This document shows positions 1-57,323 of a stretch of DNA of 57,323 bases, one piece after another (the stretch's first letter is position 1; each line of letters opens with the position of its first letter). Below the pieces are notes generated by a model, which was given only the letters and a program-made list of their open reading frames with translations, searched no databases and was not told where the DNA came from. The stretch lies in contig JAUNDP010000015.1 of the NCBI GenBank assembly GCA_030526005.1, positions 1 through 57,323 of the forward strand, read 5' to 3'. Source of the DNA: Eubacteriales bacterium. GTDB lineage: Bacteria > Bacillota > Clostridia > Lachnospirales > Lachnospiraceae. The position numbers were made by a program, and so were the translations under genes.

Positions 1-49
1 GCGGATTAGGAACTTTCATCCATTAGCAACGTGCGCCGCAAGGCGCACT

Positions 50-331
50 AAAAAAACCGCCTCAAACTATTTCTAGTTTGAGACGGTAATAAACTTTTTT
101 ATTATCGCGGTACCACTCAATTTGACAACTGTCCACTCTCTCACGTACAAACATACGCTCCTGATTGATAACGGGTTCGGTTCCCGACGATGCCTACTCT
201 TTTCATTTCAGATCGCCCTCGAAAGTCCATTCAGCAATAAAATCTATACGGCAATCTCACCCTCTGCCGCTCTCTGTGATTTCTCTTAGAGCCTACTCCT
301 CTTTCTCATCGGTTTTTCTTTTGATGGGTAT
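50..331 (-). promoter_or_regulatory. T-box riboswitch leader (target gene off the left edge)
   Basis: On the minus strand this leader carries the T-box hallmark TGGTACCGCG (positions 106-115). It is followed by an intrinsic terminator: a stem pairing 57-69 with 74-86, then seven U residues (50-56). The upstream part can fold into a long stem I and holds GGAGTAGG- and GGGTGAGA-like motifs typical of stem I. T-box RNAs sense uncharged tRNA and switch transcription of aminoacyl-tRNA synthetase, amino-acid biosynthesis or transport genes. The specifier codon could not be assigned confidently by eye, so the amino acid is unknown. A second perfect hairpin (31-48, 7-bp arms) lies just past the terminator, between it and the regulated gene beyond position 1. 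Confidence 0.9.
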
Positions 332-360
332 AGTGTAATACTAAATTTCTGATTTGTCAA
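332..360 (-). promoter_or_regulatory. Promoter of the T-box leader
   Basis: A perfect -35 TTGACA (355-360), a 17-bp spacer and a -10 TACACT (332-337) on the minus strand. The start would be near 325, giving a T-box leader of about 275 nt before the terminator run. Confidence 0.75.
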
Positions 361-445
361 TCTTTTTTTATTTACTGACTGAAAATATATCTGTTTTCTC
401 TTTTTCATCAAACAGAAACGATATATACCTACTTTTGACAAAGAG

Positions 446-497
446 CCAAAAAACTTCAGGACTGGCTGCCTCAACGACAACCAGCCCTGAAGTTTTA
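446..497 (-). terminator. Intrinsic terminator of the mgl operon
   Basis: A long inverted repeat (arms about 452-468 and 479-494) ends on the minus strand in a run of T residues next to ACTTCAGGACTGG. It lies about 30 bp past the mglC stop and should end the mglBAC transcript before the T-box promoter. Confidence 0.85.
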
Positions 498-524
498 TAA
501 TAAGGGTAGATTTGTACTGTCCAA

Positions 525-1550
525 TTATTTCTTAGCAATGTATTTACGAACGTCGATAGATACAGCCAGGATAATAATGAAACCTCTGATGATATACTGT
601 AAGTATGGGTCGATTCCAAGGAAGTTGAATGCGTATGTGATAACCTGTAAGATTACAACACCGATTACAACGCCTGGGATTGTACCAACACCACCGGAGA
701 AGGATACACCACCGATTACACAACCGGAGATCGCATCCAAGTCGTAGTTCAGACCTGTACCTGTGTTAACAGATCCGATACGTCCTGCCTCTAAGAAAGA
801 AGCTACACCGTAAAGAACACCAGCGATGATATAAACGCCCATGATATTTTTTGCTACGTTTACACCAGATACAGCAGCTGCTTCTGTGTTTCCACCGATA
901 GCAAACATGTTTTTACCTAATGTTGTTTTGTTCCAAACAATATACATAATAACAACTGCAATTGTAGCGTAGATGATCAGGTATGGAAGTTTGAATCCTC
1001 CGATATTGAATGATCCTGTTACAAAGTTGTTGAATTTTGCGTTAAATGTTGACAGAGCCTGTGCTCCACCACCCTGGCTGTTGATGTAGATACATGTACA
1101 TCCAAATGCGATCAGCTGTGTACCAAGGGAGATGATAAATGCATGCAGATGCAGTTTAGCAACACCGAAACCGTTGATTACACAGAATACCATTGCAACA
1201 GCGATACTAGCCAGTAACGGCACGATCAGTGGAAGGTCTTTTTCAAACTGATACATTCTGGAACCATATGTAGTAGCCTGAACCAGAGAAGCTGTTACAG
1301 CAGCACTACATCCAACGATACGACCAACAGAAAGGTCTGTACCTGCCAACACGATCATACCAGCAACACCAAGTGCCAGAATAATACGTGTAGAAGCCTG
1401 TGTTAAGATTTTTGTGAAGTTTGATACTGACAAGAATTTTGGATTTACACAAATAATTACAATCAGCATCAAACCAAGGATAATATACAATGCATAGTTA
1501 AGCAAAAATTCGCTTATTTTCTTTGAATCCCATTTTGTTGTTTTTTCCAT
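525..1550 (-). CDS. mglC: Galactose/methyl-galactoside ABC transporter permease MglC
   Basis: A 341-residue inner-membrane permease of the BPD_transp_2 family (ribose/galactose branch) that forms the sugar channel with the ATPase MglA. It is almost wholly hydrophobic, with about nine to ten membrane segments and the family signature region GTDLSVGRIVG around residue 70. A cytoplasmic loop around residues 215-235 (GNTEAAAVSGVNV) matches the coupling segment of this family. It is last in the order mglB-mglA-mglC, with 15 bp to mglA, and is followed by a strong terminator. The sugar assignment rests on the neighbouring binding protein; a ribose-type permease cannot be excluded from this protein alone. 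Confidence 0.9.
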   Translation of the reverse strand: MEKTTKWDSKKISEFLLNYALYIILGLMLIVIICVNPKFLSVSNFTKILTQASTRIILALGVAGMIVLAGTDLSVGRIVGCSAAVTASLVQATTYGSRMYQFEKDLPLIVPLLASIAVAMVFCVINGFGVAKLHLHAFIISLGTQLIAFGCTCIYINSQGGGAQALSTFNAKFNNFVTGSFNIGGFKLPYLIIYATIAVVIMYIVWNKTTLGKNMFAIGGNTEAAAVSGVNVAKNIMGVYIIAGVLYGVASFLEAGRIGSVNTGTGLNYDLDAISGCVIGGVSFSGGVGTIPGVVIGVVILQVITYAFNFLGIDPYLQYIIRGFIIILAVSIDVRKYIAKK

Positions 1551-1565
1551 AGTTTTTCTCCTGCC

Positions 1566-3077
1566 TTAAACATATTTTGCTGCCAAACGCATGATTTCTT
1601 CCTGCATTCCGCCCTTTAAGTCTTCTTTGACGTCCACAATTCCTGCCATGTGACCATTACTCATAACTAAGATACGGTCGCAGATACCAATCAACTCAGG
1701 CATCTCAGAAGAAACTACCATAACGCCTTTTCCTTCGGCTGCTAAATCATTAATTAACTGATAGATTTCGTATTTTGCTCCAACATCAATACCACGGGTA
1801 GGCTCATCCAGTAATAAAACTACTGGTTTTGTCAGCAGCCAACGGCCGATGATAACTTTCTGCTGGTTACCACCTGACAAAGATTTGATATGTGTCTTGT
1901 TTGTAGGTGTTTTAACCTTCATACTCTTAACTACCCAGTCTGTATCTTCTTCCATTTTCTTGTTGGAAAGGAGTCCAAACTTATTGCGGTAAGCTTTGAT
2001 GTTTGCAATTACTGCATTGAACGTGATACTCTTTAATGGAATAATACCAGTAGCACGTCTCTCCTCTGTCAGCAGAGCAAATCCATTCTTGATTGCTTCC
2101 ATAGAGTTATGGTTATATACTTCTTTTCCGTTTAATGTAATCTTTCCGCTCTCTCTGTGTGCAATACCATAAATTGTCTCAAGAAGCTCTGTTCTTCTTG
2201 ATCCAACCAGTCCTGCAACACCGAGCACTTCGCCTTCACGAAGTTCAAAAGAAACATCAATACAGGTAGGCATATATTTTCCTGTCAGACCTTCTACTTT
2301 CATCAGAGTCTTTCCAGGTTTATTTGTTTTCGGTGGGAAACGATCAGACATCTCACGACCAACCATCATATTGATGATCTTATCTGTCGTCAGTTCTTTT
2401 GCTGGTGTTGTGGAAACCCACTGTCCATCACGCATGATCGTTACATCGTCTGAGATTCTCAGAATTTCTTCCATTTTATGAGAGATATAAATGATTCCTA
2501 CACCATTTGCTCTCAGTTTGTTGATGATTTTGAATAAATGCTCTACTTCTTCATCTGTAAGAGAAGAAGTTGGTTCATCAAGCACAAGAATTTTTGCATC
2601 ATAAGAAACCGCTTTTGCGATCTCTACCATCTGTCTCTGTGATACAGATAAATCACCGATGATTGCTTTTGGATCTACTTGAACTTCAATCTCGTCGAAA
2701 AGCTTTTTCGTCTCATCGTACATTTTTTTGTGATCTACCAAGCCAGCTTTTTTTGGAAACTTTCCTAACCACATATTTTCCATAACGCTTCTACGAAGCA
2801 CCTGGTTCAACTCCTGGTGTACCATCGCAACTCCGTGTTCCAGCGCATCTTTCGGGTTAGAAAAATGTGTCTCTTTTCCTTCGATCTTGATTGATCCCGC
2901 ATCTTCTTTGTAGATACCGAACAAACATTTCATCAAAGTACTTTTTCCGGCTCCGTTTTCTCCCATCAGAGCATGAACGCTTCCCTTTTTTAACAAAAGG
3001 TTGGCTTTATTCAGCGCTTTTACGCCTGGGAACTCCTTTTCAAGATCCCGCATCTCTAAAAGATAACTTTCCGCCAT
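1566..3077 (-). CDS. mglA: Galactose/methyl-galactoside ABC transporter ATP-binding protein MglA
   Basis: A 503-residue duplicated ABC ATPase powering sugar import with MglC. The N-terminal half has Walker [10 protein letters not shown] (39-47), signature LSVSQRQM (143-150) and Walker B LDEPTS (166-171). The C-terminal half has the degenerate Walker [10 protein letters not shown] and the signature LSGGNQQKV, followed by [13 protein letters not shown]. The asymmetric second site is normal for the MglA/RbsA/XylG family, and the length is standard. It sits between mglB and mglC; a hairpin in the mglB-mglA gap may lower its expression relative to the binding protein. Confidence 0.93.
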
Positions 3078-3121
3078 ACTTTTATCCCCACTTTTCTATT
3101 TTATTTTTCTCTTCCTGCCAA

Positions 3122-3163
3122 AAAAGGAGAGTGAGCAGATACCTCTGCTATCACCTCTCCTTT
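3122..3163 (-). terminator. Stem-loop in the mglB-mglA gap, probable attenuator
   Basis: On the minus strand AAAGGAGAGGTGA pairs with TCACTCTCCTT, extended by an inner GCAGA/TCTGC stem, and is followed by a T-rich run. Such intercistronic hairpins commonly set a high ratio of binding protein to ATPase and permease by partial termination or by protecting the upstream mRNA. Confidence 0.7.
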
Positions 3164-3242
3164 CTGTATTTTACCTTACCTTATTTTGTTTCTCAGGGAG
3201 GAAAAATTCTTATTCTGTCTAATAAATCTTAATTATCTGAAA

Positions 3243-4271
3243 TTATTCAGCATCTGCTGTTGTAGCTTCTACTCTTGAATATGGGATACGTACGGAAACA
3301 CCATCTTCTGCGATTTCGTATTCTGTTCCTTCAACAAAGTCTTTTCCATTTGCTGCGTTGATAGCAACTTCGATCAGAGCTTTACCCATAGCATCGCCAT
3401 CCTGTTTTACAGTAGCTGCCATTTTTCCGCTGTTGATAGCTTCTACACCAGCATCTGTAGCATCTACACCGATTACTGGAATCCAGTTTTCAGCTTCAGC
3501 ATCTGTGTTGTATCCAACTGCGTTTAATGCGGAGATAACACCAAGTGCCATATCATCGTTGTTGCAGAATACTGCTTCGATTTCGCCTTCATGAGCTGCT
3601 AAGATAGCTTCCATGGAGTTCTGTGCCTGGTCTGTAGCCCAGTTAGCAACAACTGGTTCACCCTGAACGTTTTCCATTTTCATTCCACGTTCTTCAGCCT
3701 GAGATACGCTGTAAGATGTACGTGCTTCTGCTTCTGGGTTTCCTGGTTCACCTTTGAATACTAAGTACTGGCATACACCGTCACCGTTTAAGTCATATTC
3801 TGGATGAGCTTCCCACATATCTGCTAATAAGTCACCCTGCATTACACCAGCTTCAGAAGCTGTTGTTCCAACGAACAGTCCGTCGCAAGATTCCATAATT
3901 TCTTTAGCTGGCTCTCTGTTGAAGAAGATAGCTGGGATACCAGCATCTTTTGCTTTGTCAGCAAGTCCCTGAGCAGATCCTGTATCAACACAGTTGATTA
4001 ATACAGCGTCCAGATCTTTTTCAACTAAGATATCCATCTGGTCGTTCTGTTTAGCCTGGTCACCCTGTGCATCCTGCATATCTAAGTTGATTGTAACATC
4101 TGCTTCTTCAGCATATTTCTCGATTGCAGCACGTACAGTAGAGATATAAGTATCATCAAATTTGTAGATCAGAACACCTAAGTTGATCTCATCTTTTGCT
4201 TCTTCTGCCTGTACTGGAACCATAGACATTGCCATACCACAAGCGAGTAATAATGCTAATCTCTTTTTCAT
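3243..4271 (-). CDS. mglB: D-galactose/methyl-galactoside-binding protein MglB
   Basis: A 342-residue type I periplasmic-binding-fold protein that captures galactose or glucose for MglA/MglC. Diagnostic features are the EF-hand-like calcium loop DLNGDGVCQY and the following GEPGNPEAEART, closely matching MglB of enteric bacteria, plus CNNDDMALG in the second lobe. The start has a good GGAGG site. The signal peptide is odd: there is a possible lipobox LLAC at residues 8-11, very early, and a better signal peptidase I site after VPVQA. It is therefore unclear whether the mature protein is lipid-anchored. It is first in the mglBAC operon, directly downstream of the sensory genes that probably control it. 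Confidence 0.93.
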   Translation of the reverse strand: MKKRLALLLACGMAMSMVPVQAEEAKDEINLGVLIYKFDDTYISTVRAAIEKYAEEADVTINLDMQDAQGDQAKQNDQMDILVEKDLDAVLINCVDTGSAQGLADKAKDAGIPAIFFNREPAKEIMESCDGLFVGTTASEAGVMQGDLLADMWEAHPEYDLNGDGVCQYLVFKGEPGNPEAEARTSYSVSQAEERGMKMENVQGEPVVANWATDQAQNSMEAILAAHEGEIEAVFCNNDDMALGVISALNAVGYNTDAEAENWIPVIGVDATDAGVEAINSGKMAATVKQDGDAMGKALIEVAINAANGKDFVEGTEYEIAEDGVSVRIPYSRVEATTADAE

Positions 4272-4299
4272 AATAAATAACCTCCATTCGCTTTCTCGC

Positions 4300-4348
4300 G
4301 TTCTTTATTTTGTGTTCTCATTATAAACCAAAGTTTCTAGCAATTCTA
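4300..4348 (-). promoter_or_regulatory. Candidate activator-dependent promoter of mglBAC
   Basis: A perfect TATAAT -10 (4320-4325) lies about 50 bp upstream of the mglB start, but no recognisable -35 sits at 16-18 bp. A strong -10 with a poor -35 is what an activator-dependent promoter looks like, fitting control by the adjacent AraC-type response regulator. No clear operator repeats were found in the AT-rich region 4330-4428. Confidence 0.5.
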
Positions 4349-4428
4349 TACAATTTTTTTAACTCTACTATCGTTTTTCTTATATTTTTATATATTTTCT
4401 TGTCATATTGCTTCAAAAATTTCAAAAG

Positions 4429-5445
4429 TTATTGTGAAAGTAGCCCATCAAGCTCTGCTCTTATATAGCGCTCATTAGTTAGTTTTAAGCTTTTATCCGG
4501 CTCTCCGGTCAGCGCCAGACTGACTGCAAGAGTAAACATGGATTCTCCTTGCTGCTTACTGTTGCAAATAACAGTGCCATACATTTTTCCTTCTTTCACA
4601 GCCTGAATTCCATCTGCAATCCCATCAATTCCTACAATTTTTATATCTTTCTTTATGCCCATTTTTTCAATCGCATCCACTGCGCCAAGCGCCATTTCAT
4701 CGTTGTTGCAGATTACCAGTTCTATATCATTTCCTTTTTGAAGCCATTGTTCCATCAATGCAGCTCCCTGACTGCGGTCAAAATTTGCCACTCCGGATTC
4801 CACTGCTTTTAAAGGAACGCCTGCACTGCGTATTGTCTTTATGGACCATTCTGTACGGATGATAGCATCCTGATGACCCATCTGTCCTTCCATCATCACA
4901 TATTCTACCTCGCCATCCTTATCTAAATCCAGCTCTTCAGGACTTTTCACATACAGATCTGCAATCATTTTTCCCTGAAGAACAGCAGATCCCTTTGCAT
5001 CCGCTCCAATATAATAGACATTTTTTCCTTTTTTGATATCCTGTTCCACTGGTTCCCGATTAAAGAAAATAAGCGGAATACCTTCTGCTTCCGTCTTATC
5101 TACCACTACCGATGCTGTTGTTCGGTCAACTAAGTTGACGCAAAACACATCATAATCGAGCTGAAGACATTTATCAAGCTGTCGGTCTTGGTCATTCTGA
5201 TTTTCTTTTGCATCTAATACGTCAATCTGAACTGGCACCCCAGTCTCTTTTTCGTATGTATACGCCATTTTTTCCATATTTCCGATAATATCGGAGATAA
5301 AAACATCTGATTTTTTATAAGCAAATACTGCAACCTTTATCGCTTCTTTTTCTGTTTCATGGTAATTGTCCCATATGATTTTTCCTGATAAAAGAGCAAG
5401 CAAAATGGCAGCAATGCAAATGAGATATGTTTTTTTCTTTTTCAT
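4429..5445 (-). CDS. Membrane-tethered MglB-like sugar-binding protein, probable galactose sensor
   Basis: A 338-residue MglB paralogue. The start chosen is the ATG at 5445 with GAGGAGG seven bases upstream; an upstream in-frame ATG would run back into the previous gene. A hydrophobic segment (about residues 6-23) has no lipobox or clear cleavage site, so it likely stays anchored by its N-terminus. It keeps the calcium loop DLDKDGEVEY with GHQDAIIRT after it, and CNNDEMALG in lobe 2, so it should still bind a galactose-like ligand. It lies last in an operon with the kinase and regulator, not with the transporter. Firmicutes sensors such as XylFII-LytS-YesN use a binding protein as the ligand-sensing partner of the kinase; the same role is inferred here. 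Confidence 0.8.
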   Translation of the reverse strand: MKKKKTYLICIAAILLALLSGKIIWDNYHETEKEAIKVAVFAYKKSDVFISDIIGNMEKMAYTYEKETGVPVQIDVLDAKENQNDQDRQLDKCLQLDYDVFCVNLVDRTTASVVVDKTEAEGIPLIFFNREPVEQDIKKGKNVYYIGADAKGSAVLQGKMIADLYVKSPEELDLDKDGEVEYVMMEGQMGHQDAIIRTEWSIKTIRSAGVPLKAVESGVANFDRSQGAALMEQWLQKGNDIELVICNNDEMALGAVDAIEKMGIKKDIKIVGIDGIADGIQAVKEGKMYGTVICNSKQQGESMFTLAVSLALTGEPDKSLKLTNERYIRAELDGLLSQ

Positions 5446-5461
5446 GACAGTCCTCCTCATA

Positions 5462-6406
5462 TTAGAAGACAGGAAATAAAATCTGTTCGTATCTTTTGCT
5501 GTACATCTCTTCAGAAAGAATTGTTTTCTGATCAATCAAAAGATTTGTAATTTTATTTCCTTCCAGCAGCTTTACCGCATTCGCAACTGCCAGGCATCCC
5601 ATATCCATCTCGTTGATTGTGGCAATTCCTTCAATAATTCCATTCTCCATACTGTGTACAATACTACTGTTTATTCCGTTTCCAAAAATTTTTCGATTCT
5701 CTTTTTTCTTATTTTCTGCCTTTTCTGCGAGCAGCTCTGTTGTCCTTTTATCCAGACCCACGAAGAGATTTTCTTCTCTTTTAAAGATCTCCTGAAGTTC
5801 TCTCTCGTCGTGCCATATTTGCAGAACTGTTTCTATCCCATGCATCTCCAGTGTCTCTTTCAGTGAATCATAGAATTGCTGCGTGCCGCTCCATTTTTCT
5901 TCTCTCACACCAATCCATGCTTTTTTCTCGCCTTCCGCTTTCTCTGCAATCATATCGCCCAGTTGTCTGGCCCATTCTGTCTCATCTGCATAGATACAGG
6001 AAACGATCTTATCAGACTGTACTTCCGCATTCAATGTAATCACGGACTTTTCTTTCAGGCTGTTTTCAACCAGAAATTGTTGAAATTCCTCCACATTCAC
6101 AGGAGATACAATCAGGATCTGCGCGTCTCCCAGTGCTTCTTTTTCTATAATTTCGTTTTGTTTTTGCTGGCTTACTTCGTCATACATTGTCAAAAGCCGT
6201 ACTTCTGCATGGTACTGATCTGCCGCATATTCCATGCCTTTTAAAAAATATTCCCAGTCTGCCTCCTCGCTGTCATCTGCAATTACAGCGATGCGATGGA
6301 CTTCTGTCTTTTTCTCTTTTAAAATCAGATCTGTCGATGACAGTATCCATAAAATCACAATCATTACTCCACAGCCGATAAAAATATATTTCTCTATTTT
6401 TTTCAT
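5462..6406 (-). CDS. Divergent membrane-anchored periplasmic-binding-type protein of the sensory operon
   Basis: A 314-residue protein with an N-terminal membrane segment (about residues 7-24) and an extracellular type I binding-protein fold (HRIAVIADDSEEADWEY, SPVNVEEF, GIATINEMDMG). The start is the ATG at 6406, which overlaps the kinase stop as ATGA and has GGGAGGG nine bases upstream; an in-frame TTG at 6424 is less likely. It lacks the calcium loop of MglB and several sugar-contact motifs, so its ligand is unknown. Position between the kinase and the MglB-like protein suggests an accessory sensor or an adaptor between ligand-bound protein and kinase. It is a second, more diverged copy of the binding fold in one sensory operon. 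Confidence 0.72.
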   Translation of the reverse strand: MKKIEKYIFIGCGVMIVILWILSSTDLILKEKKTEVHRIAVIADDSEEADWEYFLKGMEYAADQYHAEVRLLTMYDEVSQQKQNEIIEKEALGDAQILIVSPVNVEEFQQFLVENSLKEKSVITLNAEVQSDKIVSCIYADETEWARQLGDMIAEKAEGEKKAWIGVREEKWSGTQQFYDSLKETLEMHGIETVLQIWHDERELQEIFKREENLFVGLDKRTTELLAEKAENKKKENRKIFGNGINSSIVHSMENGIIEGIATINEMDMGCLAVANAVKLLEGNKITNLLIDQKTILSEEMYSKRYEQILFPVF

Positions 6407-8211
6407 TCCAGGCTTCCCTCCCAAGATTCATAAGGAATGGCCGGTATTTTTATCGTAACGGTTGTTCCTTCGTCCAGTTCAGATTCAATAAACAATCCAT
6501 ATTTTCTTCCAAACTGCATTTGTATTCTCTCCTGCACATTTCTCACGCCGATACCGGAACCTCTCTTTGTAGATTCCACCACTTTTCCTTCCACAAGCGC
6601 CTGAACCATTTCCTGCGTCATTCCAGGTCCGTTGTCTTTCACAGCAATCAAGATATCTTCCCCTTGCTTTGTCACATTGATGGCGATCTCTCCATCGCCA
6701 TACATATATTCCATGCCATGATAGATTGCATTCTCCACAATAGGCTGTACAATCAGCTTTAATGTGGCATTTTCCCCAATTCCTTCCTCCATTGTCACAG
6801 AGTAGCTGAATTTATTTTCAAAACGTACCTGCTGGATCATCAGATAATTTGTAACGTGTTCAATCTCATTTTTTAAAGGAATAATTCGTTTTCCTTTGCT
6901 CAGGCTGATGCGGAACAGCCTTCCAAGCGCAGTGACTACTTTTACTGCCTCTTCCTGCTGTTCATTTTCAATCATCCAGACAATGATATCGAGTGTATTG
7001 TACAAAAAGTGCGGATTGATCTGCGACTGGAGGGCATCCAGCTCTGTCTTTCTCTTTTGCTCATATTCTATGACAATATCTTTCATCAGATTTTTTATCA
7101 CATATTTCATCTGTGAAATCGCCGATCCTAGCTGGCAGATCTCTCTGCTGCCGCTTACATTGATCGTTTCATCCAGATTCCCCTCTTCAATTTCATGAAC
7201 ATGAACGGCCAATTCCTGAATCGGACGGCAGATTTTGTTTGAAATATATACATTTAGAATAAGAAGAATCGTCATCAAAATAAAAAACAACATGATAATA
7301 AACAATCTTCCTTTTAAAGAAGACACGGTTCCTTCCTGATCCAGTCCGATACCGATTACCTTCCATCCTGTATAGCCAATCGTCTGAGAAGAGACAAGAT
7401 ATTTTTCTCCGTCCATCTTTACAGTAAAGCTTCCGTCTCTGTTGGGCTGTTCCTGAAAGATTTCTGTGTAATCTTTTTCCAGCCCCAGAGATACCAGATA
7501 CTGTCTCGGATCATAGATCGTCTCGCCCGCTTCATTCAGCATAGCAATCTTAATATTGGAAAGATCTGCCGTATCAAAAATATTTTCAATCCATGAATAT
7601 CGCAGATTAATCAGGAGCACTCCCTGAATCGTCTCCCCATTATAATCAATCTGAACTGCACGGCTCATCGGTATTACCCAGTTATAAGAATTGTCAGAGA
7701 CAACGTATAGGTTCTGTACTTTCGGATCAAAAAAATGAACGTTTTCATTTTCCTGAATTGCCGTCTGAAACCACTCTTCTTTTTGAATATCAATCCGCTC
7801 GTTTAAAATAGAAGGCGGTGAAGCTTCCAGCAAATTCCCTTTGTCATCAAACAATGCAATACTCTCGATTGTCTCTGGATTAATCTCGCACACAAGTTTA
7901 AATTCGTTGTAGACAGAGTCTTCTGGAAAGTGCGCCGACCGGATGACATTGTAATAAAGTGCATCGGAGGCTTTGAGCATACTTCGTATATGCGAATAGA
8001 GAGGAACGCTTGCCTGAGAGACAGAACTTGCAAGCTGCTCTTCCATCAGATCATCCAGGCGTTTTGAGTATTGAAAATTCATAAACATTCCGATCGCTAC
8101 TGTCACAATAATGGATATAAGAGAAAATGACAGCCACAAAACATAGCGAAAGCTCCAATTTTTCAAAAGATCTCTCAGACGCTTCTCTATTTTTCTTATT
8201 TCCTTTCCCAT
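6403..8211 (-). CDS. YesM/LytS-type sensor histidine kinase
   Basis: A 602-residue membrane kinase with TM1 about 22-44, an extracellular sensor domain 45-302 that looks like a Cache fold, TM2 about 303-324 and HAMP 325-377. The His_kinase box QINPHFLYN (397-405) contains the probable phosphorylated H401. A C-terminal ATPase domain carries VENAIYHGM, DNGPGM and GSGIGVRN. It pairs with the YesN-type regulator 20 bp upstream. The binding-protein genes overlap or follow it immediately, indicating that the kinase reads extracellular sugar through them. Confidence 0.92.
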   Translation of the reverse strand: MGKEIRKIEKRLRDLLKNWSFRYVLWLSFSLISIIVTVAIGMFMNFQYSKRLDDLMEEQLASSVSQASVPLYSHIRSMLKASDALYYNVIRSAHFPEDSVYNEFKLVCEINPETIESIALFDDKGNLLEASPPSILNERIDIQKEEWFQTAIQENENVHFFDPKVQNLYVVSDNSYNWVIPMSRAVQIDYNGETIQGVLLINLRYSWIENIFDTADLSNIKIAMLNEAGETIYDPRQYLVSLGLEKDYTEIFQEQPNRDGSFTVKMDGEKYLVSSQTIGYTGWKVIGIGLDQEGTVSSLKGRLFIIMLFFILMTILLILNVYISNKICRPIQELAVHVHEIEEGNLDETINVSGSREICQLGSAISQMKYVIKNLMKDIVIEYEQKRKTELDALQSQINPHFLYNTLDIIVWMIENEQQEEAVKVVTALGRLFRISLSKGKRIIPLKNEIEHVTNYLMIQQVRFENKFSYSVTMEEGIGENATLKLIVQPIVENAIYHGMEYMYGDGEIAINVTKQGEDILIAVKDNGPGMTQEMVQALVEGKVVESTKRGSGIGVRNVQERIQMQFGRKYGLFIESELDEGTTVTIKIPAIPYESWEGSLE

Positions 8212-8231
8212 ACTTTGCCACCGTTTCTTTC

Positions 8232-9848
8232 TTATCTTTTATAATATTTGCTTGGTGCAACTCCAAATTTCTTTTTAAATACATAGCTGAAGTAATTTGG
8301 TTCCGAATATCCTACTTTTTCTGCAATCACATACGTCTTATCTGTCGTATCCTTTAAAAGTTCCAACGCCTTTTTCAATCTGAGATCGGTCAGGTACGAA
8401 ACGTAGCTCTCACCGACTTCTTTTTTAAAGATTGTTGAAAAATAGGCTGGACTGATATGAAGTTCCTGGCAGATCATCTCCACAGAGAGAGAAGGTTCCT
8501 GATAATGCATCTCAATAAATGCTTTTGCCTGATTGATTAATTTTAATGTCGCATCTTCTCGTTCTCTTCCTATTTCTTTTTGAATATTCAGACAGATTTC
8601 CTTCATCCATTCCTTCATTCTGTCAGCAGATTTAATCTGAAAAATCTGTTCAATGTAATCTCTGGAGATCTCTTCGCCATCCCCTGTGTGAACATCGCAT
8701 TTTTCTGCAAACTTCATCAGATTAATAACCAGAGAAATATAATAGATCATTACCTGATTGTCATGAATCTTTTTGCCTTCCGCTCGATCTACAATCTCAT
8801 CGATACATTGGCATACTTTCTCTTCTGATCCAAATTTAATGCTGACCATAAGCTGATCTTCCAGTTTTTCTTCAGAGAGCAGGCTTTCATTTTGTCCAGG
8901 CTCCACATCCTGAATATAAATTGCCTTTCCTTTTCCCATGATACGATAATAGCCAAGCGCTTCCTTTGATTCCTGATAGGAAGCTTCTATTTCCATGATA
9001 TCATTCACCACGCTGCCGACTCCTGCTGTGATTTCGATATCAAGCAGTTTTTTGCAGGAACGACAAAAATTATTTAAAAGCATTACTACTTTTCTGCCCC
9101 GTTCTCCCTTTCGTATGCCCAGAATGACACTCCATCCAGATGTCGTTCTAAGAAAAATATTATCATATTGATTCTGAAGCATCTCTTCCAAATACTGCTT
9201 GACTGAAAAATATTGCATTTCTTCCTGATCAATTCCTTCTATCGCATTCGTCCGGTCTATTTTTTTGTCTGTCAGCATCAATGTTGCTACAAGATATCCT
9301 TCCTGAAAAGCAAGCGGAATCTGATACAGAGACATTTTTTGCTGGATCTCTGCCCTGCTCTTTAATTTTCCATGGATCAAATCAGTCAAGAATCTTTCCT
9401 TAATCACAGGCAGACCTTTCATATAAGCCTCCCGCAATTTTTCTATATTTCTTTTCTTTAAGATATCGTCCACAATCGACTGACGGACTTTTCTTAAGAT
9501 TTCTGTCATCTCTTCGATATTGACCGGTTTCAGAATATATTCAATTACATTGTATTTTAATGCCTGTTTTGCATATTCAAATTCATCAAATCCTGAAAAA
9601 ATAATCACTTTTATGTCAGGATACTCCTCTTTCAGTCTCGATGCCAGCTCCAGACCATCCATAAACGGCATCCGGATATCCGTCAGCACGACATCAGGTT
9701 CATTGACTTCGATCAGTTCCAGAGCCTCACGTCCGTTGCTCACATTTCCGATCAATTCGTATCCCAGCTTTTCCCACATGATTTTTTTCGCTATTATTTT
9801 TCTTACTTGTTCCTCATCGTCTACCAATAAAATCTTTAAAAAATTCAC
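8232..9848 (-). CDS. YesN-type response regulator with AraC DNA-binding domain
   Basis: A receiver domain followed by a roughly 280-residue middle region and a C-terminal AraC/XylS double helix-turn-helix (about the last 100 residues, ending in VGYSEPNYFSYVFKKKFGVAP). The phosphoacceptor is the Asp in VVLTDIRMP, about residue 57. The start is set at a GTG (9848) preceded by GGGGTGG, giving the usual VNFLKILLVDDE N-terminus (538 residues). An ATG 21 bases upstream (9869) has no ribosome site. It is probably phosphorylated by the adjacent kinase and activates mglBAC. Confidence 0.9.
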   Translation of the reverse strand: MNFLKILLVDDEEQVRKIIAKKIMWEKLGYELIGNVSNGREALELIEVNEPDVVLTDIRMPFMDGLELASRLKEEYPDIKVIIFSGFDEFEYAKQALKYNVIEYILKPVNIEEMTEILRKVRQSIVDDILKKRNIEKLREAYMKGLPVIKERFLTDLIHGKLKSRAEIQQKMSLYQIPLAFQEGYLVATLMLTDKKIDRTNAIEGIDQEEMQYFSVKQYLEEMLQNQYDNIFLRTTSGWSVILGIRKGERGRKVVMLLNNFCRSCKKLLDIEITAGVGSVVNDIMEIEASYQESKEALGYYRIMGKGKAIYIQDVEPGQNESLLSEEKLEDQLMVSIKFGSEEKVCQCIDEIVDRAEGKKIHDNQVMIYYISLVINLMKFAEKCDVHTGDGEEISRDYIEQIFQIKSADRMKEWMKEICLNIQKEIGREREDATLKLINQAKAFIEMHYQEPSLSVEMICQELHISPAYFSTIFKKEVGESYVSYLTDLRLKKALELLKDTTDKTYVIAEKVGYSEPNYFSYVFKKKFGVAPSKYYKR

Positions 9849-9986
9849 AAATTCCACCCCGTCTCTCATTCTATGCGTATTGCCGCTATCTCTCCTTCGT
9901 CAGCTCCCTGTCTGTTCTCTTATTTCGTCCCATATCATAGAAATGGAAACTTCTGCCCTTTTTTTATATGATCTGCAAATAGAACA

Positions 9987-10054
9987 GGTGCTGCAAAACC
10001 GTATACCAGCTCTGCTGACTTCTTCGGTCAGATTCAGCTTTCTTTTGCAACACC
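9987..10054. other. Structured intergenic element with a 12-bp outer stem
   Basis: GGTGCTGCAAAA (9987-9998) pairs along its whole length with TTTTGCAACACC (10043-10054), allowing one G-U pair in RNA. The enclosed region has its own hairpin (CTGAC around CTTCG-type loop GTCAG, about 10015-10031). No U-run follows on either strand, so it is not a standard terminator. It lies in the 220-bp gap between the acidic membrane protein and the regulator gene; no convincing separate promoter for the regulator was seen in this gap. Confidence 0.6.
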
Positions 10055-10069
10055 CTCTGCTATCTTTTC

Positions 10070-10411
10070 TTACTGTTTTATTATTCCATAAATAATCAGA
10101 ATAACAATCGCTGCAATCACTACATAAATGATTTTATCCAGCGTTTTCAAAGGAATGTGTATGTGATCATACAGACGATTGCGCAGTCTTGGAGGAACTG
10201 CATTTTCTTCGTCCTCCTCATCCTCTTCTGTATCTTCTTCTGCATCTTCTTCTATCTCTGCAATATCTGTTGTCTCATCCCCATTTTCTTCCGAGACTTC
10301 ATTTTCCTCTGCCGCTTTGCTTTCCTCTAAAATTTCACTTTCCTCTTCTGTTTTGTTTTCCTCTGATCTTTTCTCCAGATCAAGTTCTTCTTCCTTTTTT
10401 TGTTCTTCCAA
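10070..10411 (-). CDS. Small acidic tail-anchored membrane protein of unknown function
   Basis: 113 residues starting at TTG (no in-frame ATG upstream) with a weak AGGG site. Residues 1-72 are low complexity and extremely acidic (mostly Glu, with Asp, Ser and Asn). A basic stretch PPRLRNRLYDHIHIP follows, and the C-terminus is one hydrophobic segment (about 93-111). The layout predicts a cytoplasmic acidic tail held by a C-terminal membrane anchor. A strong promoter (10446-10474) precedes it, so the gene is likely real. The function is not recognised; the divergent neighbour is a glycosyltransferase operon. Confidence 0.65.
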   Translation of the reverse strand: MEEQKKEEELDLEKRSEENKTEEESEILEESKAAEENEVSEENGDETTDIAEIEEDAEEDTEEDEEDEENAVPPRLRNRLYDHIHIPLKTLDKIIYVVIAAIVILIIYGIIKQ

Positions 10412-10445
10412 CTTAAAATCCCTACTTTCTCTATATGCTACATAG

Positions 10446-10474
10446 ATTTTACAGAACTTTCAGAACGATGTCAA
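10446..10474 (-). promoter_or_regulatory. Promoter of the acidic membrane protein gene
   Basis: TTGACA (10469-10474), 17-bp spacer, TAAAAT (10446-10451). The inferred start near 10439 leaves about 28 nt of leader before the TTG codon. It may also feed the two-component genes downstream. Confidence 0.78.
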
Positions 10475-10500
10475 CTCTTCCTTTTATCCCTGAAAGCAGA

Positions 10501-10529
10501 TTGCACAGCTTTCTTATTAATGATATAAT
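10501..10529 (+). promoter_or_regulatory. Promoter of the plus-strand glycosyltransferase operon
   Basis: TTGCAC (10501-10506), 17-bp spacer, TATAAT (10524-10529), divergent from the promoter of the acidic protein. The start lies about 27 nt before the first gene. Confidence 0.8.
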
Positions 10530-10562
10530 CTAACAGAATGATAAAAAAAGGAGAAAATGTGA

Positions 10563-11540
10563 ATGTTAGTATCTGTTGTTGTTCCTTGTTATAATTCTCA
10601 AAACACGATCAAAAATCTGGTAGAACTGACGATCAGGGAATTTAAAAAAATGCCGGAATATACATATGAATTTGTTCTGGTCAACGATTACTCAAAAGAT
10701 CAGACATTTCTTTCCATCAAAGAACTCGCCGAAAAGTATTCCTTTGTAAAGGGAATCAATCTTGCCCGCAACTTTGGACAGCACAATGCCCTGATGGCGG
10801 CTTTAAACTATGCGCAAGGCGATCTGATTGTTGGAATGGATGACGATCTGCAGACTCATCCGTCTCAGATGCATATCCTTCTCGACAAGATAAAGGAAGG
10901 TTATGATCTTGTCTATGGCAATTATGAAAAGAGAAAAAATTCTTTTCTGAAAAATCTTTCCAGTAAATTTAATGCTGTGACCTCACGCATTTTACTCGGA
11001 CGTCCAAAAGAAATTGTATCCAGCAATTACTGGGTTATCACACGATATGTGCGTGATGAAGTCATAAAATATCAAAATTTCAATCCGTATATCGATGCAC
11101 TTTTTTACCGCTGTACAAATAAGATTGCTGATGTCACTATTGAACATCATAAAAGAGAAGAAGGAAGTTCTAATTATACCTTTTCCAAACTTGTAAAACT
11201 TTGGCTTGCTTACTGGAACTTTTCTGTTGTTCCTCTTAGAATCTCTTCTTTTTTAGGCATTATTTTTTCAGTCTGCGGTTTTCTTGGCGCTATTGTCACG
11301 CTGGTCCGTCAGCTGATTTCCCCAAGTTCACAGATTGGATGGGCTTCCATCATGTGCGCTCTGTTTTTATTCTTTGGTTTTGTCCTTCTTGTCCTTGGAA
11401 TTATCGGGGAATATCTCGGTAAAATTATGCTCTGCATCAACAGTACGCCGCAGTTTATTGTGCGTGAGACCGTCAATGTAAAAGATCCTGAAAAACAAAA
11501 GCCGAAAGAAAAAAAGGAGGATGCAAAAGATCATGCCTAA
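10563..11540 (+). CDS. ArnC/GtrB-like polyprenyl-phosphate glycosyltransferase (GT2)
   Basis: A 325-residue GT2 enzyme of the dolichol-phosphate-mannose-synthase type, expected to transfer a sugar from a nucleotide donor to undecaprenyl phosphate on the cytoplasmic face. The catalytic domain has VVVPCYNSQ, LVNDYSKD, ARNFGQHNA and the DXD motif GMDDDLQTHP. Two C-terminal membrane helices (about 228-252 and 262-288) are typical of ArnC/GtrB proteins. AGGAG precedes the ATG. It heads a four-gene operon with an ATP-grasp enzyme and two EmrE-size transporters, resembling the ArnC-ArnE-ArnF logic of lipid-linked sugar synthesis and flipping. The sugar is unknown. Confidence 0.88.
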   Translation: MLVSVVVPCYNSQNTIKNLVELTIREFKKMPEYTYEFVLVNDYSKDQTFLSIKELAEKYSFVKGINLARNFGQHNALMAALNYAQGDLIVGMDDDLQTHPSQMHILLDKIKEGYDLVYGNYEKRKNSFLKNLSSKFNAVTSRILLGRPKEIVSSNYWVITRYVRDEVIKYQNFNPYIDALFYRCTNKIADVTIEHHKREEGSSNYTFSKLVKLWLAYWNFSVVPLRISSFLGIIFSVCGFLGAIVTLVRQLISPSSQIGWASIMCALFLFFGFVLLVLGIIGEYLGKIMLCINSTPQFIVRETVNVKDPEKQKPKEKKEDAKDHA

Positions 11541-12756
11541 ATTGCTGATTCTAGGGGCTGGTATTTACCAGGTCCCTCTGATACAAAAGGCAAAAGAAAT
11601 GGGATTTTATACGATTGCTGCAAGTTATCCCGGTCCTTATCCCGGACTCTCTCTTGCTGATAAAGTTTATTATACAGATACGACAGATGCTGAAGGTATC
11701 CTTAGACTTTCACAGGCAGAACATATTGATGGAATCTGCACAACCGGAACGGATGTCGCTGTAAAATCCATCGGTTTTGTCTGTGATGCACTAAATCTTC
11801 CAGGTATCTCTTACAATAGTGCTTCTCTCGCCACAGATAAAGCTTGTATGAAGCAAGCTTTTCAGGAAGGCGGAGTATCTACTGCTTCTTTCCGTCGGGT
11901 ATTTTCTGAAAAAGAAGCGCTTTGCGCTTTTTCTGATTTGCAGCCTCCTGTCATCGTAAAAGCCACAGACAGCTCCGGCAGCCGCGGCATCATGCGCGCT
12001 GACACAGAAGAACAGCTTTTTTCTGCATACCGTCTGGCTCGCAGCGTAACAAAAAAGCCATACGTTCTTGTCGAAAAATTTCTGATTGGCCATGAAATCG
12101 GCATTGATGGTCTTTTGCAGGATGGAAAATGGAAATTGTTTCTGCCTCACGATAAATTTATGTATAAGGCTGGAAATACATCCATCCCAGCCGGTCATTC
12201 ATTCCCATTTCCCTGCTCTTTTGAACTTTTTCAGGAGATGAAGGAACAGATGACTGCCGCCGCCCGCTCGCTTGGATTAGATCATTGCGCAGTCAATGCT
12301 GATATTCTGCTCTGCAATAATCAGGTCTATCTTCTGGAGATGGGAGCCCGTGCCGGCGCAACTGGTATTCCAGAATTAATCTCCTGCTGTACAGGGATCG
12401 ATTATTATGAGCAGATTATAAAAAATGCTGTAGGGAAAACCGTTTCTTTTGAGCATTTCCAAGAGACACCTTGTATTTCCAGACTTTTATTTTCTCCGCA
12501 TGGCGGGACACTGACCCATATCGGAGATGATATTCTCCAAAAGTTTCAGACATCATCCACCACATTTCAGCTGGATTATAAAGAAGGGGATCACATCCAG
12601 ACTGCTGCAAATGGAACAGACCGCATCGGCTGTATCATCCACCGCGGCGTACCCGGACAAGATCTGAAAAGTCTGAATCAGGAACTGGAACAAATCGTCG
12701 CCATCATTCATTCTAATCTTTTTGTTGATGGGACACCGCTTTTACATGATCTCTGA
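11533..12756 (+). CDS. ATP-grasp ligase of unknown substrate
   Basis: About 407 residues with an N-terminal pre-ATP-grasp fold (LLILGAGIYQVPL) and an ATP-grasp domain. The glycine-rich loop is VKATDSSGSRG, the nucleotide-binding strand LVEKFLIGHEIG, and the metal and phosphate residues lie in LLEMGARAGATG. The family joins a carboxylate to an amine or similar nucleophile through an acylphosphate. The start is placed at 11533, because the ATG at 11521 abuts AGGAGG and could not be used; this overlaps the previous gene by 8 bases. In this operon it may add an amino acid or other acid to the lipid-linked sugar or its precursor; that role is inference. PurK- or PylC-like alternatives were considered, but context does not support them. 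Confidence 0.8.
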   Translation: MPKLLILGAGIYQVPLIQKAKEMGFYTIAASYPGPYPGLSLADKVYYTDTTDAEGILRLSQAEHIDGICTTGTDVAVKSIGFVCDALNLPGISYNSASLATDKACMKQAFQEGGVSTASFRRVFSEKEALCAFSDLQPPVIVKATDSSGSRGIMRADTEEQLFSAYRLARSVTKKPYVLVEKFLIGHEIGIDGLLQDGKWKLFLPHDKFMYKAGNTSIPAGHSFPFPCSFELFQEMKEQMTAAARSLGLDHCAVNADILLCNNQVYLLEMGARAGATGIPELISCCTGIDYYEQIIKNAVGKTVSFEHFQETPCISRLLFSPHGGTLTHIGDDILQKFQTSSTTFQLDYKEGDHIQTAANGTDRIGCIIHRGVPGQDLKSLNQELEQIVAIIHSNLFVDGTPLLHDL

Positions 12757-12790
12757 TACAATCCGTATGTTATGCGATAAGGGAGGCAAA

Positions 12791-13147
12791 ATGAAAAAAT
12801 TTACACGTTATTTTTTACTCCATCTCAATATTATGCTGTTCTCGTTTACCGGAGTATTTTCCAAAATGGCAAGCAATGCCTACAAAGAACATGGACTTTT
12901 TCATCCTACTTTCTTTTTCTTTGTATTTTTAATGTTTTTAAACTGTGCGGTTTATGCAGTTGCCTGGCAGAAAATCATAAAACGTTTTCCACTTTCCGTT
13001 GCTTATGCCAACCGCAGTGTCTATCTGATCTGGTCTCAGTTATGGGCTGTCTTCATCTTTCATGAAAATTTGTCCGTACAAAATATCATTGGAATGACCG
13101 TCCTCTTTATCGGAGTGCTCATCGTGCAGACCGCTGAATCACAATAA
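12791..13147 (+). CDS. EmrE-size EamA-type membrane protein, possible flippase subunit (ArnE-like)
   Basis: 118 residues with about four membrane helices, starting at the ATG after AAGGGAGGCAAA. A longer frame back to 12722 overlaps the previous gene and has no ribosome site. The ending HENLSVQNIIGMTVLFIGVLIV has the conserved pattern of small multidrug-resistance/EamA half-transporters. With the next gene it forms a pair, as ArnE and ArnF do for undecaprenyl-phosphate-aminoarabinose. Flipping the product of the first gene across the membrane is the likely role; drug export is the alternative. Confidence 0.78.
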   Translation: MKKFTRYFLLHLNIMLFSFTGVFSKMASNAYKEHGLFHPTFFFFVFLMFLNCAVYAVAWQKIIKRFPLSVAYANRSVYLIWSQLWAVFIFHENLSVQNIIGMTVLFIGVLIVQTAESQ

Positions 13148-13192
13148 TATTGTTCTCATACAAAGGAGTATTTTGTCAGAAAGGATTTATTT

Positions 13193-13531
13193 ATGAACCA
13201 TTCATTTTTCGTACTCATGTTTTTTGGAACTTTTCTTTCTGCGATCTCACAGATCCTTTTAAAGAAGAGCGCTGAGCAAAAACATGAAACATTCTTAAAA
13301 GAATATTTAAACTGGCGTGTGATTACAGCATATGGAATCTTTTTTGCGGTTCTTCTCCTGAATACATATGCCTATACAAGAATTGATTTAAAATATGGAG
13401 CTGTCATTGATACTTTCACATACGTCTTTGTACTGCTGTTGTCCGTCCTGCTCCTGCACGAAAAAGTTTCTAAAAGACAGCTGATTGGGAATCTGTTTAT
13501 CCTTGCCGGAATTTTTATCTATAATTTATAG
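13193..13531 (+). CDS. EmrE-size EamA-type membrane protein, possible flippase subunit (ArnF-like)
   Basis: 112 residues, about four membrane helices, AAAGG eight bases before the ATG. LYAYTR-type and LLHEKVSKRQLIGNLFILAGIFI segments match EamA half-proteins. It is homologous in layout to the gene 45 bp upstream, so the two probably form a heterodimer. It is the last gene of the plus-strand operon and is followed by a bidirectional terminator. Confidence 0.78.
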   Translation: MNHSFFVLMFFGTFLSAISQILLKKSAEQKHETFLKEYLNWRVITAYGIFFAVLLLNTYAYTRIDLKYGAVIDTFTYVFVLLLSVLLLHEKVSKRQLIGNLFILAGIFIYNL

Positions 13532-13562
13532 GTTTCCCTCTATCCTAAATTATTCGATTTGT

Positions 13563-13630
13563 TTAAAAAATAAGACCGCTGTAAATCCGATAGAATCTCC
13601 ATCCGATTTTGCAGCAGCCTTATTTTTTTA
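13563..13630. terminator. Bidirectional terminator between the plus operon and rpoD
   Basis: A long imperfect stem: AATAAGACCGCTG (from 13569) pairs with CAGCAGCCTTATT (to 13624), with an inner AAATC/GATTT continuation. There is a T-run after each arm, on both strands. It serves the convergent ends of the EamA pair and rpoD. Confidence 0.88.
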
Positions 13631-13636
13631 TTCATC

Positions 13637-14761
13637 TCAGATCAAAAAATCTTTTAATCTTTTACTTCTTGACGGATGACGCAGTTTTCTGAGCGCCTTT
13701 GCCTCAATCTGACGAATACGCTCTCGCGTGACATTAAATTCTTTTCCCACTTCCTCAAGTGTTCTCGCACGTCCATCCTCCAATCCAAAGCGCAGACGCA
13801 CCACCTGTCTTTCTCTCTCTGTCAGAGACTCTAAAGCAGCCCCCAGCTCTTCCTTCAGCATGGAAAATGCTGCTGAGTCTGCCGGCGACAGCGCTGAATC
13901 ATCTTCGATAAAGTCTCCCAGATGGCTGTCATCTTCCTCACCGATCGGTGTGTCAAGGGATACCGGATCTCTTGAAATTTTCAGAACTTCTCTGACTCTT
14001 GCGACAGGAACATTCAATCGTTCCGCTACTTCTTCCGCAGAAGGTTCTCTTCCCAGTTCCTGCAGCAGTGCTCTTGTCATGCGCAGTGTCTTGTTGATCG
14101 TCTCTACCATATGCACCGGCACGCGAATGGTACGTCCCGTATCTGCGATACCTCTCGTGATTGCCTGACGAATCCACCATGTCGCATATGTGCTGAATTT
14201 ATACCCTTTTGTATAATCAAATTTATCAACGGCTTTCATCAGCCCCATATTTCCTTCCTGAATCAGATCCAGAAATGGCATTCCTCTTCCGACATATTTT
14301 TTTGCGATACTGACTACAAGTCTTAAATTGGCTTCCGTCAAAGCTTTCTTCGCTTCCTCGTCTCCATTTTCAACTTTCTTTGCAAGCTCTACTTCCTGCT
14401 CTGTAGTCAGCAGAGGAACATTTCCAATTTCCTTCAAATACATACGGACAGGGTCTTCCGTGCTGACGCCCTCTAAAACGTCTACATCATCAATAATCTC
14501 GACTTCTTCTTCCATAAACAGGTCTTCTTCATTTTCAATCAGAAGATCTTCTGTGTCATCCGTATCAGATGGAATGCCATGTAAAATATCGACATCATGT
14601 TTTTCCAGATATTCCAATACCATGTCCATCTTCTCTTCGGAGAGATCGATTCCTCGAAATGCGTCATTAATCTCGCTGTATTCTAATACATTTTTTTTAG
14701 TCTTCGCAAGATCCAAAAGACCGTTCAATGCTTTTTTAAATTGTTCTTGTAATTCATCCAT
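13637..14761 (-). CDS. rpoD: Primary sigma factor RpoD (SigA)
   Basis: 374 residues, the normal length for Firmicutes SigA. It has region 1.1, the 1.2 segment [11 protein letters not shown], region 2 with [21 protein letters not shown] (-10 recognition), region 3 and region 4 with [20 protein letters not shown] (-35 recognition). It directs RNA polymerase to the TTGACA/TATAAT promoters seen across this window. The ATG follows AGGAG by 11 bases. It lies 76 bp downstream of a clpX-like gene rather than dnaG, the usual Firmicutes partner. Confidence 0.97.
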
Positions 14762-14837
14762 AAACGCTCATTCTCCTAAATGGTGCTGTTTCCCCAGTTT
14801 TAAATACTCCACAATCAAATTGCTGCTTCTGCAGCTG

Positions 14838-16304
14838 TCATCCCTCCAGCGCCGGCACGCCTCTCATCGTGATCACCGGTCCCCCTGTATGTTCGATGTA
14901 GTCTCTTGTGATTACTACTCTTCCAATATTATCATCTTTCGGGATCTCATACATGATATCCAGCATGAATTCTTCAATGATCGCACGCAGTGCTCTTGCA
15001 CCTGTTTTTCTCTCCAGGGCCTTTTCCGCAATCGCGGCAAGTGCCTCATCGTCAAATTCTAACTTTACTTCGTCTAACGCGAGAAGTTTTTGGTACTGTT
15101 TCAAAATTGCATTTTTCGGTTCTTTTAATATTTTTACCAGCATCTCTTTCGTTAATCCCTGTAAAGTAAATACAATCGGAAGCCTTCCGATAAACTCTGG
15201 GATCATTCCAAAGGTGCGGATATCATCTAATGTTACTTTCTCCAGGATGTTAGGGTCATTGTCATATTTATCTTTTAAATCGGCGCGGAATCCGATTGCC
15301 GCCTGCTTATTCAAGCGCTCTTTTATAATATCTTCCAATCCCGGGAAAGCTCCTCCGCAGATAAATAAAATATTTTTTGTGTTTACTGTTACCATCGGAA
15401 CCATTGCATTTTTGCTGGTTGCTCCCACCGGCACTTCGATCTCCGCTCCTTCCAGAAGCTTCAGCATTCCCTGCTGAACAGCTTCCCCGCTGACATCTCT
15501 CTGGTTCGTATTTTTCTTTTTCGCAATCTTGTCAATCTCATCAATAAAAATTATGCCGCGTTCTGCTTTTTCCACATCGTTGTCCGCAGCGGCAAGCAGT
15601 TTTGATACCACGCTTTCAATGTCGTCGCCGATATATCCTGCCTCTGTTAAAGAAGTCGCATCTGCGATTGCCAACGGCACATCCAACAGTTTTGCCAGGG
15701 TTTTTACAAGATACGTTTTCCCACTTCCTGTCGGTCCAATCATCAGCATATTGGACTTTTCAATTTCGATCTCGTCCTGTGTTCCTGTAGCCACTCTCTT
15801 ATAATGATTGTATACAGCAACGGAAATGACCTTTTTTGCATGTTCCTGACCAATCACATAATGATCTAAGCTTGCCTTGATCTTATGAGGCGCCGGTATC
15901 GAATGCAGATCAAAATTTGGTTCTTTTTTCTCTTCTTCTTTCGGCTTTTTCTTTTTTACTTTCTGCCGTTTTGGAATCTGATTTGTCAGGTCAGACAGAT
16001 CAGATAAGTTCATCATCTGAATATTCGAAGAGTTTAAAAGATCACTGTATGGAAAGCTGGCATTATTCATGGAATCGAATGCTTTCTGCATACAGTCGGA
16101 GCAAATGTGAATATCATTTGGAAGAGAAATCATTTTTCCTGCTTTGCTTTCCGGTCTGCGGCACAGAAAGCAGATCTCTTCATATTCATTCTCCTCATTT
16201 TTTTGTTCTTTCTTTTCCTCATGGGTATCTTCCGAGTTGTTTTCTGTTGTATCTTCGATCTCGTTTTCTTCTATTAAGTCTAAATCATCTTTTTGACGTG
16301 ACAT
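14838..16304 (-). CDS. clpX: ClpX-type AAA+ unfoldase with an extended acidic N-terminus
   Basis: 488 residues against about 420 for usual ClpX. Residues 1-43 are an added acidic, low-complexity region. The C4 zinc finger follows (C45, C48, C68, C71), then a long basic linker and the AAA+ core: Walker A GPTGSGKT (190-197), pore loop GYIG (223-226), Walker B IIFIDEID (251-258) and the ClpP-docking IGF loop (337-339). It can therefore in principle work with ClpP, although no clpP is adjacent. It is either the main ClpX with an unusual N-terminus or a second paralogue. It precedes rpoD. The long 5' leader has a promoter and a terminator-like fold. Confidence 0.88.
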   Translation of the reverse strand: MSRQKDDLDLIEENEIEDTTENNSEDTHEEKKEQKNEENEYEEICFLCRRPESKAGKMISLPNDIHICSDCMQKAFDSMNNASFPYSDLLNSSNIQMMNLSDLSDLTNQIPKRQKVKKKKPKEEEKKEPNFDLHSIPAPHKIKASLDHYVIGQEHAKKVISVAVYNHYKRVATGTQDEIEIEKSNMLMIGPTGSGKTYLVKTLAKLLDVPLAIADATSLTEAGYIGDDIESVVSKLLAAADNDVEKAERGIIFIDEIDKIAKKKNTNQRDVSGEAVQQGMLKLLEGAEIEVPVGATSKNAMVPMVTVNTKNILFICGGAFPGLEDIIKERLNKQAAIGFRADLKDKYDNDPNILEKVTLDDIRTFGMIPEFIGRLPIVFTLQGLTKEMLVKILKEPKNAILKQYQKLLALDEVKLEFDDEALAAIAEKALERKTGARALRAIIEEFMLDIMYEIPKDDNIGRVVITRDYIEHTGGPVITMRGVPALEG

Positions 16305-16401
16305 AACAATCCCTTTCTTTTTTCTGTCTTAATTGCTGCCTGTTTTACAGCTTACAGCTTTTTTCATGAAAATTCAAGCATTCTTGAACAAATTTATATC
16401 G

Positions 16402-16475
16402 AAAAAAGGCGATTGTTATCTGAAATCTCATACGTCTTTGCTTCTGCAATGGCATTTTCTCTCGCTACAACCGCC
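16402..16475 (-). promoter_or_regulatory. Terminator-like fold in the clpX leader (attenuator or small-RNA end)
   Basis: On the minus strand GGCGGTTGT (16475-16467) pairs fully with ACAATCGCC (16416-16408) with one G-U, and six U residues follow at once (16407-16402). The 50-nt loop contains a small TTGC-AGAA-GCAA hairpin. It lies between a consensus promoter (16512-16540) and the clpX start, so it could end transcription early or define an RNA of about 100 nt. A 36-codon minus-strand frame beginning inside it was not accepted as a gene. The perfect inverted repeat TTCAAG-CATT-CTTGAA (16373-16388) lies just downstream. Confidence 0.5.
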
Positions 16476-16511
16476 TCTCCTTATCTCCAAAAAATCATAT
16501 TTTAGTATTTT

Positions 16512-16540
16512 ATTTTACCATTTTCGCAATGATCTGTCAA
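16512..16540 (-). promoter_or_regulatory. Promoter of the clpX-rpoD unit
   Basis: TTGACA (16535-16540), 17-bp spacer, TAAAAT (16512-16517) on the minus strand. The inferred start near 16505 gives a leader of about 200 nt. No CIRCE or CtsR heat-shock operator was recognised nearby. Confidence 0.8.
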
Positions 16541-16608
16541 TATCTTTTTTGTTTTACTGTGAAAATTGCTTTTGTCTCACATCTGTCGCACGCAGTCGAT
16601 TCGACACA

Positions 16609-16650
16609 ACAAAGCAGTCATCTAAAGAATCCTTTAGCTGGCTGCTTTGT
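16609..16650. terminator. Stem-loop after htrA, probable terminator
   Basis: ACAAAGCAG (16609-16617) pairs with CTGCTTTGT (16642-16650), with an inner CTAAAG/CTTTAG stem. The better T-run (CTTTTTATT) is on the plus strand; on the minus strand, where htrA ends, the tail is TTGTGT. It most likely ends the htrA transcript. Confidence 0.6.
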
Positions 16651-16694
16651 CTTTTTATTCTGATCTATTTACTTTTATTCTGTCTGATGAAAAA

Positions 16695-18095
16695 TTAGAA
16701 TCCAAAGAATTCTCTGAAGAGATCGTATCCTCCGTCTCTTTCCTGATATTCCTGCGAATCGGTCTCCTGTTCCTGACTCTTATTTTCTTCTGGCTCTGCG
16801 CTTGCTGTCTCGTCCTCTGGTCTCTCGCCCAATGTAACGGATACTGTACGTTCTACATATTCGCTTCCCTGTGCAGACTGCAATACAACATCAATCGTTT
16901 CTCCCGCTTTATAGTACTGCATTCTTTCAAGCAGTTCATCTTTTGATGAAATTGCCATTCCATCTACTTTTGTGATGATATCGCCTTTTACAATTCCAGC
17001 TTCTTCTGCTGCTGATCCTTTTATTACATCATAGACAAATGCACCGGATGGCATATTGTACAGCTGTTTTGCTTCTGCTGTTACATCAACAGGAGTCAGA
17101 CCCATAAATCCTTGCTCTTCTGTCTCTACAATCGTTCTCGTTGTACGGTTCATCAATTCTTCAAAAATCGGCTTTGCCGTATCTATCGGGATCGCATATC
17201 CCATTCCCTCTACGCCACTGCTGGCTGTCTTCACAGAGTTGATACCGATTACTTCACCTTTTGCATTTACAAGTGCGCCGCCGCTGTTTCCAAAGTTAAT
17301 TGCCGCATCTGTCTGAATCATATTGTTTGTAATGAAGTTATCTCCGTCCTGCACCGTCACTTCGCGATCTAAGGCGCTGATGATGCCAAGCGTGACAGAC
17401 TGACCATATCCAAGTGCATTTCCAACTGCGACTGCCGGTTCACCGACTGCAATATCTTCTGAGGAACCAAACTCTGCAATTTCAATCTGATCCAGAACTT
17501 CCTCCGGAATATCTTCCAGATTTACGGCAATGACAGCCAAGTCATGCTGAGAATCGGTTCCCTTTACAACCGCAGATACAATAGCATCTTCCGGATCTTC
17601 TGTCTCTACGCTAAAGCATACATTTAAAGTTGTAGCATTTTCCACCACATGATTGTTTGTTCCAATCAGCAGTTCCGTTTCATTTTTTGAAATAATGATT
17701 CCAGATCCGCTGCTTTCTTCTTCATATATTCTCGTTCCATAAAAATAATCTTTTATTTCCTGCGTCGATTTATTTGTGATGGCTACTACAGAAGGCATTA
17801 CCTTTTCTACGACAGCAGATACATCGTTCATCTGTCCTGAAACGATCAGATCTTCATTTGCATCTGCTCCTGTCTCCGTCTCAGAAGCCTGTACGGTATT
17901 TAAATCGGAATGATTTACAGATGACATCTGGTAGGAAGCTCCTGCCACTGTTCCAAATAACATTGCGGATGCTGCAATGGCAGCTGCACGTTTCCACATT
18001 CTTCCAGGCTCTTTTTTTCTAGAAAATTTATTTGGTGTTATCTCCTCTTCCAGTTCATAAAATCTTTTTTCCTCATTTTTTTTATCTTTTAACAT
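16695..18095 (-). CDS. htrA: HtrA/DegP-type membrane-anchored serine protease
   Basis: 466 residues with a cytoplasmic N-terminus, one membrane anchor (about 36-56), a trypsin-like domain with catalytic triad H149, D185 and S271 (GNSGGAL), one PDZ domain (about 325-430) and an acidic Glu/Gln-rich tail ending GGYDLFREFFGF. It degrades or refolds misfolded exported proteins outside the membrane. GAGGAGG precedes the ATG. A direct repeat upstream may be a stress-response operator. No CssRS-type genes are adjacent. Confidence 0.94.
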   Translation of the reverse strand: MLKDKKNEEKRFYELEEEITPNKFSRKKEPGRMWKRAAAIAASAMLFGTVAGASYQMSSVNHSDLNTVQASETETGADANEDLIVSGQMNDVSAVVEKVMPSVVAITNKSTQEIKDYFYGTRIYEEESSGSGIIISKNETELLIGTNNHVVENATTLNVCFSVETEDPEDAIVSAVVKGTDSQHDLAVIAVNLEDIPEEVLDQIEIAEFGSSEDIAVGEPAVAVGNALGYGQSVTLGIISALDREVTVQDGDNFITNNMIQTDAAINFGNSGGALVNAKGEVIGINSVKTASSGVEGMGYAIPIDTAKPIFEELMNRTTRTIVETEEQGFMGLTPVDVTAEAKQLYNMPSGAFVYDVIKGSAAEEAGIVKGDIITKVDGMAISSKDELLERMQYYKAGETIDVVLQSAQGSEYVERTVSVTLGERPEDETASAEPEENKSQEQETDSQEYQERDGGYDLFREFFGF

Positions 18096-18160
18096 ATCTA
18101 TGACCTCCTCATTGATCTTGTCTGCTTTCTTTTTTGTTTATGCCTAAAGTCTACTTCCCA

Positions 18161-18177
18161 TTTGTGTTCATTTTGTG
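18161..18177 (-). promoter_or_regulatory. Direct repeat upstream of htrA, candidate operator
   Basis: TTTGTG occurs at 18161 and again at 18172, 11 bp apart, one helical turn, about 70 bp upstream of htrA. Tandem half-sites of this kind bind OmpR-family regulators such as CssR at htrA genes of other Firmicutes. No clear -35/-10 was assigned. Confidence 0.3.
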
Positions 18178-18204
18178 ACTAAAGGTTGAAAAAAATTTGA
18201 AAAG

Positions 18205-19137
18205 TCAGTATTTTTGTTTTTCCCAATAAGTAGGATTCATTGTATATCTTAAAATCTTTTTTCTCGAGAGTTTTTTATATTTTTTTCCCTTTCGATATCC
18301 CATATATTTATACGCGCTTTTTATAATCAAATCAGGAATCAGCCATGGCTTGTGCATATGACACAGATACTGCGCTGTCTGTATCACAAGCCGTATCCCT
18401 TCGCTTTCTGATTTTATCCCTTTGAAGATTTCCGGATGATCTGCCTGCGAAACGGCAAGATCAAAATTTCTCTGAAACAGTTCACGGTTTGTATAATTGT
18501 GCGAATGGATCACTTTTGCCTCAGCCACATATGCAATCGTATATCCTGCCTGTATCAGTCTTCCTGCAAAAATCATATCTTCATTGAAAATTGTTCTGTG
18601 CTCAAATCCTCCCTGTTCCTCATAGATCTCTCTTCGATAAGCTGCACATACATTGGAACAAAAATAAGTCTTGATTCCCAGTTTTGCAAGATCTGACTTT
18701 TTCTTTCTCCGACTCATCGGTCCATAGTTGAAAGCACGCGTATAACGCTCAATCAGACTGCATCCTTCTGCCGGAAGCTGTCTGGCATATGCCGCTGCTA
18801 CTTCCGGTCTTCGAAACGGTTTTATCAATTCCTCCACCAGATAGATATCATTTGGCACTGCATCCTGCGTCATAAACAAAAGAATATCCCCATCACACAG
18901 ACTGGCGGCTCTATCTCTAGTGCCGCCATGGTCAAAGTCTTCTTTTCGTATATGGTGAACTTCTATGTCCTGGTTTCCCTCATAAAAGTAGGAGGGAAAC
19001 CATTTCTTCTCCGTGTTGACAACGATAATTCTGTCAATAGGATATGATTGTCTTTTTAAGGTTTGTATCAGATTATAAAATTTTTCTCCCGGCTTGTACG
19101 TCGGAATAATCACATCAACCTTTAATTTTTCCATCAT
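18205..19137 (-). CDS. GT2 rhamnosyltransferase-like glycosyltransferase
   Basis: 310 residues. N-terminal GT2 fold with VDVIIPTYKPG, the motif FDHGGTRDRA and FMTQDAVP in place of a plain DXD; this HGGTR pattern is characteristic of RfbN/RfbF-type rhamnosyltransferases. FNEDMIFAGRLIQAGY and a VIHSHNYT segment complete the acceptor side. It overlaps the LCP gene end by one base and is probably the last gene of the unit starting at the 21.8-kb promoter. Rhamnose transfer is inferred from family; rml genes are not in the window. Confidence 0.8.
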   Translation of the reverse strand: MMEKLKVDVIIPTYKPGEKFYNLIQTLKRQSYPIDRIIVVNTEKKWFPSYFYEGNQDIEVHHIRKEDFDHGGTRDRAASLCDGDILLFMTQDAVPNDIYLVEELIKPFRRPEVAAAYARQLPAEGCSLIERYTRAFNYGPMSRRKKKSDLAKLGIKTYFCSNVCAAYRREIYEEQGGFEHRTIFNEDMIFAGRLIQAGYTIAYVAEAKVIHSHNYTNRELFQRNFDLAVSQADHPEIFKGIKSESEGIRLVIQTAQYLCHMHKPWLIPDLIIKSAYKYMGYRKGKKYKKLSRKKILRYTMNPTYWEKQKY

Positions 19138-20366
19138 TATTGTATTCCTGTCCTATAGATGATCTCATCACTGATTGATCCCACCGTTGGAGACGGCTCA
19201 TATCCGTCTGTTCCAAACAGATAACGGTGAAGCTGAAGTACATTTTCGCTCAACGTCTTCGGAACGACACAGTCTCCTGCATCCGGAAGCGTCTGTCCCT
19301 GAGAATTAAATGGGAATCCTGTTGTATTTACAATATTGTAAGCCGCAATATCCTGAACGAGAGCTAAAATCTCATTCAGCGTCATGCTTGTCACGCACAT
19401 ATCAAGCAGTTCATCCGCCAGATTGTTCAATGTCAAAATATCCATCGTCTTTGCCTTTTCAAACAGCTGCTGCAGTACAGCTCTCTGTCGTTCTGTACGC
19501 TTAAAGTCATCTCCTGTTGTATAACGGATACGGCAGTATGCAAGAGCATGAAGTCCGTCCAGATGCTGCATTCCAGGGCCTGCAATCGTTTCATAGGAAT
19601 CGATGCCCAGAACCTGAGAAGTTTCCACCAGATAATTGTTTAAGTGTTCCACTTCATCTTCCTGAATATCAATATCCACTCCGCCCAGAGCGTCAACCGT
19701 CGTTGCGATTGCATTAAAATCTACGGTCACATAATCCTCAATGTTGAGGTCCAGATTTTTATTCAGCATATTGATTGCCCGTTCCGGTCCGCCGTAGAAA
19801 TAACACTCCGTCGCTTTTCGATATTCTTCATTTGTATTGTCCAGATACGTATCACGGTATACCGATACCAGCTTCACATCTTTTGTTGCATTGTTGATGC
19901 TGGCAATCATGATCACATCGCTGTGCGCTCCTGCTTTCATAATGCCGTCTCTGGCATCCACTCCAAACAGTGCAATGTTTGTATATCCTGTCAATACTTC
20001 ACTCTCCACGCTGGAGATGTTGTCATTGATAATAATATTTCCTTCTTCGATCGGATCGCTCTGAAAACGCTGAACTTTGCTCAAGACAAATAATCCGACG
20101 GCGAGAAGCAGCAATACAAGAACTTCAACTGTAAAGAGGATCACTTTTCGTTTTCCTTTTTTATTCTTTTTTTGCATTCTCGGTCCCCCCGGATAACCAT
20201 TGTTGAATTGAAAAGAATTATAATTCTGATTCTGGTATGGTCCGTTTTGATACGGTCCAGTCTGATACGATCCATTTGAATTCATACCAGGATTTCCATT
20301 TGTCTGATACGGGCCGCCCATGTTTTGACCTCTGTTTCCATTTTGGTTCCTATTCCTGTTCTGCAT
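19137..20366 (-). CDS. LytR-CpsA-Psr (LCP) glycopolymer ligase with a low-complexity N-terminus
   Basis: 409 residues. A cytoplasmic Asn/Gln/Gly/Tyr-rich region with repeated PYQ/NG units (1-62), a basic stop, a membrane helix (about 74-96), then the extracellular LCP domain with LFGVDARDG, SVYRDTYLD, GGVDIDI and the arginine-rich GDDFKRTERQR. LCP enzymes move lipid-linked glycopolymers onto peptidoglycan muramic acid. It lies between an initiating sugar transferase and a glycosyltransferase, so it is the likely anchor enzyme for the glycan made here. The N-terminal repeat is not part of the family core. Confidence 0.92.
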   Translation of the reverse strand: MQNRNRNQNGNRGQNMGGPYQTNGNPGMNSNGSYQTGPYQNGPYQNQNYNSFQFNNGYPGGPRMQKKNKKGKRKVILFTVEVLVLLLLAVGLFVLSKVQRFQSDPIEEGNIIINDNISSVESEVLTGYTNIALFGVDARDGIMKAGAHSDVIMIASINNATKDVKLVSVYRDTYLDNTNEEYRKATECYFYGGPERAINMLNKNLDLNIEDYVTVDFNAIATTVDALGGVDIDIQEDEVEHLNNYLVETSQVLGIDSYETIAGPGMQHLDGLHALAYCRIRYTTGDDFKRTERQRAVLQQLFEKAKTMDILTLNNLADELLDMCVTSMTLNEILALVQDIAAYNIVNTTGFPFNSQGQTLPDAGDCVVPKTLSENVLQLHRYLFGTDGYEPSPTVGSISDEIIYRTGIQ

Positions 20367-20390
20367 TGTCTTCCCTTCCTTGAATTGATA

Positions 20391-21791
20391 TTAGTACGCA
20401 TTTTTATTTACAAATCCACGAAAAATCGTCAAGATCAAAATTTTTATGTCAAGACCGATGGTCCAGTTTTCGATATAATACAAATCATATTCAATTCTCT
20501 TCCGAATTGACGTATCTCCCCTGTATCCATTTACCTGCGCCCATCCTGTCATTCCAGGCCGCACTTGATGCTTGATCATATAGCGCGGAATTTCCTCCCT
20601 GAACTTTTCAACAAACTGAGGGCGTTCCGGTCTCGGTCCGACAAGGCTCATCTCCCCTTTCAGCACATTAAAAAGCTGAGGCAGTTCATCTATGCTTGTC
20701 TTGCGGATAAATTTTCCAATTCCTGTCACACGCGGATCGTTCTTTACGGTCCATGCTTTCTGCTCATCCTGCTCTTTCTGTACTTCCATAGATCGGAATT
20801 TATACATATAAAATGTTTTATTATGTCTTCCCACTCTCTCCTGCTTAAAAATAAGCGGCCCCGGCGATGTCAGTTTAATCAGACCAGCCGTCACAATCAT
20901 GACAGGTGAGAAAAGAATGATCGCCACCACAGCGCCGACCAGGTCAACTGTCCGTTTGATAAAATTATTAAACGTATTTGTCAATGGCACCTGTCGAATG
21001 TTAATCACAGGAAGCCCCAATAAATCCTCCGTATATGGCTTTGTCGGAATCACATTATTGTAATCGGGAATAAATTTTGTATGAACACCCGATTTCTCAC
21101 ACTGCGATACGACACATTCCAGTTTATAATATTCACTCAGCCCTAATGTAATTGCGATCTCATCGAGACTATTTTTTTCCAGTATTTCCGGTAATTTCTC
21201 ATTTTTCCCCAGTATGGGCACGCCTTTGTACGTTTTTCCGATTTCCATTGTATCATCCAGAATTCCCTGCACCTGATATCCCCACTGAGGATTCTGTTTG
21301 ATCCGGTCAATATATTCCTCCGCCGCTCTGCTGTATCCTACTAAGATGATATGTTTTAAATTCTTTCCGCTGCGCCTTAAATCCATCAGAATTTTTCGGA
21401 TGATGTTGCGCACCAGTGTATCCAGAACAATATTCAGGCCAACAAAATTTAAGATCATCTGTCTGGAAAAATCCATTTGTTTCACAAGGAAAGAAGCTGC
21501 CATAAACAGTAGCAAACCTGTTGCGTTTGCTTTTATAATATTTGCAAGCTCTACTCTTCTGCCCTGTACCCTCTTCGGCGTATACATCTGAAACATCCAG
21601 TAAAGAATTAAAAACCCTGGAACAATCACAATCAAGGTTGATAAATATACTTTATCTGAAAGCTTTCCTGTCTGATCGTCTACAAAAAATGTAAATTGCA
21701 GATACCAGGCAAGCAGATAAGCTGCTGCGATAACGAGTCCGTCAATTACTACATGCAGCCGATTAAAATATTTTTGATTATCTTTAATCAA
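20391..21791 (-). CDS. Undecaprenyl-phosphate sugar-1-phosphate transferase (WbaP/CpsE type), first copy
   Basis: 466 residues with four N-terminal membrane helices, a CoA-binding-like central domain (HIILVGYSRAAEEYI) and a C-terminal bacterial sugar transferase domain (KFRSM, DELPQLFNVLKGEMSLVGPRPERPQ). It starts the glycan by placing a sugar phosphate on undecaprenyl phosphate. The start is set at a TTG (21791) behind GAGGTGAG, because the ATG at 21815 would sit about five bases from the predicted transcription start; the longer form is possible. It heads the unit with LCP and a rhamnosyltransferase. A second such enzyme lies at 52.1 kb. Confidence 0.9.
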   Translation of the reverse strand: MIKDNQKYFNRLHVVIDGLVIAAAYLLAWYLQFTFFVDDQTGKLSDKVYLSTLIVIVPGFLILYWMFQMYTPKRVQGRRVELANIIKANATGLLLFMAASFLVKQMDFSRQMILNFVGLNIVLDTLVRNIIRKILMDLRRSGKNLKHIILVGYSRAAEEYIDRIKQNPQWGYQVQGILDDTMEIGKTYKGVPILGKNEKLPEILEKNSLDEIAITLGLSEYYKLECVVSQCEKSGVHTKFIPDYNNVIPTKPYTEDLLGLPVINIRQVPLTNTFNNFIKRTVDLVGAVVAIILFSPVMIVTAGLIKLTSPGPLIFKQERVGRHNKTFYMYKFRSMEVQKEQDEQKAWTVKNDPRVTGIGKFIRKTSIDELPQLFNVLKGEMSLVGPRPERPQFVEKFREEIPRYMIKHQVRPGMTGWAQVNGYRGDTSIRKRIEYDLYYIENWTIGLDIKILILTIFRGFVNKNAY

Positions 21792-21826
21792 ATATCTCAC
21801 CTCTCTGCTTTGCATTTATCCTTTTT

Positions 21827-21855
21827 ATCATACATGATCCTTTTTCAAAGGGCAA
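21827..21855 (-). promoter_or_regulatory. Promoter of the sugar transferase-LCP-GT unit
   Basis: TTGCCC (21850-21855), 17-bp spacer, TATGAT (21827-21832). The transcription start near 21820 argues for the TTG start of the sugar transferase at 21791. Confidence 0.65.
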
Positions 21856-21862
21856 CTATGAT

Positions 21863-22864
21863 TTAATTTTTTTCGACTTTTTTAATATTTTTCCCAGATC
21901 TGAACACAGACTTTTTTATATTTTTCCACAGCTCAATCTGAATATTCAAGCAATTTGCAAAGTCTTCCTTTTGATATTTGACTTTTTTTCGGTTTCTGCA
22001 AAGACGGATTCCCTCAAAAAATCCCTTCCAGTATTCAGATGCCAGTCCTTTTTTCCAAAAAAACAGACCTTTCAGACAAAATCCTGCAATCAGAAATGGA
22101 AGATTCCAGACGATTTGCCAGGCAGGCATATTCTTATAAATTACATATAGATTATTTCTGGCTGAATGGCGGACTTTAAACTTGTTATACCGGGAACCTG
22201 TCGTTCCGCTGCCTACATGGTATACTCTCGCTTTTGGAAGGAACCAGTTTTCATATCCATATCTTTTTGCTCTGTATCCCAGATCCAGATCCTCCAGATA
22301 TGCAAAATGGCTCTCATCAAACAGTCCTATTTTATCTAAGATAGATTTCCGATAGATTGCGGCGCCTGCACAAGAGGAAAAAATCCTTTTTTCCCTGTTA
22401 TGCTTCCATTCTGGCTCTCCTTTTCCGTCAGCAAACGCCCAGCCAAGCGCACTGTAAAAATCTCCTGCGTCATCCATGAGATCTGGATACTCCTTTTGCA
22501 TCATTTTTGCCTGACAGGAAAAACAATTTTTATGACGTCTGATCCCTCTGAACATTTCTTTTACAAATGTACGCTCTGCACATGTATCATTGTTAAGCAG
22601 AAGAATATATGGCGCTTTTGCAGCATGAATTCCTCTGTTGACTGCCCGGCAGAATCCTTCATTTTTTTTCATCCTGAGAATTCTCACTTCCGGAAAGTCT
22701 CTTTTCATCATATCGACGCTGTCATCCTCTGACCCATTATCGACGACAATAATCTCAAACTTTCGAAAATCTTGTTGTCTTAAGCTTTTCAGACACTGTC
22801 TCAGATATTTTTCCCCATTCCAGTTGGGAATGACTACGGATACCATCAATTTTTTTTCTTCCAT
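21863..22864 (-). CDS. GT2 glycosyltransferase, WbbL-like (rhamnosyltransferase family)
   Basis: 333 residues. GT-A domain with SVVIPNWNGEKYLRQCL, LLLNNDT (DXD-like NND), an acceptor segment FAYLEDLDLGYRAKRYG and VYHVGSGT, as in WbbL-type rhamnosyltransferases; a hydrophobic C-terminal stretch (about 245-270) suggests membrane association. It is 105 bp downstream of the tandem GT2 gene and probably the last gene of the unit starting at about 36 kb. Linkage and donor cannot be told from sequence. Confidence 0.82.
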   Translation of the reverse strand: MEEKKLMVSVVIPNWNGEKYLRQCLKSLRQQDFRKFEIIVVDNGSEDDSVDMMKRDFPEVRILRMKKNEGFCRAVNRGIHAAKAPYILLLNNDTCAERTFVKEMFRGIRRHKNCFSCQAKMMQKEYPDLMDDAGDFYSALGWAFADGKGEPEWKHNREKRIFSSCAGAAIYRKSILDKIGLFDESHFAYLEDLDLGYRAKRYGYENWFLPKARVYHVGSGTTGSRYNKFKVRHSARNNLYVIYKNMPAWQIVWNLPFLIAGFCLKGLFFWKKGLASEYWKGFFEGIRLCRNRKKVKYQKEDFANCLNIQIELWKNIKKSVFRSGKNIKKVEKN

Positions 22865-22968
22865 TGTGACCTCTTATCTCTGTACTTGCTTCCGTTTCCT
22901 GTTGCTGCCTCCCAAACTTAGAGAGATTAGGCTGACATTGATAAAAAACGACCTGTTTTTTGTCTTTT

Positions 22969-24786
22969 TCAGGATCGGAGTGAATAATCCCATTTTTTCA
23001 GGGATAAGTTCGGGTTATAATAAGGATCTCCCTTCTTCAGCAGAGTCATCCATCTTTCTTTCATATATTGTATTTCTCCCTGAAAGCGTTTTACCTTCTC
23101 TTTTGTATCTTCTGCTCCTCGTGTCTTTGACTCATAATGATATAATTCTGCATACGGATCATAAACGACAAGATATCCTTTTTCTCTGACTTTCAGACAG
23201 AAATCTACATCATTAAAAGCCACTGCCAGTTTTTCTTCAAATCCGTGAACTTCCTGAAAAATGTTTTTCTTTACCATCATACAGGCCGCTGTCACTGCAC
23301 TGAGATCCTGCTGAATGCCTGCTTTGTGAAGATAGCCTGTTCTTCTTCTGTCCATGCCTACGAACATACTGCCGGCAACTCCTCCCATTCCGACCACAAC
23401 GCCGGCATGTTGAATTGTATTATCCGGATAGTACAGTCTTGCTCCCACAACTCCTACTTCTGCTCTCTGACAATGTCCTAAAAGTTCTTCGATCCAGTCA
23501 GACGTAATCACTTCCATGTCATTGTTCAGACAGATCACATATTCTCCCTTTGCATGGGAAATGCCAAAGTTATTGATTTTAGAATAATTAAACGGTTTCC
23601 CCCAGTAAAGCACACGAACCTTTCTCTTTCCGTCAATCTTTTTATAATATTCAAATGTCTCTTGCTTCTTACTGTTGTTTTCTACAATCAGAATCTCTAT
23701 ATTTTTATAGGTGCTGATCTCCCAGATCGACTTCAGACATTTTTTTAATGTTGGAATCTCATCTTTATTTGGAATCACAATGGATACAAGAGGCGTTCCT
23801 TTTATCTGATATTTTACTCGATAAAATCCATAATCTTTTGTGTGAAATACTTCTGCCTCTTGTCCCGTTCGTCTTAAATGTGCTTCGATCGCCCGCTTTC
23901 CAGCCTCAAAAGCATATAATTTGCTTGCCGGATTATCGGCTGTGGACTGGCGGTGCGTTCTCCAGTGATACAAGATTTTCGGGATTCGTACTATCGTTTT
24001 GCTGTTCTCTACACATCGGAAAATAAAATCATAATCTTGTGCCCCGTCAAATTCCTCTCGAAATCCTCCGGCTTTTTCTGCAATCGCTCTTCTAACGACA
24101 AAAAAATGGCAGATGTAATTATTTGAGCGCAGCAGATCCAGATTAAATTCTGGTTTAAAATGAGGCTGAAAATATTCTTTTCCATCAGAAGATATTTTAT
24201 CTTCATCCGTGTAGAGGATATCCGCCTGTTCTTCTTTGATTTTTTTTGCAGTCTCAAACAAAGCATCCGGCTCCAGAAGATCATCATGATCCAGCAATGC
24301 CAGATAGTCTCCTGTCGCCATCTGAATTGCCGCATTTGTATTTCCGGCAATTCCCTCGTTTTTTTCCAGTTTCCGGAAGCGGATTCTCTTATCTTTTTTC
24401 TGATATTCTGCTATAATCTGCTCTGCCGTCGTATCGTCCTCACTTCCGTCAGCAATGCACAGTTCCCAGTATGGATAACTCTGTCTTTTGACTGAATCAA
24501 TCATTTGCCTCAAAAATACTTCCGGCGTCTTATAGACCGGAACTGCGATGCTGATTTTGACCGGAGTATCCCAGAAAACGTGTTTTTGTTTTCTCCATTT
24601 TTCCGGCGTGACACGATGTTCCAAAAACCACTTATGATAATCTTCGCTTGATTTTTCAAAGCGCTCTGCCATCTTTACTGCAAACTCTTTTGGACCATAA
24701 TGTTTCAAGTAAAGAATCCCTTTTCTGATCGTGTAAGGTGATATTTTTTTTACTGCGTCTTTCCACGCAATATTATGTCTGCTCAT
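22969..24786 (-). CDS. Tandem-domain GT2 glycosyltransferase
   Basis: 605 residues. A basic N-terminal helical region (1-75) is followed by GT2 domain A (ISIAVPVYKTPEVFL, LLDHDDLLEPDAL, about 76-310) and GT2 domain B (VSIVIPNKDEIPTLKKC, CLNNDMEVI, FNDVDFCLKVREKGY, about 332-590). The two catalytic domains may build alternating linkages of a repeating unit. Domain order and the N-terminal tail are shared with the 590-residue protein at 31.0 kb, indicating duplication. It lies 12 bp downstream of the aminotransferase gene and may transfer its sugar product; that link is inference. Confidence 0.85.
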   Translation of the reverse strand: MSRHNIAWKDAVKKISPYTIRKGILYLKHYGPKEFAVKMAERFEKSSEDYHKWFLEHRVTPEKWRKQKHVFWDTPVKISIAVPVYKTPEVFLRQMIDSVKRQSYPYWELCIADGSEDDTTAEQIIAEYQKKDKRIRFRKLEKNEGIAGNTNAAIQMATGDYLALLDHDDLLEPDALFETAKKIKEEQADILYTDEDKISSDGKEYFQPHFKPEFNLDLLRSNNYICHFFVVRRAIAEKAGGFREEFDGAQDYDFIFRCVENSKTIVRIPKILYHWRTHRQSTADNPASKLYAFEAGKRAIEAHLRRTGQEAEVFHTKDYGFYRVKYQIKGTPLVSIVIPNKDEIPTLKKCLKSIWEISTYKNIEILIVENNSKKQETFEYYKKIDGKRKVRVLYWGKPFNYSKINNFGISHAKGEYVICLNNDMEVITSDWIEELLGHCQRAEVGVVGARLYYPDNTIQHAGVVVGMGGVAGSMFVGMDRRRTGYLHKAGIQQDLSAVTAACMMVKKNIFQEVHGFEEKLAVAFNDVDFCLKVREKGYLVVYDPYAELYHYESKTRGAEDTKEKVKRFQGEIQYMKERWMTLLKKGDPYYNPNLSLKKWDYSLRS

Positions 24787-24798
24787 GTTTTTTCCTTC

Positions 24799-25935
24799 TT
24801 ATCTGTTTTCCGAATAAAACTTATGAATTTCTTCCACAACATACTGTCGGTCGCTTTCTTTCATTCCATAGTACATCGGCAGCCTCAACAGACGTTCGCT
24901 TTCTCTTGTCGTATAGCGGTCTTCCCCGTAAAAATATCCGAATTTCTTTCCGGCCTCTGAAGAATGAAGCGGAATATAATGGAAAACACAATGAATGCCT
25001 CTTTCTTTTAAAAAGCAAATCAGTCTTGTTCTCTCATCGACATCTTTCGTCTTGATATAATACATATGCGCATTGTGAGAAGCATACGGCGGAATATACG
25101 GACGCACGATCTGTCCTTTTTCCTCCAGATCTTTTAAACTCTCATGATAAAAATTCCATGTTGTCATACGGTCATCAAAAATCTGTTGTGTGCTTTCCAG
25201 CTGAGCCCATAAGTATGCTGCATTCAGTTCGCTCGGCAGATAGGAAGAACCAAAGTCCACCCAGGTGTACTTATCAATTTCCCCTCTGAAAAATCTGGAA
25301 CGGTTTGTCCCTTTTTCCCTGAGTACCTCTGCCTTTTCTATGTATTCTCTGTCTTGAATCAGGAGCGCTCCTCCCTCACCCATACTGTAATTTTTTGTCT
25401 CATGGAAACTGTAACATCCAAAATCACCGATCGTTCCAAGCGCTTTTCCTTTATAAAAGGACTCGATTCCCTGAGCGGCATCCTCAATCACAAAAAGATG
25501 GTGTTTTCTGGCAATTTCCATAATTTGATCCATATCGCACGCAACGCCTGCATAATGAACCGGGACAATCGCTTTTGTCTTCTCCGTGATTGCTTCTTCT
25601 AAAATGCGCTCATCCAGATTCATCGTCTCTGGATGAATATCCACAAAGACGAGCTTTGCTCCTCTCAGCACAAACGCGTCTGCAGTGGAGACAAATGTAT
25701 AGGATGGAAGAATGACTTCATCTCCGGGCTGAATTGCAGCCAGATGTGCTGCCATCTCCAATGCGTGTGTACAAGATGTCGTCAGCAGCACTTTTTTTGC
25801 ATCGTATCGTTTTTCCATCCATTCAGAACATTTTTTTGTAAAGGCGCCGTCACCGCAGATTTTTCCCGATGATACTGCCTGCTGTATATAGGCCAGCTCT
25901 TTTCCCGTGTACGGCGGTATATTAAAATCAATCAT
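24799..25935 (-). CDS. wecE: dTDP-4-amino-4,6-dideoxygalactose transaminase (WecE/RffA type)
   Basis: 378 residues, a PLP-dependent sugar aminotransferase of the DegT/DnrJ/EryC1 family. Extended matches to enterobacterial WecE are visible: SGKICGDGAFT, VILPSYTFVSTADAFVLRGAK, VPVHYAGVACDMD, SFHETKNYSMGEGG with the PLP lysine K181, REKGTNRS, FHYIPLH and GEDRYTTRESERLLRLP. It should convert dTDP-4-keto-6-deoxyglucose to dTDP-Fuc4N with glutamate as amino donor. GGAGG precedes the ATG. No RmlA/RmlB or N-acetyltransferase is in the window, so the upstream steps are encoded elsewhere. It predicts a 4-amino-4,6-dideoxyhexose in the glycan. Confidence 0.9.
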   Translation of the reverse strand: MIDFNIPPYTGKELAYIQQAVSSGKICGDGAFTKKCSEWMEKRYDAKKVLLTTSCTHALEMAAHLAAIQPGDEVILPSYTFVSTADAFVLRGAKLVFVDIHPETMNLDERILEEAITEKTKAIVPVHYAGVACDMDQIMEIARKHHLFVIEDAAQGIESFYKGKALGTIGDFGCYSFHETKNYSMGEGGALLIQDREYIEKAEVLREKGTNRSRFFRGEIDKYTWVDFGSSYLPSELNAAYLWAQLESTQQIFDDRMTTWNFYHESLKDLEEKGQIVRPYIPPYASHNAHMYYIKTKDVDERTRLICFLKERGIHCVFHYIPLHSSEAGKKFGYFYGEDRYTTRESERLLRLPMYYGMKESDRQYVVEEIHKFYSENR

Positions 25936-26006
25936 TTTTCTTTTCCTCCTTATTTCCTGTCCGATCTTAAGTCAGACCTCTGCCTGCTGGCGCTTTCCGC
26001 CTCAGA

Positions 26007-27359
26007 TTACATATAATAAGGAATAATCGTTCCGACAAGGCTCCAGATCACAATAATTCCCAGCAGAGAAGAAATAAAGATCAGCGTCTTTTTCTGCATC
26101 TGTTCTTTAATCAGTTTATCTTTCAGGATAAGCAGCCCTTTTGCAACAAAATACATCAGTGGAATCAGCATCGGCATACTGTAGCGTCCCTGCGGCTGGT
26201 AGTCACTGCTGTACGAGTACCAGATATTGAGCAGGTTCGGTATAACTGCAGAAATTACCATCATCCAATCGAATAGTTTCCATTCCCACGCTTTTTTTTC
26301 TCTTTTTCCCTGTTTTCTGTTTTTGATCCAATCAATCAGATTCCAGATTCCTCCGATTGAGGCAAGCCAGAATAAGACCGTATAAATCGTGTAGACCCAT
26401 CCTGGAAGCATCAGCTCCATATATCCGAACACTCCGATAAAACTTGTATAAAAGGAATGGAACCACTGTCCGTCCTCAAACATTTCAAACAGTGACAGCC
26501 CGTCATTCATCGGCGTATGGCGCAGAGATGGTTTCAGGGAAGGAACTGCATATAATTCCGCATATTTTGTGCTGGTTGCCATTCCTAAAAAATCTCCGTC
26601 ATACAGCATATAATTGCGCACAAAGTACCATCCTGTCAAAGTAAGGACAATCGCAGAGATGAAAAGTCCCTTTTTTAAAAGTCCTTTTATTCCCTGCTTT
26701 TGGTACAGTACAGAAATACCAAACAAAAAGATGCTGCACAGAATAAAACCGTAAGAATTGTAATAGGTCAACGTACAGACAGAAATTCCAAACGCCAGAA
26801 TGATACATGATTTTATATTCCACTTCGTCTCCAGACCGCGAATCCATCCATACACGATCACAGCTGTTCCAAGTAAGGCCATCGCATCATTGTTGATATA
26901 GGAACAGAGAAATACAAACTGAGGCAGAAAAGCAACCAGTGCAACAAACAGGCATCTCTCCTCTTTTTTCTGAAAACGCTTTTTACCGATGAGAAGGGTC
27001 ATTCCCACTACACCAGCGCCGCAGATCACGCTGACCATTCTGCAGGCATATCGAAATGCTCCATCTGCCTTTGAAAAAATACCAATCACTTTCATAAAGA
27101 GAGCGCCAACCATCGCTGCAAGCGGCGGTCCAAATCCATATGAAATTCCCCATTGTCCGTCACGAATCAATGGGTCCGCGCCATTTGGAAGTTTTCCATA
27201 ATTCAGAATATACGCTGGAATCTGGAAGCGCATCGCCTCATCCGGTGCAGAGTCGAATGGAATGACTGCTGCCCAGATTAAAAAAATGGCAAGCATGGCA
27301 AGCACGAAAGTCCATTCTTTCCAGTTTTCCCTCCAGTTTATTTCTAATTTTTTCATCAT
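26007..27359 (-). CDS. Polytopic membrane protein, DUF2142/GT-C-like glycosyltransferase
   Basis: 450 residues, about ten to twelve membrane helices. The first extracellular loop holds FDSAPDEAMRFQIP, an Asp-Glu motif typical of GT-C enzymes that use polyprenyl-phosphate sugars on the outer face, and a large external loop around 245-300. A GtrB-like polyprenyl-phosphate glycosyltransferase at 35 kb in the same transcription unit could make its donor. A Wzy polymerase was considered; ABC exporters in the locus make that less likely. The assignment is from topology and the DE motif only. Confidence 0.68.
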   Translation of the reverse strand: MMKKLEINWRENWKEWTFVLAMLAIFLIWAAVIPFDSAPDEAMRFQIPAYILNYGKLPNGADPLIRDGQWGISYGFGPPLAAMVGALFMKVIGIFSKADGAFRYACRMVSVICGAGVVGMTLLIGKKRFQKKEERCLFVALVAFLPQFVFLCSYINNDAMALLGTAVIVYGWIRGLETKWNIKSCIILAFGISVCTLTYYNSYGFILCSIFLFGISVLYQKQGIKGLLKKGLFISAIVLTLTGWYFVRNYMLYDGDFLGMATSTKYAELYAVPSLKPSLRHTPMNDGLSLFEMFEDGQWFHSFYTSFIGVFGYMELMLPGWVYTIYTVLFWLASIGGIWNLIDWIKNRKQGKREKKAWEWKLFDWMMVISAVIPNLLNIWYSYSSDYQPQGRYSMPMLIPLMYFVAKGLLILKDKLIKEQMQKKTLIFISSLLGIIVIWSLVGTIIPYYM

Positions 27360-27376
27360 CTATCCTCGCTATCCTT

Positions 27377-28750
27377 TTAATCAAGATCAAAAAATTTCTT
27401 CACTTTCTTTTTTATAAACCAACGGTACATTTTGGTTGACTCAATAAATTTCAGTCTTTCCTGAAGTTTCAGAATTTCTTTTTTCAGTTCCCCAATCTGC
27501 TCGCAGCGACTTTCCAGTTCTACCAGTTTTCTTGCCAGCTTGTTCTCTGTATCATTGACAAGCCGCGCCATCTCCTGAATCTGGTCTTTTTTCAGCTGAT
27601 CTCTCAACAGAAACCGAAAATTCACTTCTATTTTGTCCCATTTCATCTCAGGGTCCATCGGAATCAGGAACATCGGATCTTCATCGTCAAACAGATAAAT
27701 GCTGCCTCTATTTAAAACAGCATTATTTTTCAGGTCTTTTGGAAAAATTTCTTTTTTTGTCTCTCCGACATACAGATAAATCTTTCCCATCTCAATCTCG
27801 CACGGGCCGTTTAAAGGATCAAAACGAATCACCCCAAGATGTTCATACTTTGTCAGATCCATCACTGCTTTGATTTCTTCATCGGACTCATCCAGTCTCA
27901 GGATCATACTGTCTTCTTCTTTAAAATTCATATCCTTGGAAACCAGAATCTGCGTGAATTGGATACTTCCTCCCTGCAGTCGTTCCCACTCATACGTTTT
28001 CTTTTCGTATGGCTTTATGATTCTTTCATATGCTTCTTCTCCACCGTTCACATATGCATTAAAATGTTCATTCATGGACTGGTAAATCTTTCTGTCCTCT
28101 GCATTCAGATGAAATAACTCATACAAATTCTCAGGGTCTACCAACTGCGTCAGCTCCTGACCATGTTTTACATACATCGCCAAAACGGTACGGTAAAAGA
28201 TAAAATCAACAGGAATCGGGAAAGCAAACACCCACTCATAATCGATAATCTGCGGTTTTCCTGTTTTTTCTTCTAAAATAATATTATCCAGCGTCAGATC
28301 AATATCGAGCATTCTGCCTGCTTCTTTTCCTTCCAGCCCCTGCTGATCTCCAAATACCTGTCGAAATTCTTCTGTCATCTGGAATTCTTCTGTGTCCTGA
28401 ACGCAAAAATTCCGCACAAAATCCTGATAATCCTGCAAAAGAATAAAAAACTGATCAATTCTTTCCTGACGAATCGCCGTCAAAAGTCTGTTATAAAAAG
28501 TATCTCCCTCTATATGAGAAAATAAAATTTCTTTTCCTGCTTTTTGGCAAGGCGCATAGTATTCGCTTCCATGAGCACGAAAATAAATATAATTCTGGTG
28601 CATACGTTCAATATGCTCTTTCGCCTCATCATTCAGAGGTCTTTTGGAAACTTTTTTTCCCTCTTCCGTCTCATAGATCGCCGTCTCAATCTGAAAGTTT
28701 TTTGCTCTTTCTTTCGTAAATTTTGAATATATTTTTTTCACGATGATCAC
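27377..28750 (-). CDS. Kinase-like protein with C-terminal coiled coil, candidate glycan chain-termination kinase
   Basis: 457 residues, starting at GTG (28750; a second GTG at 28741 is equally plausible). It has a small-molecule-kinase fold: a candidate ATP lysine in GKKVSKRPL, catalytic loop D149-I-D-L-T-L-D-N156 (equivalent to HxDxxxxN) and metal-binding D170-Y-E. A beta-rich region (about 230-385) follows, then a predicted coiled coil of heptads (about 388-440, DQIQEMARLVNDTENKL onward) and a basic end TKMYRWFIKKKVKKF. It follows a methyltransferase gene by 3 bases. In WbdD of E. coli O9a a methyltransferase, a kinase and a coiled-coil ruler are fused and stop chain growth; here the parts are split over two genes. 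Substrate unknown. Confidence 0.65.
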   Translation of the reverse strand: MIIVKKIYSKFTKERAKNFQIETAIYETEEGKKVSKRPLNDEAKEHIERMHQNYIYFRAHGSEYYAPCQKAGKEILFSHIEGDTFYNRLLTAIRQERIDQFFILLQDYQDFVRNFCVQDTEEFQMTEEFRQVFGDQQGLEGKEAGRMLDIDLTLDNIILEEKTGKPQIIDYEWVFAFPIPVDFIFYRTVLAMYVKHGQELTQLVDPENLYELFHLNAEDRKIYQSMNEHFNAYVNGGEEAYERIIKPYEKKTYEWERLQGGSIQFTQILVSKDMNFKEEDSMILRLDESDEEIKAVMDLTKYEHLGVIRFDPLNGPCEIEMGKIYLYVGETKKEIFPKDLKNNAVLNRGSIYLFDDEDPMFLIPMDPEMKWDKIEVNFRFLLRDQLKKDQIQEMARLVNDTENKLARKLVELESRCEQIGELKKEILKLQERLKFIESTKMYRWFIKKKVKKFFDLD

Positions 28751-28753
28751 CTT

Positions 28754-29665
28754 CTATTCCTTTCTGATTTCAACAAAAAAGGAATTTGCAAAAAAGTCAA
28801 ATTTTCCTTCCTCAATCAACCCCTGATAGACAGCTGTCTCATCAAACAGCTTTACCCGACTGTTGTCATATGTGTTCAATGTGCAGATCAGATCCTCCTC
28901 TTTTGGGAGATAGTCATCAGAAAAAATTTGTCTTGGGAATTTATAATCCGGAAAAGGATAATAAAAGACCATTTTAGAAAAACCTGCTTCCTCAATAATT
29001 GAAATCAGTTTATCTTTTGAGAACGTTCTCACATGGCTGTCACCGCTTGGATAGCCTTCCAGACCTTCAAAATACTTCCCTGTATGGTCCTCTCTGACTC
29101 CTCCCCAGTATTTCAGTCCATATTTATTTTCAATCGCCATCAGAATTTTTCCGCCTGACTTTAACATTTTTCCGACATTTCTCAAAAAATCCGGAAAGGG
29201 ATTTTCAGTTGCCGTATAATAAGCAGCATACTCAAACACTCCGATCAGTGTGATGTAGTCAAATTCCTGATTCAGTTCAATATCATTAAAATTTCCAACT
29301 ACAATGTTCAGATTAGAATACTGCCTATGGCGCAGTGCATTGATTAAAGATCTGCGTTTTGACAGATCCACACAGGTCACAGAACGCGCCGCTCTGCACA
29401 GAGCGCCTGTGACTGCTCCGCATCCGGCTCCCACTTCGAGCACTCGTGCATCTTTCTCGAATGGATACCACTCTATGATATTTTCCCGTATCGGTGACAT
29501 ATGATATAAGATAGGCCACCGCGTCTCTTTCTTTAAAATTTTATTCCAGTCCGCATCTTCTTTCACCATATCAAGCAGTTCCTGCTCGATGTCTCCGTCG
29601 CTATATTCGTCATTTCCGGAATAAAACGTATAATCCATTGTCACTTTTCCTATTTGTTCCTTCAA
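28754..29665 (-). CDS. SAM-dependent methyltransferase, candidate partner of the chain-termination kinase
   Basis: 303 residues, class I Rossmann fold with SAM motif VLEVGAGCGAVTG (about 75-87), CVDLSKRR, NFNDI and the post-II region LKSGGKILMAIENKYGLKYWGG. The start is a TTG (29665) seven bases after AGGAGGG; an internal ATG at 29638 is the alternative. Its stop is 3 bases from the kinase-like gene, so the two are translationally linked. Methylation or methyl-phosphate capping of the non-reducing end is inferred from resemblance to WbdD and from the nearby Wzt with a C-terminal domain. Confidence 0.78.
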   Translation of the reverse strand: MKEQIGKVTMDYTFYSGNDEYSDGDIEQELLDMVKEDADWNKILKKETRWPILYHMSPIRENIIEWYPFEKDARVLEVGAGCGAVTGALCRAARSVTCVDLSKRRSLINALRHRQYSNLNIVVGNFNDIELNQEFDYITLIGVFEYAAYYTATENPFPDFLRNVGKMLKSGGKILMAIENKYGLKYWGGVREDHTGKYFEGLEGYPSGDSHVRTFSKDKLISIIEEAGFSKMVFYYPFPDYKFPRQIFSDDYLPKEEDLICTLNTYDNSRVKLFDETAVYQGLIEEGKFDFFANSFFVEIRKE

Positions 29666-29704
29666 AAATCGTCCCTCCTGTCGCTATGCCCCTGCTTCAT
29701 TTTT

Positions 29705-30946
29705 TCATTTCAAAATCGTCTTTATCTCCTCTATGAAAGAAAACAGATTCGGATTTTCACAATATTCCTGGTTTCTTTTTCCCAGTGAAACTTCCGAATG
29801 ATATGCGCTGCACAGCTCATGCAGCTTCTGCGCAACGAGATCAGGGCTGATGCTGTTCATGGATACAATATTCTCATTAAAATCTTTTAAATCTTTGTTT
29901 GCAAATGTATTTGTGATCACTTTCACCCCAAAGGAAGCCATCTCAAGCGGAGGATAACTTGGATGTGGGGAAGCCATCAAAGAGATTCCTGCATAGGACT
30001 GTTCCAGCACCTGTGCATATTGTTCCAATGTCAGTTTTCCTACAGAACGGACACTTTTTCCATTTCCAAGATCGATGGTTTCGTGCTGTTCGCCCGCTGA
30101 GAGAATTTCCCACTGTGCAATATCTTCCTGCATCCAGACCCATTTTTTCAGGATTGCAATGATCAGATTAAACGCATTTCGCTCCGTACCAGGTCTTCCA
30201 TAGATCAGAATCTGCTTCTTTTTTGAGGCGTGTCCGCCCAACGTGTCAAGATGATTTTTTAATGTTCCGTTCAGAACAGGTTCAAAAGAAAACATCCACG
30301 GGAAATGGTATCCGTTCTGAAGGAAATAATCTCGAAGCAGTCCCGTGTTAAAGACAGCAATTTGAGGATATTCGTCCTTGTACGTTGCGTCCGCAAGCAA
30401 GTATCTCGTTGACCACGGATAAAATCCCGGTTCGTAATCCTGAATAAAGTTTATAAAAGGTTTGGGGCTGATTCCACATTCTTTTTCAAATCTGCGGTAT
30501 GCCTCCTGCGCGCAGAAAGCGGTCCACCATCCCGTAAACATAAAGTAATCCTGCTCAGAAACAAGCATACTCTTTCCAAAGCGGTCGCTGTAAGGCAAAA
30601 TCTGTCTTGGCTCCTGGCTGTCCTGATCTGGTTCCACAAATACATAACGTCCTTCATATGGCGCTTTTGCCGCATCGCTCGGCGCAGCATCCACCAGAAT
30701 AATTCTGCTGTCATATCCTGTTTTTCTGACAAGTTCTTCAAAAAACTTTAATGCAGTTGAAATTCCTCCAAATACATGTTCCGGATTAATGGAAGGAACA
30801 AGGAGATTCAGTCTTTTATTTGGAAAGGACGTCTTCCGAAACGTATATGGCGTAATCTCCGCCACATTTGTGTCCAGTGTCGTTGTCTCTTCCACTACCA
30901 TATTCGCAGCTTTTCGTATCGCACGCTTAATCAAATTTTTTTTCAT
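29705..30946 (-). CDS. WsaF-like beta-1,2-rhamnosyltransferase (GT4 fold)
   Basis: 413 residues from the ATG at 30946, which follows AAGGGATT just after the previous stop. The first Rossmann domain has LNLLVPSINPEHVFGGISTALKF, the hallmark of WsaF from the Geobacillus S-layer glycan cluster; FINFIQDYEPGFYPWSTRY follows. The donor domain has LIYGRPGTERN and SPHPSYPPLEMASFGVKVITN. WsaF adds beta-1,2-linked rhamnose to a lipid-linked polyrhamnan. This is the best direct hint that the glycan contains rhamnose. Confidence 0.85.
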   Translation of the reverse strand: MKKNLIKRAIRKAANMVVEETTTLDTNVAEITPYTFRKTSFPNKRLNLLVPSINPEHVFGGISTALKFFEELVRKTGYDSRIILVDAAPSDAAKAPYEGRYVFVEPDQDSQEPRQILPYSDRFGKSMLVSEQDYFMFTGWWTAFCAQEAYRRFEKECGISPKPFINFIQDYEPGFYPWSTRYLLADATYKDEYPQIAVFNTGLLRDYFLQNGYHFPWMFSFEPVLNGTLKNHLDTLGGHASKKKQILIYGRPGTERNAFNLIIAILKKWVWMQEDIAQWEILSAGEQHETIDLGNGKSVRSVGKLTLEQYAQVLEQSYAGISLMASPHPSYPPLEMASFGVKVITNTFANKDLKDFNENIVSMNSISPDLVAQKLHELCSAYHSEVSLGKRNQEYCENPNLFSFIEEIKTILK

Positions 30947-30966
30947 AATCCCTTTTTCGCTACCTC

Positions 30967-32739
30967 TCAGTTTTTTTGTTTTAACCGCGGCACACAGCTG
31001 TTCATATCGAGGCACTTGTTGTAATATGGGTCGCTGTGACCATGATAATTTTCATACATTTTATAAGAAAGTTTAAAATCTATTTCCGGAATATAGGAAT
31101 CTCTGCTCTTTGACTCAAAATGATGCAGCTGCACATAAGGATCATATACATTGACATATCCTCTGTTGATCGCACGGATACAGATTTCAATATCGCTTCC
31201 GCAGATAATAAAATGTTCATCAAAATTTCCGATTGTCTCAATCGTCTCTCTCGAAATCGCCATACACGCTCCTGTGACTGCCGTTACATTGCGTGTCACC
31301 ATCGGTGAGATGAACGGCGATCCGTAATGGACAGGTCTCATTCCCTTGAATACATGATCTGCCCAGCCTCCCATACCGGCGACAACACCTGCGTGTTGAA
31401 TGGTGCCGTCTTCATACAGCAAGAGTCCTCCGACAACGCCTGTTCCTTTTCTGATTGCTTTCTCAGTCAGCCGCTCCATCCAGTCCGGCGTGATCACGTC
31501 CATATCATTGTTCATAAAAAGAAAGACATCGCCCTTTGCGTGACGAATGCCAAAATTATTCAATTTTGACCAGTTAAACTCAAACAGAGCATCTACAACC
31601 TGCACATTGGAATACGTTTTTACGATTTCTGTAAAATATTGCTTTGTCTCCTCTTCCTCTGAATTATTGTTTAAAATAATGATCTCATAGTTTGGATACG
31701 TTGTTTTCTGCTCTATTGTGTCAATCGCCTTTCTCAGATAATCAACATGATCCTTTGTCGGCATAATCACCGACACAAGCGGTTTTGTTTTCAGATGGAA
31801 CCGAACGTCATACACAAATAAAGAGTCCGTCTCCCTAGCAGTTGCTGCCCCCGATCCGTAAACACGGTCCAGATGGCTCTGAATCGCTTTCAGACCTGCT
31901 GTCTGCGCATACGGCTTTGAATCCGGATTTGCAGCAGTAGAACTTGGAAGAGCTCTCCAGTAGTATAAAATCTTGGCAATATGTTCTATGTTCTGTGTCT
32001 GCTCCACCAGTCTGAGCATCAGATCATAATCCTGGCTTCCGTTATACTCACTGCGAAATCCTCCTGCCTTTTCAAATAAACTTCTGCGAAATCCCAGTAG
32101 ATGTCCGACATACATCTGGCTCAAAAGCAGATCATATGACCAATCCGGCTTGTGAAGGGGATCTCTGTGCTTTCCGTTCTCATCAATGATATCCTGATCA
32201 CTGTACAGAATATCCGCATCTGTCTTTTTGATTCGCTTGTAGAATTCATACAGGGCACGCGGAGCAAGTTCATCATCGTTGTCCATCAGGATGATATATT
32301 CTCCCTCTGCAAGTCTTGCTGCCGCATTTGTCGCCTCGGAGATACCGCCATTTTCTTTCTGAAACTGAATTTTGATCCGCTTATCCTCGATTTCTTCCAG
32401 ATATGCGCGAACTTTCGGATCGGTAGAGCAGTCGTCCACAATGCAAAGCTCCCAGTTTTCATAGTTTTGGTGACGTACGGATGAAATCGCTGCTTCCAGC
32501 CATTTGATCTCTACATTATATACCGGCATTAAAATTGAAAAACAAATTTCTCCCGTACATTTCTGTGCTTCTTTTTCTTCCGGCTCATATGGATACAGTT
32601 CATAATCCGCCCGATGTTTAAAATTTTCCATGAATCCCTTCGGTCCATGTTTAACAAGATATTTGATCCCCTTAAAAAATGTCTTTGGTTTTCTGATGCA
32701 CAGATTTACCATTGCAAAAATTTTTTTAATTTTCTGCAT
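30967..32739 (-). CDS. Tandem-domain GT2 glycosyltransferase
   Basis: 590 residues with the layout of the 605-residue protein at 23 kb: basic N-terminal segment (1-60), GT2 domain A ([28 protein letters not shown]) and GT2 domain B ([41 protein letters not shown]-type acceptor region). Its first codons overlap the Wzt end by 14 bases, with AAAGGAG as ribosome site. The close order Wzt, GT2, WsaF-like, methyltransferase and kinase suggests one assembly machine. Confidence 0.85.
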
Positions 32740-34021
32740 CCTCTATACTCCTTTTATACGTTACCGTCGAGTCCAGATCACAGAATCCGACAGTAGTCTT
32801 TTTTGACAGTACCTGTATACAGCAGATGTCATACAGTCTGTGATAAACGACAAGCGCATCATCCTCATACCCTGTACATCCCAGAGAAAGCAGATGCTGT
32901 CCTCCCTGAAGAACCATCTTCTGTGAAAACGCAATTTCCACTGTCTCTCCTGCTTCTACTTTTCCTGTCTCTGTCTTCTCAATGATTGTATTTGTCCCCG
33001 CAAGTTCATTTCCCTTTAAATCTTTTATGCTGAATGCAAAGATCGGATTTTCTACCGTCTGATGAAATTTCACTCTCATCTTGATTGTAAACGGCTTCAT
33101 TTTATAAATGGTATTGGAAATCTGATTTTCATGGTCAAAAATCCCAAAACTTGTGATCGTGGCACGCTGATCGCCATAGTCTTGATAGTTTGGGTTCAGA
33201 AGCATATAGTCAAGCCAGGTTCCCTTCTGCGCTTCCAGACTGCGCTGCGGCTTTTCCTCCTCTTCTTTCTCTTCTTCCGGCTCATCCTGGCCAACCAGAA
33301 TTTTCTTATACAGATCAACCATCTCTTTTGTAGGTCCCTCTGCATACTTTCTGCCGTCATTGATGATGATGGCTCTCTCACAGTATTTCATTACACTTCC
33401 CATATCGTGCGTCACAAACAGTACCGTCTTCCCGCTGTTTTTTAAGTCTTCCATCCGTTTATAACATTTCGCCTGAAAAAAGACATCCCCGACAGACAAC
33501 GCCTCGTCAATAATCAAAATATCGGGATCGACGCTGATCGCCACGGCAAAAGCAAGGCGCGCGAACATTCCGCTGGAATACGTCTTGACCGGCTGCTTGA
33601 TAAAATCTCCGATATCTGCAAATTTCAAAATTTCCGGAAGTTTCTTTTCCATTTCTTCCTCAGAAAATCCCATCATGGTTCCGCTCAGATACGCATTCTG
33701 AATCCCGTTATATTCCGGATTAAATCCTGCTCCAAGCTCCAAAAGCGCAGAAACCTTTCCATCAATGGTCACTTCCCCTGATGTAGGCATCAAAACGCCT
33801 GTAATAATTTTCAGAATCGTTGATTTTCCTGCACCGTTCTTTCCGATAATTCCCACCATCTCTCCTTTTTTGATCTCAAATGAGACATGGTTCAGTGCAT
33901 GAAATTCTTTGTGATAACTCTTTTTATGAATACTGAGCGCTTCCTTAAATCTCAAAGTCGGTTTGTCATAAAGGCTGTATACTTTTGAGACGTCAGAAAC
34001 AGAAATTGCAATATCACTCAT
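32726..34021 (-). CDS. wzt: Glycan ABC exporter ATP-binding protein with C-terminal Wzt-type domain
   Basis: 431 residues from the ATG at 34021 (AGGAG eight bases upstream). The N-terminal ABC domain has [23 protein letters not shown] (typical of glycan exporters), [12 protein letters not shown] and [12 protein letters not shown]. After an acidic linker (EEEKEEEE) comes a beta-sandwich-like C-terminal domain (about 265-431) with [15 protein letters not shown] and [11 protein letters not shown], matching the Wzt C-terminal carbohydrate-binding family. In O9a-type systems that domain recognises the capped chain end. It pairs with the permease 16 bp upstream. Confidence 0.9.
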
Positions 34022-34037
34022 CTCGTTTTCTCCTGTC

Positions 34038-34823
34038 TTATAATACATCTGCAAAATGCGGCTTTAATCTCTGGTATACTTTCCTGCTCACAACAAACAA
34101 TAAAATCGTAAATACCCAAAAATAGATTGTAATTTTCCACCGCTCAAAAAACCAAACGTGCTCAATCATCGTGTCACGGTATCCCTGCACGATATAGAAC
34201 ATCGGATTCAGCTTAAAAATCTGTTTTAACCATCCCGGAAGCGGCATCGTCTCAAACTGCCACATAATCGGTGTCATCCAGACACCAATCTGCATGATAA
34301 TTCCAACAATCTGTGTTGTATCACGGAAAAACACGGCAATCGCCGATGTCAGATAGCAGAAAGCCAGCGACAGTAAAATCATTGCCGCTGAATAATAGAG
34401 CAACTGAATCACAATGATGCCTGGAAACAGGCCCATAATCGCATAACAGACGAGAAGCAGAACAACAAAAAAGCCATGTACAAATAAAGACGACATAATT
34501 TTTACAACCGGAAGAATCTTGATCTCAAATTTTACTTTTTTCACAAGATAATTATATTCCAGAAAGCAGTTCGTTCCATTGATCACCGATTCTGAAAAAT
34601 AGAACCATGGGATCAGACCTGCCATCAGCCAGAGCACAAATGGTATATTTTCGATATCAGAGCTGCGAAAGCCCAGCTGAAAGACGAACCAGTACAATAA
34701 AATTGTAATCAGCGGCTGCACAAAAGCCCAGAAAATGCCGAAATAAGAACCGGCATATTTTGTCCGGAAATCATTCTTTGCAAGATACAACATCAGTTTT
34801 TTATTCTTTTTCAGGGTTTCCAT
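34038..34823 (-). CDS. wzm: Glycan ABC exporter permease (Wzm/ABC-2 family), first copy
   Basis: 261 residues from the ATG at 34823, which follows AAAGGAG by 10 bases; a longer frame to 34922 lacks a ribosome site and runs into a hairpin. Six membrane helices. [26 protein letters not shown] is the ABC-2 amphipathic start, and [24 protein letters not shown] and [15 protein letters not shown] are conserved family segments. With the long Wzt it exports lipid-linked glycan. Confidence 0.92.
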
Positions 34824-34921
34824 CGACAATTTTCTCCTTTTTTCGGTATTTTTACTGTGATTTTTTCCAACCTGCTCCTCACTTTCCTTTCCTCTCGCAT
34901 CTGCTTTTTTGAACGCAGACA

Positions 34922-34943
34922 AGCAGTATCGAAAGATACTGCT
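34922..34943 (-). other. Perfect 9-bp hairpin between gtrB-like and wzm genes
   Basis: AGCAGTATC and GATACTGCT flank a four-base loop in the 157-bp gap. No U-run follows, so it is more likely an RNA stability, processing or attenuation element than a terminator. Confidence 0.55.
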
Positions 34944-34980
34944 GTTCCAATCTTTTTTCTATTTCTGTATAGAGAGTATA

Positions 34981-35928
34981 TCAAACATCCTGTTTTTCTT
35001 CAACTCTTTTTCCTTCCTTGCCGATTTTTGCAGAGATCAGATAACGTGGCCGTCCTTTGACTTCTTCATAAATTTTGGCGATATAATATCCAATAATCCC
35101 AAGGCTGATCATCACAATGCTTCCTATAATCAGAATCAGCAGGATTACTGTCGTAAAACCTTCCACTGCATGTCCTGAAAAATAGCGGACAAGCGATTGA
35201 ATCCCCAACACAACCGCCATGAGAAATACAAAAGTCCCTGCAATCGTGACAAGCTGCATAGGCGCTGCTGAAAAAGAAGCAATGTTTGTGACCGCATATT
35301 TTACGAGCGACCAGGTCGACCATTTCGACTCTCCTTCTTCTCTCTCCTGCACGTCAAATTCTACTGTTGCAGTGCGGTATCCAATCCATGACGACAGTGC
35401 TCGAAAAAATGCGTTGCGCTCCGGCATGGCAAGCAATGCGTCCACTGCTTTTCGGTCAAGCAGTTTATAGTCGGATGCCCGTGACATGTCAATCTTGACT
35501 GCCATCGTCATCAGACGATAAAACAATCCTGCGCTTGCCTTATGCAGAGCACTTTCTTCTCCTCTGCTTTTCTTCACACCCTCAACAACCTCATATCCCT
35601 GTTCCCAAAGTCGATACATCTCCACAAGTGTCTTGGGCGGATGCTGCAGATCGCAGTCCATAACGGCACAGCAGTCTCCTGCTGCCCCTGCAAGTCCGGC
35701 AAAGATTGCCGATTCCTTTCCAAAATTTCTTGAAAAAAGAAGTCCTCTCACATGAATATTTTTTTCGGCTGCCTTTTTTATCTCCTCCCAGGTTCTGTCT
35801 CTGGAACCGTCATTTACAAAAATCAGTTCATACTCAATATGCTCCTGCTCCAGAATTCCAGAAATTACTTCTGCTGCTTTTCCTACCATTTTTTCTTCAT
35901 TATAGGCAGGCAATATCACTGACAGCAT
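34981..35928 (-). CDS. GtrB-like polyprenyl-phosphate glycosyltransferase (GT2)
   Basis: 315 residues from the ATG at 35928 (AAAGGATG nine bases upstream); the longer frame begins inside the promoter. Catalytic domain LSVILPAYNEEKM, FVNDGSRDRTW, RNFGKESAIFAGL and the DXD-like VMDCDLQHPP, then two C-terminal membrane helices (about 230-252 and 264-290). It attaches a sugar to undecaprenyl phosphate to serve as a donor outside the cell, possibly for the GT-C-like proteins at 26 or 54 kb. It is the first gene of the unit starting at 35.97 kb. Confidence 0.88.
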   Translation of the reverse strand: MLSVILPAYNEEKMVGKAAEVISGILEQEHIEYELIFVNDGSRDRTWEEIKKAAEKNIHVRGLLFSRNFGKESAIFAGLAGAAGDCCAVMDCDLQHPPKTLVEMYRLWEQGYEVVEGVKKSRGEESALHKASAGLFYRLMTMAVKIDMSRASDYKLLDRKAVDALLAMPERNAFFRALSSWIGYRTATVEFDVQEREEGESKWSTWSLVKYAVTNIASFSAAPMQLVTIAGTFVFLMAVVLGIQSLVRYFSGHAVEGFTTVILLILIIGSIVMISLGIIGYYIAKIYEEVKGRPRYLISAKIGKEGKRVEEKQDV

Positions 35929-35965
35929 GGTTTCAACATCCTTTCTATTGTTTGCTCTTTTTTTA

Positions 35966-35994
35966 ATCTTACACCATGTATAGAATCCCGTCAA
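35966..35994 (-). promoter_or_regulatory. Internal promoter of the gtrB-wzm-wzt unit
   Basis: TTGACG (35989-35994), 17-bp spacer, TAAGAT (35966-35971), about 40 bp upstream of the gtrB-like ATG. It separates the downstream glycan genes from the pyruvyl-transferase unit. Confidence 0.75.
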
Positions 35995-36023
35995 AGTTCT
36001 TTTCTGTTTTTTAATTAAATATT

Positions 36024-36109
36024 AAGAAGAGGCTGCTGTTCGTATCCTCCTCTAAAGTCAGATCCAAATCTGACAATCGAAAAGTCAATACGCCCTGCGG
36101 CCCCTTCTT
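36024..36109 (-). terminator. Two-tier stem-loop after the giant pyruvyl-transferase gene
   Basis: Outer arms 36024-36036 and 36097-36109 pair over about 12 bases with a mismatch. Inside is a perfect 7-bp hairpin GTCAGAT/ATCTGAC (36057-36074). The following minus-strand sequence is AT-rich (TCTTAATATTT) but not a pure U-run. It is a plausible terminator just upstream of the next promoter. Confidence 0.5.
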
Positions 36110-36113
36110 TTTG

Positions 36114-39100
36114 TTATTTCTTGATATATTTTTTATAGAATTTTGTATCCTTGATCAGAGGAAGCATCTTCTTTTTGATACTATGCGGTATCATATCCTG
36201 AATCGTGCGGATTCCTCCTCTCACCTTCACAGCTGCCGGTTCTTTGACTGGTTCAGCCAGTTTTTCCCGAAGCCATGTAAGAGAACGTGCTCTTTCTCTC
36301 TTCATGATCTCATCGACTGTATCATAGTCAATCTCATCGAGCAGACTTTCATCGCTCATAATCTGTCCTGCATTTGGTATAAAGCGTTTTTGGAGGCCAA
36401 ACACATCTGCCAGAGACAGGAAACGGTCCAAGCCTCTCTGTTTATTATACACGCAGATAAACGGTCGGTGGAAACGGATGGCGAAGCTTGCCCCATGACA
36501 GGAATCTGTAATCAAAAATTCACAGTTTTTCAGATAGTACAGCCATTCTTCTGTCTGCACATCACTTAAAATATGATCCATATCCATTTTTTTCTTATTT
36601 TTTTCAAAATTTCCCGGTATGCCGTCTAAAATATGAATCAGTTTCAGATTCTTTTTCTTTGCCACATATTGAAGCGCCTGCCGTATTTCCGGTGTCGGGT
36701 CCAGTACATAGGAAAGCAGAAATTTCTCTTTTTCCTGACGGGCAGAATCTGCGATCAATTCTTCAAAGACAGAATCTTCCGGCAGAAAGACCGGATCTAA
36801 TACCTGAATTCCATCCACGCCAAATTCTTTCTTTAATACGGTGACTGCACTTCTTTCACGCACAGAAATACCGGTAAATCTGCCCAGCAGACTGGAAACT
36901 TCTCCTCTCTTCTCTGGCGGTGTAAAAGAACGGCTGTGTCCAAAGGATGCCGCATAGGAAATCAGACGTTTCCCTTTTTCTGCGAAATCGAAATAGTAGC
37001 TGTTTCCGCACCACTGGTTGACGCCATAGTTCCAAACCTGATCCGATCCAATCACAAATGTGTCGCAGCTCTGATTCAGTTTTCCGATTTCTTTTAAAGG
37101 ATACATCGGACTGATTGCCTTATATCTCTCATATGCAAATCTTCTGGAATGCAGAAGCGGATGCGGTTTATCCTTTTCAGAAATCCGCGGCTTTTCAATC
37201 ATCAGCACAGAATATCCCATGGACTCAATCGCACGGCACAGGGAATAATATGTCATAACGCTTCCATAGTTTGCTCCCGGCCATACGCCATAGATACCGA
37301 CATCATAATGCTCAGAAGACGCATCGTTGACTGCTTTCTCCATTGTGGTCTGCTGAACCAGTTCCATAAAACGGTCTCTCTTTGGATTGTATGTCTTAAA
37401 TGGTTTTGCAAATGGCTGTCCATGCGTCAGAATATATTCAAATTTTGCAGGCTCGCATAAGTTCAGACGCACTTTGATGGTCTTTAGCATTTCATCTGCT
37501 TTTTTGTTATTTACAACAAGAATGGACGTTCCTTTTCCATCGGTGTAATCCGGATTGTATTTCTGAATGCCCCAGAAATCAGCCAGCGTCATATCTCCCT
37601 GTCTGGAAAGACGGGAATATTTACAGATCTGACAGTGCGGACGCACAGACAGACACGGCAGAAATGCCCGATAGAATAAATCTTTGTCTCTTGTCTTTCG
37701 ATAAACCTTTCCATCTGCATACTTTACCGTCATCTCTGTGGACCATCCAAAGTAATCTTTATCACGGAATCCAACGTGGGTAATCTCATGACCGCCGTGA
37801 ACTTCTTTCAAATATTTTTGAAATACCATCGGGGATGGTCCGCCGTGACACATCAGGTCAATCGTAAATAAATTGTCATAGTCGCGTCCCAGATATCCAT
37901 ACAGTCCTGCCACCTGACACGGGCATCCGCAGAACAGCGCCGGTTTTCCTGATTCCAGTACCTTTTTGATCTCACGATACGTCCTCTTTGACGTACTTTG
38001 CAGGTATTTTGAACCGCGTAGCTTTGCAAGTCCTTCTTTTTCATAGACAACGGTATGTTCCAGATGGAACTGCTCATCAAATGCAGCTCCGCACACAGCT
38101 CCGCCCTTTTCCAGAATATCTTCTGCCACAAGGGAGAAGATTCCCCCTGAGGAGCTGACGTCTCTGACTGCTTCTTCTGTATATGCCGCATAACATTTCG
38201 GAATCTGCCAGTTTACGTCTCTCTCATGCGCTGCCGGGCATGCCTTCAGACACTTGCCGCAGTGAATACATTTTTCCTGATCGATAACCGGATAGAAAAA
38301 TCCTTCCTGATCCTGTACCATTGTGATGGCGTCGACCGGACAGCTGTTCTCGCACGCTCCGCAGCCGCAGCACTGCCGTTTTGCGATCGCACGGATATCA
38401 TTTGGCTGATTCTCCTCTTTTTTCAGCGACTGTCTCAGCCACTGCATGGAAAACTCACGTCTTTCTTTTATGATTCGATCGATTTTATCAAAATCCATCG
38501 GCTGAAGAATTTCTTCATTTCCAAGCAGTTGTTCTGTCTTTTTCACATACCGTTTCTCCAGACCAAATGTACGGACTAATTCCTGGAAACGGACGATTCC
38601 TCTTTTGTCATTTCCGATCACAGCCATCGGTTTGTGGAACAACAGGGAGAAGTTTGTACCCTGGCAGGAATCTGTCAGTACAAACTCACAATTTTTCATA
38701 TAATACAGCCATTCTTCCACGGAGGCATCTTCTATAACGGTTCCGACAGAATCTTCTATCACTTTTTTCGTCTTCTTCCATCCATTTCCGTTTCCGTCTG
38801 ACAGCAGGATCACTTTCCATCCCGTTTTTTCTTTGATCTCAGACAGCACCTCATTTAACTGCGGCGTCGGATCTAAAATGTAAGAGACCATGAATTTTTC
38901 TGTCTCTTTCTTTTTCACCTTGCGGATCTGTTCCTCATAGATGGCAGAGTCAGCAAGGAATACCGGGTCCAGTACAACCGGTCCGTCAAGATGAAATTCA
39001 TCTTTTAAAACTTTTGCTCCGCCCTGTTCTCTCATGGCAATGTGGTCAAACTGTTTCATCAATTTGATGATATGACCGTATTTTGAAGGCGGAATAAATG

Positions 39101-41444
39101 ATTTTACATGGGCAAAAGAGGCGCCATAAGCCACTTTTTTCCGTTCTTCTTTTACAAAATCAAAATAGAATCCAAGACCATATCCCTTGGCCACACCATA
39201 ATTCCAGACCTGATTTGATCCGAGCAGAAATGTCTCGCAGTGATCGTTTAGCTTACTCTGATTTACATAGTCATATACAGGGCTGATTGCCGTATAGTTC
39301 TGATATGCAAATCTTCTGGATGGCGTATAGGATTCGTTTCTCTGCACATACCGCTCTTTTCCCTTTTCGATCATCAAAACGTCATATCCCATAGACTCCA
39401 CGGTGCGGCAAAGTGCATAATAGGTCAGAATGCTTCCATAGTTGTTGCTCATCCATGGTCCATAGATACCGACATCATATTTTTTTTCTTTTCCAAGCGT
39501 CAAGGACTCTTTTAATGTCCTTTCAGAAATCAAATTTTTAAAATGGTTTCGATCTGTTTCCGGAAGATTTCCATCGCTGCTTTCTTTACAGATCCTATAT
39601 TCTTCTCTCGCAAAATCTCCCCATTTTTCCGCTGAAATCTCTTCTTTGCACTGCGCAAAAAGCTGTTCGCCTCCTGTGCCGTTTGTAATAAGCCAGTTCT
39701 GTTCTGACAGCGTCTCTCCCGGCAAAATCCATCCCAGATTTCGCATCTCATCTCTTCGCATCTCATAGGATGCTCTGCCATGAACTGCCAGATTTGCGTC
39801 TGCGATCTTGAAAAAGAGATCGTCTTCTCTCTTTCTCTCATATTTTTTCCCGTCCTGATATAGGACATAAATCGCTTTCTCATCATCCGGTGAAAAGACA
39901 ATCTCGGCGATCTCTTTTCTGCCATGAACTTCTTTCAGATACCGTTTCCAGATTTCTGACAGCATATTTTCTTTTTCCAATATCGTCACAACAGTCAGAT
40001 TCTCATACGTTTTTCCTAAGTTCTGATACAGTTTCTTCACATGAGACGGTGTTCCAAATAATAATACGTTCTCTTTCTTTTCCAGACAATCTCTGATCTG
40101 TTCCCAGTCAAATTCCGTATCTGCCAGATATGCCGGAATCCTCAGCGCTTCGTCAAGCGTACCACGCTTCTCCCATTTCTGGATTTTTACTGACCAGTCC
40201 GGCTCAAACTGCGGAAGATAGATCGTTGCCCCCTGCTCCATCTCTTTTTCAATCGCCGCTTTTTTCAGCTGGTTCAGGTTCTGAATCGTATATCCGGTAC
40301 GTCGCGTCTGCTTGCTCTGTCCGATTTTTTCAGGTGTCTCTTTTTTATAGGACAGCGCATTTTTCAGCCATTTCCAGGAACGTTCTCTCTCGGAATCCAT
40401 GATTTTCTGAATCTTATCATAGTCCATCGGAGCCAGCAGATGTTCCTCTTCCATAATTTTCTTCGGGTCTAAAATATAGCGGTCTTCAATCTGAAATAAT
40501 TTTGTCAGGCTTTCAAAACGGTCCAGTCCGCGTCCTCTATTTCCGATACAGACAAACGGTCTTTTAAAAACGAGCGCAAAACTTGCGCCATGGCAGGAGT
40601 CCGTGATGACAAACTGACTGTGCTTTAAATAGTACAGCCAATCCTGCGTCTCTAAATTTTCCACAACATTTTCCAGATTTAATTTTTCTTTATTGCTCTC
40701 AAATTTTGCCTGGATTCCATCCAGCATATTAATGAGTTTTAAATTCAGTTTTTTTGCCGCATACTGAAGCGCTTCTCTGATTTCCGGTGTCGGGTCTAAA
40801 ATATAGGAGACAAGATACTTTTCCTCTTCTCTGTGGGAAGATTCCTCTGCAACCTCATCAAAAATCTTTGGGTCTGCCAGAAATACAGGGTCCAGCACCC
40901 GCACGGCGTCCACGCCGAATTCTTTTTTTAAGACAGAAACTGCCCCTGTCTCACGCACAGACAGGAAATCAAATCTTCGGAACAGAGATTCAATCTCTTT
41001 TGCTTCGTCATAAGGGGTAAAGGAAACTGCATGGCCAAATGAAGAAGCATATGAAATCAGACGTTTGTCATCATCTGCAAAATGGAGATAGAAACTCTTT
41101 CCAAATCCTCTGCTGATCCCATAATTCCAGATTTGATCGCATCCCATCACAAACGTATCGCAGCATTCGTTCAGCTTTTCCAGATCGTAATAGGAAAAAT
41201 CTTTCGTGATCGCCTCATAATGACGCTCTGCAAATTTATCGGAATGAGTGAAAGGACGCTCCTCTTTTCCTTCCTGCTTCATCTCCGGACTGATCAGCAC
41301 AGCGGAGAGTCCCAGGGACGTAATACAGCGGTACAGTGCATAGTAGGTAGCAATTCCGCCATAATTTTCTCCCTTCCACACGCCATAGATTGCCGCATCA
41401 AACTTTTCTTGCTCTACATCTTTTGGTGTGATAAATCTACTCAT
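36114..41444 (-). CDS. Giant fusion: three pyruvyl-transferase domains with one intact and one decayed FrhB domain
   Basis: 1776 residues. Order: PPT1 (about 15-365); cysteine-free FrhB-like remnant (about 385-650); PPT2 (about 653-1005); two 4Fe-4S motifs CCGCGACENSCP and CIHCGKCLKACP (about 1025-1067); FrhB domain with CGCPCQVAGL and CQICKYS (about 1080-1370); PPT3 (about 1378-1740). PPT enzymes add a pyruvyl group from phosphoenolpyruvate to a sugar; PPT1 and PPT3 keep SCHGASFA and the DQ(I/V)WNYG motif. PPT2 has SCQGTNFS (H to Q at 928) and GSNQVWNYG (D to N at 744). The remnant keeps the FrhB frame (YLKEVHG, LFF) but not its cysteines. AAAGGA precedes the ATG. It lies 12 bp after glf. 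The substrate is unknown, and the redox role of FrhB here is undefined. Confidence 0.9.
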   Translation of the reverse strand: MSRFITPKDVEQEKFDAAIYGVWKGENYGGIATYYALYRCITSLGLSAVLISPEMKQEGKEERPFTHSDKFAERHYEAITKDFSYYDLEKLNECCDTFVMGCDQIWNYGISRGFGKSFYLHFADDDKRLISYASSFGHAVSFTPYDEAKEIESLFRRFDFLSVRETGAVSVLKKEFGVDAVRVLDPVFLADPKIFDEVAEESSHREEEKYLVSYILDPTPEIREALQYAAKKLNLKLINMLDGIQAKFESNKEKLNLENVVENLETQDWLYYLKHSQFVITDSCHGASFALVFKRPFVCIGNRGRGLDRFESLTKLFQIEDRYILDPKKIMEEEHLLAPMDYDKIQKIMDSERERSWKWLKNALSYKKETPEKIGQSKQTRRTGYTIQNLNQLKKAAIEKEMEQGATIYLPQFEPDWSVKIQKWEKRGTLDEALRIPAYLADTEFDWEQIRDCLEKKENVLLFGTPSHVKKLYQNLGKTYENLTVVTILEKENMLSEIWKRYLKEVHGRKEIAEIVFSPDDEKAIYVLYQDGKKYERKREDDLFFKIADANLAVHGRASYEMRRDEMRNLGWILPGETLSEQNWLITNGTGGEQLFAQCKEEISAEKWGDFAREEYRICKESSDGNLPETDRNHFKNLISERTLKESLTLGKEKKYDVGIYGPWMSNNYGSILTYYALCRTVESMGYDVLMIEKGKERYVQRNESYTPSRRFAYQNYTAISPVYDYVNQSKLNDHCETFLLGSNQVWNYGVAKGYGLGFYFDFVKEERKKVAYGASFAHVKSFIPPSKYGHIIKLMKQFDHIAMREQGGAKVLKDEFHLDGPVVLDPVFLADSAIYEEQIRKVKKKETEKFMVSYILDPTPQLNEVLSEIKEKTGWKVILLSDGNGNGWKKTKKVIEDSVGTVIEDASVEEWLYYMKNCEFVLTDSCQGTNFSLLFHKPMAVIGNDKRGIVRFQELVRTFGLEKRYVKKTEQLLGNEEILQPMDFDKIDRIIKERREFSMQWLRQSLKKEENQPNDIRAIAKRQCCGCGACENSCPVDAITMVQDQEGFFYPVIDQEKCIHCGKCLKACPAAHERDVNWQIPKCYAAYTEEAVRDVSSSGGIFSLVAEDILEKGGAVCGAAFDEQFHLEHTVVYEKEGLAKLRGSKYLQSTSKRTYREIKKVLESGKPALFCGCPCQVAGLYGYLGRDYDNLFTIDLMCHGGPSPMVFQKYLKEVHGGHEITHVGFRDKDYFGWSTEMTVKYADGKVYRKTRDKDLFYRAFLPCLSVRPHCQICKYSRLSRQGDMTLADFWGIQKYNPDYTDGKGTSILVVNNKKADEMLKTIKVRLNLCEPAKFEYILTHGQPFAKPFKTYNPKRDRFMELVQQTTMEKAVNDASSEHYDVGIYGVWPGANYGSVMTYYSLCRAIESMGYSVLMIEKPRISEKDKPHPLLHSRRFAYERYKAISPMYPLKEIGKLNQSCDTFVIGSDQVWNYGVNQWCGNSYYFDFAEKGKRLISYAASFGHSRSFTPPEKRGEVSSLLGRFTGISVRERSAVTVLKKEFGVDGIQVLDPVFLPEDSVFEELIADSARQEKEKFLLSYVLDPTPEIRQALQYVAKKKNLKLIHILDGIPGNFEKNKKKMDMDHILSDVQTEEWLYYLKNCEFLITDSCHGASFAIRFHRPFICVYNKQRGLDRFLSLADVFGLQKRFIPNAGQIMSDESLLDEIDYDTVDEIMKRERARSLTWLREKLAEPVKEPAAVKVRGGIRTIQDMIPHSIKKKMLPLIKDTKFYKKYIKK

Positions 41445-41456
41445 ATTGTTTCCTTT

Positions 41457-42557
41457 CTACTTTAATTCTTTATTCACAAGTTCCAGCGCAGCCTCTATTA
41501 CCTTGTCCATATCATAATATTTATAGTTTCCAAGTCTTCCTCCAAAAATGACATTGCTCTCTTTGTCAGCCAGTTCTCTGTATTTTTCAAACAGACTGTT
41601 GTTTTTCTCATCATTGATCGGATAATATGGCTCGATTCCCGGCTTCCACTCAGAAGAATATTCTCTTGAAATAACAGTTGTCTCCTGTTTTCCAAATTCA
41701 AAATGCTTATGCTCGATAATTCTTGTATAAGGAACTTCTCTGTCTGTATAGTTTACAACCGCATTTCCCTGATAGTTTTCGCAGTCTAATTCTTCTGTCT
41801 CAAAGCGCACCGTACGGTACTGCAGAGTACCAAGCTGATAGTGATAAAATTCATCAATCATACCGGTAAAAATCGTTTTTTCTGCCACATCCTGATGGTT
41901 TTCTATAAACTCAAAATAGTCCGTATCCAGTTTCACATCAATTCCGTCCAGCATCTTTTCTACAATTTTTGTATATCCGCCCATCGGGATTCCCTGATAG
42001 CGGTCATTAAAATAGTTGTTGTCATAAGTAAAGCGCAGCGGCAGTCGTTTAATGATAAATGCCGGCAGTTCTGTACATGGTCTGCCCCACTGTTTTTCTG
42101 TATATCCCTTGACCAGTTTTTCATATACATCTCTTCCGACGAGAGACAGCGCCTGCTCCTCCAGATTTTTTGGCTCTGTGATATTTAATTCTGCAATCTG
42201 CTCTGCAATCTTTGCCTTTGCTTCGTCCGGTGTGCGGATTCCCCACAGTTTGCTGAATGTATTCATGTTAAATGGCATATTGTACAATTCATCTTTATAG
42301 ACTGCAATCGGGGAATTGATATAGTTGTTAAATTCTGCAAACTGATTGATGTAGTCCCACACTTCTTTATTGCTGGTGTGGAAAATATGCGCGCCATAGA
42401 GGTGAACATTGATTCCGTTTCTGTTTTCACAGTAGATATTTCCTCCGATGTGGCTGCGTTTGTCAATCACAAGACATTTTTTTCCTCTTTTTTTCGCTTC
42501 ATATGCGAATACACTTCCGAACAGTCCGGCTCCGACTATTAAATAATCATATCTCAT
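41457..42557 (-). CDS. glf: UDP-galactopyranose mutase
   Basis: 366 residues, the usual length. FAD-binding start YDYLIVGAGLFGSVFAYEA, then the family segments GGNIYCENRNGINVHLYGAHIFHT, FNNYINSPIAVYKDELYNMPFN, YTEKQWGRPCTELP, IKRLPLRFTYDNNYFNDRYQGIPMGGY (split by normal variation) and GGRLGNYKYYDMDKVI. It interconverts UDP-galactopyranose and UDP-galactofuranose and needs reduced FAD. AGGAGG precedes the ATG. It sits between the two FrhB-PPT genes and feeds the two galactofuranosyltransferases upstream in the same unit. Confidence 0.96.
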   Translation of the reverse strand: MRYDYLIVGAGLFGSVFAYEAKKRGKKCLVIDKRSHIGGNIYCENRNGINVHLYGAHIFHTSNKEVWDYINQFAEFNNYINSPIAVYKDELYNMPFNMNTFSKLWGIRTPDEAKAKIAEQIAELNITEPKNLEEQALSLVGRDVYEKLVKGYTEKQWGRPCTELPAFIIKRLPLRFTYDNNYFNDRYQGIPMGGYTKIVEKMLDGIDVKLDTDYFEFIENHQDVAEKTIFTGMIDEFYHYQLGTLQYRTVRFETEELDCENYQGNAVVNYTDREVPYTRIIEHKHFEFGKQETTVISREYSSEWKPGIEPYYPINDEKNNSLFEKYRELADKESNVIFGGRLGNYKYYDMDKVIEAALELVNKELK

Positions 42558-42570
42558 AAAAATCCTCCTG

Positions 42571-44901
42571 TCACCTTTTAATGATCTTTCTTTTTATTTT
42601 GTGCAGCGCCCTTTTCACAGGTTTATGCACTCTTTTCACCTGCTGTTTGATCTCCTCCTGTTTCGGAATAACAACATGATATGCCTGATCTGGTTTTGGC
42701 GTTATTCTGCTGTCTGTCTTTTCGTACGCAGTGAGATAGTCAACTGATTTCGGCAGAAACAGTGCGTCGTGCAGCCATTTTCTGCTTCGTTTTCTCTCTT
42801 CATTTAAAATTCTTCTGCTTTGCGTATAATCCATCTGCTGCAATAACTCCCGCCGCCGTTCCAGATCCGTCGGATTCATCAGCATCCGATCTTTCATCTG
42901 GAACAAATCCAGCAGAGAATTAAAACGGGACATTCCCCTCTGTGGATTTCCAAAGCATACGAAATCTTTCTGGAACAAAATCGCAAAACTTGCGCCATGG
43001 CAGGAATCTGTAATCACAAAACTGCTGTTTTTCAGATAAAAAATCCAGTCTTGCACTTCCAGATTCTCCACGACATTGTCAAGTCCCAGATTGTCACGGT
43101 TTCTTTCAAAATTCCACGGCATACCGTCTACCATGTTGATTACCTTTTTATTTAATGTTCTGGATGCAAATAAAATAGCTTCTCTCTTTTCCGGAGTCGG
43201 GTCCAGAATGTATGTCGCAATATAATCCTTTTCTTTCTTTCGCTTCGACTCCGCTGCAATCTCGTCAAAAATTCCCGGATGAACAGCAAAGACAGGATCC
43301 AGCACATGCTCTGCTTTCAGGCCGAATGTTTCATTGACAATCCGGACGCCGTCCGCTTCTCTTAAAGAGATCGCATCAAAGCGTTCCAGCAGTCCTTTCG
43401 TCGTTCCGATCTCCACCACAGGGGCGTGGAACGTCTCATGTCCAAATGAGGCTGCATATGCGATTTTCTTTTTCTCATCCTCCACAAAGTCAAAGAAGAA
43501 ACTGCGTCCAAAATTTGAAGAAATCCCATAATTCCATACCTGATCCGATCCAATCACAAAACTGTCGCACTGTCTGTTCAGCTCTTTCAACGCCCATATC
43601 GGCATGGAAGGCGCAATATCACGGTAATGGCTAAGTGAAAATCTTCTGGCATGGTTATCTCCCAATTCGGGATCGTTCTCCATTACTTTCGGTTTGTCGA
43701 TCATGAGAACAGATAATCCAAATGACTGGATAAGGCGGTAAAGAGAATAATAAGTCATAAGACTTCCATAGTTGCATCCAAACCATACCCCCATAATTCC
43801 CACATCATATTTTTTTTCAGAAGCATAGACGTATGCTTTTTGAAGCGATGTCTTGGATGCCAGCTCATAGAAACGTTCTCTTTCAGGATTTTTCATCGCT
43901 TGATTCTTCAGAAGTTTCGTCTCTTCTTTTGCATACTCCAAAGGCACTTCTTCTATTTTTTCCAATTTCTCTTTCACATCTTCAAACAGTTTTTTTCCCT
44001 TTTCTGTATTGATAAATACAGCCGAAACACCGGCATGATTTGCAAATGTTTCATCGTACTGTTCAATTCCCCAAAAATCAGCCAGCGTCAGGTCTGATCC
44101 TCTTTTCCATGTGCGGTAGGAACAATTTTCACAGCATTTTCGAAGATCCAGTCTCTCAAAATAAGCTTTCAGCAAAATATCCTGATCTTTTGAACGGTGG
44201 TAAACGCTTCCGTCTTCAAACTCTGCTGCCATGGCTGAAAACCATCCGGATACCTTTTTACTGCGGAAAGAAATCTTTTTGATTCTCTTTCCTCCAAGGA
44301 TTTCTTTTTTATATTTTTCAAAAATACAAGGAGAGCTGACACCCATGCAGTCAAAATCAACCGTAATCAGGTATTCTCTTTCCTTTGTACTGTTTAAAAG
44401 TCCTGCGGTCTGGCACGGCGTTCCGCAAAATAATACCGTCCTTTTCTGCTTCAGATAGCTGCGAATCGTCTCATAGATATGTTTCGTATCACTCTGCACA
44501 TATTTTAATCCCTGAAGTTTCCAGATGTCTTCTTCTTTCTCAATCATCTGGTGTTCTGTCTGTAATCGTTCATTCCATCCGCATCCGCAAACAACGCCTC
44601 CGTCTTGTATTACTTTTTTGGCGAGGAGAGGAAAAATTCCTCCTGATGCACTGTCTTCACATGTCTTTTCCGGTGCATATGCTGCATAGAGTTGGATCGG
44701 GTCCGACTGGGGACTTAATTTCTGCAAAGCTGGACAAATACTAAGGCATTTTCCACATTCCTTGCACAGATTTTCATTCACATCGGGATAATAAAATCCT
44801 GTTCCATCCGATTTCATCATAATTGCTTTTTCTGCACAGCTGTCATAGCAGCTTCCGCATCCGGTACATTCATTTTCTTTTAACTGCCTGATATTCTTCA
44901 T
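42571..44901 (-). CDS. FrhB-type iron-sulfur domain fused to a pyruvyl-transferase domain
   Basis: 776 residues from the ATG at 44901 (GAGG seven bases upstream). Two 4Fe-4S motifs CTGCGSCYDSC and CKECGKCLSICP (about 12-55), FrhB domain with CGTPCQTAGL and CCENCSYRTWKRGSDLTLADFWGI (about 65-370), PPT domain (about 375-715) with NYGSLMTYYSL, GSDQVWNYG and DSCHGASFA, then a basic tail (KPVKRALHKIKRKIIKR). This is the complete form of the unit that is repeated, partly decayed, in the giant protein beyond glf. FrhB domains are named for F420-dependent enzymes, but F420 use is not expected in this organism type; electron transfer in a sugar-modification step is only inferred. Confidence 0.9.
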   Translation of the reverse strand: MKNIRQLKENECTGCGSCYDSCAEKAIMMKSDGTGFYYPDVNENLCKECGKCLSICPALQKLSPQSDPIQLYAAYAPEKTCEDSASGGIFPLLAKKVIQDGGVVCGCGWNERLQTEHQMIEKEEDIWKLQGLKYVQSDTKHIYETIRSYLKQKRTVLFCGTPCQTAGLLNSTKEREYLITVDFDCMGVSSPCIFEKYKKEILGGKRIKKISFRSKKVSGWFSAMAAEFEDGSVYHRSKDQDILLKAYFERLDLRKCCENCSYRTWKRGSDLTLADFWGIEQYDETFANHAGVSAVFINTEKGKKLFEDVKEKLEKIEEVPLEYAKEETKLLKNQAMKNPERERFYELASKTSLQKAYVYASEKKYDVGIMGVWFGCNYGSLMTYYSLYRLIQSFGLSVLMIDKPKVMENDPELGDNHARRFSLSHYRDIAPSMPIWALKELNRQCDSFVIGSDQVWNYGISSNFGRSFFFDFVEDEKKKIAYAASFGHETFHAPVVEIGTTKGLLERFDAISLREADGVRIVNETFGLKAEHVLDPVFAVHPGIFDEIAAESKRKKEKDYIATYILDPTPEKREAILFASRTLNKKVINMVDGMPWNFERNRDNLGLDNVVENLEVQDWIFYLKNSSFVITDSCHGASFAILFQKDFVCFGNPQRGMSRFNSLLDLFQMKDRMLMNPTDLERRRELLQQMDYTQSRRILNEERKRSRKWLHDALFLPKSVDYLTAYEKTDSRITPKPDQAYHVVIPKQEEIKQQVKRVHKPVKRALHKIKRKIIKR

Positions 44902-44942
44902 CGCATTTCCTCTTTTATCCGATCTGATAAGCAGATAAATGG

Positions 44943-44981
44943 AAGTCCCCTGCCCATTCATCTTGCGGAAGCGGGGGACTT
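44943..44981 (-). other. GC-rich stem-loop between the galactofuranosyltransferase and FrhB-PPT genes
   Basis: AAGTCCCC and GGGGACTT form a perfect 8-bp stem that extends by about three more pairs (T-G, G-C, C-G). It fills most of the 96-bp gap. No U-run follows, so it is probably an attenuating or mRNA-stabilising hairpin. Confidence 0.6.
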
Positions 44982-44997
44982 TCTATATTTCGTTCTG

Positions 44998-46812
44998 CTA
45001 GATTCCTAAATATTTTTTCCAAAATTCATAGGAAGTCATATATGCTCTTTTGTCCTGATATTTCTTTCTGATATTTTTCTGACGCTGCTCAATCTCTTTA
45101 AATGTCTTTCTGTATCGTTTCAGCAGCGCTTTTCCACGCTTCTTATCAAGCGTACGGATTGCCCCTGTCTGCATATGCGGATTTACTGCCAGCAGTTTCT
45201 TTCTCAGATACTGTCTGTGCGGTGCGTAGAACCAGTCATATGCAATCACAACAGGTTCCTTTTTCAGCAGAAAATCTGGGCAGAACAGACCATTGAATGT
45301 CAGACGGTAAATCAATTTTTCCATTCTTCCTCTTGGCCCGTCACCATATACGGCATCGAGATCAACTGGAATACTCTTAAATTTAGAAAGAGGCTCAAAC
45401 TTTTCATTCTTTGCTCCTTTTTCTTTTAAGATACGCTCTCCGTCTGGTTTTTCAAAAAATGCCGGTCCTTTCAGATAGTCGTCCACTGCATCCATCAAAA
45501 GCTCCGCGCTGTTATAGTTAAATCTGAGCAGCTCGACTCTCGTAAATTTTCTCATTCTCTCTGCGAAGTCAATATTCTGACAGATACCGCTTGCAGCCTG
45601 AATTGCGAGGCTATTTCTATGTACCTGATATAATTCCATCGCAGCATTAAATTTCAATGTAAAGCCCATATGCCATACACAGATACTGTTCATTGTGATA
45701 AATTTTGCATGATTTCTCAGACTGTATTCTACATCGTCCCCTCTCACAAACAGAGGCAGCGGCAGATTGTCCAGTCTTGCAGTTGTTGTCGGAATACAGC
45801 AATACCACCAGCCGGCATACTGATTTTTCCGTTTTGGCCATGCTTCTTCATTTCGCACGACAGCGTCGAGACGCTGCATATCAAGGCGATGTTTCAGCGG
45901 TCCATAGGAACCGTCGTCATGTACATATCCGATATCTTCATGCTGTTCATTCATGCGCTCATAGTACAGCATTGCTCCGCTGATAAAATGTTCTTTATAT
46001 TCTTCTTTTAAAAGTGTCAGCAGTCGATATGTTCTTTTCAGACTTTCCGGCAGAATAATCACATCATCATCCATCAGAAGAACGTGCGTTGCCGGTTTTT
46101 CCTGCAGATTTGCCTCGATAATTCCGCGTGAAAATCCACCTGATCCTCCTGTATTTGGATTTGGATGAATCCATAAATGATCACATTCCAATTCTTCTTT
46201 GTTCAGCGTTCTTCCATTGTCAATGACATGTACATAGAAATTTTCTGCCATCTCATCTTCGGAATTCAAAATTTCATCTTTTAACAGCTGAATATTTGGC
46301 AAAATAAAGTCTTCTTTTTTGAAAGTCGTTGTTGCAAGCGCCAGACGCACTTCTCTTTTTTCTTCCTCGGGGATTTCTGTCGCATAATATCCGCTGTACA
46401 GACAGCAGTTCTTATATCCTACAATCTGAAATCCTACAATCGTCACCTGATCGCTCACTTGTGGAATGTCCAAAATCAGTTCCTTTTTCTCATCCAGATC
46501 AAAACTCTGTTCGGACAGTACCTCTTCCTGGAAAGGTCCTCTGTTCATGTAATATCCGCTGATTCGGACTTTAAAGCTTCCTTTCATTGTGAGGCAAATC
46601 TTCACATTATCAATTTTCGTATACTTCATCCATTTTTTTACGGAAAAAGAATTAAAGTAAGCCGCGAAATCAACTGCATGATATTCGGCAATTCCCCAAT
46701 ATTCTTTGTCCGCACTCTGTTCCATTCCTTCGCCGTAATAAAACATTCTCGTATAAGGAATAAACCGCTTGTGCGCTGGAAATATAATGTTCTGAAGTTT
46801 TGTCAATTTCAT
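44998..46812 (-). CDS. GlfT2-like galactofuranosyltransferase, copy 1
   Basis: 604 residues from the ATG at 46812 (GAGAGG about 11 bases upstream). Layout of mycobacterial GlfT2: N-terminal beta-sandwich (about 1-150), GT-A domain with ATTTFKKEDFILPNI, VIDNGRT, NPNTGGSGGFSRG, the DXD motif LLMDDDVIIL and the acceptor-side FVRGDDVEYSLR, then a helical C-terminal domain. GlfT2 polymerises galactofuranose from UDP-Galf. It is in one unit with glf, which supports the assignment. Confidence 0.88.
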   Translation of the reverse strand: MKLTKLQNIIFPAHKRFIPYTRMFYYGEGMEQSADKEYWGIAEYHAVDFAAYFNSFSVKKWMKYTKIDNVKICLTMKGSFKVRISGYYMNRGPFQEEVLSEQSFDLDEKKELILDIPQVSDQVTIVGFQIVGYKNCCLYSGYYATEIPEEEKREVRLALATTTFKKEDFILPNIQLLKDEILNSEDEMAENFYVHVIDNGRTLNKEELECDHLWIHPNPNTGGSGGFSRGIIEANLQEKPATHVLLMDDDVIILPESLKRTYRLLTLLKEEYKEHFISGAMLYYERMNEQHEDIGYVHDDGSYGPLKHRLDMQRLDAVVRNEEAWPKRKNQYAGWWYCCIPTTTARLDNLPLPLFVRGDDVEYSLRNHAKFITMNSICVWHMGFTLKFNAAMELYQVHRNSLAIQAASGICQNIDFAERMRKFTRVELLRFNYNSAELLMDAVDDYLKGPAFFEKPDGERILKEKGAKNEKFEPLSKFKSIPVDLDAVYGDGPRGRMEKLIYRLTFNGLFCPDFLLKKEPVVIAYDWFYAPHRQYLRKKLLAVNPHMQTGAIRTLDKKRGKALLKRYRKTFKEIEQRQKNIRKKYQDKRAYMTSYEFWKKYLGI

Positions 46813-46840
46813 CCTTCCACTTTCCTCTCTTCTCATTTTT

Positions 46841-48667
46841 TTATTTTTTTATATCTTTTTGATTATCCTGCAAATTCAAGTAATGGTTCCAGAAGTTCTC
46901 TTCCGTCAATTCCCTGTAGCGAGTTCTGTACTGTTCTTTTGCTGTCTCATAATGGCGGTCAATATAGCGCATCACCTTAAAAAGCTTTCTGTAACATTCA
47001 AAAAACTGCCGCAGACTTCTCTTTACTGCTACGCCATTACCATTCTGATCCATAAATACAATCTTATCTGCCCTGTATAGGCGATAGACGTTGTCATATG
47101 GCGTAACAACCAGCGCTTTTCCTCGTTTTGCAGGCAAAAAATATCCGTTTAAAGTTAAGATTTGAAGCATTTTTCTCTGATGACTGATACTCTCTTCTTT
47201 TTGAATCTTTGCGGACTGATCCGGATACAGATCTTTCTCCTCCAGCCCCCAATGACCTTTTAGTTCCTGCCGCGGCTTGGCCTTATAATTGAGTGCAGAG
47301 ACTTTCTGGTGCAGAAGCTGTCCATCCTGTTGTTCCAGCCAGTCAATTCCTTTGCAGAAATCAATGGCTCCTCTTAAATTTAAATCCACATATTGATAGC
47401 GATATCTGGCGACATTTCCGCTGACCCATTTAAAAAGAATCTGCTTAAACTGACGTTTTCCATACTTTTGATCGTGAATGGCATTTACAATCGCCAGGTT
47501 TCGGATATCATAATATTCCAGCGTTCCCGGCATCTTATTTTCAAATGCTTCATGCCACACGCAAATGCCATTCAGAAACAAAAATCCAATTCCTGTCCGT
47601 ATTCCATACTCAATATCATCCCGATGAATAAAAATCGGAAGAGGAAGCTTTTCTTTTTCAATCATTCTGACAGGAACGCAACTGTACCACCATCCCGTAT
47701 ATTCTACTTTCTCATGTTCCAGCTCATTTTTCAGTACAAGCATCTTATCGCGCATATCCCAGTTATGATGAAGCGCATAGATATTGCCGCTGTTCCACTG
47801 CGCCCCACATTCGTATTGAATATACGGCGTATCGAGTCTCATCAGCGCACCTCCGATTGTATAGTCGAGGTATCGCTCTTTTAACAGTGTCAGCAGCACA
47901 TAAGTACGCTCAATCGAAGCCGGCAAAATCACGGCGTCATCATCCATCATCACAACATGCGTCACTTTGTCATGGCACTCCATTATTCCCCTTGTAAATC
48001 CTCCGACGCCTCCGGCATTTTTATTCTTAAATACAAAAATTCCCGGAATCTGACGGATTTCCTGAGGGAGAGACTGCCCGTTGTCCGCAATATAGACAGA
48101 GATTTTTCCATACAGTTCTGAATCTGGATTCTCCAAAAAGGCTTTCCGCAAAATTTCCATATTCCGCTCCACATATCTCTCTCTTTTGAATGTACAGATG
48201 TTCAGTCCCAAATGAACGCGTCTTCTGTGTCCGTCTTTTGTGACATATGCGCCTCCATACAGGATTCCCGTTCCTCCGATACTTCTGCATGAGAAATAGA
48301 AAATCCCCTCTTTCTCCAACGCGCCAAATTCCAATATTCTTTCTTCTTTTTTCTCTGCCTCTATGATCTGCTCTGAAATCTTTTTTGTGTGGCATACGCC
48401 CTGGTGCAAAAATTTGTGATATAAGACAATACGGAACTTTCCCTGAAGAATAATCTTCAGAGAAACTTCCGTGGCTGTCGTGTATTTCTTCCATTTTCCT
48501 GTCGAAAAACTGTTCAGATACGTATCAAATGTAACTTTCTGCTCATCCTGCAAAAAAATTTCTCCATTTGTCAGTCCATATTCCAGTTTTTCCTTGCTGT
48601 CATAATATAATGCTCTCTTTTCTTTTTCCATTTTAGAAGGAAAAAGCAGTTTCTGCAGTTCTATCAT
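46841..48667 (-). CDS. GlfT2-like galactofuranosyltransferase, copy 2
   Basis: 608 residues from the ATG at 48667 (AGGGTGAG upstream). Same architecture as copy 1: beta-sandwich start, NICTFKRERYVERN, IADNGQSL, NKNAGGVGGFTRG, MMDDDAVILP, FIHRDDIEYGIR and the C-terminal helices. Sequence divergence between the two copies is large, so they probably make different galactofuranose linkages rather than being a recent duplicate. Lies 28 bp upstream of copy 1. Confidence 0.88.
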   Translation of the reverse strand: MIELQKLLFPSKMEKEKRALYYDSKEKLEYGLTNGEIFLQDEQKVTFDTYLNSFSTGKWKKYTTATEVSLKIILQGKFRIVLYHKFLHQGVCHTKKISEQIIEAEKKEERILEFGALEKEGIFYFSCRSIGGTGILYGGAYVTKDGHRRRVHLGLNICTFKRERYVERNMEILRKAFLENPDSELYGKISVYIADNGQSLPQEIRQIPGIFVFKNKNAGGVGGFTRGIMECHDKVTHVVMMDDDAVILPASIERTYVLLTLLKERYLDYTIGGALMRLDTPYIQYECGAQWNSGNIYALHHNWDMRDKMLVLKNELEHEKVEYTGWWYSCVPVRMIEKEKLPLPIFIHRDDIEYGIRTGIGFLFLNGICVWHEAFENKMPGTLEYYDIRNLAIVNAIHDQKYGKRQFKQILFKWVSGNVARYRYQYVDLNLRGAIDFCKGIDWLEQQDGQLLHQKVSALNYKAKPRQELKGHWGLEEKDLYPDQSAKIQKEESISHQRKMLQILTLNGYFLPAKRGKALVVTPYDNVYRLYRADKIVFMDQNGNGVAVKRSLRQFFECYRKLFKVMRYIDRHYETAKEQYRTRYRELTEENFWNHYLNLQDNQKDIKK

Positions 48668-48677
48668 CTCTCTCACC

Positions 48678-49430
48678 CTACTTCTTATCCTGTTCCAGCG
48701 CTTCCATATAGGCATCGCAGACGGTATTTACATCTCCTGTCATCATCTGCTGTCCTTTGTTGATCCATATTGCATGATCACACAGTTTCTTTACGGAATC
48801 AATATTGTGTGAAACATATAAAAGTGTCGTGCCTCCGCTGAGCATTTGCGTCATACGCTGATTGCATTTCTTTCTAAAACGTGCATCTCCTACCGCCAGA
48901 ATCTCATCCACCACCAGAATATCCGGGTTGACCATTGTGGCCACTGAGAATCCGAGTCTCGCTTTCATACCGGAGGAGAAGTTTTTGATTGGAGAGTCCA
49001 AAAACTGATGCAGATCTGCAAATTCTACAATCTCATCAAAATGCTCATCCATAAATTTTTTGGAATGTCCTAAAACCGTTCCGTTCAGATAGATATTTTC
49101 TCTCGCTGTCAGATTCATATCGAATCCTGCTCCAAGTTCGATCAGAGGCGCAATCTCCCCGCGTACAATTACTTCCCCTTTGTATGGTTTCATAATTCCG
49201 CTGATTGCCTTAAGCAGTGTGGACTTCCCGGAACCATTTGTTCCGATCAGTCCCCACGCTTCTCCTTTTTTTATTTTCAGATTGATATCCTTCAGTGCAA
49301 GAAATTCCTGAAACATCAATTCTTTTTTCACCAGTTTAACAAAATATTCTTTCAGATTATCTACTTTCTCACTTGCCAGATTGAAGCGGATCGTAAGATC
49401 ATTTACTTCGATGATATACTTTTCTTCCAT
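48678..49430 (-). CDS. Glycan ABC exporter ATP-binding protein, short form
   Basis: 250 residues, the ABC domain only: GTNGSGKST, LIELGAGFDMNLTARENI, FSSGMKARLGFS and ILVVDEILAVGD. It lacks the C-terminal glycan-binding domain of the Wzt at 32.7 kb and so resembles TagH/RfbE-type exporters that do not need end-cap recognition. It pairs with the permease 17 bp upstream. Confidence 0.9.
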   Translation of the reverse strand: MEEKYIIEVNDLTIRFNLASEKVDNLKEYFVKLVKKELMFQEFLALKDINLKIKKGEAWGLIGTNGSGKSTLLKAISGIMKPYKGEVIVRGEIAPLIELGAGFDMNLTARENIYLNGTVLGHSKKFMDEHFDEIVEFADLHQFLDSPIKNFSSGMKARLGFSVATMVNPDILVVDEILAVGDARFRKKCNQRMTQMLSGGTTLLYVSHNIDSVKKLCDHAIWINKGQQMMTGDVNTVCDAYMEALEQDKK

Positions 49431-49447
49431 ATTTCCACCATTTCTCT

Positions 49448-50236
49448 TTAGATATATAAGATAAAACGATCCTGTGACCGTTTAAATGTCCAGGTGCCTA
49501 TTCCCAGCATCACAAATGCAATAATCCATCCCATGATAAACACTCTAGGCTCTGTCATACGTCCATCATAGATAAAATCTCGGAACTGCTGAATATAATA
49601 ATATAACGGGTTAAATGTTTTGATAAAGTTCTGAAGCTGTACCGGCAGAGAAGCAAGCGGATAGAAGATTGCAGATAAATACATCCACGCTGTCGTAACT
49701 GCTTTATAAATATACTGCATATCTCTGAAAAATACATTTGCCTGTGCCAGAAACAGTCCTAATCCCATACAGAAAATATAAATCTGAATCACTACAAGAG
49801 GGAATAAGAAAAAATACGGTGTAAATTTTGCTCTTGTCACAATCATCACAATCAAAAGAGCGCCAAGAGAAAGTACAAAGTCTACAAGACAGCTTGTCAC
49901 TTTTGCAAACGTAAAAATATACTTTGGTACATACGTCTTTTTAATCAGCGACGCATTGGCTATAATTGATCTCATTGCTGCATTTGTAGAAGTTGTCATA
50001 AATTCAAATAAGGTCCGTCCCGTCAAAAGATAGACCGGAAAGTTCTCAATGTGTTTGTCAAACATCGTTGAAAATACAATCGTCATGACGATCATAATCA
50101 ATAACGGGTTCAAAACACTCCAGACATATCCAAGGAAACTTCTTCTGTATTTCAATTTTAAGTCTCTTGATACAAGCTGAATGACAAGATCCTTATATTT
50201 ATAAAATGTCTGAATTTCTGATTTTAATGCATCCAT
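49448..50236 (-). CDS. Glycan ABC exporter permease (ABC-2 family), second copy
   Basis: 262 residues from the ATG at 50236 (AAAGGTGG eight bases upstream); a GTG at 50248 is the alternative. Six membrane helices with LVSRDLKLKYRRSFLGYVWSVLNPLL, ANVFFRDMQYIYKAVTTAWMYLSAIFYP and FNPLYYYIQQFRDF. It overlaps the preceding glycosyltransferase by 13 bases. Together with the short ATPase it forms a second glycan exporter of the locus. Confidence 0.92.
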   Translation of the reverse strand: MDALKSEIQTFYKYKDLVIQLVSRDLKLKYRRSFLGYVWSVLNPLLIMIVMTIVFSTMFDKHIENFPVYLLTGRTLFEFMTTSTNAAMRSIIANASLIKKTYVPKYIFTFAKVTSCLVDFVLSLGALLIVMIVTRAKFTPYFFLFPLVVIQIYIFCMGLGLFLAQANVFFRDMQYIYKAVTTAWMYLSAIFYPLASLPVQLQNFIKTFNPLYYYIQQFRDFIYDGRMTEPRVFIMGWIIAFVMLGIGTWTFKRSQDRFILYI

Positions 50237-51243
50237 CTGCTTTTCCACCTTTCTGAAATGTCAAATACTGTTTTTGCCGCAGGATAAAGATAAAAAGAAG
50301 AGGCACGCAGCATCTGGACCGCTTTATTCGTCACTTTTCCGTAAATCATCGGGTATTCTTTTTTCACCATTCGGTCAAACTGCATCATCTTTTTTCTTTG
50401 TTCGCGGCTGATCGGATAACTTAAAAATATTTTAAACCGGCTCGTCACCATGCGCGCCAGAATATTTTCTATATAATTCAGATAATACTGCGGAATATCA
50501 TGATTTTTTTGTTCTGTATAATAATGTAAAAGTCTCGTCAAAACACGGTCAAAATTTTCTTCATGCCGCTGCATTCCTTTTAAATTCATACTCTGTGTCG
50601 GAAGTCCAATCCGATAACGGTATACATATTCATCCAGACACGTCACCGTCTCTATATAAGGAATCGGAAACAGAACAAATTCCATATCCACATAGTAACA
50701 GTGTTCATCCAGTTTCGGCATATATTTTCTGAGCAGCTCTGTTTTAAATGTCACTGCGTGCATCTTAAAATAGGCATCGCTTCCAATTTCTGAAAATCTG
50801 TACTCCCGACCATATTCCACATCCTGAAATGGATGTTTGCGTTCTGCCTTCACCCGATGCGTCCCGTCTGCCAGCCAGTAATAATTTGTCACCACAAGAT
50901 CCGACTCGGTTGTTGTCAGACATTCCATCAGATTCTCAAACGGTATTCGCTTTACATAATCGTCAGAATCTACCACTTTAAAGTATTTTCCCCTGGCTTC
51001 CTGCAGCCCACAGTTGATGGTAGACCCGTGACCTCCGTTTTCTTTGTGAATCACTCGAAAAATCTCCGGCATCTCTCTTGCAAATTTTTCTGCAATCTCT
51101 GAAGAATGATCGGTTGACCCATCGTCTACAATCAGAATATCCAGTTTCTCCTTCCATTTTGGGAGTGCAAAGGAGGACAAACATTCTTCCAGATATTTTT
51201 CTACATTATAAGTAGGAACTACTACTGTCAATATTTTTTCCAT
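50224..51243 (-). CDS. GT2 glycosyltransferase
   Basis: 339 residues from the ATG at 51243 (GGAG five bases upstream). GT-A domain with LTVVVPTYNVEKYLEECL, ILIVDDGSTDHSSEIA, ENGGHGSTINCGL and the DXD motif VVDSDDYV; VDMEFVLFPIPY on the acceptor side. It is the first gene after the 51.3-kb promoter, before the second exporter. The sugar is not predictable. Confidence 0.85.
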   Translation of the reverse strand: MEKILTVVVPTYNVEKYLEECLSSFALPKWKEKLDILIVDDGSTDHSSEIAEKFAREMPEIFRVIHKENGGHGSTINCGLQEARGKYFKVVDSDDYVKRIPFENLMECLTTTESDLVVTNYYWLADGTHRVKAERKHPFQDVEYGREYRFSEIGSDAYFKMHAVTFKTELLRKYMPKLDEHCYYVDMEFVLFPIPYIETVTCLDEYVYRYRIGLPTQSMNLKGMQRHEENFDRVLTRLLHYYTEQKNHDIPQYYLNYIENILARMVTSRFKIFLSYPISREQRKKMMQFDRMVKKEYPMIYGKVTNKAVQMLRASSFYLYPAAKTVFDISERWKSRWMH

Positions 51244-51288
51244 AATCGCTCCATTCAAAAATCATTTGCTTCCCTTTTTATTCGCCCT

Positions 51289-51317
51289 ATTATATCATAG
51301 CAATATTTTGAAGTAAA
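51289..51317 (-). promoter_or_regulatory. Promoter of the galactofuranan/pyruvyl-transferase unit
   Basis: TTTACT (51312-51317), 17-bp spacer, TATAAT (51289-51294) with the extended -10 TGATATAAT. It probably drives the genes from 51.2 down to 36.1 kb. Confidence 0.8.
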
Positions 51318-51325
51318 GCAAACAT

Positions 51326-52099
51326 TCACAATCCGCTCTTTCTCATGGCTGCCGCCGCATATTTCCACACGCCGTGAAATGCATAGCGTATAAAGCAAAG
51401 CGCAGACTGAGGCAATGAAAATCCCATATACTGATATACTTTCCATGTCATCTTTGCCGCATGGATCTTATTGCCTGACTTTCCTGTACTGCTCAGTCTG
51501 TATTTCAAAAATGGCCGATCCACTCCACAGCCATCCCCATATCGTTTCAAAATCTTCAGCCATGTCAGATAGTCTTCATGGCAGTCCTCATGTTCCATCG
51601 GTACTGCTTCGATTGCTTCTCTTTTGATTAGAACGGAGGAACAGGCAATACAGTTGTGGGAAAGCATCTTTTTATATGTGATTTTTTCCGGCACAGGAAT
51701 CACTTTTCCCGTCTTTTTCCCATCCGGAGTCAGCAGTTCACGCGCTGTCGCACATAGAACGGCATCTGATTTTTCCATCCGATCCAGCTGACACTGCAAT
51801 TTGCCTTCTGCCCACCAGTCATCTGCATCTAAAAAAGCAATATATTTTCCTTCTGCCATTTTAACTCCTTTGTTCCTTGTGGCAGCCGCTCCTATATTTC
51901 TGCTGTTTTTCATGTAGCGTATCCGCTCATCTTTCTGATATTCTTCCATCACCCGGTCCAGTTTTTCATCAAATCCGTCCGACAAAACCAGAATTTCAAA
52001 ATCGGCTTTTTGTATCAGCACAGAATCAATCGTTTTTTTGATGGTATCACTGCATCGATACGCTGGTATCACTACTGAGACAAGTGGTTTATTTTTCAT
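51326..52099 (-). CDS. GT2 glycosyltransferase
   Basis: 257 residues. VSVVIPAYRCSDTIKKTIDSV, NIGAAATRNKGV, the DXD motif AFLDADDWW and EDYLTWLKILKRYG. The start overlaps the sugar-transferase gene by 11 bases, with AAAGGGATGG upstream. Being coupled to an initiating transferase, it may add the second sugar; this is inferred from position. Confidence 0.87.
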   Translation of the reverse strand: MKNKPLVSVVIPAYRCSDTIKKTIDSVLIQKADFEILVLSDGFDEKLDRVMEEYQKDERIRYMKNSRNIGAAATRNKGVKMAEGKYIAFLDADDWWAEGKLQCQLDRMEKSDAVLCATARELLTPDGKKTGKVIPVPEKITYKKMLSHNCIACSSVLIKREAIEAVPMEHEDCHEDYLTWLKILKRYGDGCGVDRPFLKYRLSSTGKSGNKIHAAKMTWKVYQYMGFSLPQSALCFIRYAFHGVWKYAAAAMRKSGL

Positions 52100-53513
52100 T
52101 TCGCCATCCCTTTTCTGTCCGGCTTTTTTCCGGTTTTCTCTGCTTCTCTTTTGTAGCCGCCGTCACCTGCCACTGTTCCACACCCTCTGTGTTTTCTTTT
52201 TGGAATAAAATCTTAAATGTGGTCATCAGGATCTGTATATCGAGTAAAAAAGAATAATTCTCAATATATGTCAAATCCAGCTTTAATTTATCATACGGAG
52301 TCGTATTATATTTTCCATATACCTGGGCATACCCTGTCAGTCCTGCTTTTACTTTCAGGCGATACGGAAATTCCGGTATCTCTTTTGTGTACTGTGCGGC
52401 GATCTCTGGACGCTCCGGTCTTGGTCCAACTAAAGACATATCTCCTTTTATGATATTAAACAGCTGCGGCAGTTCATCAAAATGAATATTTCTTAATACA
52501 CGTCCGATCGGAGTGATACGGCTGTCCCCTTTCATTGCAAGTCTTGCTCCCGATGTCTCGGAATCTACCCGCATACTTCGAAATTTATATACCTGGAAAA
52601 TACGTCCGTCTGTTGTCAGACGGTCTTGTTTGTAAAAAACAGGTCCTCTGTCGTACGCCTTGATCAAGACTGCGATCAAAATCATGATCGGGGATGCCAG
52701 AATCAATCCTGTCAAGGAACAGACAAGATCAAATGCCCGCTTGCAGATCTGCTGTTCAATCGTCAGTCTTCTGTTGCGAAACAGCAGAAGGGGCGAGTCA
52801 AACAGATGTATTTTATCTGAACTCATAATCATAATATCTGAGATCTTTGGAACAGAATAGCATCGAATATCTTTCTCAAAACAATATTTCAGATACAGGT
52901 TCCTTTCATGAGCCGGCATATCGCACAGAACAACTGCATGATAGTCGTTGATTCTTTCTTTGATTCTCTTTTCTCCCAGACTTAAATGAACCGCCTCAGA
53001 AATCTCATATTTATCCTCTCTTTTTGACATTTTCTCCATCAACTCAATCGGACTGTAATCTCCATAGATGAACAGCATACTTCTCGGCGGATAAATACGG
53101 CTGTAAATCCATCTCATGAATACCGTCCACAACAAGACAACGAGCAATTCCACACACGTCAGCCAGATCATCGGCTCTATATGACTTAAGAACTTCCATC
53201 GGCCAATCAAAGCAAGCTGCAAATACGCAATCGCATTCGTGAATAAGACAGAGATCACCTGTGAAAACAAAACCTCCACTACTCTTAAATAACCTACTTT
53301 AAAACCGCCAAAAACTTTTAAAAATAAAAACAGAATCACTCCATACAGAGCAATCAGCGCCCAGTTTCCCCTATAAAAATACTTGATCTTAATGATTGCC
53401 TGATTATTATACTGCTGAAACCATACATAAGCAAACAATCCTGTCTGTATTCCCATGATAAGTGCAGAGGCAAAAAACATAATTAACCGTTTATATTGTT
53501 CTCTTCGCTCCAA
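52089..53513 (-). CDS. Undecaprenyl-phosphate sugar-1-phosphate transferase, second copy
   Basis: 474 residues, starting at TTG (53513) eight bases after GAGG; the nearby ATG is out of frame. Four or five N-terminal membrane helices, a central nucleotide-fold domain (MLFIYGDYSPIELMEKM) and the C-terminal sugar transferase domain with KRAFDLVCSLTGL, KFRSMRVDSE, DELPQLFNIIKGDMSLVGPRPERPE and GLTGYAQVYGKYNT. It is clearly diverged from the copy at 20.4 kb, so the locus can start two glycan chains or use two first sugars. Confidence 0.92.
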   Translation of the reverse strand: MERREQYKRLIMFFASALIMGIQTGLFAYVWFQQYNNQAIIKIKYFYRGNWALIALYGVILFLFLKVFGGFKVGYLRVVEVLFSQVISVLFTNAIAYLQLALIGRWKFLSHIEPMIWLTCVELLVVLLWTVFMRWIYSRIYPPRSMLFIYGDYSPIELMEKMSKREDKYEISEAVHLSLGEKRIKERINDYHAVVLCDMPAHERNLYLKYCFEKDIRCYSVPKISDIMIMSSDKIHLFDSPLLLFRNRRLTIEQQICKRAFDLVCSLTGLILASPIMILIAVLIKAYDRGPVFYKQDRLTTDGRIFQVYKFRSMRVDSETSGARLAMKGDSRITPIGRVLRNIHFDELPQLFNIIKGDMSLVGPRPERPEIAAQYTKEIPEFPYRLKVKAGLTGYAQVYGKYNTTPYDKLKLDLTYIENYSFLLDIQILMTTFKILFQKENTEGVEQWQVTAATKEKQRKPEKSRTEKGWRNEK

Positions 53514-53613
53514 ACATATAACCTCATTTCTATATTAATTTTCATATAAACAGGGGACAGAAGCAGGATCTGAAAATGCTCTGTTCTGCCGTCTTGCCTT
53601 TTAAGCTGATCCC

Positions 53614-53642
53614 ATTATAGAACAAACTTCGTAAAAAAACAA
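53614..53642 (-). promoter_or_regulatory. Promoter of the second sugar-transferase unit
   Basis: TTGTTT (53637-53642), 17-bp spacer, TATAAT (53614-53619). The -35 adjoins the terminator of the preceding gene. The leader is about 95 nt. Confidence 0.65.
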
Positions 53643-53644
53643 TA

Positions 53645-53690
53645 AAAAAGACATTTCCGGCTTTTATAAATCGCTGGAAATGTCCTTTTT
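53645..53690. terminator. Intrinsic terminator downstream of the 53.7-kb membrane protein gene
   Basis: GACATTTCCGGC and GCTGGAAATGTC form a strong stem with T-runs on both strands. On the minus strand it ends the amidase/membrane-protein unit just before the next promoter. Confidence 0.9.
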
Positions 53691-53701
53691 ACTGGTTCTT
53701 T

Positions 53702-54448
53702 TTATATTCTCTTATAAACACGATACATTCCTGTATCCCCTAAAAGCGTCCAGCCTGCTTCTTCCGGCATACATTCAAAAAGTGCATCTGCCTTTACTAC
53801 AATGTAAGAACATTTATAATATTCTGCCACTTTTTCCAAATACGCAACATCAAGGATTTCCTGCTGCAGCGCGTCCATAACACGGATCAGGTTGGAAGAA
53901 TAGCCTCTTCTGCCATACAGCATTGTCACATCTGCTGAATATTGACGGATATAGGTAATGAGATCAGGATGAACGATTGCCCTCCCCTCTGCTCCGTCTT
54001 TCAAAATCAGATCGCATACGCCAGCTGCCTGATCCGGAATTTTATATGTGTTTTCTGCCTTTGTATAATTCTCCTGCGTATAGATAGATTTACCGCCGAT
54101 CATGATAATTCCTCCGAACATTATACAGGCCAGAAGACGCATAAACCATTCTCTTCTCTCCCATGCGGCGTCTGTCACCACATATGCGATGATCGGAAGC
54201 AGCGGCAGCGTCCAGAAAACTCTCCAGTAAACGTTTCCCTCCAGCATTTTCTCAATCACGGCAGCCACAATCGGGTTGAAGATTAAAAGAAGCAGTGCAA
54301 TCGCTGCATATACAAAAAGCCCTGCTCTTTGTCTTGTATGCCTGCGGATCAAAATATACAGCGATGCTGCAATCATAAAGAAAAAATACCATCCATCGGC
54401 AAAATACTGCCAAAATGCCTGTATTGCCGTTTCAAAATGATTCATCAT
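53702..54448 (-). CDS. Membrane protein, possible C-terminal half of a split DUF6077-type protein
   Basis: 248 residues from the ATG at 54448 behind GGGGGATGCGGT; the frame stays open upstream to 54661, but that extension is not protein-like. Four to five membrane helices (about 16-130), then a soluble C-terminal domain (about 150-248) with HPDLITYIRQYSADVTMLYGRRGYSS and a last segment CSYIVVKADALFE. This layout is like the extracellular end of GT-C-type membrane enzymes. It starts 11 bases after the stop of the upstream membrane protein in another frame, so the two may be halves of one protein. Function not recognised. Confidence 0.65.
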   Translation of the reverse strand: MMNHFETAIQAFWQYFADGWYFFFMIAASLYILIRRHTRQRAGLFVYAAIALLLLIFNPIVAAVIEKMLEGNVYWRVFWTLPLLPIIAYVVTDAAWERREWFMRLLACIMFGGIIMIGGKSIYTQENYTKAENTYKIPDQAAGVCDLILKDGAEGRAIVHPDLITYIRQYSADVTMLYGRRGYSSNLIRVMDALQQEILDVAYLEKVAEYYKCSYIVVKADALFECMPEEAGWTLLGDTGMYRVYKRI

Positions 54449-54459
54449 ACCGCATCCCC

Positions 54460-55491
54460 CTATCGTATCAGATAGATTCCGCCTAAAATAATGGACGGAA
54501 TCAGACATACAACAGCTGGCAGAACTTCCTTGATTTTTCTTCTCCGAATCAATTCTGCAAGAGAAAAACCGCCAAGGACAAGCGGTCCCAGCACAACTCC
54601 CATTGAGGATACCATACAGCAGGAACACATCAGGAAAAACATTGTGATCCACTCCGTCCAATTTGCTTTTCTCTCATAAATGCGATATGCAAGCAGAAAG
54701 ACTGCCGGTATCAGAATCGCCGCCAGAACTGCCTTGCCCTGCCAGATCCGAAACAGCAGGAAACTGGAAGAAGTGTAGATACTGAAATTTCCAAATACAT
54801 TCAGAAAGCTGACCACCATGACAAAAAAAGCTGCTTTTCTCTTATCTCCTGTCAGCTCTTTTCCTATCTGATAGTAAATCAGATAAGCGACTGCAATCAG
54901 AACAGCCGGAAAAATCGTGTGTGCTGTGATTGTCGGATGAATATGAATCAACTCTGCAAAATACGCTGTAAAGATCGGAAATGCTGACAGAGCATATCTC
55001 ATTGGCAATCCGTTTAAAGGCATCCCCGTGTAGCTGGAAAAGCGATACATAGAATCTGTCTTCAGTGTTGTAACTGCTGTTGCAACGTAAAAAGCATCAT
55101 CGGCATCTTCATGTACATAAAATACAAGAATAAAGATCTGGACGGCAACTGCCGCTGCCGCAATTACCCCCCAGAAGTTTATATTTTTTATCGCCTCTCC
55201 TGCCCTCTTTATGATCTGCAGTAATTGATATCGAAATGCAAGAACTGCCGCCGCTGCCATAACAGAAAAAAAGATATTGCAGACCAGACGCAGGATATGA
55301 TATGGCACTCCAAGTAATGTCATCGGTACACAGAAGATTTCAAACCATGCAAGTATAAAAAACCATCCGCTTATATAATTTAAAATCAATCTATCTTTTG
55401 CTGTTCCCCAATGTGTGCACCACATTCCCAGACACATCGGGAAAATTCCTGCTGCCAGCAGCAGCATGATTCCCTTCCAAATTACACTCAT
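54460..55491 (-). CDS. Polytopic membrane protein, DUF6077/GT-C-like
   Basis: 343 residues with about nine to ten membrane helices. After helix four an external loop has VHEDADDAFYVATAVT, an acidic DADD motif in the position used for catalysis by GT-C glycosyltransferases, and SYTGMPLNGLPMRYALSAFP. It ends abruptly in a helix (SIILGGIYLIR) and the next gene begins 11 bases later with more helices, suggesting a split protein. GAGGGAG precedes the ATG. It could transfer a polyprenyl-phosphate-linked sugar to exported glycan; this is inference. Confidence 0.65.
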   Translation of the reverse strand: MSVIWKGIMLLLAAGIFPMCLGMWCTHWGTAKDRLILNYISGWFFILAWFEIFCVPMTLLGVPYHILRLVCNIFFSVMAAAAVLAFRYQLLQIIKRAGEAIKNINFWGVIAAAAVAVQIFILVFYVHEDADDAFYVATAVTTLKTDSMYRFSSYTGMPLNGLPMRYALSAFPIFTAYFAELIHIHPTITAHTIFPAVLIAVAYLIYYQIGKELTGDKRKAAFFVMVVSFLNVFGNFSIYTSSSFLLFRIWQGKAVLAAILIPAVFLLAYRIYERKANWTEWITMFFLMCSCCMVSSMGVVLGPLVLGGFSLAELIRRRKIKEVLPAVVCLIPSIILGGIYLIR

Positions 55492-55528
55492 TTCTCCCTC
55501 ATCCGTCTATTTTATTTTCTATATTTAT

Positions 55529-57323
55529 TTAATAATTCAGGCATACGCCCGTACTTGAAAAACGATACCATCTTCCGTCTATGTATAGACTTTCTCCTTT
55601 TGCCATCGTTCCGTCTGGTTTTAGATAATATCGGTTTCCATTTGACTGTGTCCAATAGTCTTTCACCATATGGCCATTTGCCGTTCTAAAATAATATCTC
55701 TCGTTTCCAATGTCCGTCCATCCATGCTGTCGGACTCCATTGCTGTCATAATATAATTTGCTGCTTCCAAGCGTCAGCCATCCGCTCACTCTGCGTCCAT
55801 ATCGGTTTACATAATAATATTTTCCGTTTAGTTTCAGATGTTTGCTGATTGCCATCGATCCGTCTTTTTGGAGATAATACCACTTTGTACCATATTTCAG
55901 CCATCCAAACTGCATGACTCCTTTGCTGTTCATAAAGTATTTTTTCCCATTAATTGTATTCCATCCAGATTTTACAACTCCATCTGGATGAAAATGATGA
56001 TAGTATCCATCGGTCAGTTTCCAACGTCCTGTCAGCATTGTACCATAGCGATTGAAATAATATAAATCTCCATCAATCCGATACCATCCTTTAACCATCT
56101 TCAAATCTTCTGTATAATACCGTGTCTTTCCATTGACTACATTAAATCCAGGACGAATAGTTCCTGTATTTTTCTTTTTCAGACCGTAATATTCTGCAAT
56201 CGCCTGAGCGTCTGCGACGCCTAACGCTCTGATCTTCTCATCGCTTCCATAATATTTTTCACAGTCGGAAGGATTGCTCACAAATCCATGTTCCACGATC
56301 ATACTTGGCAGATTTGCAAGGATTCCATATCGCACGATTGCCATATAGTCTGATGGCTGTCCGTTTGGATATTTATCACCATCATCGCTTTCCTGAATTA
56401 AGAATCCCATATTCTTCAGCCCAATGCTGCTTAACTTTGAGAGAATCTCATTTGCGATCTCCTTTGCCTCATTTGCGACATCCGGCCGATATTTTCCAGT
56501 TGACACATAGACAAGCGCTCCTGAAGTTGTCGTCTGATTTTGGGCAGTCGAATTAATATGCTGACTTATCAGTACATCAGCGCCTACAGAGACTGCATAA
56601 TCGACTCTTTCTTTCAGTCCGACATAGACATCAGATGTTCTTGTCATATAGACACGGACACCTTCATACGTCTCCAGCTCTTCTTTCGTAGCCTGTGAAA
56701 TTTTCAGCGCAATGTCTTTTTCGATATAGGTCACGCCATTCCATGTACGCGTAGCTCCTCCATCATATCCGCCATGCCCCGGATCTAATACTACTACCAC
56801 ATTGCCGCCGGCTCTGGAGACAGCTGCGTTTCCTCCCTGTGCTCCTGCCGCTGCCATGATGCCGCCGATCTGGGAAGCGTCAGATGCTACAAGCCCCGTC
56901 TCCTCTGCACTGTACTGCGCTGTTTCCACTGTTCCCTCTTCCTGAAATGAGCCAGATGCCGTTTCCTGACTGCTGATAAATTCAGGAATCGAACAGGTTG
57001 TCTCTTTTCCATCGATCGTTAAGGAAAGGGTCTGAAGATCTCCCTGGCTTAAAAGGCTTCCTTCTGCCAGGAAAGCAATATAATCTTCTGCAATCTCCAC
57101 GCAGGATAAATTTGTACTCTGTCCAGAAGCCGGATCTATATAGGACAGGGAAGCATTTTCCAGAGTTCCTCCTGCCAGATCCACCTGAAAAACGATCGCC
57201 TGTGCTACGTCTTCTTCCGCAGGCTGTCCTAAATACATCATCACAATTTCAGGTGTCTTCTTTTCACTCTCTGTCTCAGTTTCACTTTCCGTTTCTGTCT
57301 CGCTCTCCGTCTCGGTTTCACTT
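55529..57323 (-). CDS. Secreted N-acetylmuramoyl-L-alanine amidase with wall-binding repeats (5' end cut by the window)
   Basis: Partial: the reading frame continues through the right edge, so the ATG at 57244 is internal. The visible N-terminus is a (SETETE)n stretch, a Ser/Glu/Thr linker. A beta domain follows, then Amidase_3 with zinc ligands in LDPGHGGYDGG and LISQHINS and the catalytic region VEHGFVSN. The C-terminal third is at least eight cell-wall/glucan-binding type repeats (YYFNRYGTML, GWNTINGKKYFM, GWLKYGTKWYYL and so on). It cleaves the lactyl-peptide bond of peptidoglycan at the cell surface. It lies 37 bp upstream of the polytopic membrane gene and may share its transcript. Confidence 0.9.
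   Translation of the reverse strand, partial: SETETESETETESETETESEKKTPEIVMMYLGQPAEEDVAQAIVFQVDLAGGTLENASLSYIDPASGQSTNLSCVEIAEDYIAFLAEGSLLSQGDLQTLSLTIDGKETTCSIPEFISSQETASGSFQEEGTVETAQYSAEETGLVASDASQIGGIMAAAGAQGGNAAVSRAGGNVVVVLDPGHGGYDGGATRTWNGVTYIEKDIALKISQATKEELETYEGVRVYMTRTSDVYVGLKERVDYAVSVGADVLISQHINSTAQNQTTTSGALVYVSTGKYRPDVANEAKEIANEILSKLSSIGLKNMGFLIQESDDGDKYPNGQPSDYMAIVRYGILANLPSMIVEHGFVSNPSDCEKYYGSDEKIRALGVADAQAIAEYYGLKKKNTGTIRPGFNVVNGKTRYYTEDLKMVKGWYRIDGDLYYFNRYGTMLTGRWKLTDGYYHHFHPDGVVKSGWNTINGKKYFMNSKGVMQFGWLKYGTKWYYLQKDGSMAISKHLKLNGKYYYVNRYGRRVSGWLTLGSSKLYYDSNGVRQHGWTDIGNERYYFRTANGHMVKDYWTQSNGNRYYLKPDGTMAKGESLYIDGRWYRFSSTGVCLNY

Follow-up and report, generated by a model that had tools for sequence, protein, structure and literature searches.

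What does a gut bacterium do with a single protein that seems to join five enzyme modules, and is such a protein real? The question is raised by a 57,323-nucleotide stretch of Lachnospiraceae DNA (the window), in which the original prediction placed three polysaccharide pyruvyl transferase (PPT) domains and two FrhB domains in one frame with no internal stop. The frame is indeed a stop-free ORF of 1776 aa with an ATG start, and it lies on the minus strand, which had been left unstated; frame 1 of the plus strand is interrupted by many stops across the same interval, and a purine-rich stretch, agaaagga, is found six bases upstream of the ATG. As the window is one whole contig among the 68 of a draft assembly, an assembly or frameshift artefact had to be considered. 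We see the giant protein at full length (1776–1792 aa) in all three genomes of the genus that were compared, the window's own included, as orthologues that are 72–73% identical, and because the whole protein recurs in this way it is not an assembly error. In a tree of PPT domains, each of the three positions in the chain forms its own clade of three genomes (support 1.0, 1.0 and 0.999 for PPT1, PPT2 and PPT3), which likewise leaves the artefact with practically no probability, and the intragenic repeats are only 68–77% identical as DNA, in stretches of 59–646 bases. The fusion of five modules is real. It had been said that a fusion confined to one assembly would speak against the prediction, and the fusion is present in all three; versions encoded by separate genes do occur in relatives (Hominisplanchenecus).

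A Pfam search of the giant, as originally proposed, reports three PS_pyruv_trans stretches (whole-protein E 2.5e-86; PF04230, 290.5 bits against a cut-off of 25.3), one FrhB_FdhB_N domain, one FrhB_FdhB_C domain and Fer4 domains, but it misses the first FrhB. The reported FrhB domain, FrhB-2, comes with 4Fe-4S motifs and scores 29.9 bits for PF04422 (cut-off 22) and 66 bits for PF04432 (cut-off 23.3), so that the predicted pair of ferredoxin-type motifs and the intact FrhB domain were both confirmed. Its conserved FrhB cysteines are Cys 1176, 1199, 1271 and 1274, which are invariant among the sequences compared. FrhB-1 was found by local profiles at residues of about 394–558 (52–77 bits across the three orthologues), and in BLAST residues 157–734 of a 796-aa FrhB-PPT fusion, encoded one gene away, align to residues 441–1007 of the giant with 33% identity. 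The coordinates of all features are collected in Table 1.

Table 1 Features of the giant protein and its neighbourhood, in window coordinates.
Feature	Position	Strand	Basis
PPT1-FrhB-1 (degenerate)-PPT2 (degenerate)-[2x4Fe4S]FrhB-2-PPT3 protein, 1776 aa	36114..41444	minus	ORF, Pfam, local profiles, orthologues
PPT1, aa 15-358, 17/17 family-conserved columns kept, His285	40371..41402	minus	profile + column test
Degenerate FrhB-like segment (FrhB-1), aa about 394-620	39585..40265	minus	local profile + column test
PPT2, aa 656-1001, degenerate	38442..39479	minus	column test
Two ferredoxin-type 4Fe-4S motifs, CxxCxxCxxxC from aa 1025 and 1059	38220..38390	minus	Pfam, motif
FrhB-2 domain, aa 1075-1370, 31/31 conserved columns kept	37335..38222	minus	Pfam + column test
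PPT3, aa 1380-1723, 17/17 family-conserved columns kept, His1650	36276..37307	minus	Pfam + column test
UDP-galactopyranose mutase	41457..42557	minus	TIGR00031, 425.5 bits, cut-off 303.75
796-aa two-domain relative, 2x4Fe4S-FrhB-PPT, 17/17 PPT columns kept	42571..44961	minus	Pfam, BLAST, column test
GlfT2-like galactofuranosyltransferase, weak	44998..46836	minus	Glft2_N 27.1 bits (cut-off 26.1)
Second GlfT2-like galactofuranosyltransferase	46841..48715	minus	Glft2_N 41.5 bits (cut-off 26.1)
ABC exporter: ATPase 48678-49430, permease 49448-50248	48678..50248	minus	same order in L057 and L081
GT2 glycosyltransferase, conserved beside exporter	50224..51258	minus	neighbourhood comparison

The modules have not been conserved equally. 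PPT2 has lost three of the 17 conserved columns by changes that are identical in all three orthologues (Asp to Asn744, Gly to Ala778 and His to Gln928, the last being the PEP-site His), and FrhB-1 has lost 22 of 31 columns in all three. FrhB-1 had been described as a segment without cysteines, which is incorrect, as the region 378–620 holds Cys 453, 599 and 619; the column and motif check found no Cys at the conserved FrhB Cys columns and no ferredoxin motif. Judged by these columns, both members of the middle FrhB-PPT pair have decayed in each of the three orthologues. The predicted count of three PPT domains therefore stands, but PPT2 is degenerate, and the idea of an enzyme with three working PPTs is weakened. 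It is possible that the giant is mostly a scaffold that organises a multi-enzyme complex, leaving the chemistry to the 796-aa protein, and the decay of two modules out of five would suit such a role, as would the degenerate FrhB-fused PPT modules seen in further loci (L081, L087, L067/L068 and L026/L198). We consider this rather improbable, as no conserved column is lost from PPT1 (0/17), FrhB-2 (0/31) or PPT3 (0/17), and of the large domains it is FrhB-2 that has diverged least between the orthologues (85–89%). On the same two grounds, catalysis seems still to be under selection. Conservation was compared through dN and identity in place of dN/dS ratios because dS was saturated (mostly 1.5–2.8, with two values of 3.8 and 25 and several incalculable).

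Coupling of FrhB to PPT extends well beyond the giant. Among 37 FrhB_C matches above the Pfam cut-off in 79 other genomes of the family, a same-strand PPT lies no more than 6 kb from 29 and no more than 2 kb from 21, and an opposite-strand PPT lies within 6 kb of none (0/37); the eight matches with no PPT inside 6 kb count against the lactyl-ether chemistry proposed below. In the loci examined, the two domains are fused in 78 of 115 distinct complete ORFs having either, a sample that favours fusions as it was fetched with queries of the FrhB-PPT kind. Fusions occur in both orders and the two are also found as separate neighbours, as in Hominisplanchenecus murintestinalis, whose syntenic region has separate genes for a GT, an ABC permease, an ABC ATPase, a GlfT2-like protein, a PPT, UDP-galactopyranose mutase, an FrhB and a PPT. 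By fusion, gene neighbourhood and synteny, FrhB and PPT are a widespread and systematically coupled pair. Such gut-bacterial fusions and pairs (PF04432 with PF04230) share with the giant the domains and the order 2x4Fe4S-FrhB-PPT, and among the best 80 of 565 relatives those from outside the genus reach up to 54% identity to its C-terminal half, but they consist of two domains or separate genes where the giant has five modules. No five-domain form from outside the genus was found among those best 80, nor in further genome searches, which were limited to two candidates per genome under strict E-values and may miss a distant five-domain protein; as far as searched, the form appears to be peculiar to the genus. 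A literature search, mostly outside subscription papers, found no description of the architecture. Pyruvyl transferases had been described as normally single-domain proteins, but the joining of FrhB to PPT as such is not unusual.

The same Fer4-FrhB module is present in FpoF/FrhB and in F420-dependent sulfite reductase (PDB chains 7np8, 8rja and 9tn7, matched by sequence). Classification as FpoF was rejected (34.6 bits against a model cut-off of 475), and an F420-dependent enzyme is unlikely, as the F420-synthesis families CofE and CofC were found in none of the three genus genomes (completeness 95–97%). In a control set of 14 genomes, CofE matched in three archaea and CofC in six genomes (four above cut-off), E. 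coli and Lactococcus among them. An oxygen-sensitive redox switch, by which FrhB would regulate the PPT and leave its product unchanged, might be imagined from the presence of Fe-S clusters in a presumed anaerobe. We regard it as very unlikely, since those relatives of FrhB whose function is known act as reductases or as subunits of hydrogenases, and since in two E. coli plasmid loci it is a nitroreductase that directly precedes a PPT of the giant's type.

Our preferred reading, to which we give a probability of roughly 55%, is that the giant is a fused glycan enzyme that would transfer a unit from PEP and reduce it to a lactyl ether, built around a dead middle of structural use. PPT1 and PPT3 would place the C3 unit of phosphoenolpyruvate on a sugar hydroxyl. 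The intact 2x[4Fe-4S]-FrhB module would carry a flavin, draw its electrons from ferredoxin or some comparable donor and not from F420, and reduce the transferred unit, so that the product would be a 1-carboxyethyl (lactyl) ether and not the pyruvate ketal that is usual. The FrhB-1/PPT2 pair, stripped of Fe-S and PEP-site residues, probably serves as a tether, domain interface or binding site. From the neighbouring genes we infer that the target may be an ABC-exported, galactofuranose-type surface polysaccharide; the weaker of the two GlfT2-like proteins scores 25.8 bits for GlfT2_domain3, below the cut-off of 27. The logic would be that of MurA followed by MurB in UDP-MurNAc synthesis, in which an enolpyruvyl unit from PEP is reduced to a lactyl ether in the flavin-dependent MurB step, although those enzymes belong to unrelated families and act on a UDP-sugar. 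The large glycan enzyme that was originally envisaged, possibly with a chemistry that needs electrons, is supported, and the need for electrons is probable; the FrhB-PPT coupling is systematic. It is not, however, a set of three working transferases with two Fe-S domains, as the middle pair is degenerate. At slightly less than even odds, and so more tentatively, we suggest that FrhB-linked PPTs are no ketal pyruvyltransferases and represent a widespread second route to lactyl ethers, a ferredoxin-driven evolutionary analogue of MurA/MurB that takes the form of a five-module single chain in this genus, with transferases and one reductase still working and the dead pair as its structural core.

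The residues of the PPT domains bear directly on the choice between ether and ketal. PS_pyruv_trans members of known product make ketals, and the NxGD and R-x-x-x-(S/T) motifs and the PEP-site residues were taken from the same work (PMC10435577, PMC10629545). CsaB, WbbZ, Pvg1p and WcaK share this family with the PPTs studied here, which keep the Asn, Gly, Arg and His but lack the NxGD Asp and one PEP-site Arg. The Asp is present in 0 of 101 readable PPT rows, a uniformity that is partly due to selection, as the rows were fetched as relatives of the window's unit; in the giant the site reads NYGG in PPT1 and NYGS in PPT2 and PPT3. Where ketal enzymes have the PEP-site Arg two residues before the His (CsaB R306, Pvg1p R337; R-L-H in WcaK), we see Ser in all 102 rows of the same set that have the His. 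The R-x-x-x-(S/T) motif (PMC10629545) is likewise incomplete, its Arg being present in 102/102 rows but Ser or Thr at +4 in only eight of them; the +4 residue is Ala in PPT1 and PPT3 and Gly in PPT2. The other PEP-site pair (CsaB R148 and H308) is complete in PPT1 and PPT3, whereas PPT2 keeps the Arg and has Gln for the His. Because no Pvg1p or WbbZ match was obtained by sequence among solved structures, these positions were assigned from motifs and from an hhalign comparison with WcaK, the overall probability of which was only 5.8. Searches of solved structures found no pyruvyltransferase with either WcaK or a PPT profile (A4), the latter giving only weak epimerase and other matches, and classification as CsaB was rejected (TIGR03609, 41.2 bits against a cut-off of 213.1). 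Two observations count against the lactyl-ether reading: the signature of no Asp with S-x-H is shared by PPTs on contigs where no FrhB was found (L139, L143 and L155), and six of the 26 PPTs read have other motif types despite an FrhB within 6 kb (L147, L156, L159, L161, L162 and L165).

Enterobacterial loci offer a comparison with glycans of reported structure. The E. coli O124/O164 O-antigen clusters contain, between galF and gnd, wzx, FrhB, PPT, four GTs, wzy and glf. The O124 PPT is of the giant's type (E 3.5e-86 against the local PPT profile, 17/17 conserved columns kept), whereas the K-12 colanic-acid pyruvyl transferase WcaK, whose cluster lacks an FrhB, gives E 0.11. FrhB and PPT are adjacent in O124/O164 and accompanied by glf as in the window, but they are separate genes, and the FrhB is a remote relative (21% identity, 58 bits) that has neither of the two CxxCxxCxxxC motifs. 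E. coli isolates differ in having their PPT annotated as one CDS or as two. We take O124 to be identical with S. dysenteriae 3 and to carry 4-O-[(R)-1-carboxyethyl]-glucose, a lactyl ether. A review states the ether for S. dysenteriae, with no type given (PMC10609480). In NMR, an ether-linked lactyl group has shifts of about delta H 1.4 and delta C2 78 ppm (PMC9912281), and a ketal carbon lies near 100 or 110 ppm. Literature searches returned nothing on 1-carboxyethyl in the O124 O-antigen, on a link of pyruvyl transferase and nitroreductase to capsular lactic acid, or on carboxyethyl in Butyrivibrio exopolysaccharide. The E. coli BDSF8-3 plasmid has both a partial nitroreductase with a PPT and an FrhB with a PPT, and an FrhB-PPT locus is also found on a K. 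aerogenes plasmid, the pair having no DNA match in 5426 E. coli genomes. A flavin-type reductase thus stands beside a PPT in surface-glycan loci of the window, L057, the O124 cluster and the plasmids, and may be the defining feature of a pair for lactyl-ether synthesis. The Klebsiella K22, K37 and K66 capsules presumably also have lactyl ethers. A capsule survey records a PPT gene in four of 46 non-pyruvylated types, K8, K22, K37 and K66 (PMC4616057), and the K8 gene is left unexplained by the lactyl-ether reading, which counts against it. Capsule loci of Klebsiella include one F420-hydrogenase gene and two nitroreductase genes.

The same survey describes galactofuranose with a 5,6-pyruvate ketal in Klebsiella K12 (PMC4616057), and the window encodes UDP-galactopyranose mutase. 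Together with the known products of the family and the PPTs that share the broad motif class but have no FrhB on the contig, this would fit PPTs that make ordinary ketals, with FrhB performing a separate redox step on another repeat sugar, for example the reduction of a keto- or enol-sugar, and the fusion only keeping the enzymes together. The missing NxGD Asp (0/101) and PEP-site Arg (0/102), both common to ketal enzymes, argue against it. So does O124, which has FrhB and PPT yet is not known to carry a ketal. We therefore judge ordinary ketal formation to be unlikely.

In bacterial glycan loci, FrhB genes carry the annotation 'coenzyme F420 hydrogenase' and PPT genes that of 'polysaccharide pyruvyl transferase', and both names are probably misleading here. 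Should the pair indeed form lactyl ethers, many surface-glycan structures could be predicted from sequence, and the expected substituent would be a stable ether rather than an acid-labile ketal. The giant is a clear example of an enzyme whose fused modules have decayed in part and are yet retained by selection, and unfused and half-fused versions occupy comparable places in other genomes.

A single minus-strand frame with no internal stop encodes the predicted 1776-residue fusion, opening with an ATG that lies 12 bases past the end of the UDP-galactopyranose mutase (UGM) gene and just behind a purine-rich stretch. The original prediction gave it three PS_pyruv_trans domains (PPT1–PPT3) and two FrhB domains. 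In the protein, Pfam reported PS_pyruv_trans three times and a Fer4-FrhB_N-FrhB_C module once but had no match for the first FrhB, which was seen by local profiles; these were built from the window domains, then from fetched relatives, and were used to delimit the modules. All five domains were found, although PPT2 and FrhB-1 are degenerate in all three orthologues. Assembly error does not explain the fusion, as the full-length protein is present in all three genus genomes examined, including the window's own (1776, 1787 and 1792 aa; 72–73% identity). Surrounding genes are syntenic in both relatives, an uncultured Lachnospiraceae bacterium (L050; L-numbers denote loci fetched from other genomes or plasmids) and Robinsoniella sp. 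isolate SUG377 (L051), as far as those loci reach. The five-module fusion is real and conserved.

Features of the window and of fetched loci mentioned in the text
Feature	Position	Remark
Giant fusion protein	36114-41444 (-)	1776 aa
PPT1	aa 15-358	local profile
FrhB-1	aa 394-558	local profile, weak
PPT2	aa 656-1001	local profile
Fer4 motifs	from aa 1025 and 1059	
FrhB-2	aa 1075-1370	local profile
PPT3	aa 1380-1723	local profile
FrhB-PPT fusion	42571-44961 (-)	796 aa
GlfT2-like galactofuranosyltransferases	44998-48715	two, adjacent
ABC exporter gene pair	32726-34922	by sequence similarity alone
ABC exporter gene pair	48678-50248	
Bacterial sugar transferases	20391-21815; 52089-53513	
DUF6077 ORF	53702-54661	
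Overlapping long ORF	54460-55491	other frame; no Pfam match
GT2-GT2-FrhB-PPT fusion	L066:12326-16675	1449 aa
PPT-FrhB-hexapeptide-SDR-SDR fusion	L076:10869-16865; also L192	1998 aa
Nitroreductase and PPT	L130:20826-22988; L135:9001-10302	E. coli plasmid loci

Decay was assessed at 17 PPT columns in which at least 93% of 96 His-bearing relatives agree, and at 31 FrhB columns chosen by the same rule from 86 relatives. None of the 17 is lost in PPT1, in PPT3 or in the PPT of the 796-residue neighbour; PPT2 loses three (Asp to Asn, Gly to Ala and His to Gln), identically in all three orthologues. FrhB-2 keeps all 31 columns and FrhB-1 loses 22 in every orthologue, with identities between orthologues of 85–89% and 41–43%, respectively. 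Judged by the same measure, PPT2 (73–76%) is conserved nearly as strictly as PPT1 (74–78%) and PPT3 (78–81%), despite its lost PEP-site His. The available text of a study on CsaB describes H308A and H308R as inactive and H308S and H308K as partly active (PMC10435577). PPT2 is therefore likely to be inactive, the residual activity of the latter two variants stopping this short of proof. A degenerate PPT fused to an intact FrhB recurs in L081, L087, L067/L068 and L026/L198, where the next gene encodes an intact PPT.

The PPT-domain tree gives every position of the giant protein a separate clade of three genomes (support 1.0, 1.0 and 0.999). PPT2 and PPT3 are sisters (0.848), PPT1 groups with the leading PPT of the L081 and L087 three-domain proteins (0.868), and all eleven domains join at 0.772. 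These groupings point to a probable duplication of an FrhB-PPT unit in an ancestor with PPT-FrhB-PPT already in place. The 115 distinct complete ORFs that carry either domain (fetched loci plus window) comprise 78 FrhB-PPT, 13 PPT alone, 8 PPT-FrhB-PPT, 7 FrhB alone, 5 PPT-FrhB, 3 five-domain and one PPT-FrhB with a doubled PPT match that is single by Pfam; loci were fetched with FrhB/PPT-type queries, so fusions are favoured in this count, and 10 further ORFs cut by contig ends fall outside it. Strong matches occur in 23/397 family, 16/392 order and 9/391 class genomes, in overlapping samples scored at two candidates per genome, where each count includes the window genome and the first also its two relatives. 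None of the other long open frames opened in these samples has the five-domain form. The giant protein is a fusion of five modules, two of them decayed, and derives from an FrhB-PPT pair that is widespread; new here are the five-domain form, the decay of its core and the graded series of unfused relatives. Two other giant glycan-locus fusions were seen in L066 and L076/L192. Parts of the protein also match 15 phage records (MT837642, MT835622 and others), one of which is an Enterococcus phage; the other 14 are faecal 'Bacteriophage sp.' entries, small and unannotated, or similar. Mislabelled bacterial DNA may account for some of the 15.

FrhB and PPT go together. A sample of 79 family genomes, the window's not among them, contains 37 FrhB_C matches over cut-off: 29 have a same-strand PPT within 6 kb on the same contig (21 within 2 kb), eight have no PPT within 6 kb, and opposite-strand PPTs at that distance number zero; conversely, 30 of 76 PPTs over cut-off have an FrhB within 6 kb. 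At the syntenic place in Hominisplanchenecus murintestinalis (L057/L193) all genes are separate: GT, ABC permease, ABC ATPase, GlfT2-like, PPT (405 aa), UGM, FrhB (402 aa) and PPT (403 aa). L081 reads GT, ABC permease, ABC ATPase, GlfT2-like, PPT-FrhB-PPT (last PPT degenerate), PPT and UGM, and the short contig L198 reads PPT (cut), UGM, FrhB-PPT (degenerate PPT) and PPT. Pseudobutyrivibrio and Bacteroides plasmids likewise pair the two genes. Across 79 fetched loci (phmmer, E 1e-15), the raw counts are 24 with UGM matches and 39 with GlfT2-like matches, the latter perhaps including other family-2 glycosyltransferases.

The strongest hint to the chemistry comes from a glycan of known structure, that of E. 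coli O124. Clusters annotated O124/O164 read, from galF to gnd, wzx, FrhB, PPT, GT2, GT32, wzy, GT2, glf and GT2. Their FrhB-PPT pair has a DNA match in 8 of 5426 E. coli genomes, five over the whole length (PPT annotated as two CDS in three, as one in two). We take O124 to equal S. dysenteriae 3 and to bear 4-O-[(R)-1-carboxyethyl]-glucose; O164 presumably lacks the lactyl group. If O124 does bear this ether, FrhB and PPT would make it, by elimination. The available text of PMC10609480 assigns that 1-carboxyethyl ether to S. dysenteriae, type unstated. The O124 PPT fits our local profile (E 3.5e-86, 17/17 conserved columns), whereas the colanic-acid pyruvyl transferase WcaK does not (E 0.11), and the colanic-acid cluster holds no FrhB. 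Most likely the pair serves to decorate a surface glycan with a lactyl ether. In principle it may be known already, as the title of a 2006 paper on S. boydii 17 suggests. A nitroreductase directly precedes a PPT of the same type in L130 and L135, occupying FrhB's place in other clusters (the L135 PPT is annotated incomplete); a third E. coli plasmid has a partial nitroreductase with PPT, plus FrhB with PPT. Klebsiella K22, K37 and K66 presumably bear lactyl ethers too, but K8, a non-pyruvylated type with a PPT, lacks this explanation and counts against the lactyl-ether reading. These are the four of 46 non-pyruvylated types with PPT genes in the available text of a Klebsiella survey, whose 79 loci include two nitroreductase genes and one F420-hydrogenase gene (PMC4616057).

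Glycan pyruvyltransferases share the motifs NxGD, R-x-x-x-(S/T) and H, and in Pvg1p D106A is nearly inactive and R337 contacts PEP, according to the available text of PMC10629545; D106 would be the Asp of NxGD. In our aligned PPT rows the PEP-site His is kept in 102/114; among His-bearing rows, the NxGD Asp occurs in 0/101 readable ones, Ser replaces the Arg (R337 in Pvg1p) in 102/102, and Ser/Thr stands at +4 in 8/102. WcaK, in contrast, has N-R-G-D, R-E-S-V-S and R-L-H. This signature supports a reaction different from that of the ketal enzymes but is not proof, since kinship with the window unit was what the rows were selected by, and the signature is wider than FrhB linkage. Of 26 Lachnospiraceae PPTs read by motif, three have NxGD and R-L-H (L151 and L158, with no FrhB on the contig, and L166, 2.7 kb from a weak FrhB piece). 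PPTs with S-F-H and no Asp occur with FrhB and also without it (L139, L143, L155), two FrhB-linked PPTs (L163, L164) have Thr at the Arg place, and six more are of yet other motif types. FpoF, F420-dependent sulfite reductase and similar proteins are what the 2x[4Fe-4S]-FrhB module resembles, but searches of the three genus genomes (95–97% complete) for CofE and CofC, two F420-synthesis families, found neither; the CofE control was positive in three archaea, and CofC is the looser test because its control was positive in 6/14 genomes, E. coli and Lactococcus included. Ferredoxin would be the electron donor, and a bound flavin is likewise predicted.

Elsewhere in the window, the 796-residue FrhB-PPT fusion lies one gene from the giant protein, across the UGM gene, and two adjacent GlfT2-like genes belong to a type best known from mycobacterial galactan synthesis. 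The presence of two ABC exporter pairs and two bacterial sugar transferases suggests that the locus is composite or that two surface glycans are made. The DUF6077 ORF and the long ORF overlapping it are possibly one frameshifted membrane protein.
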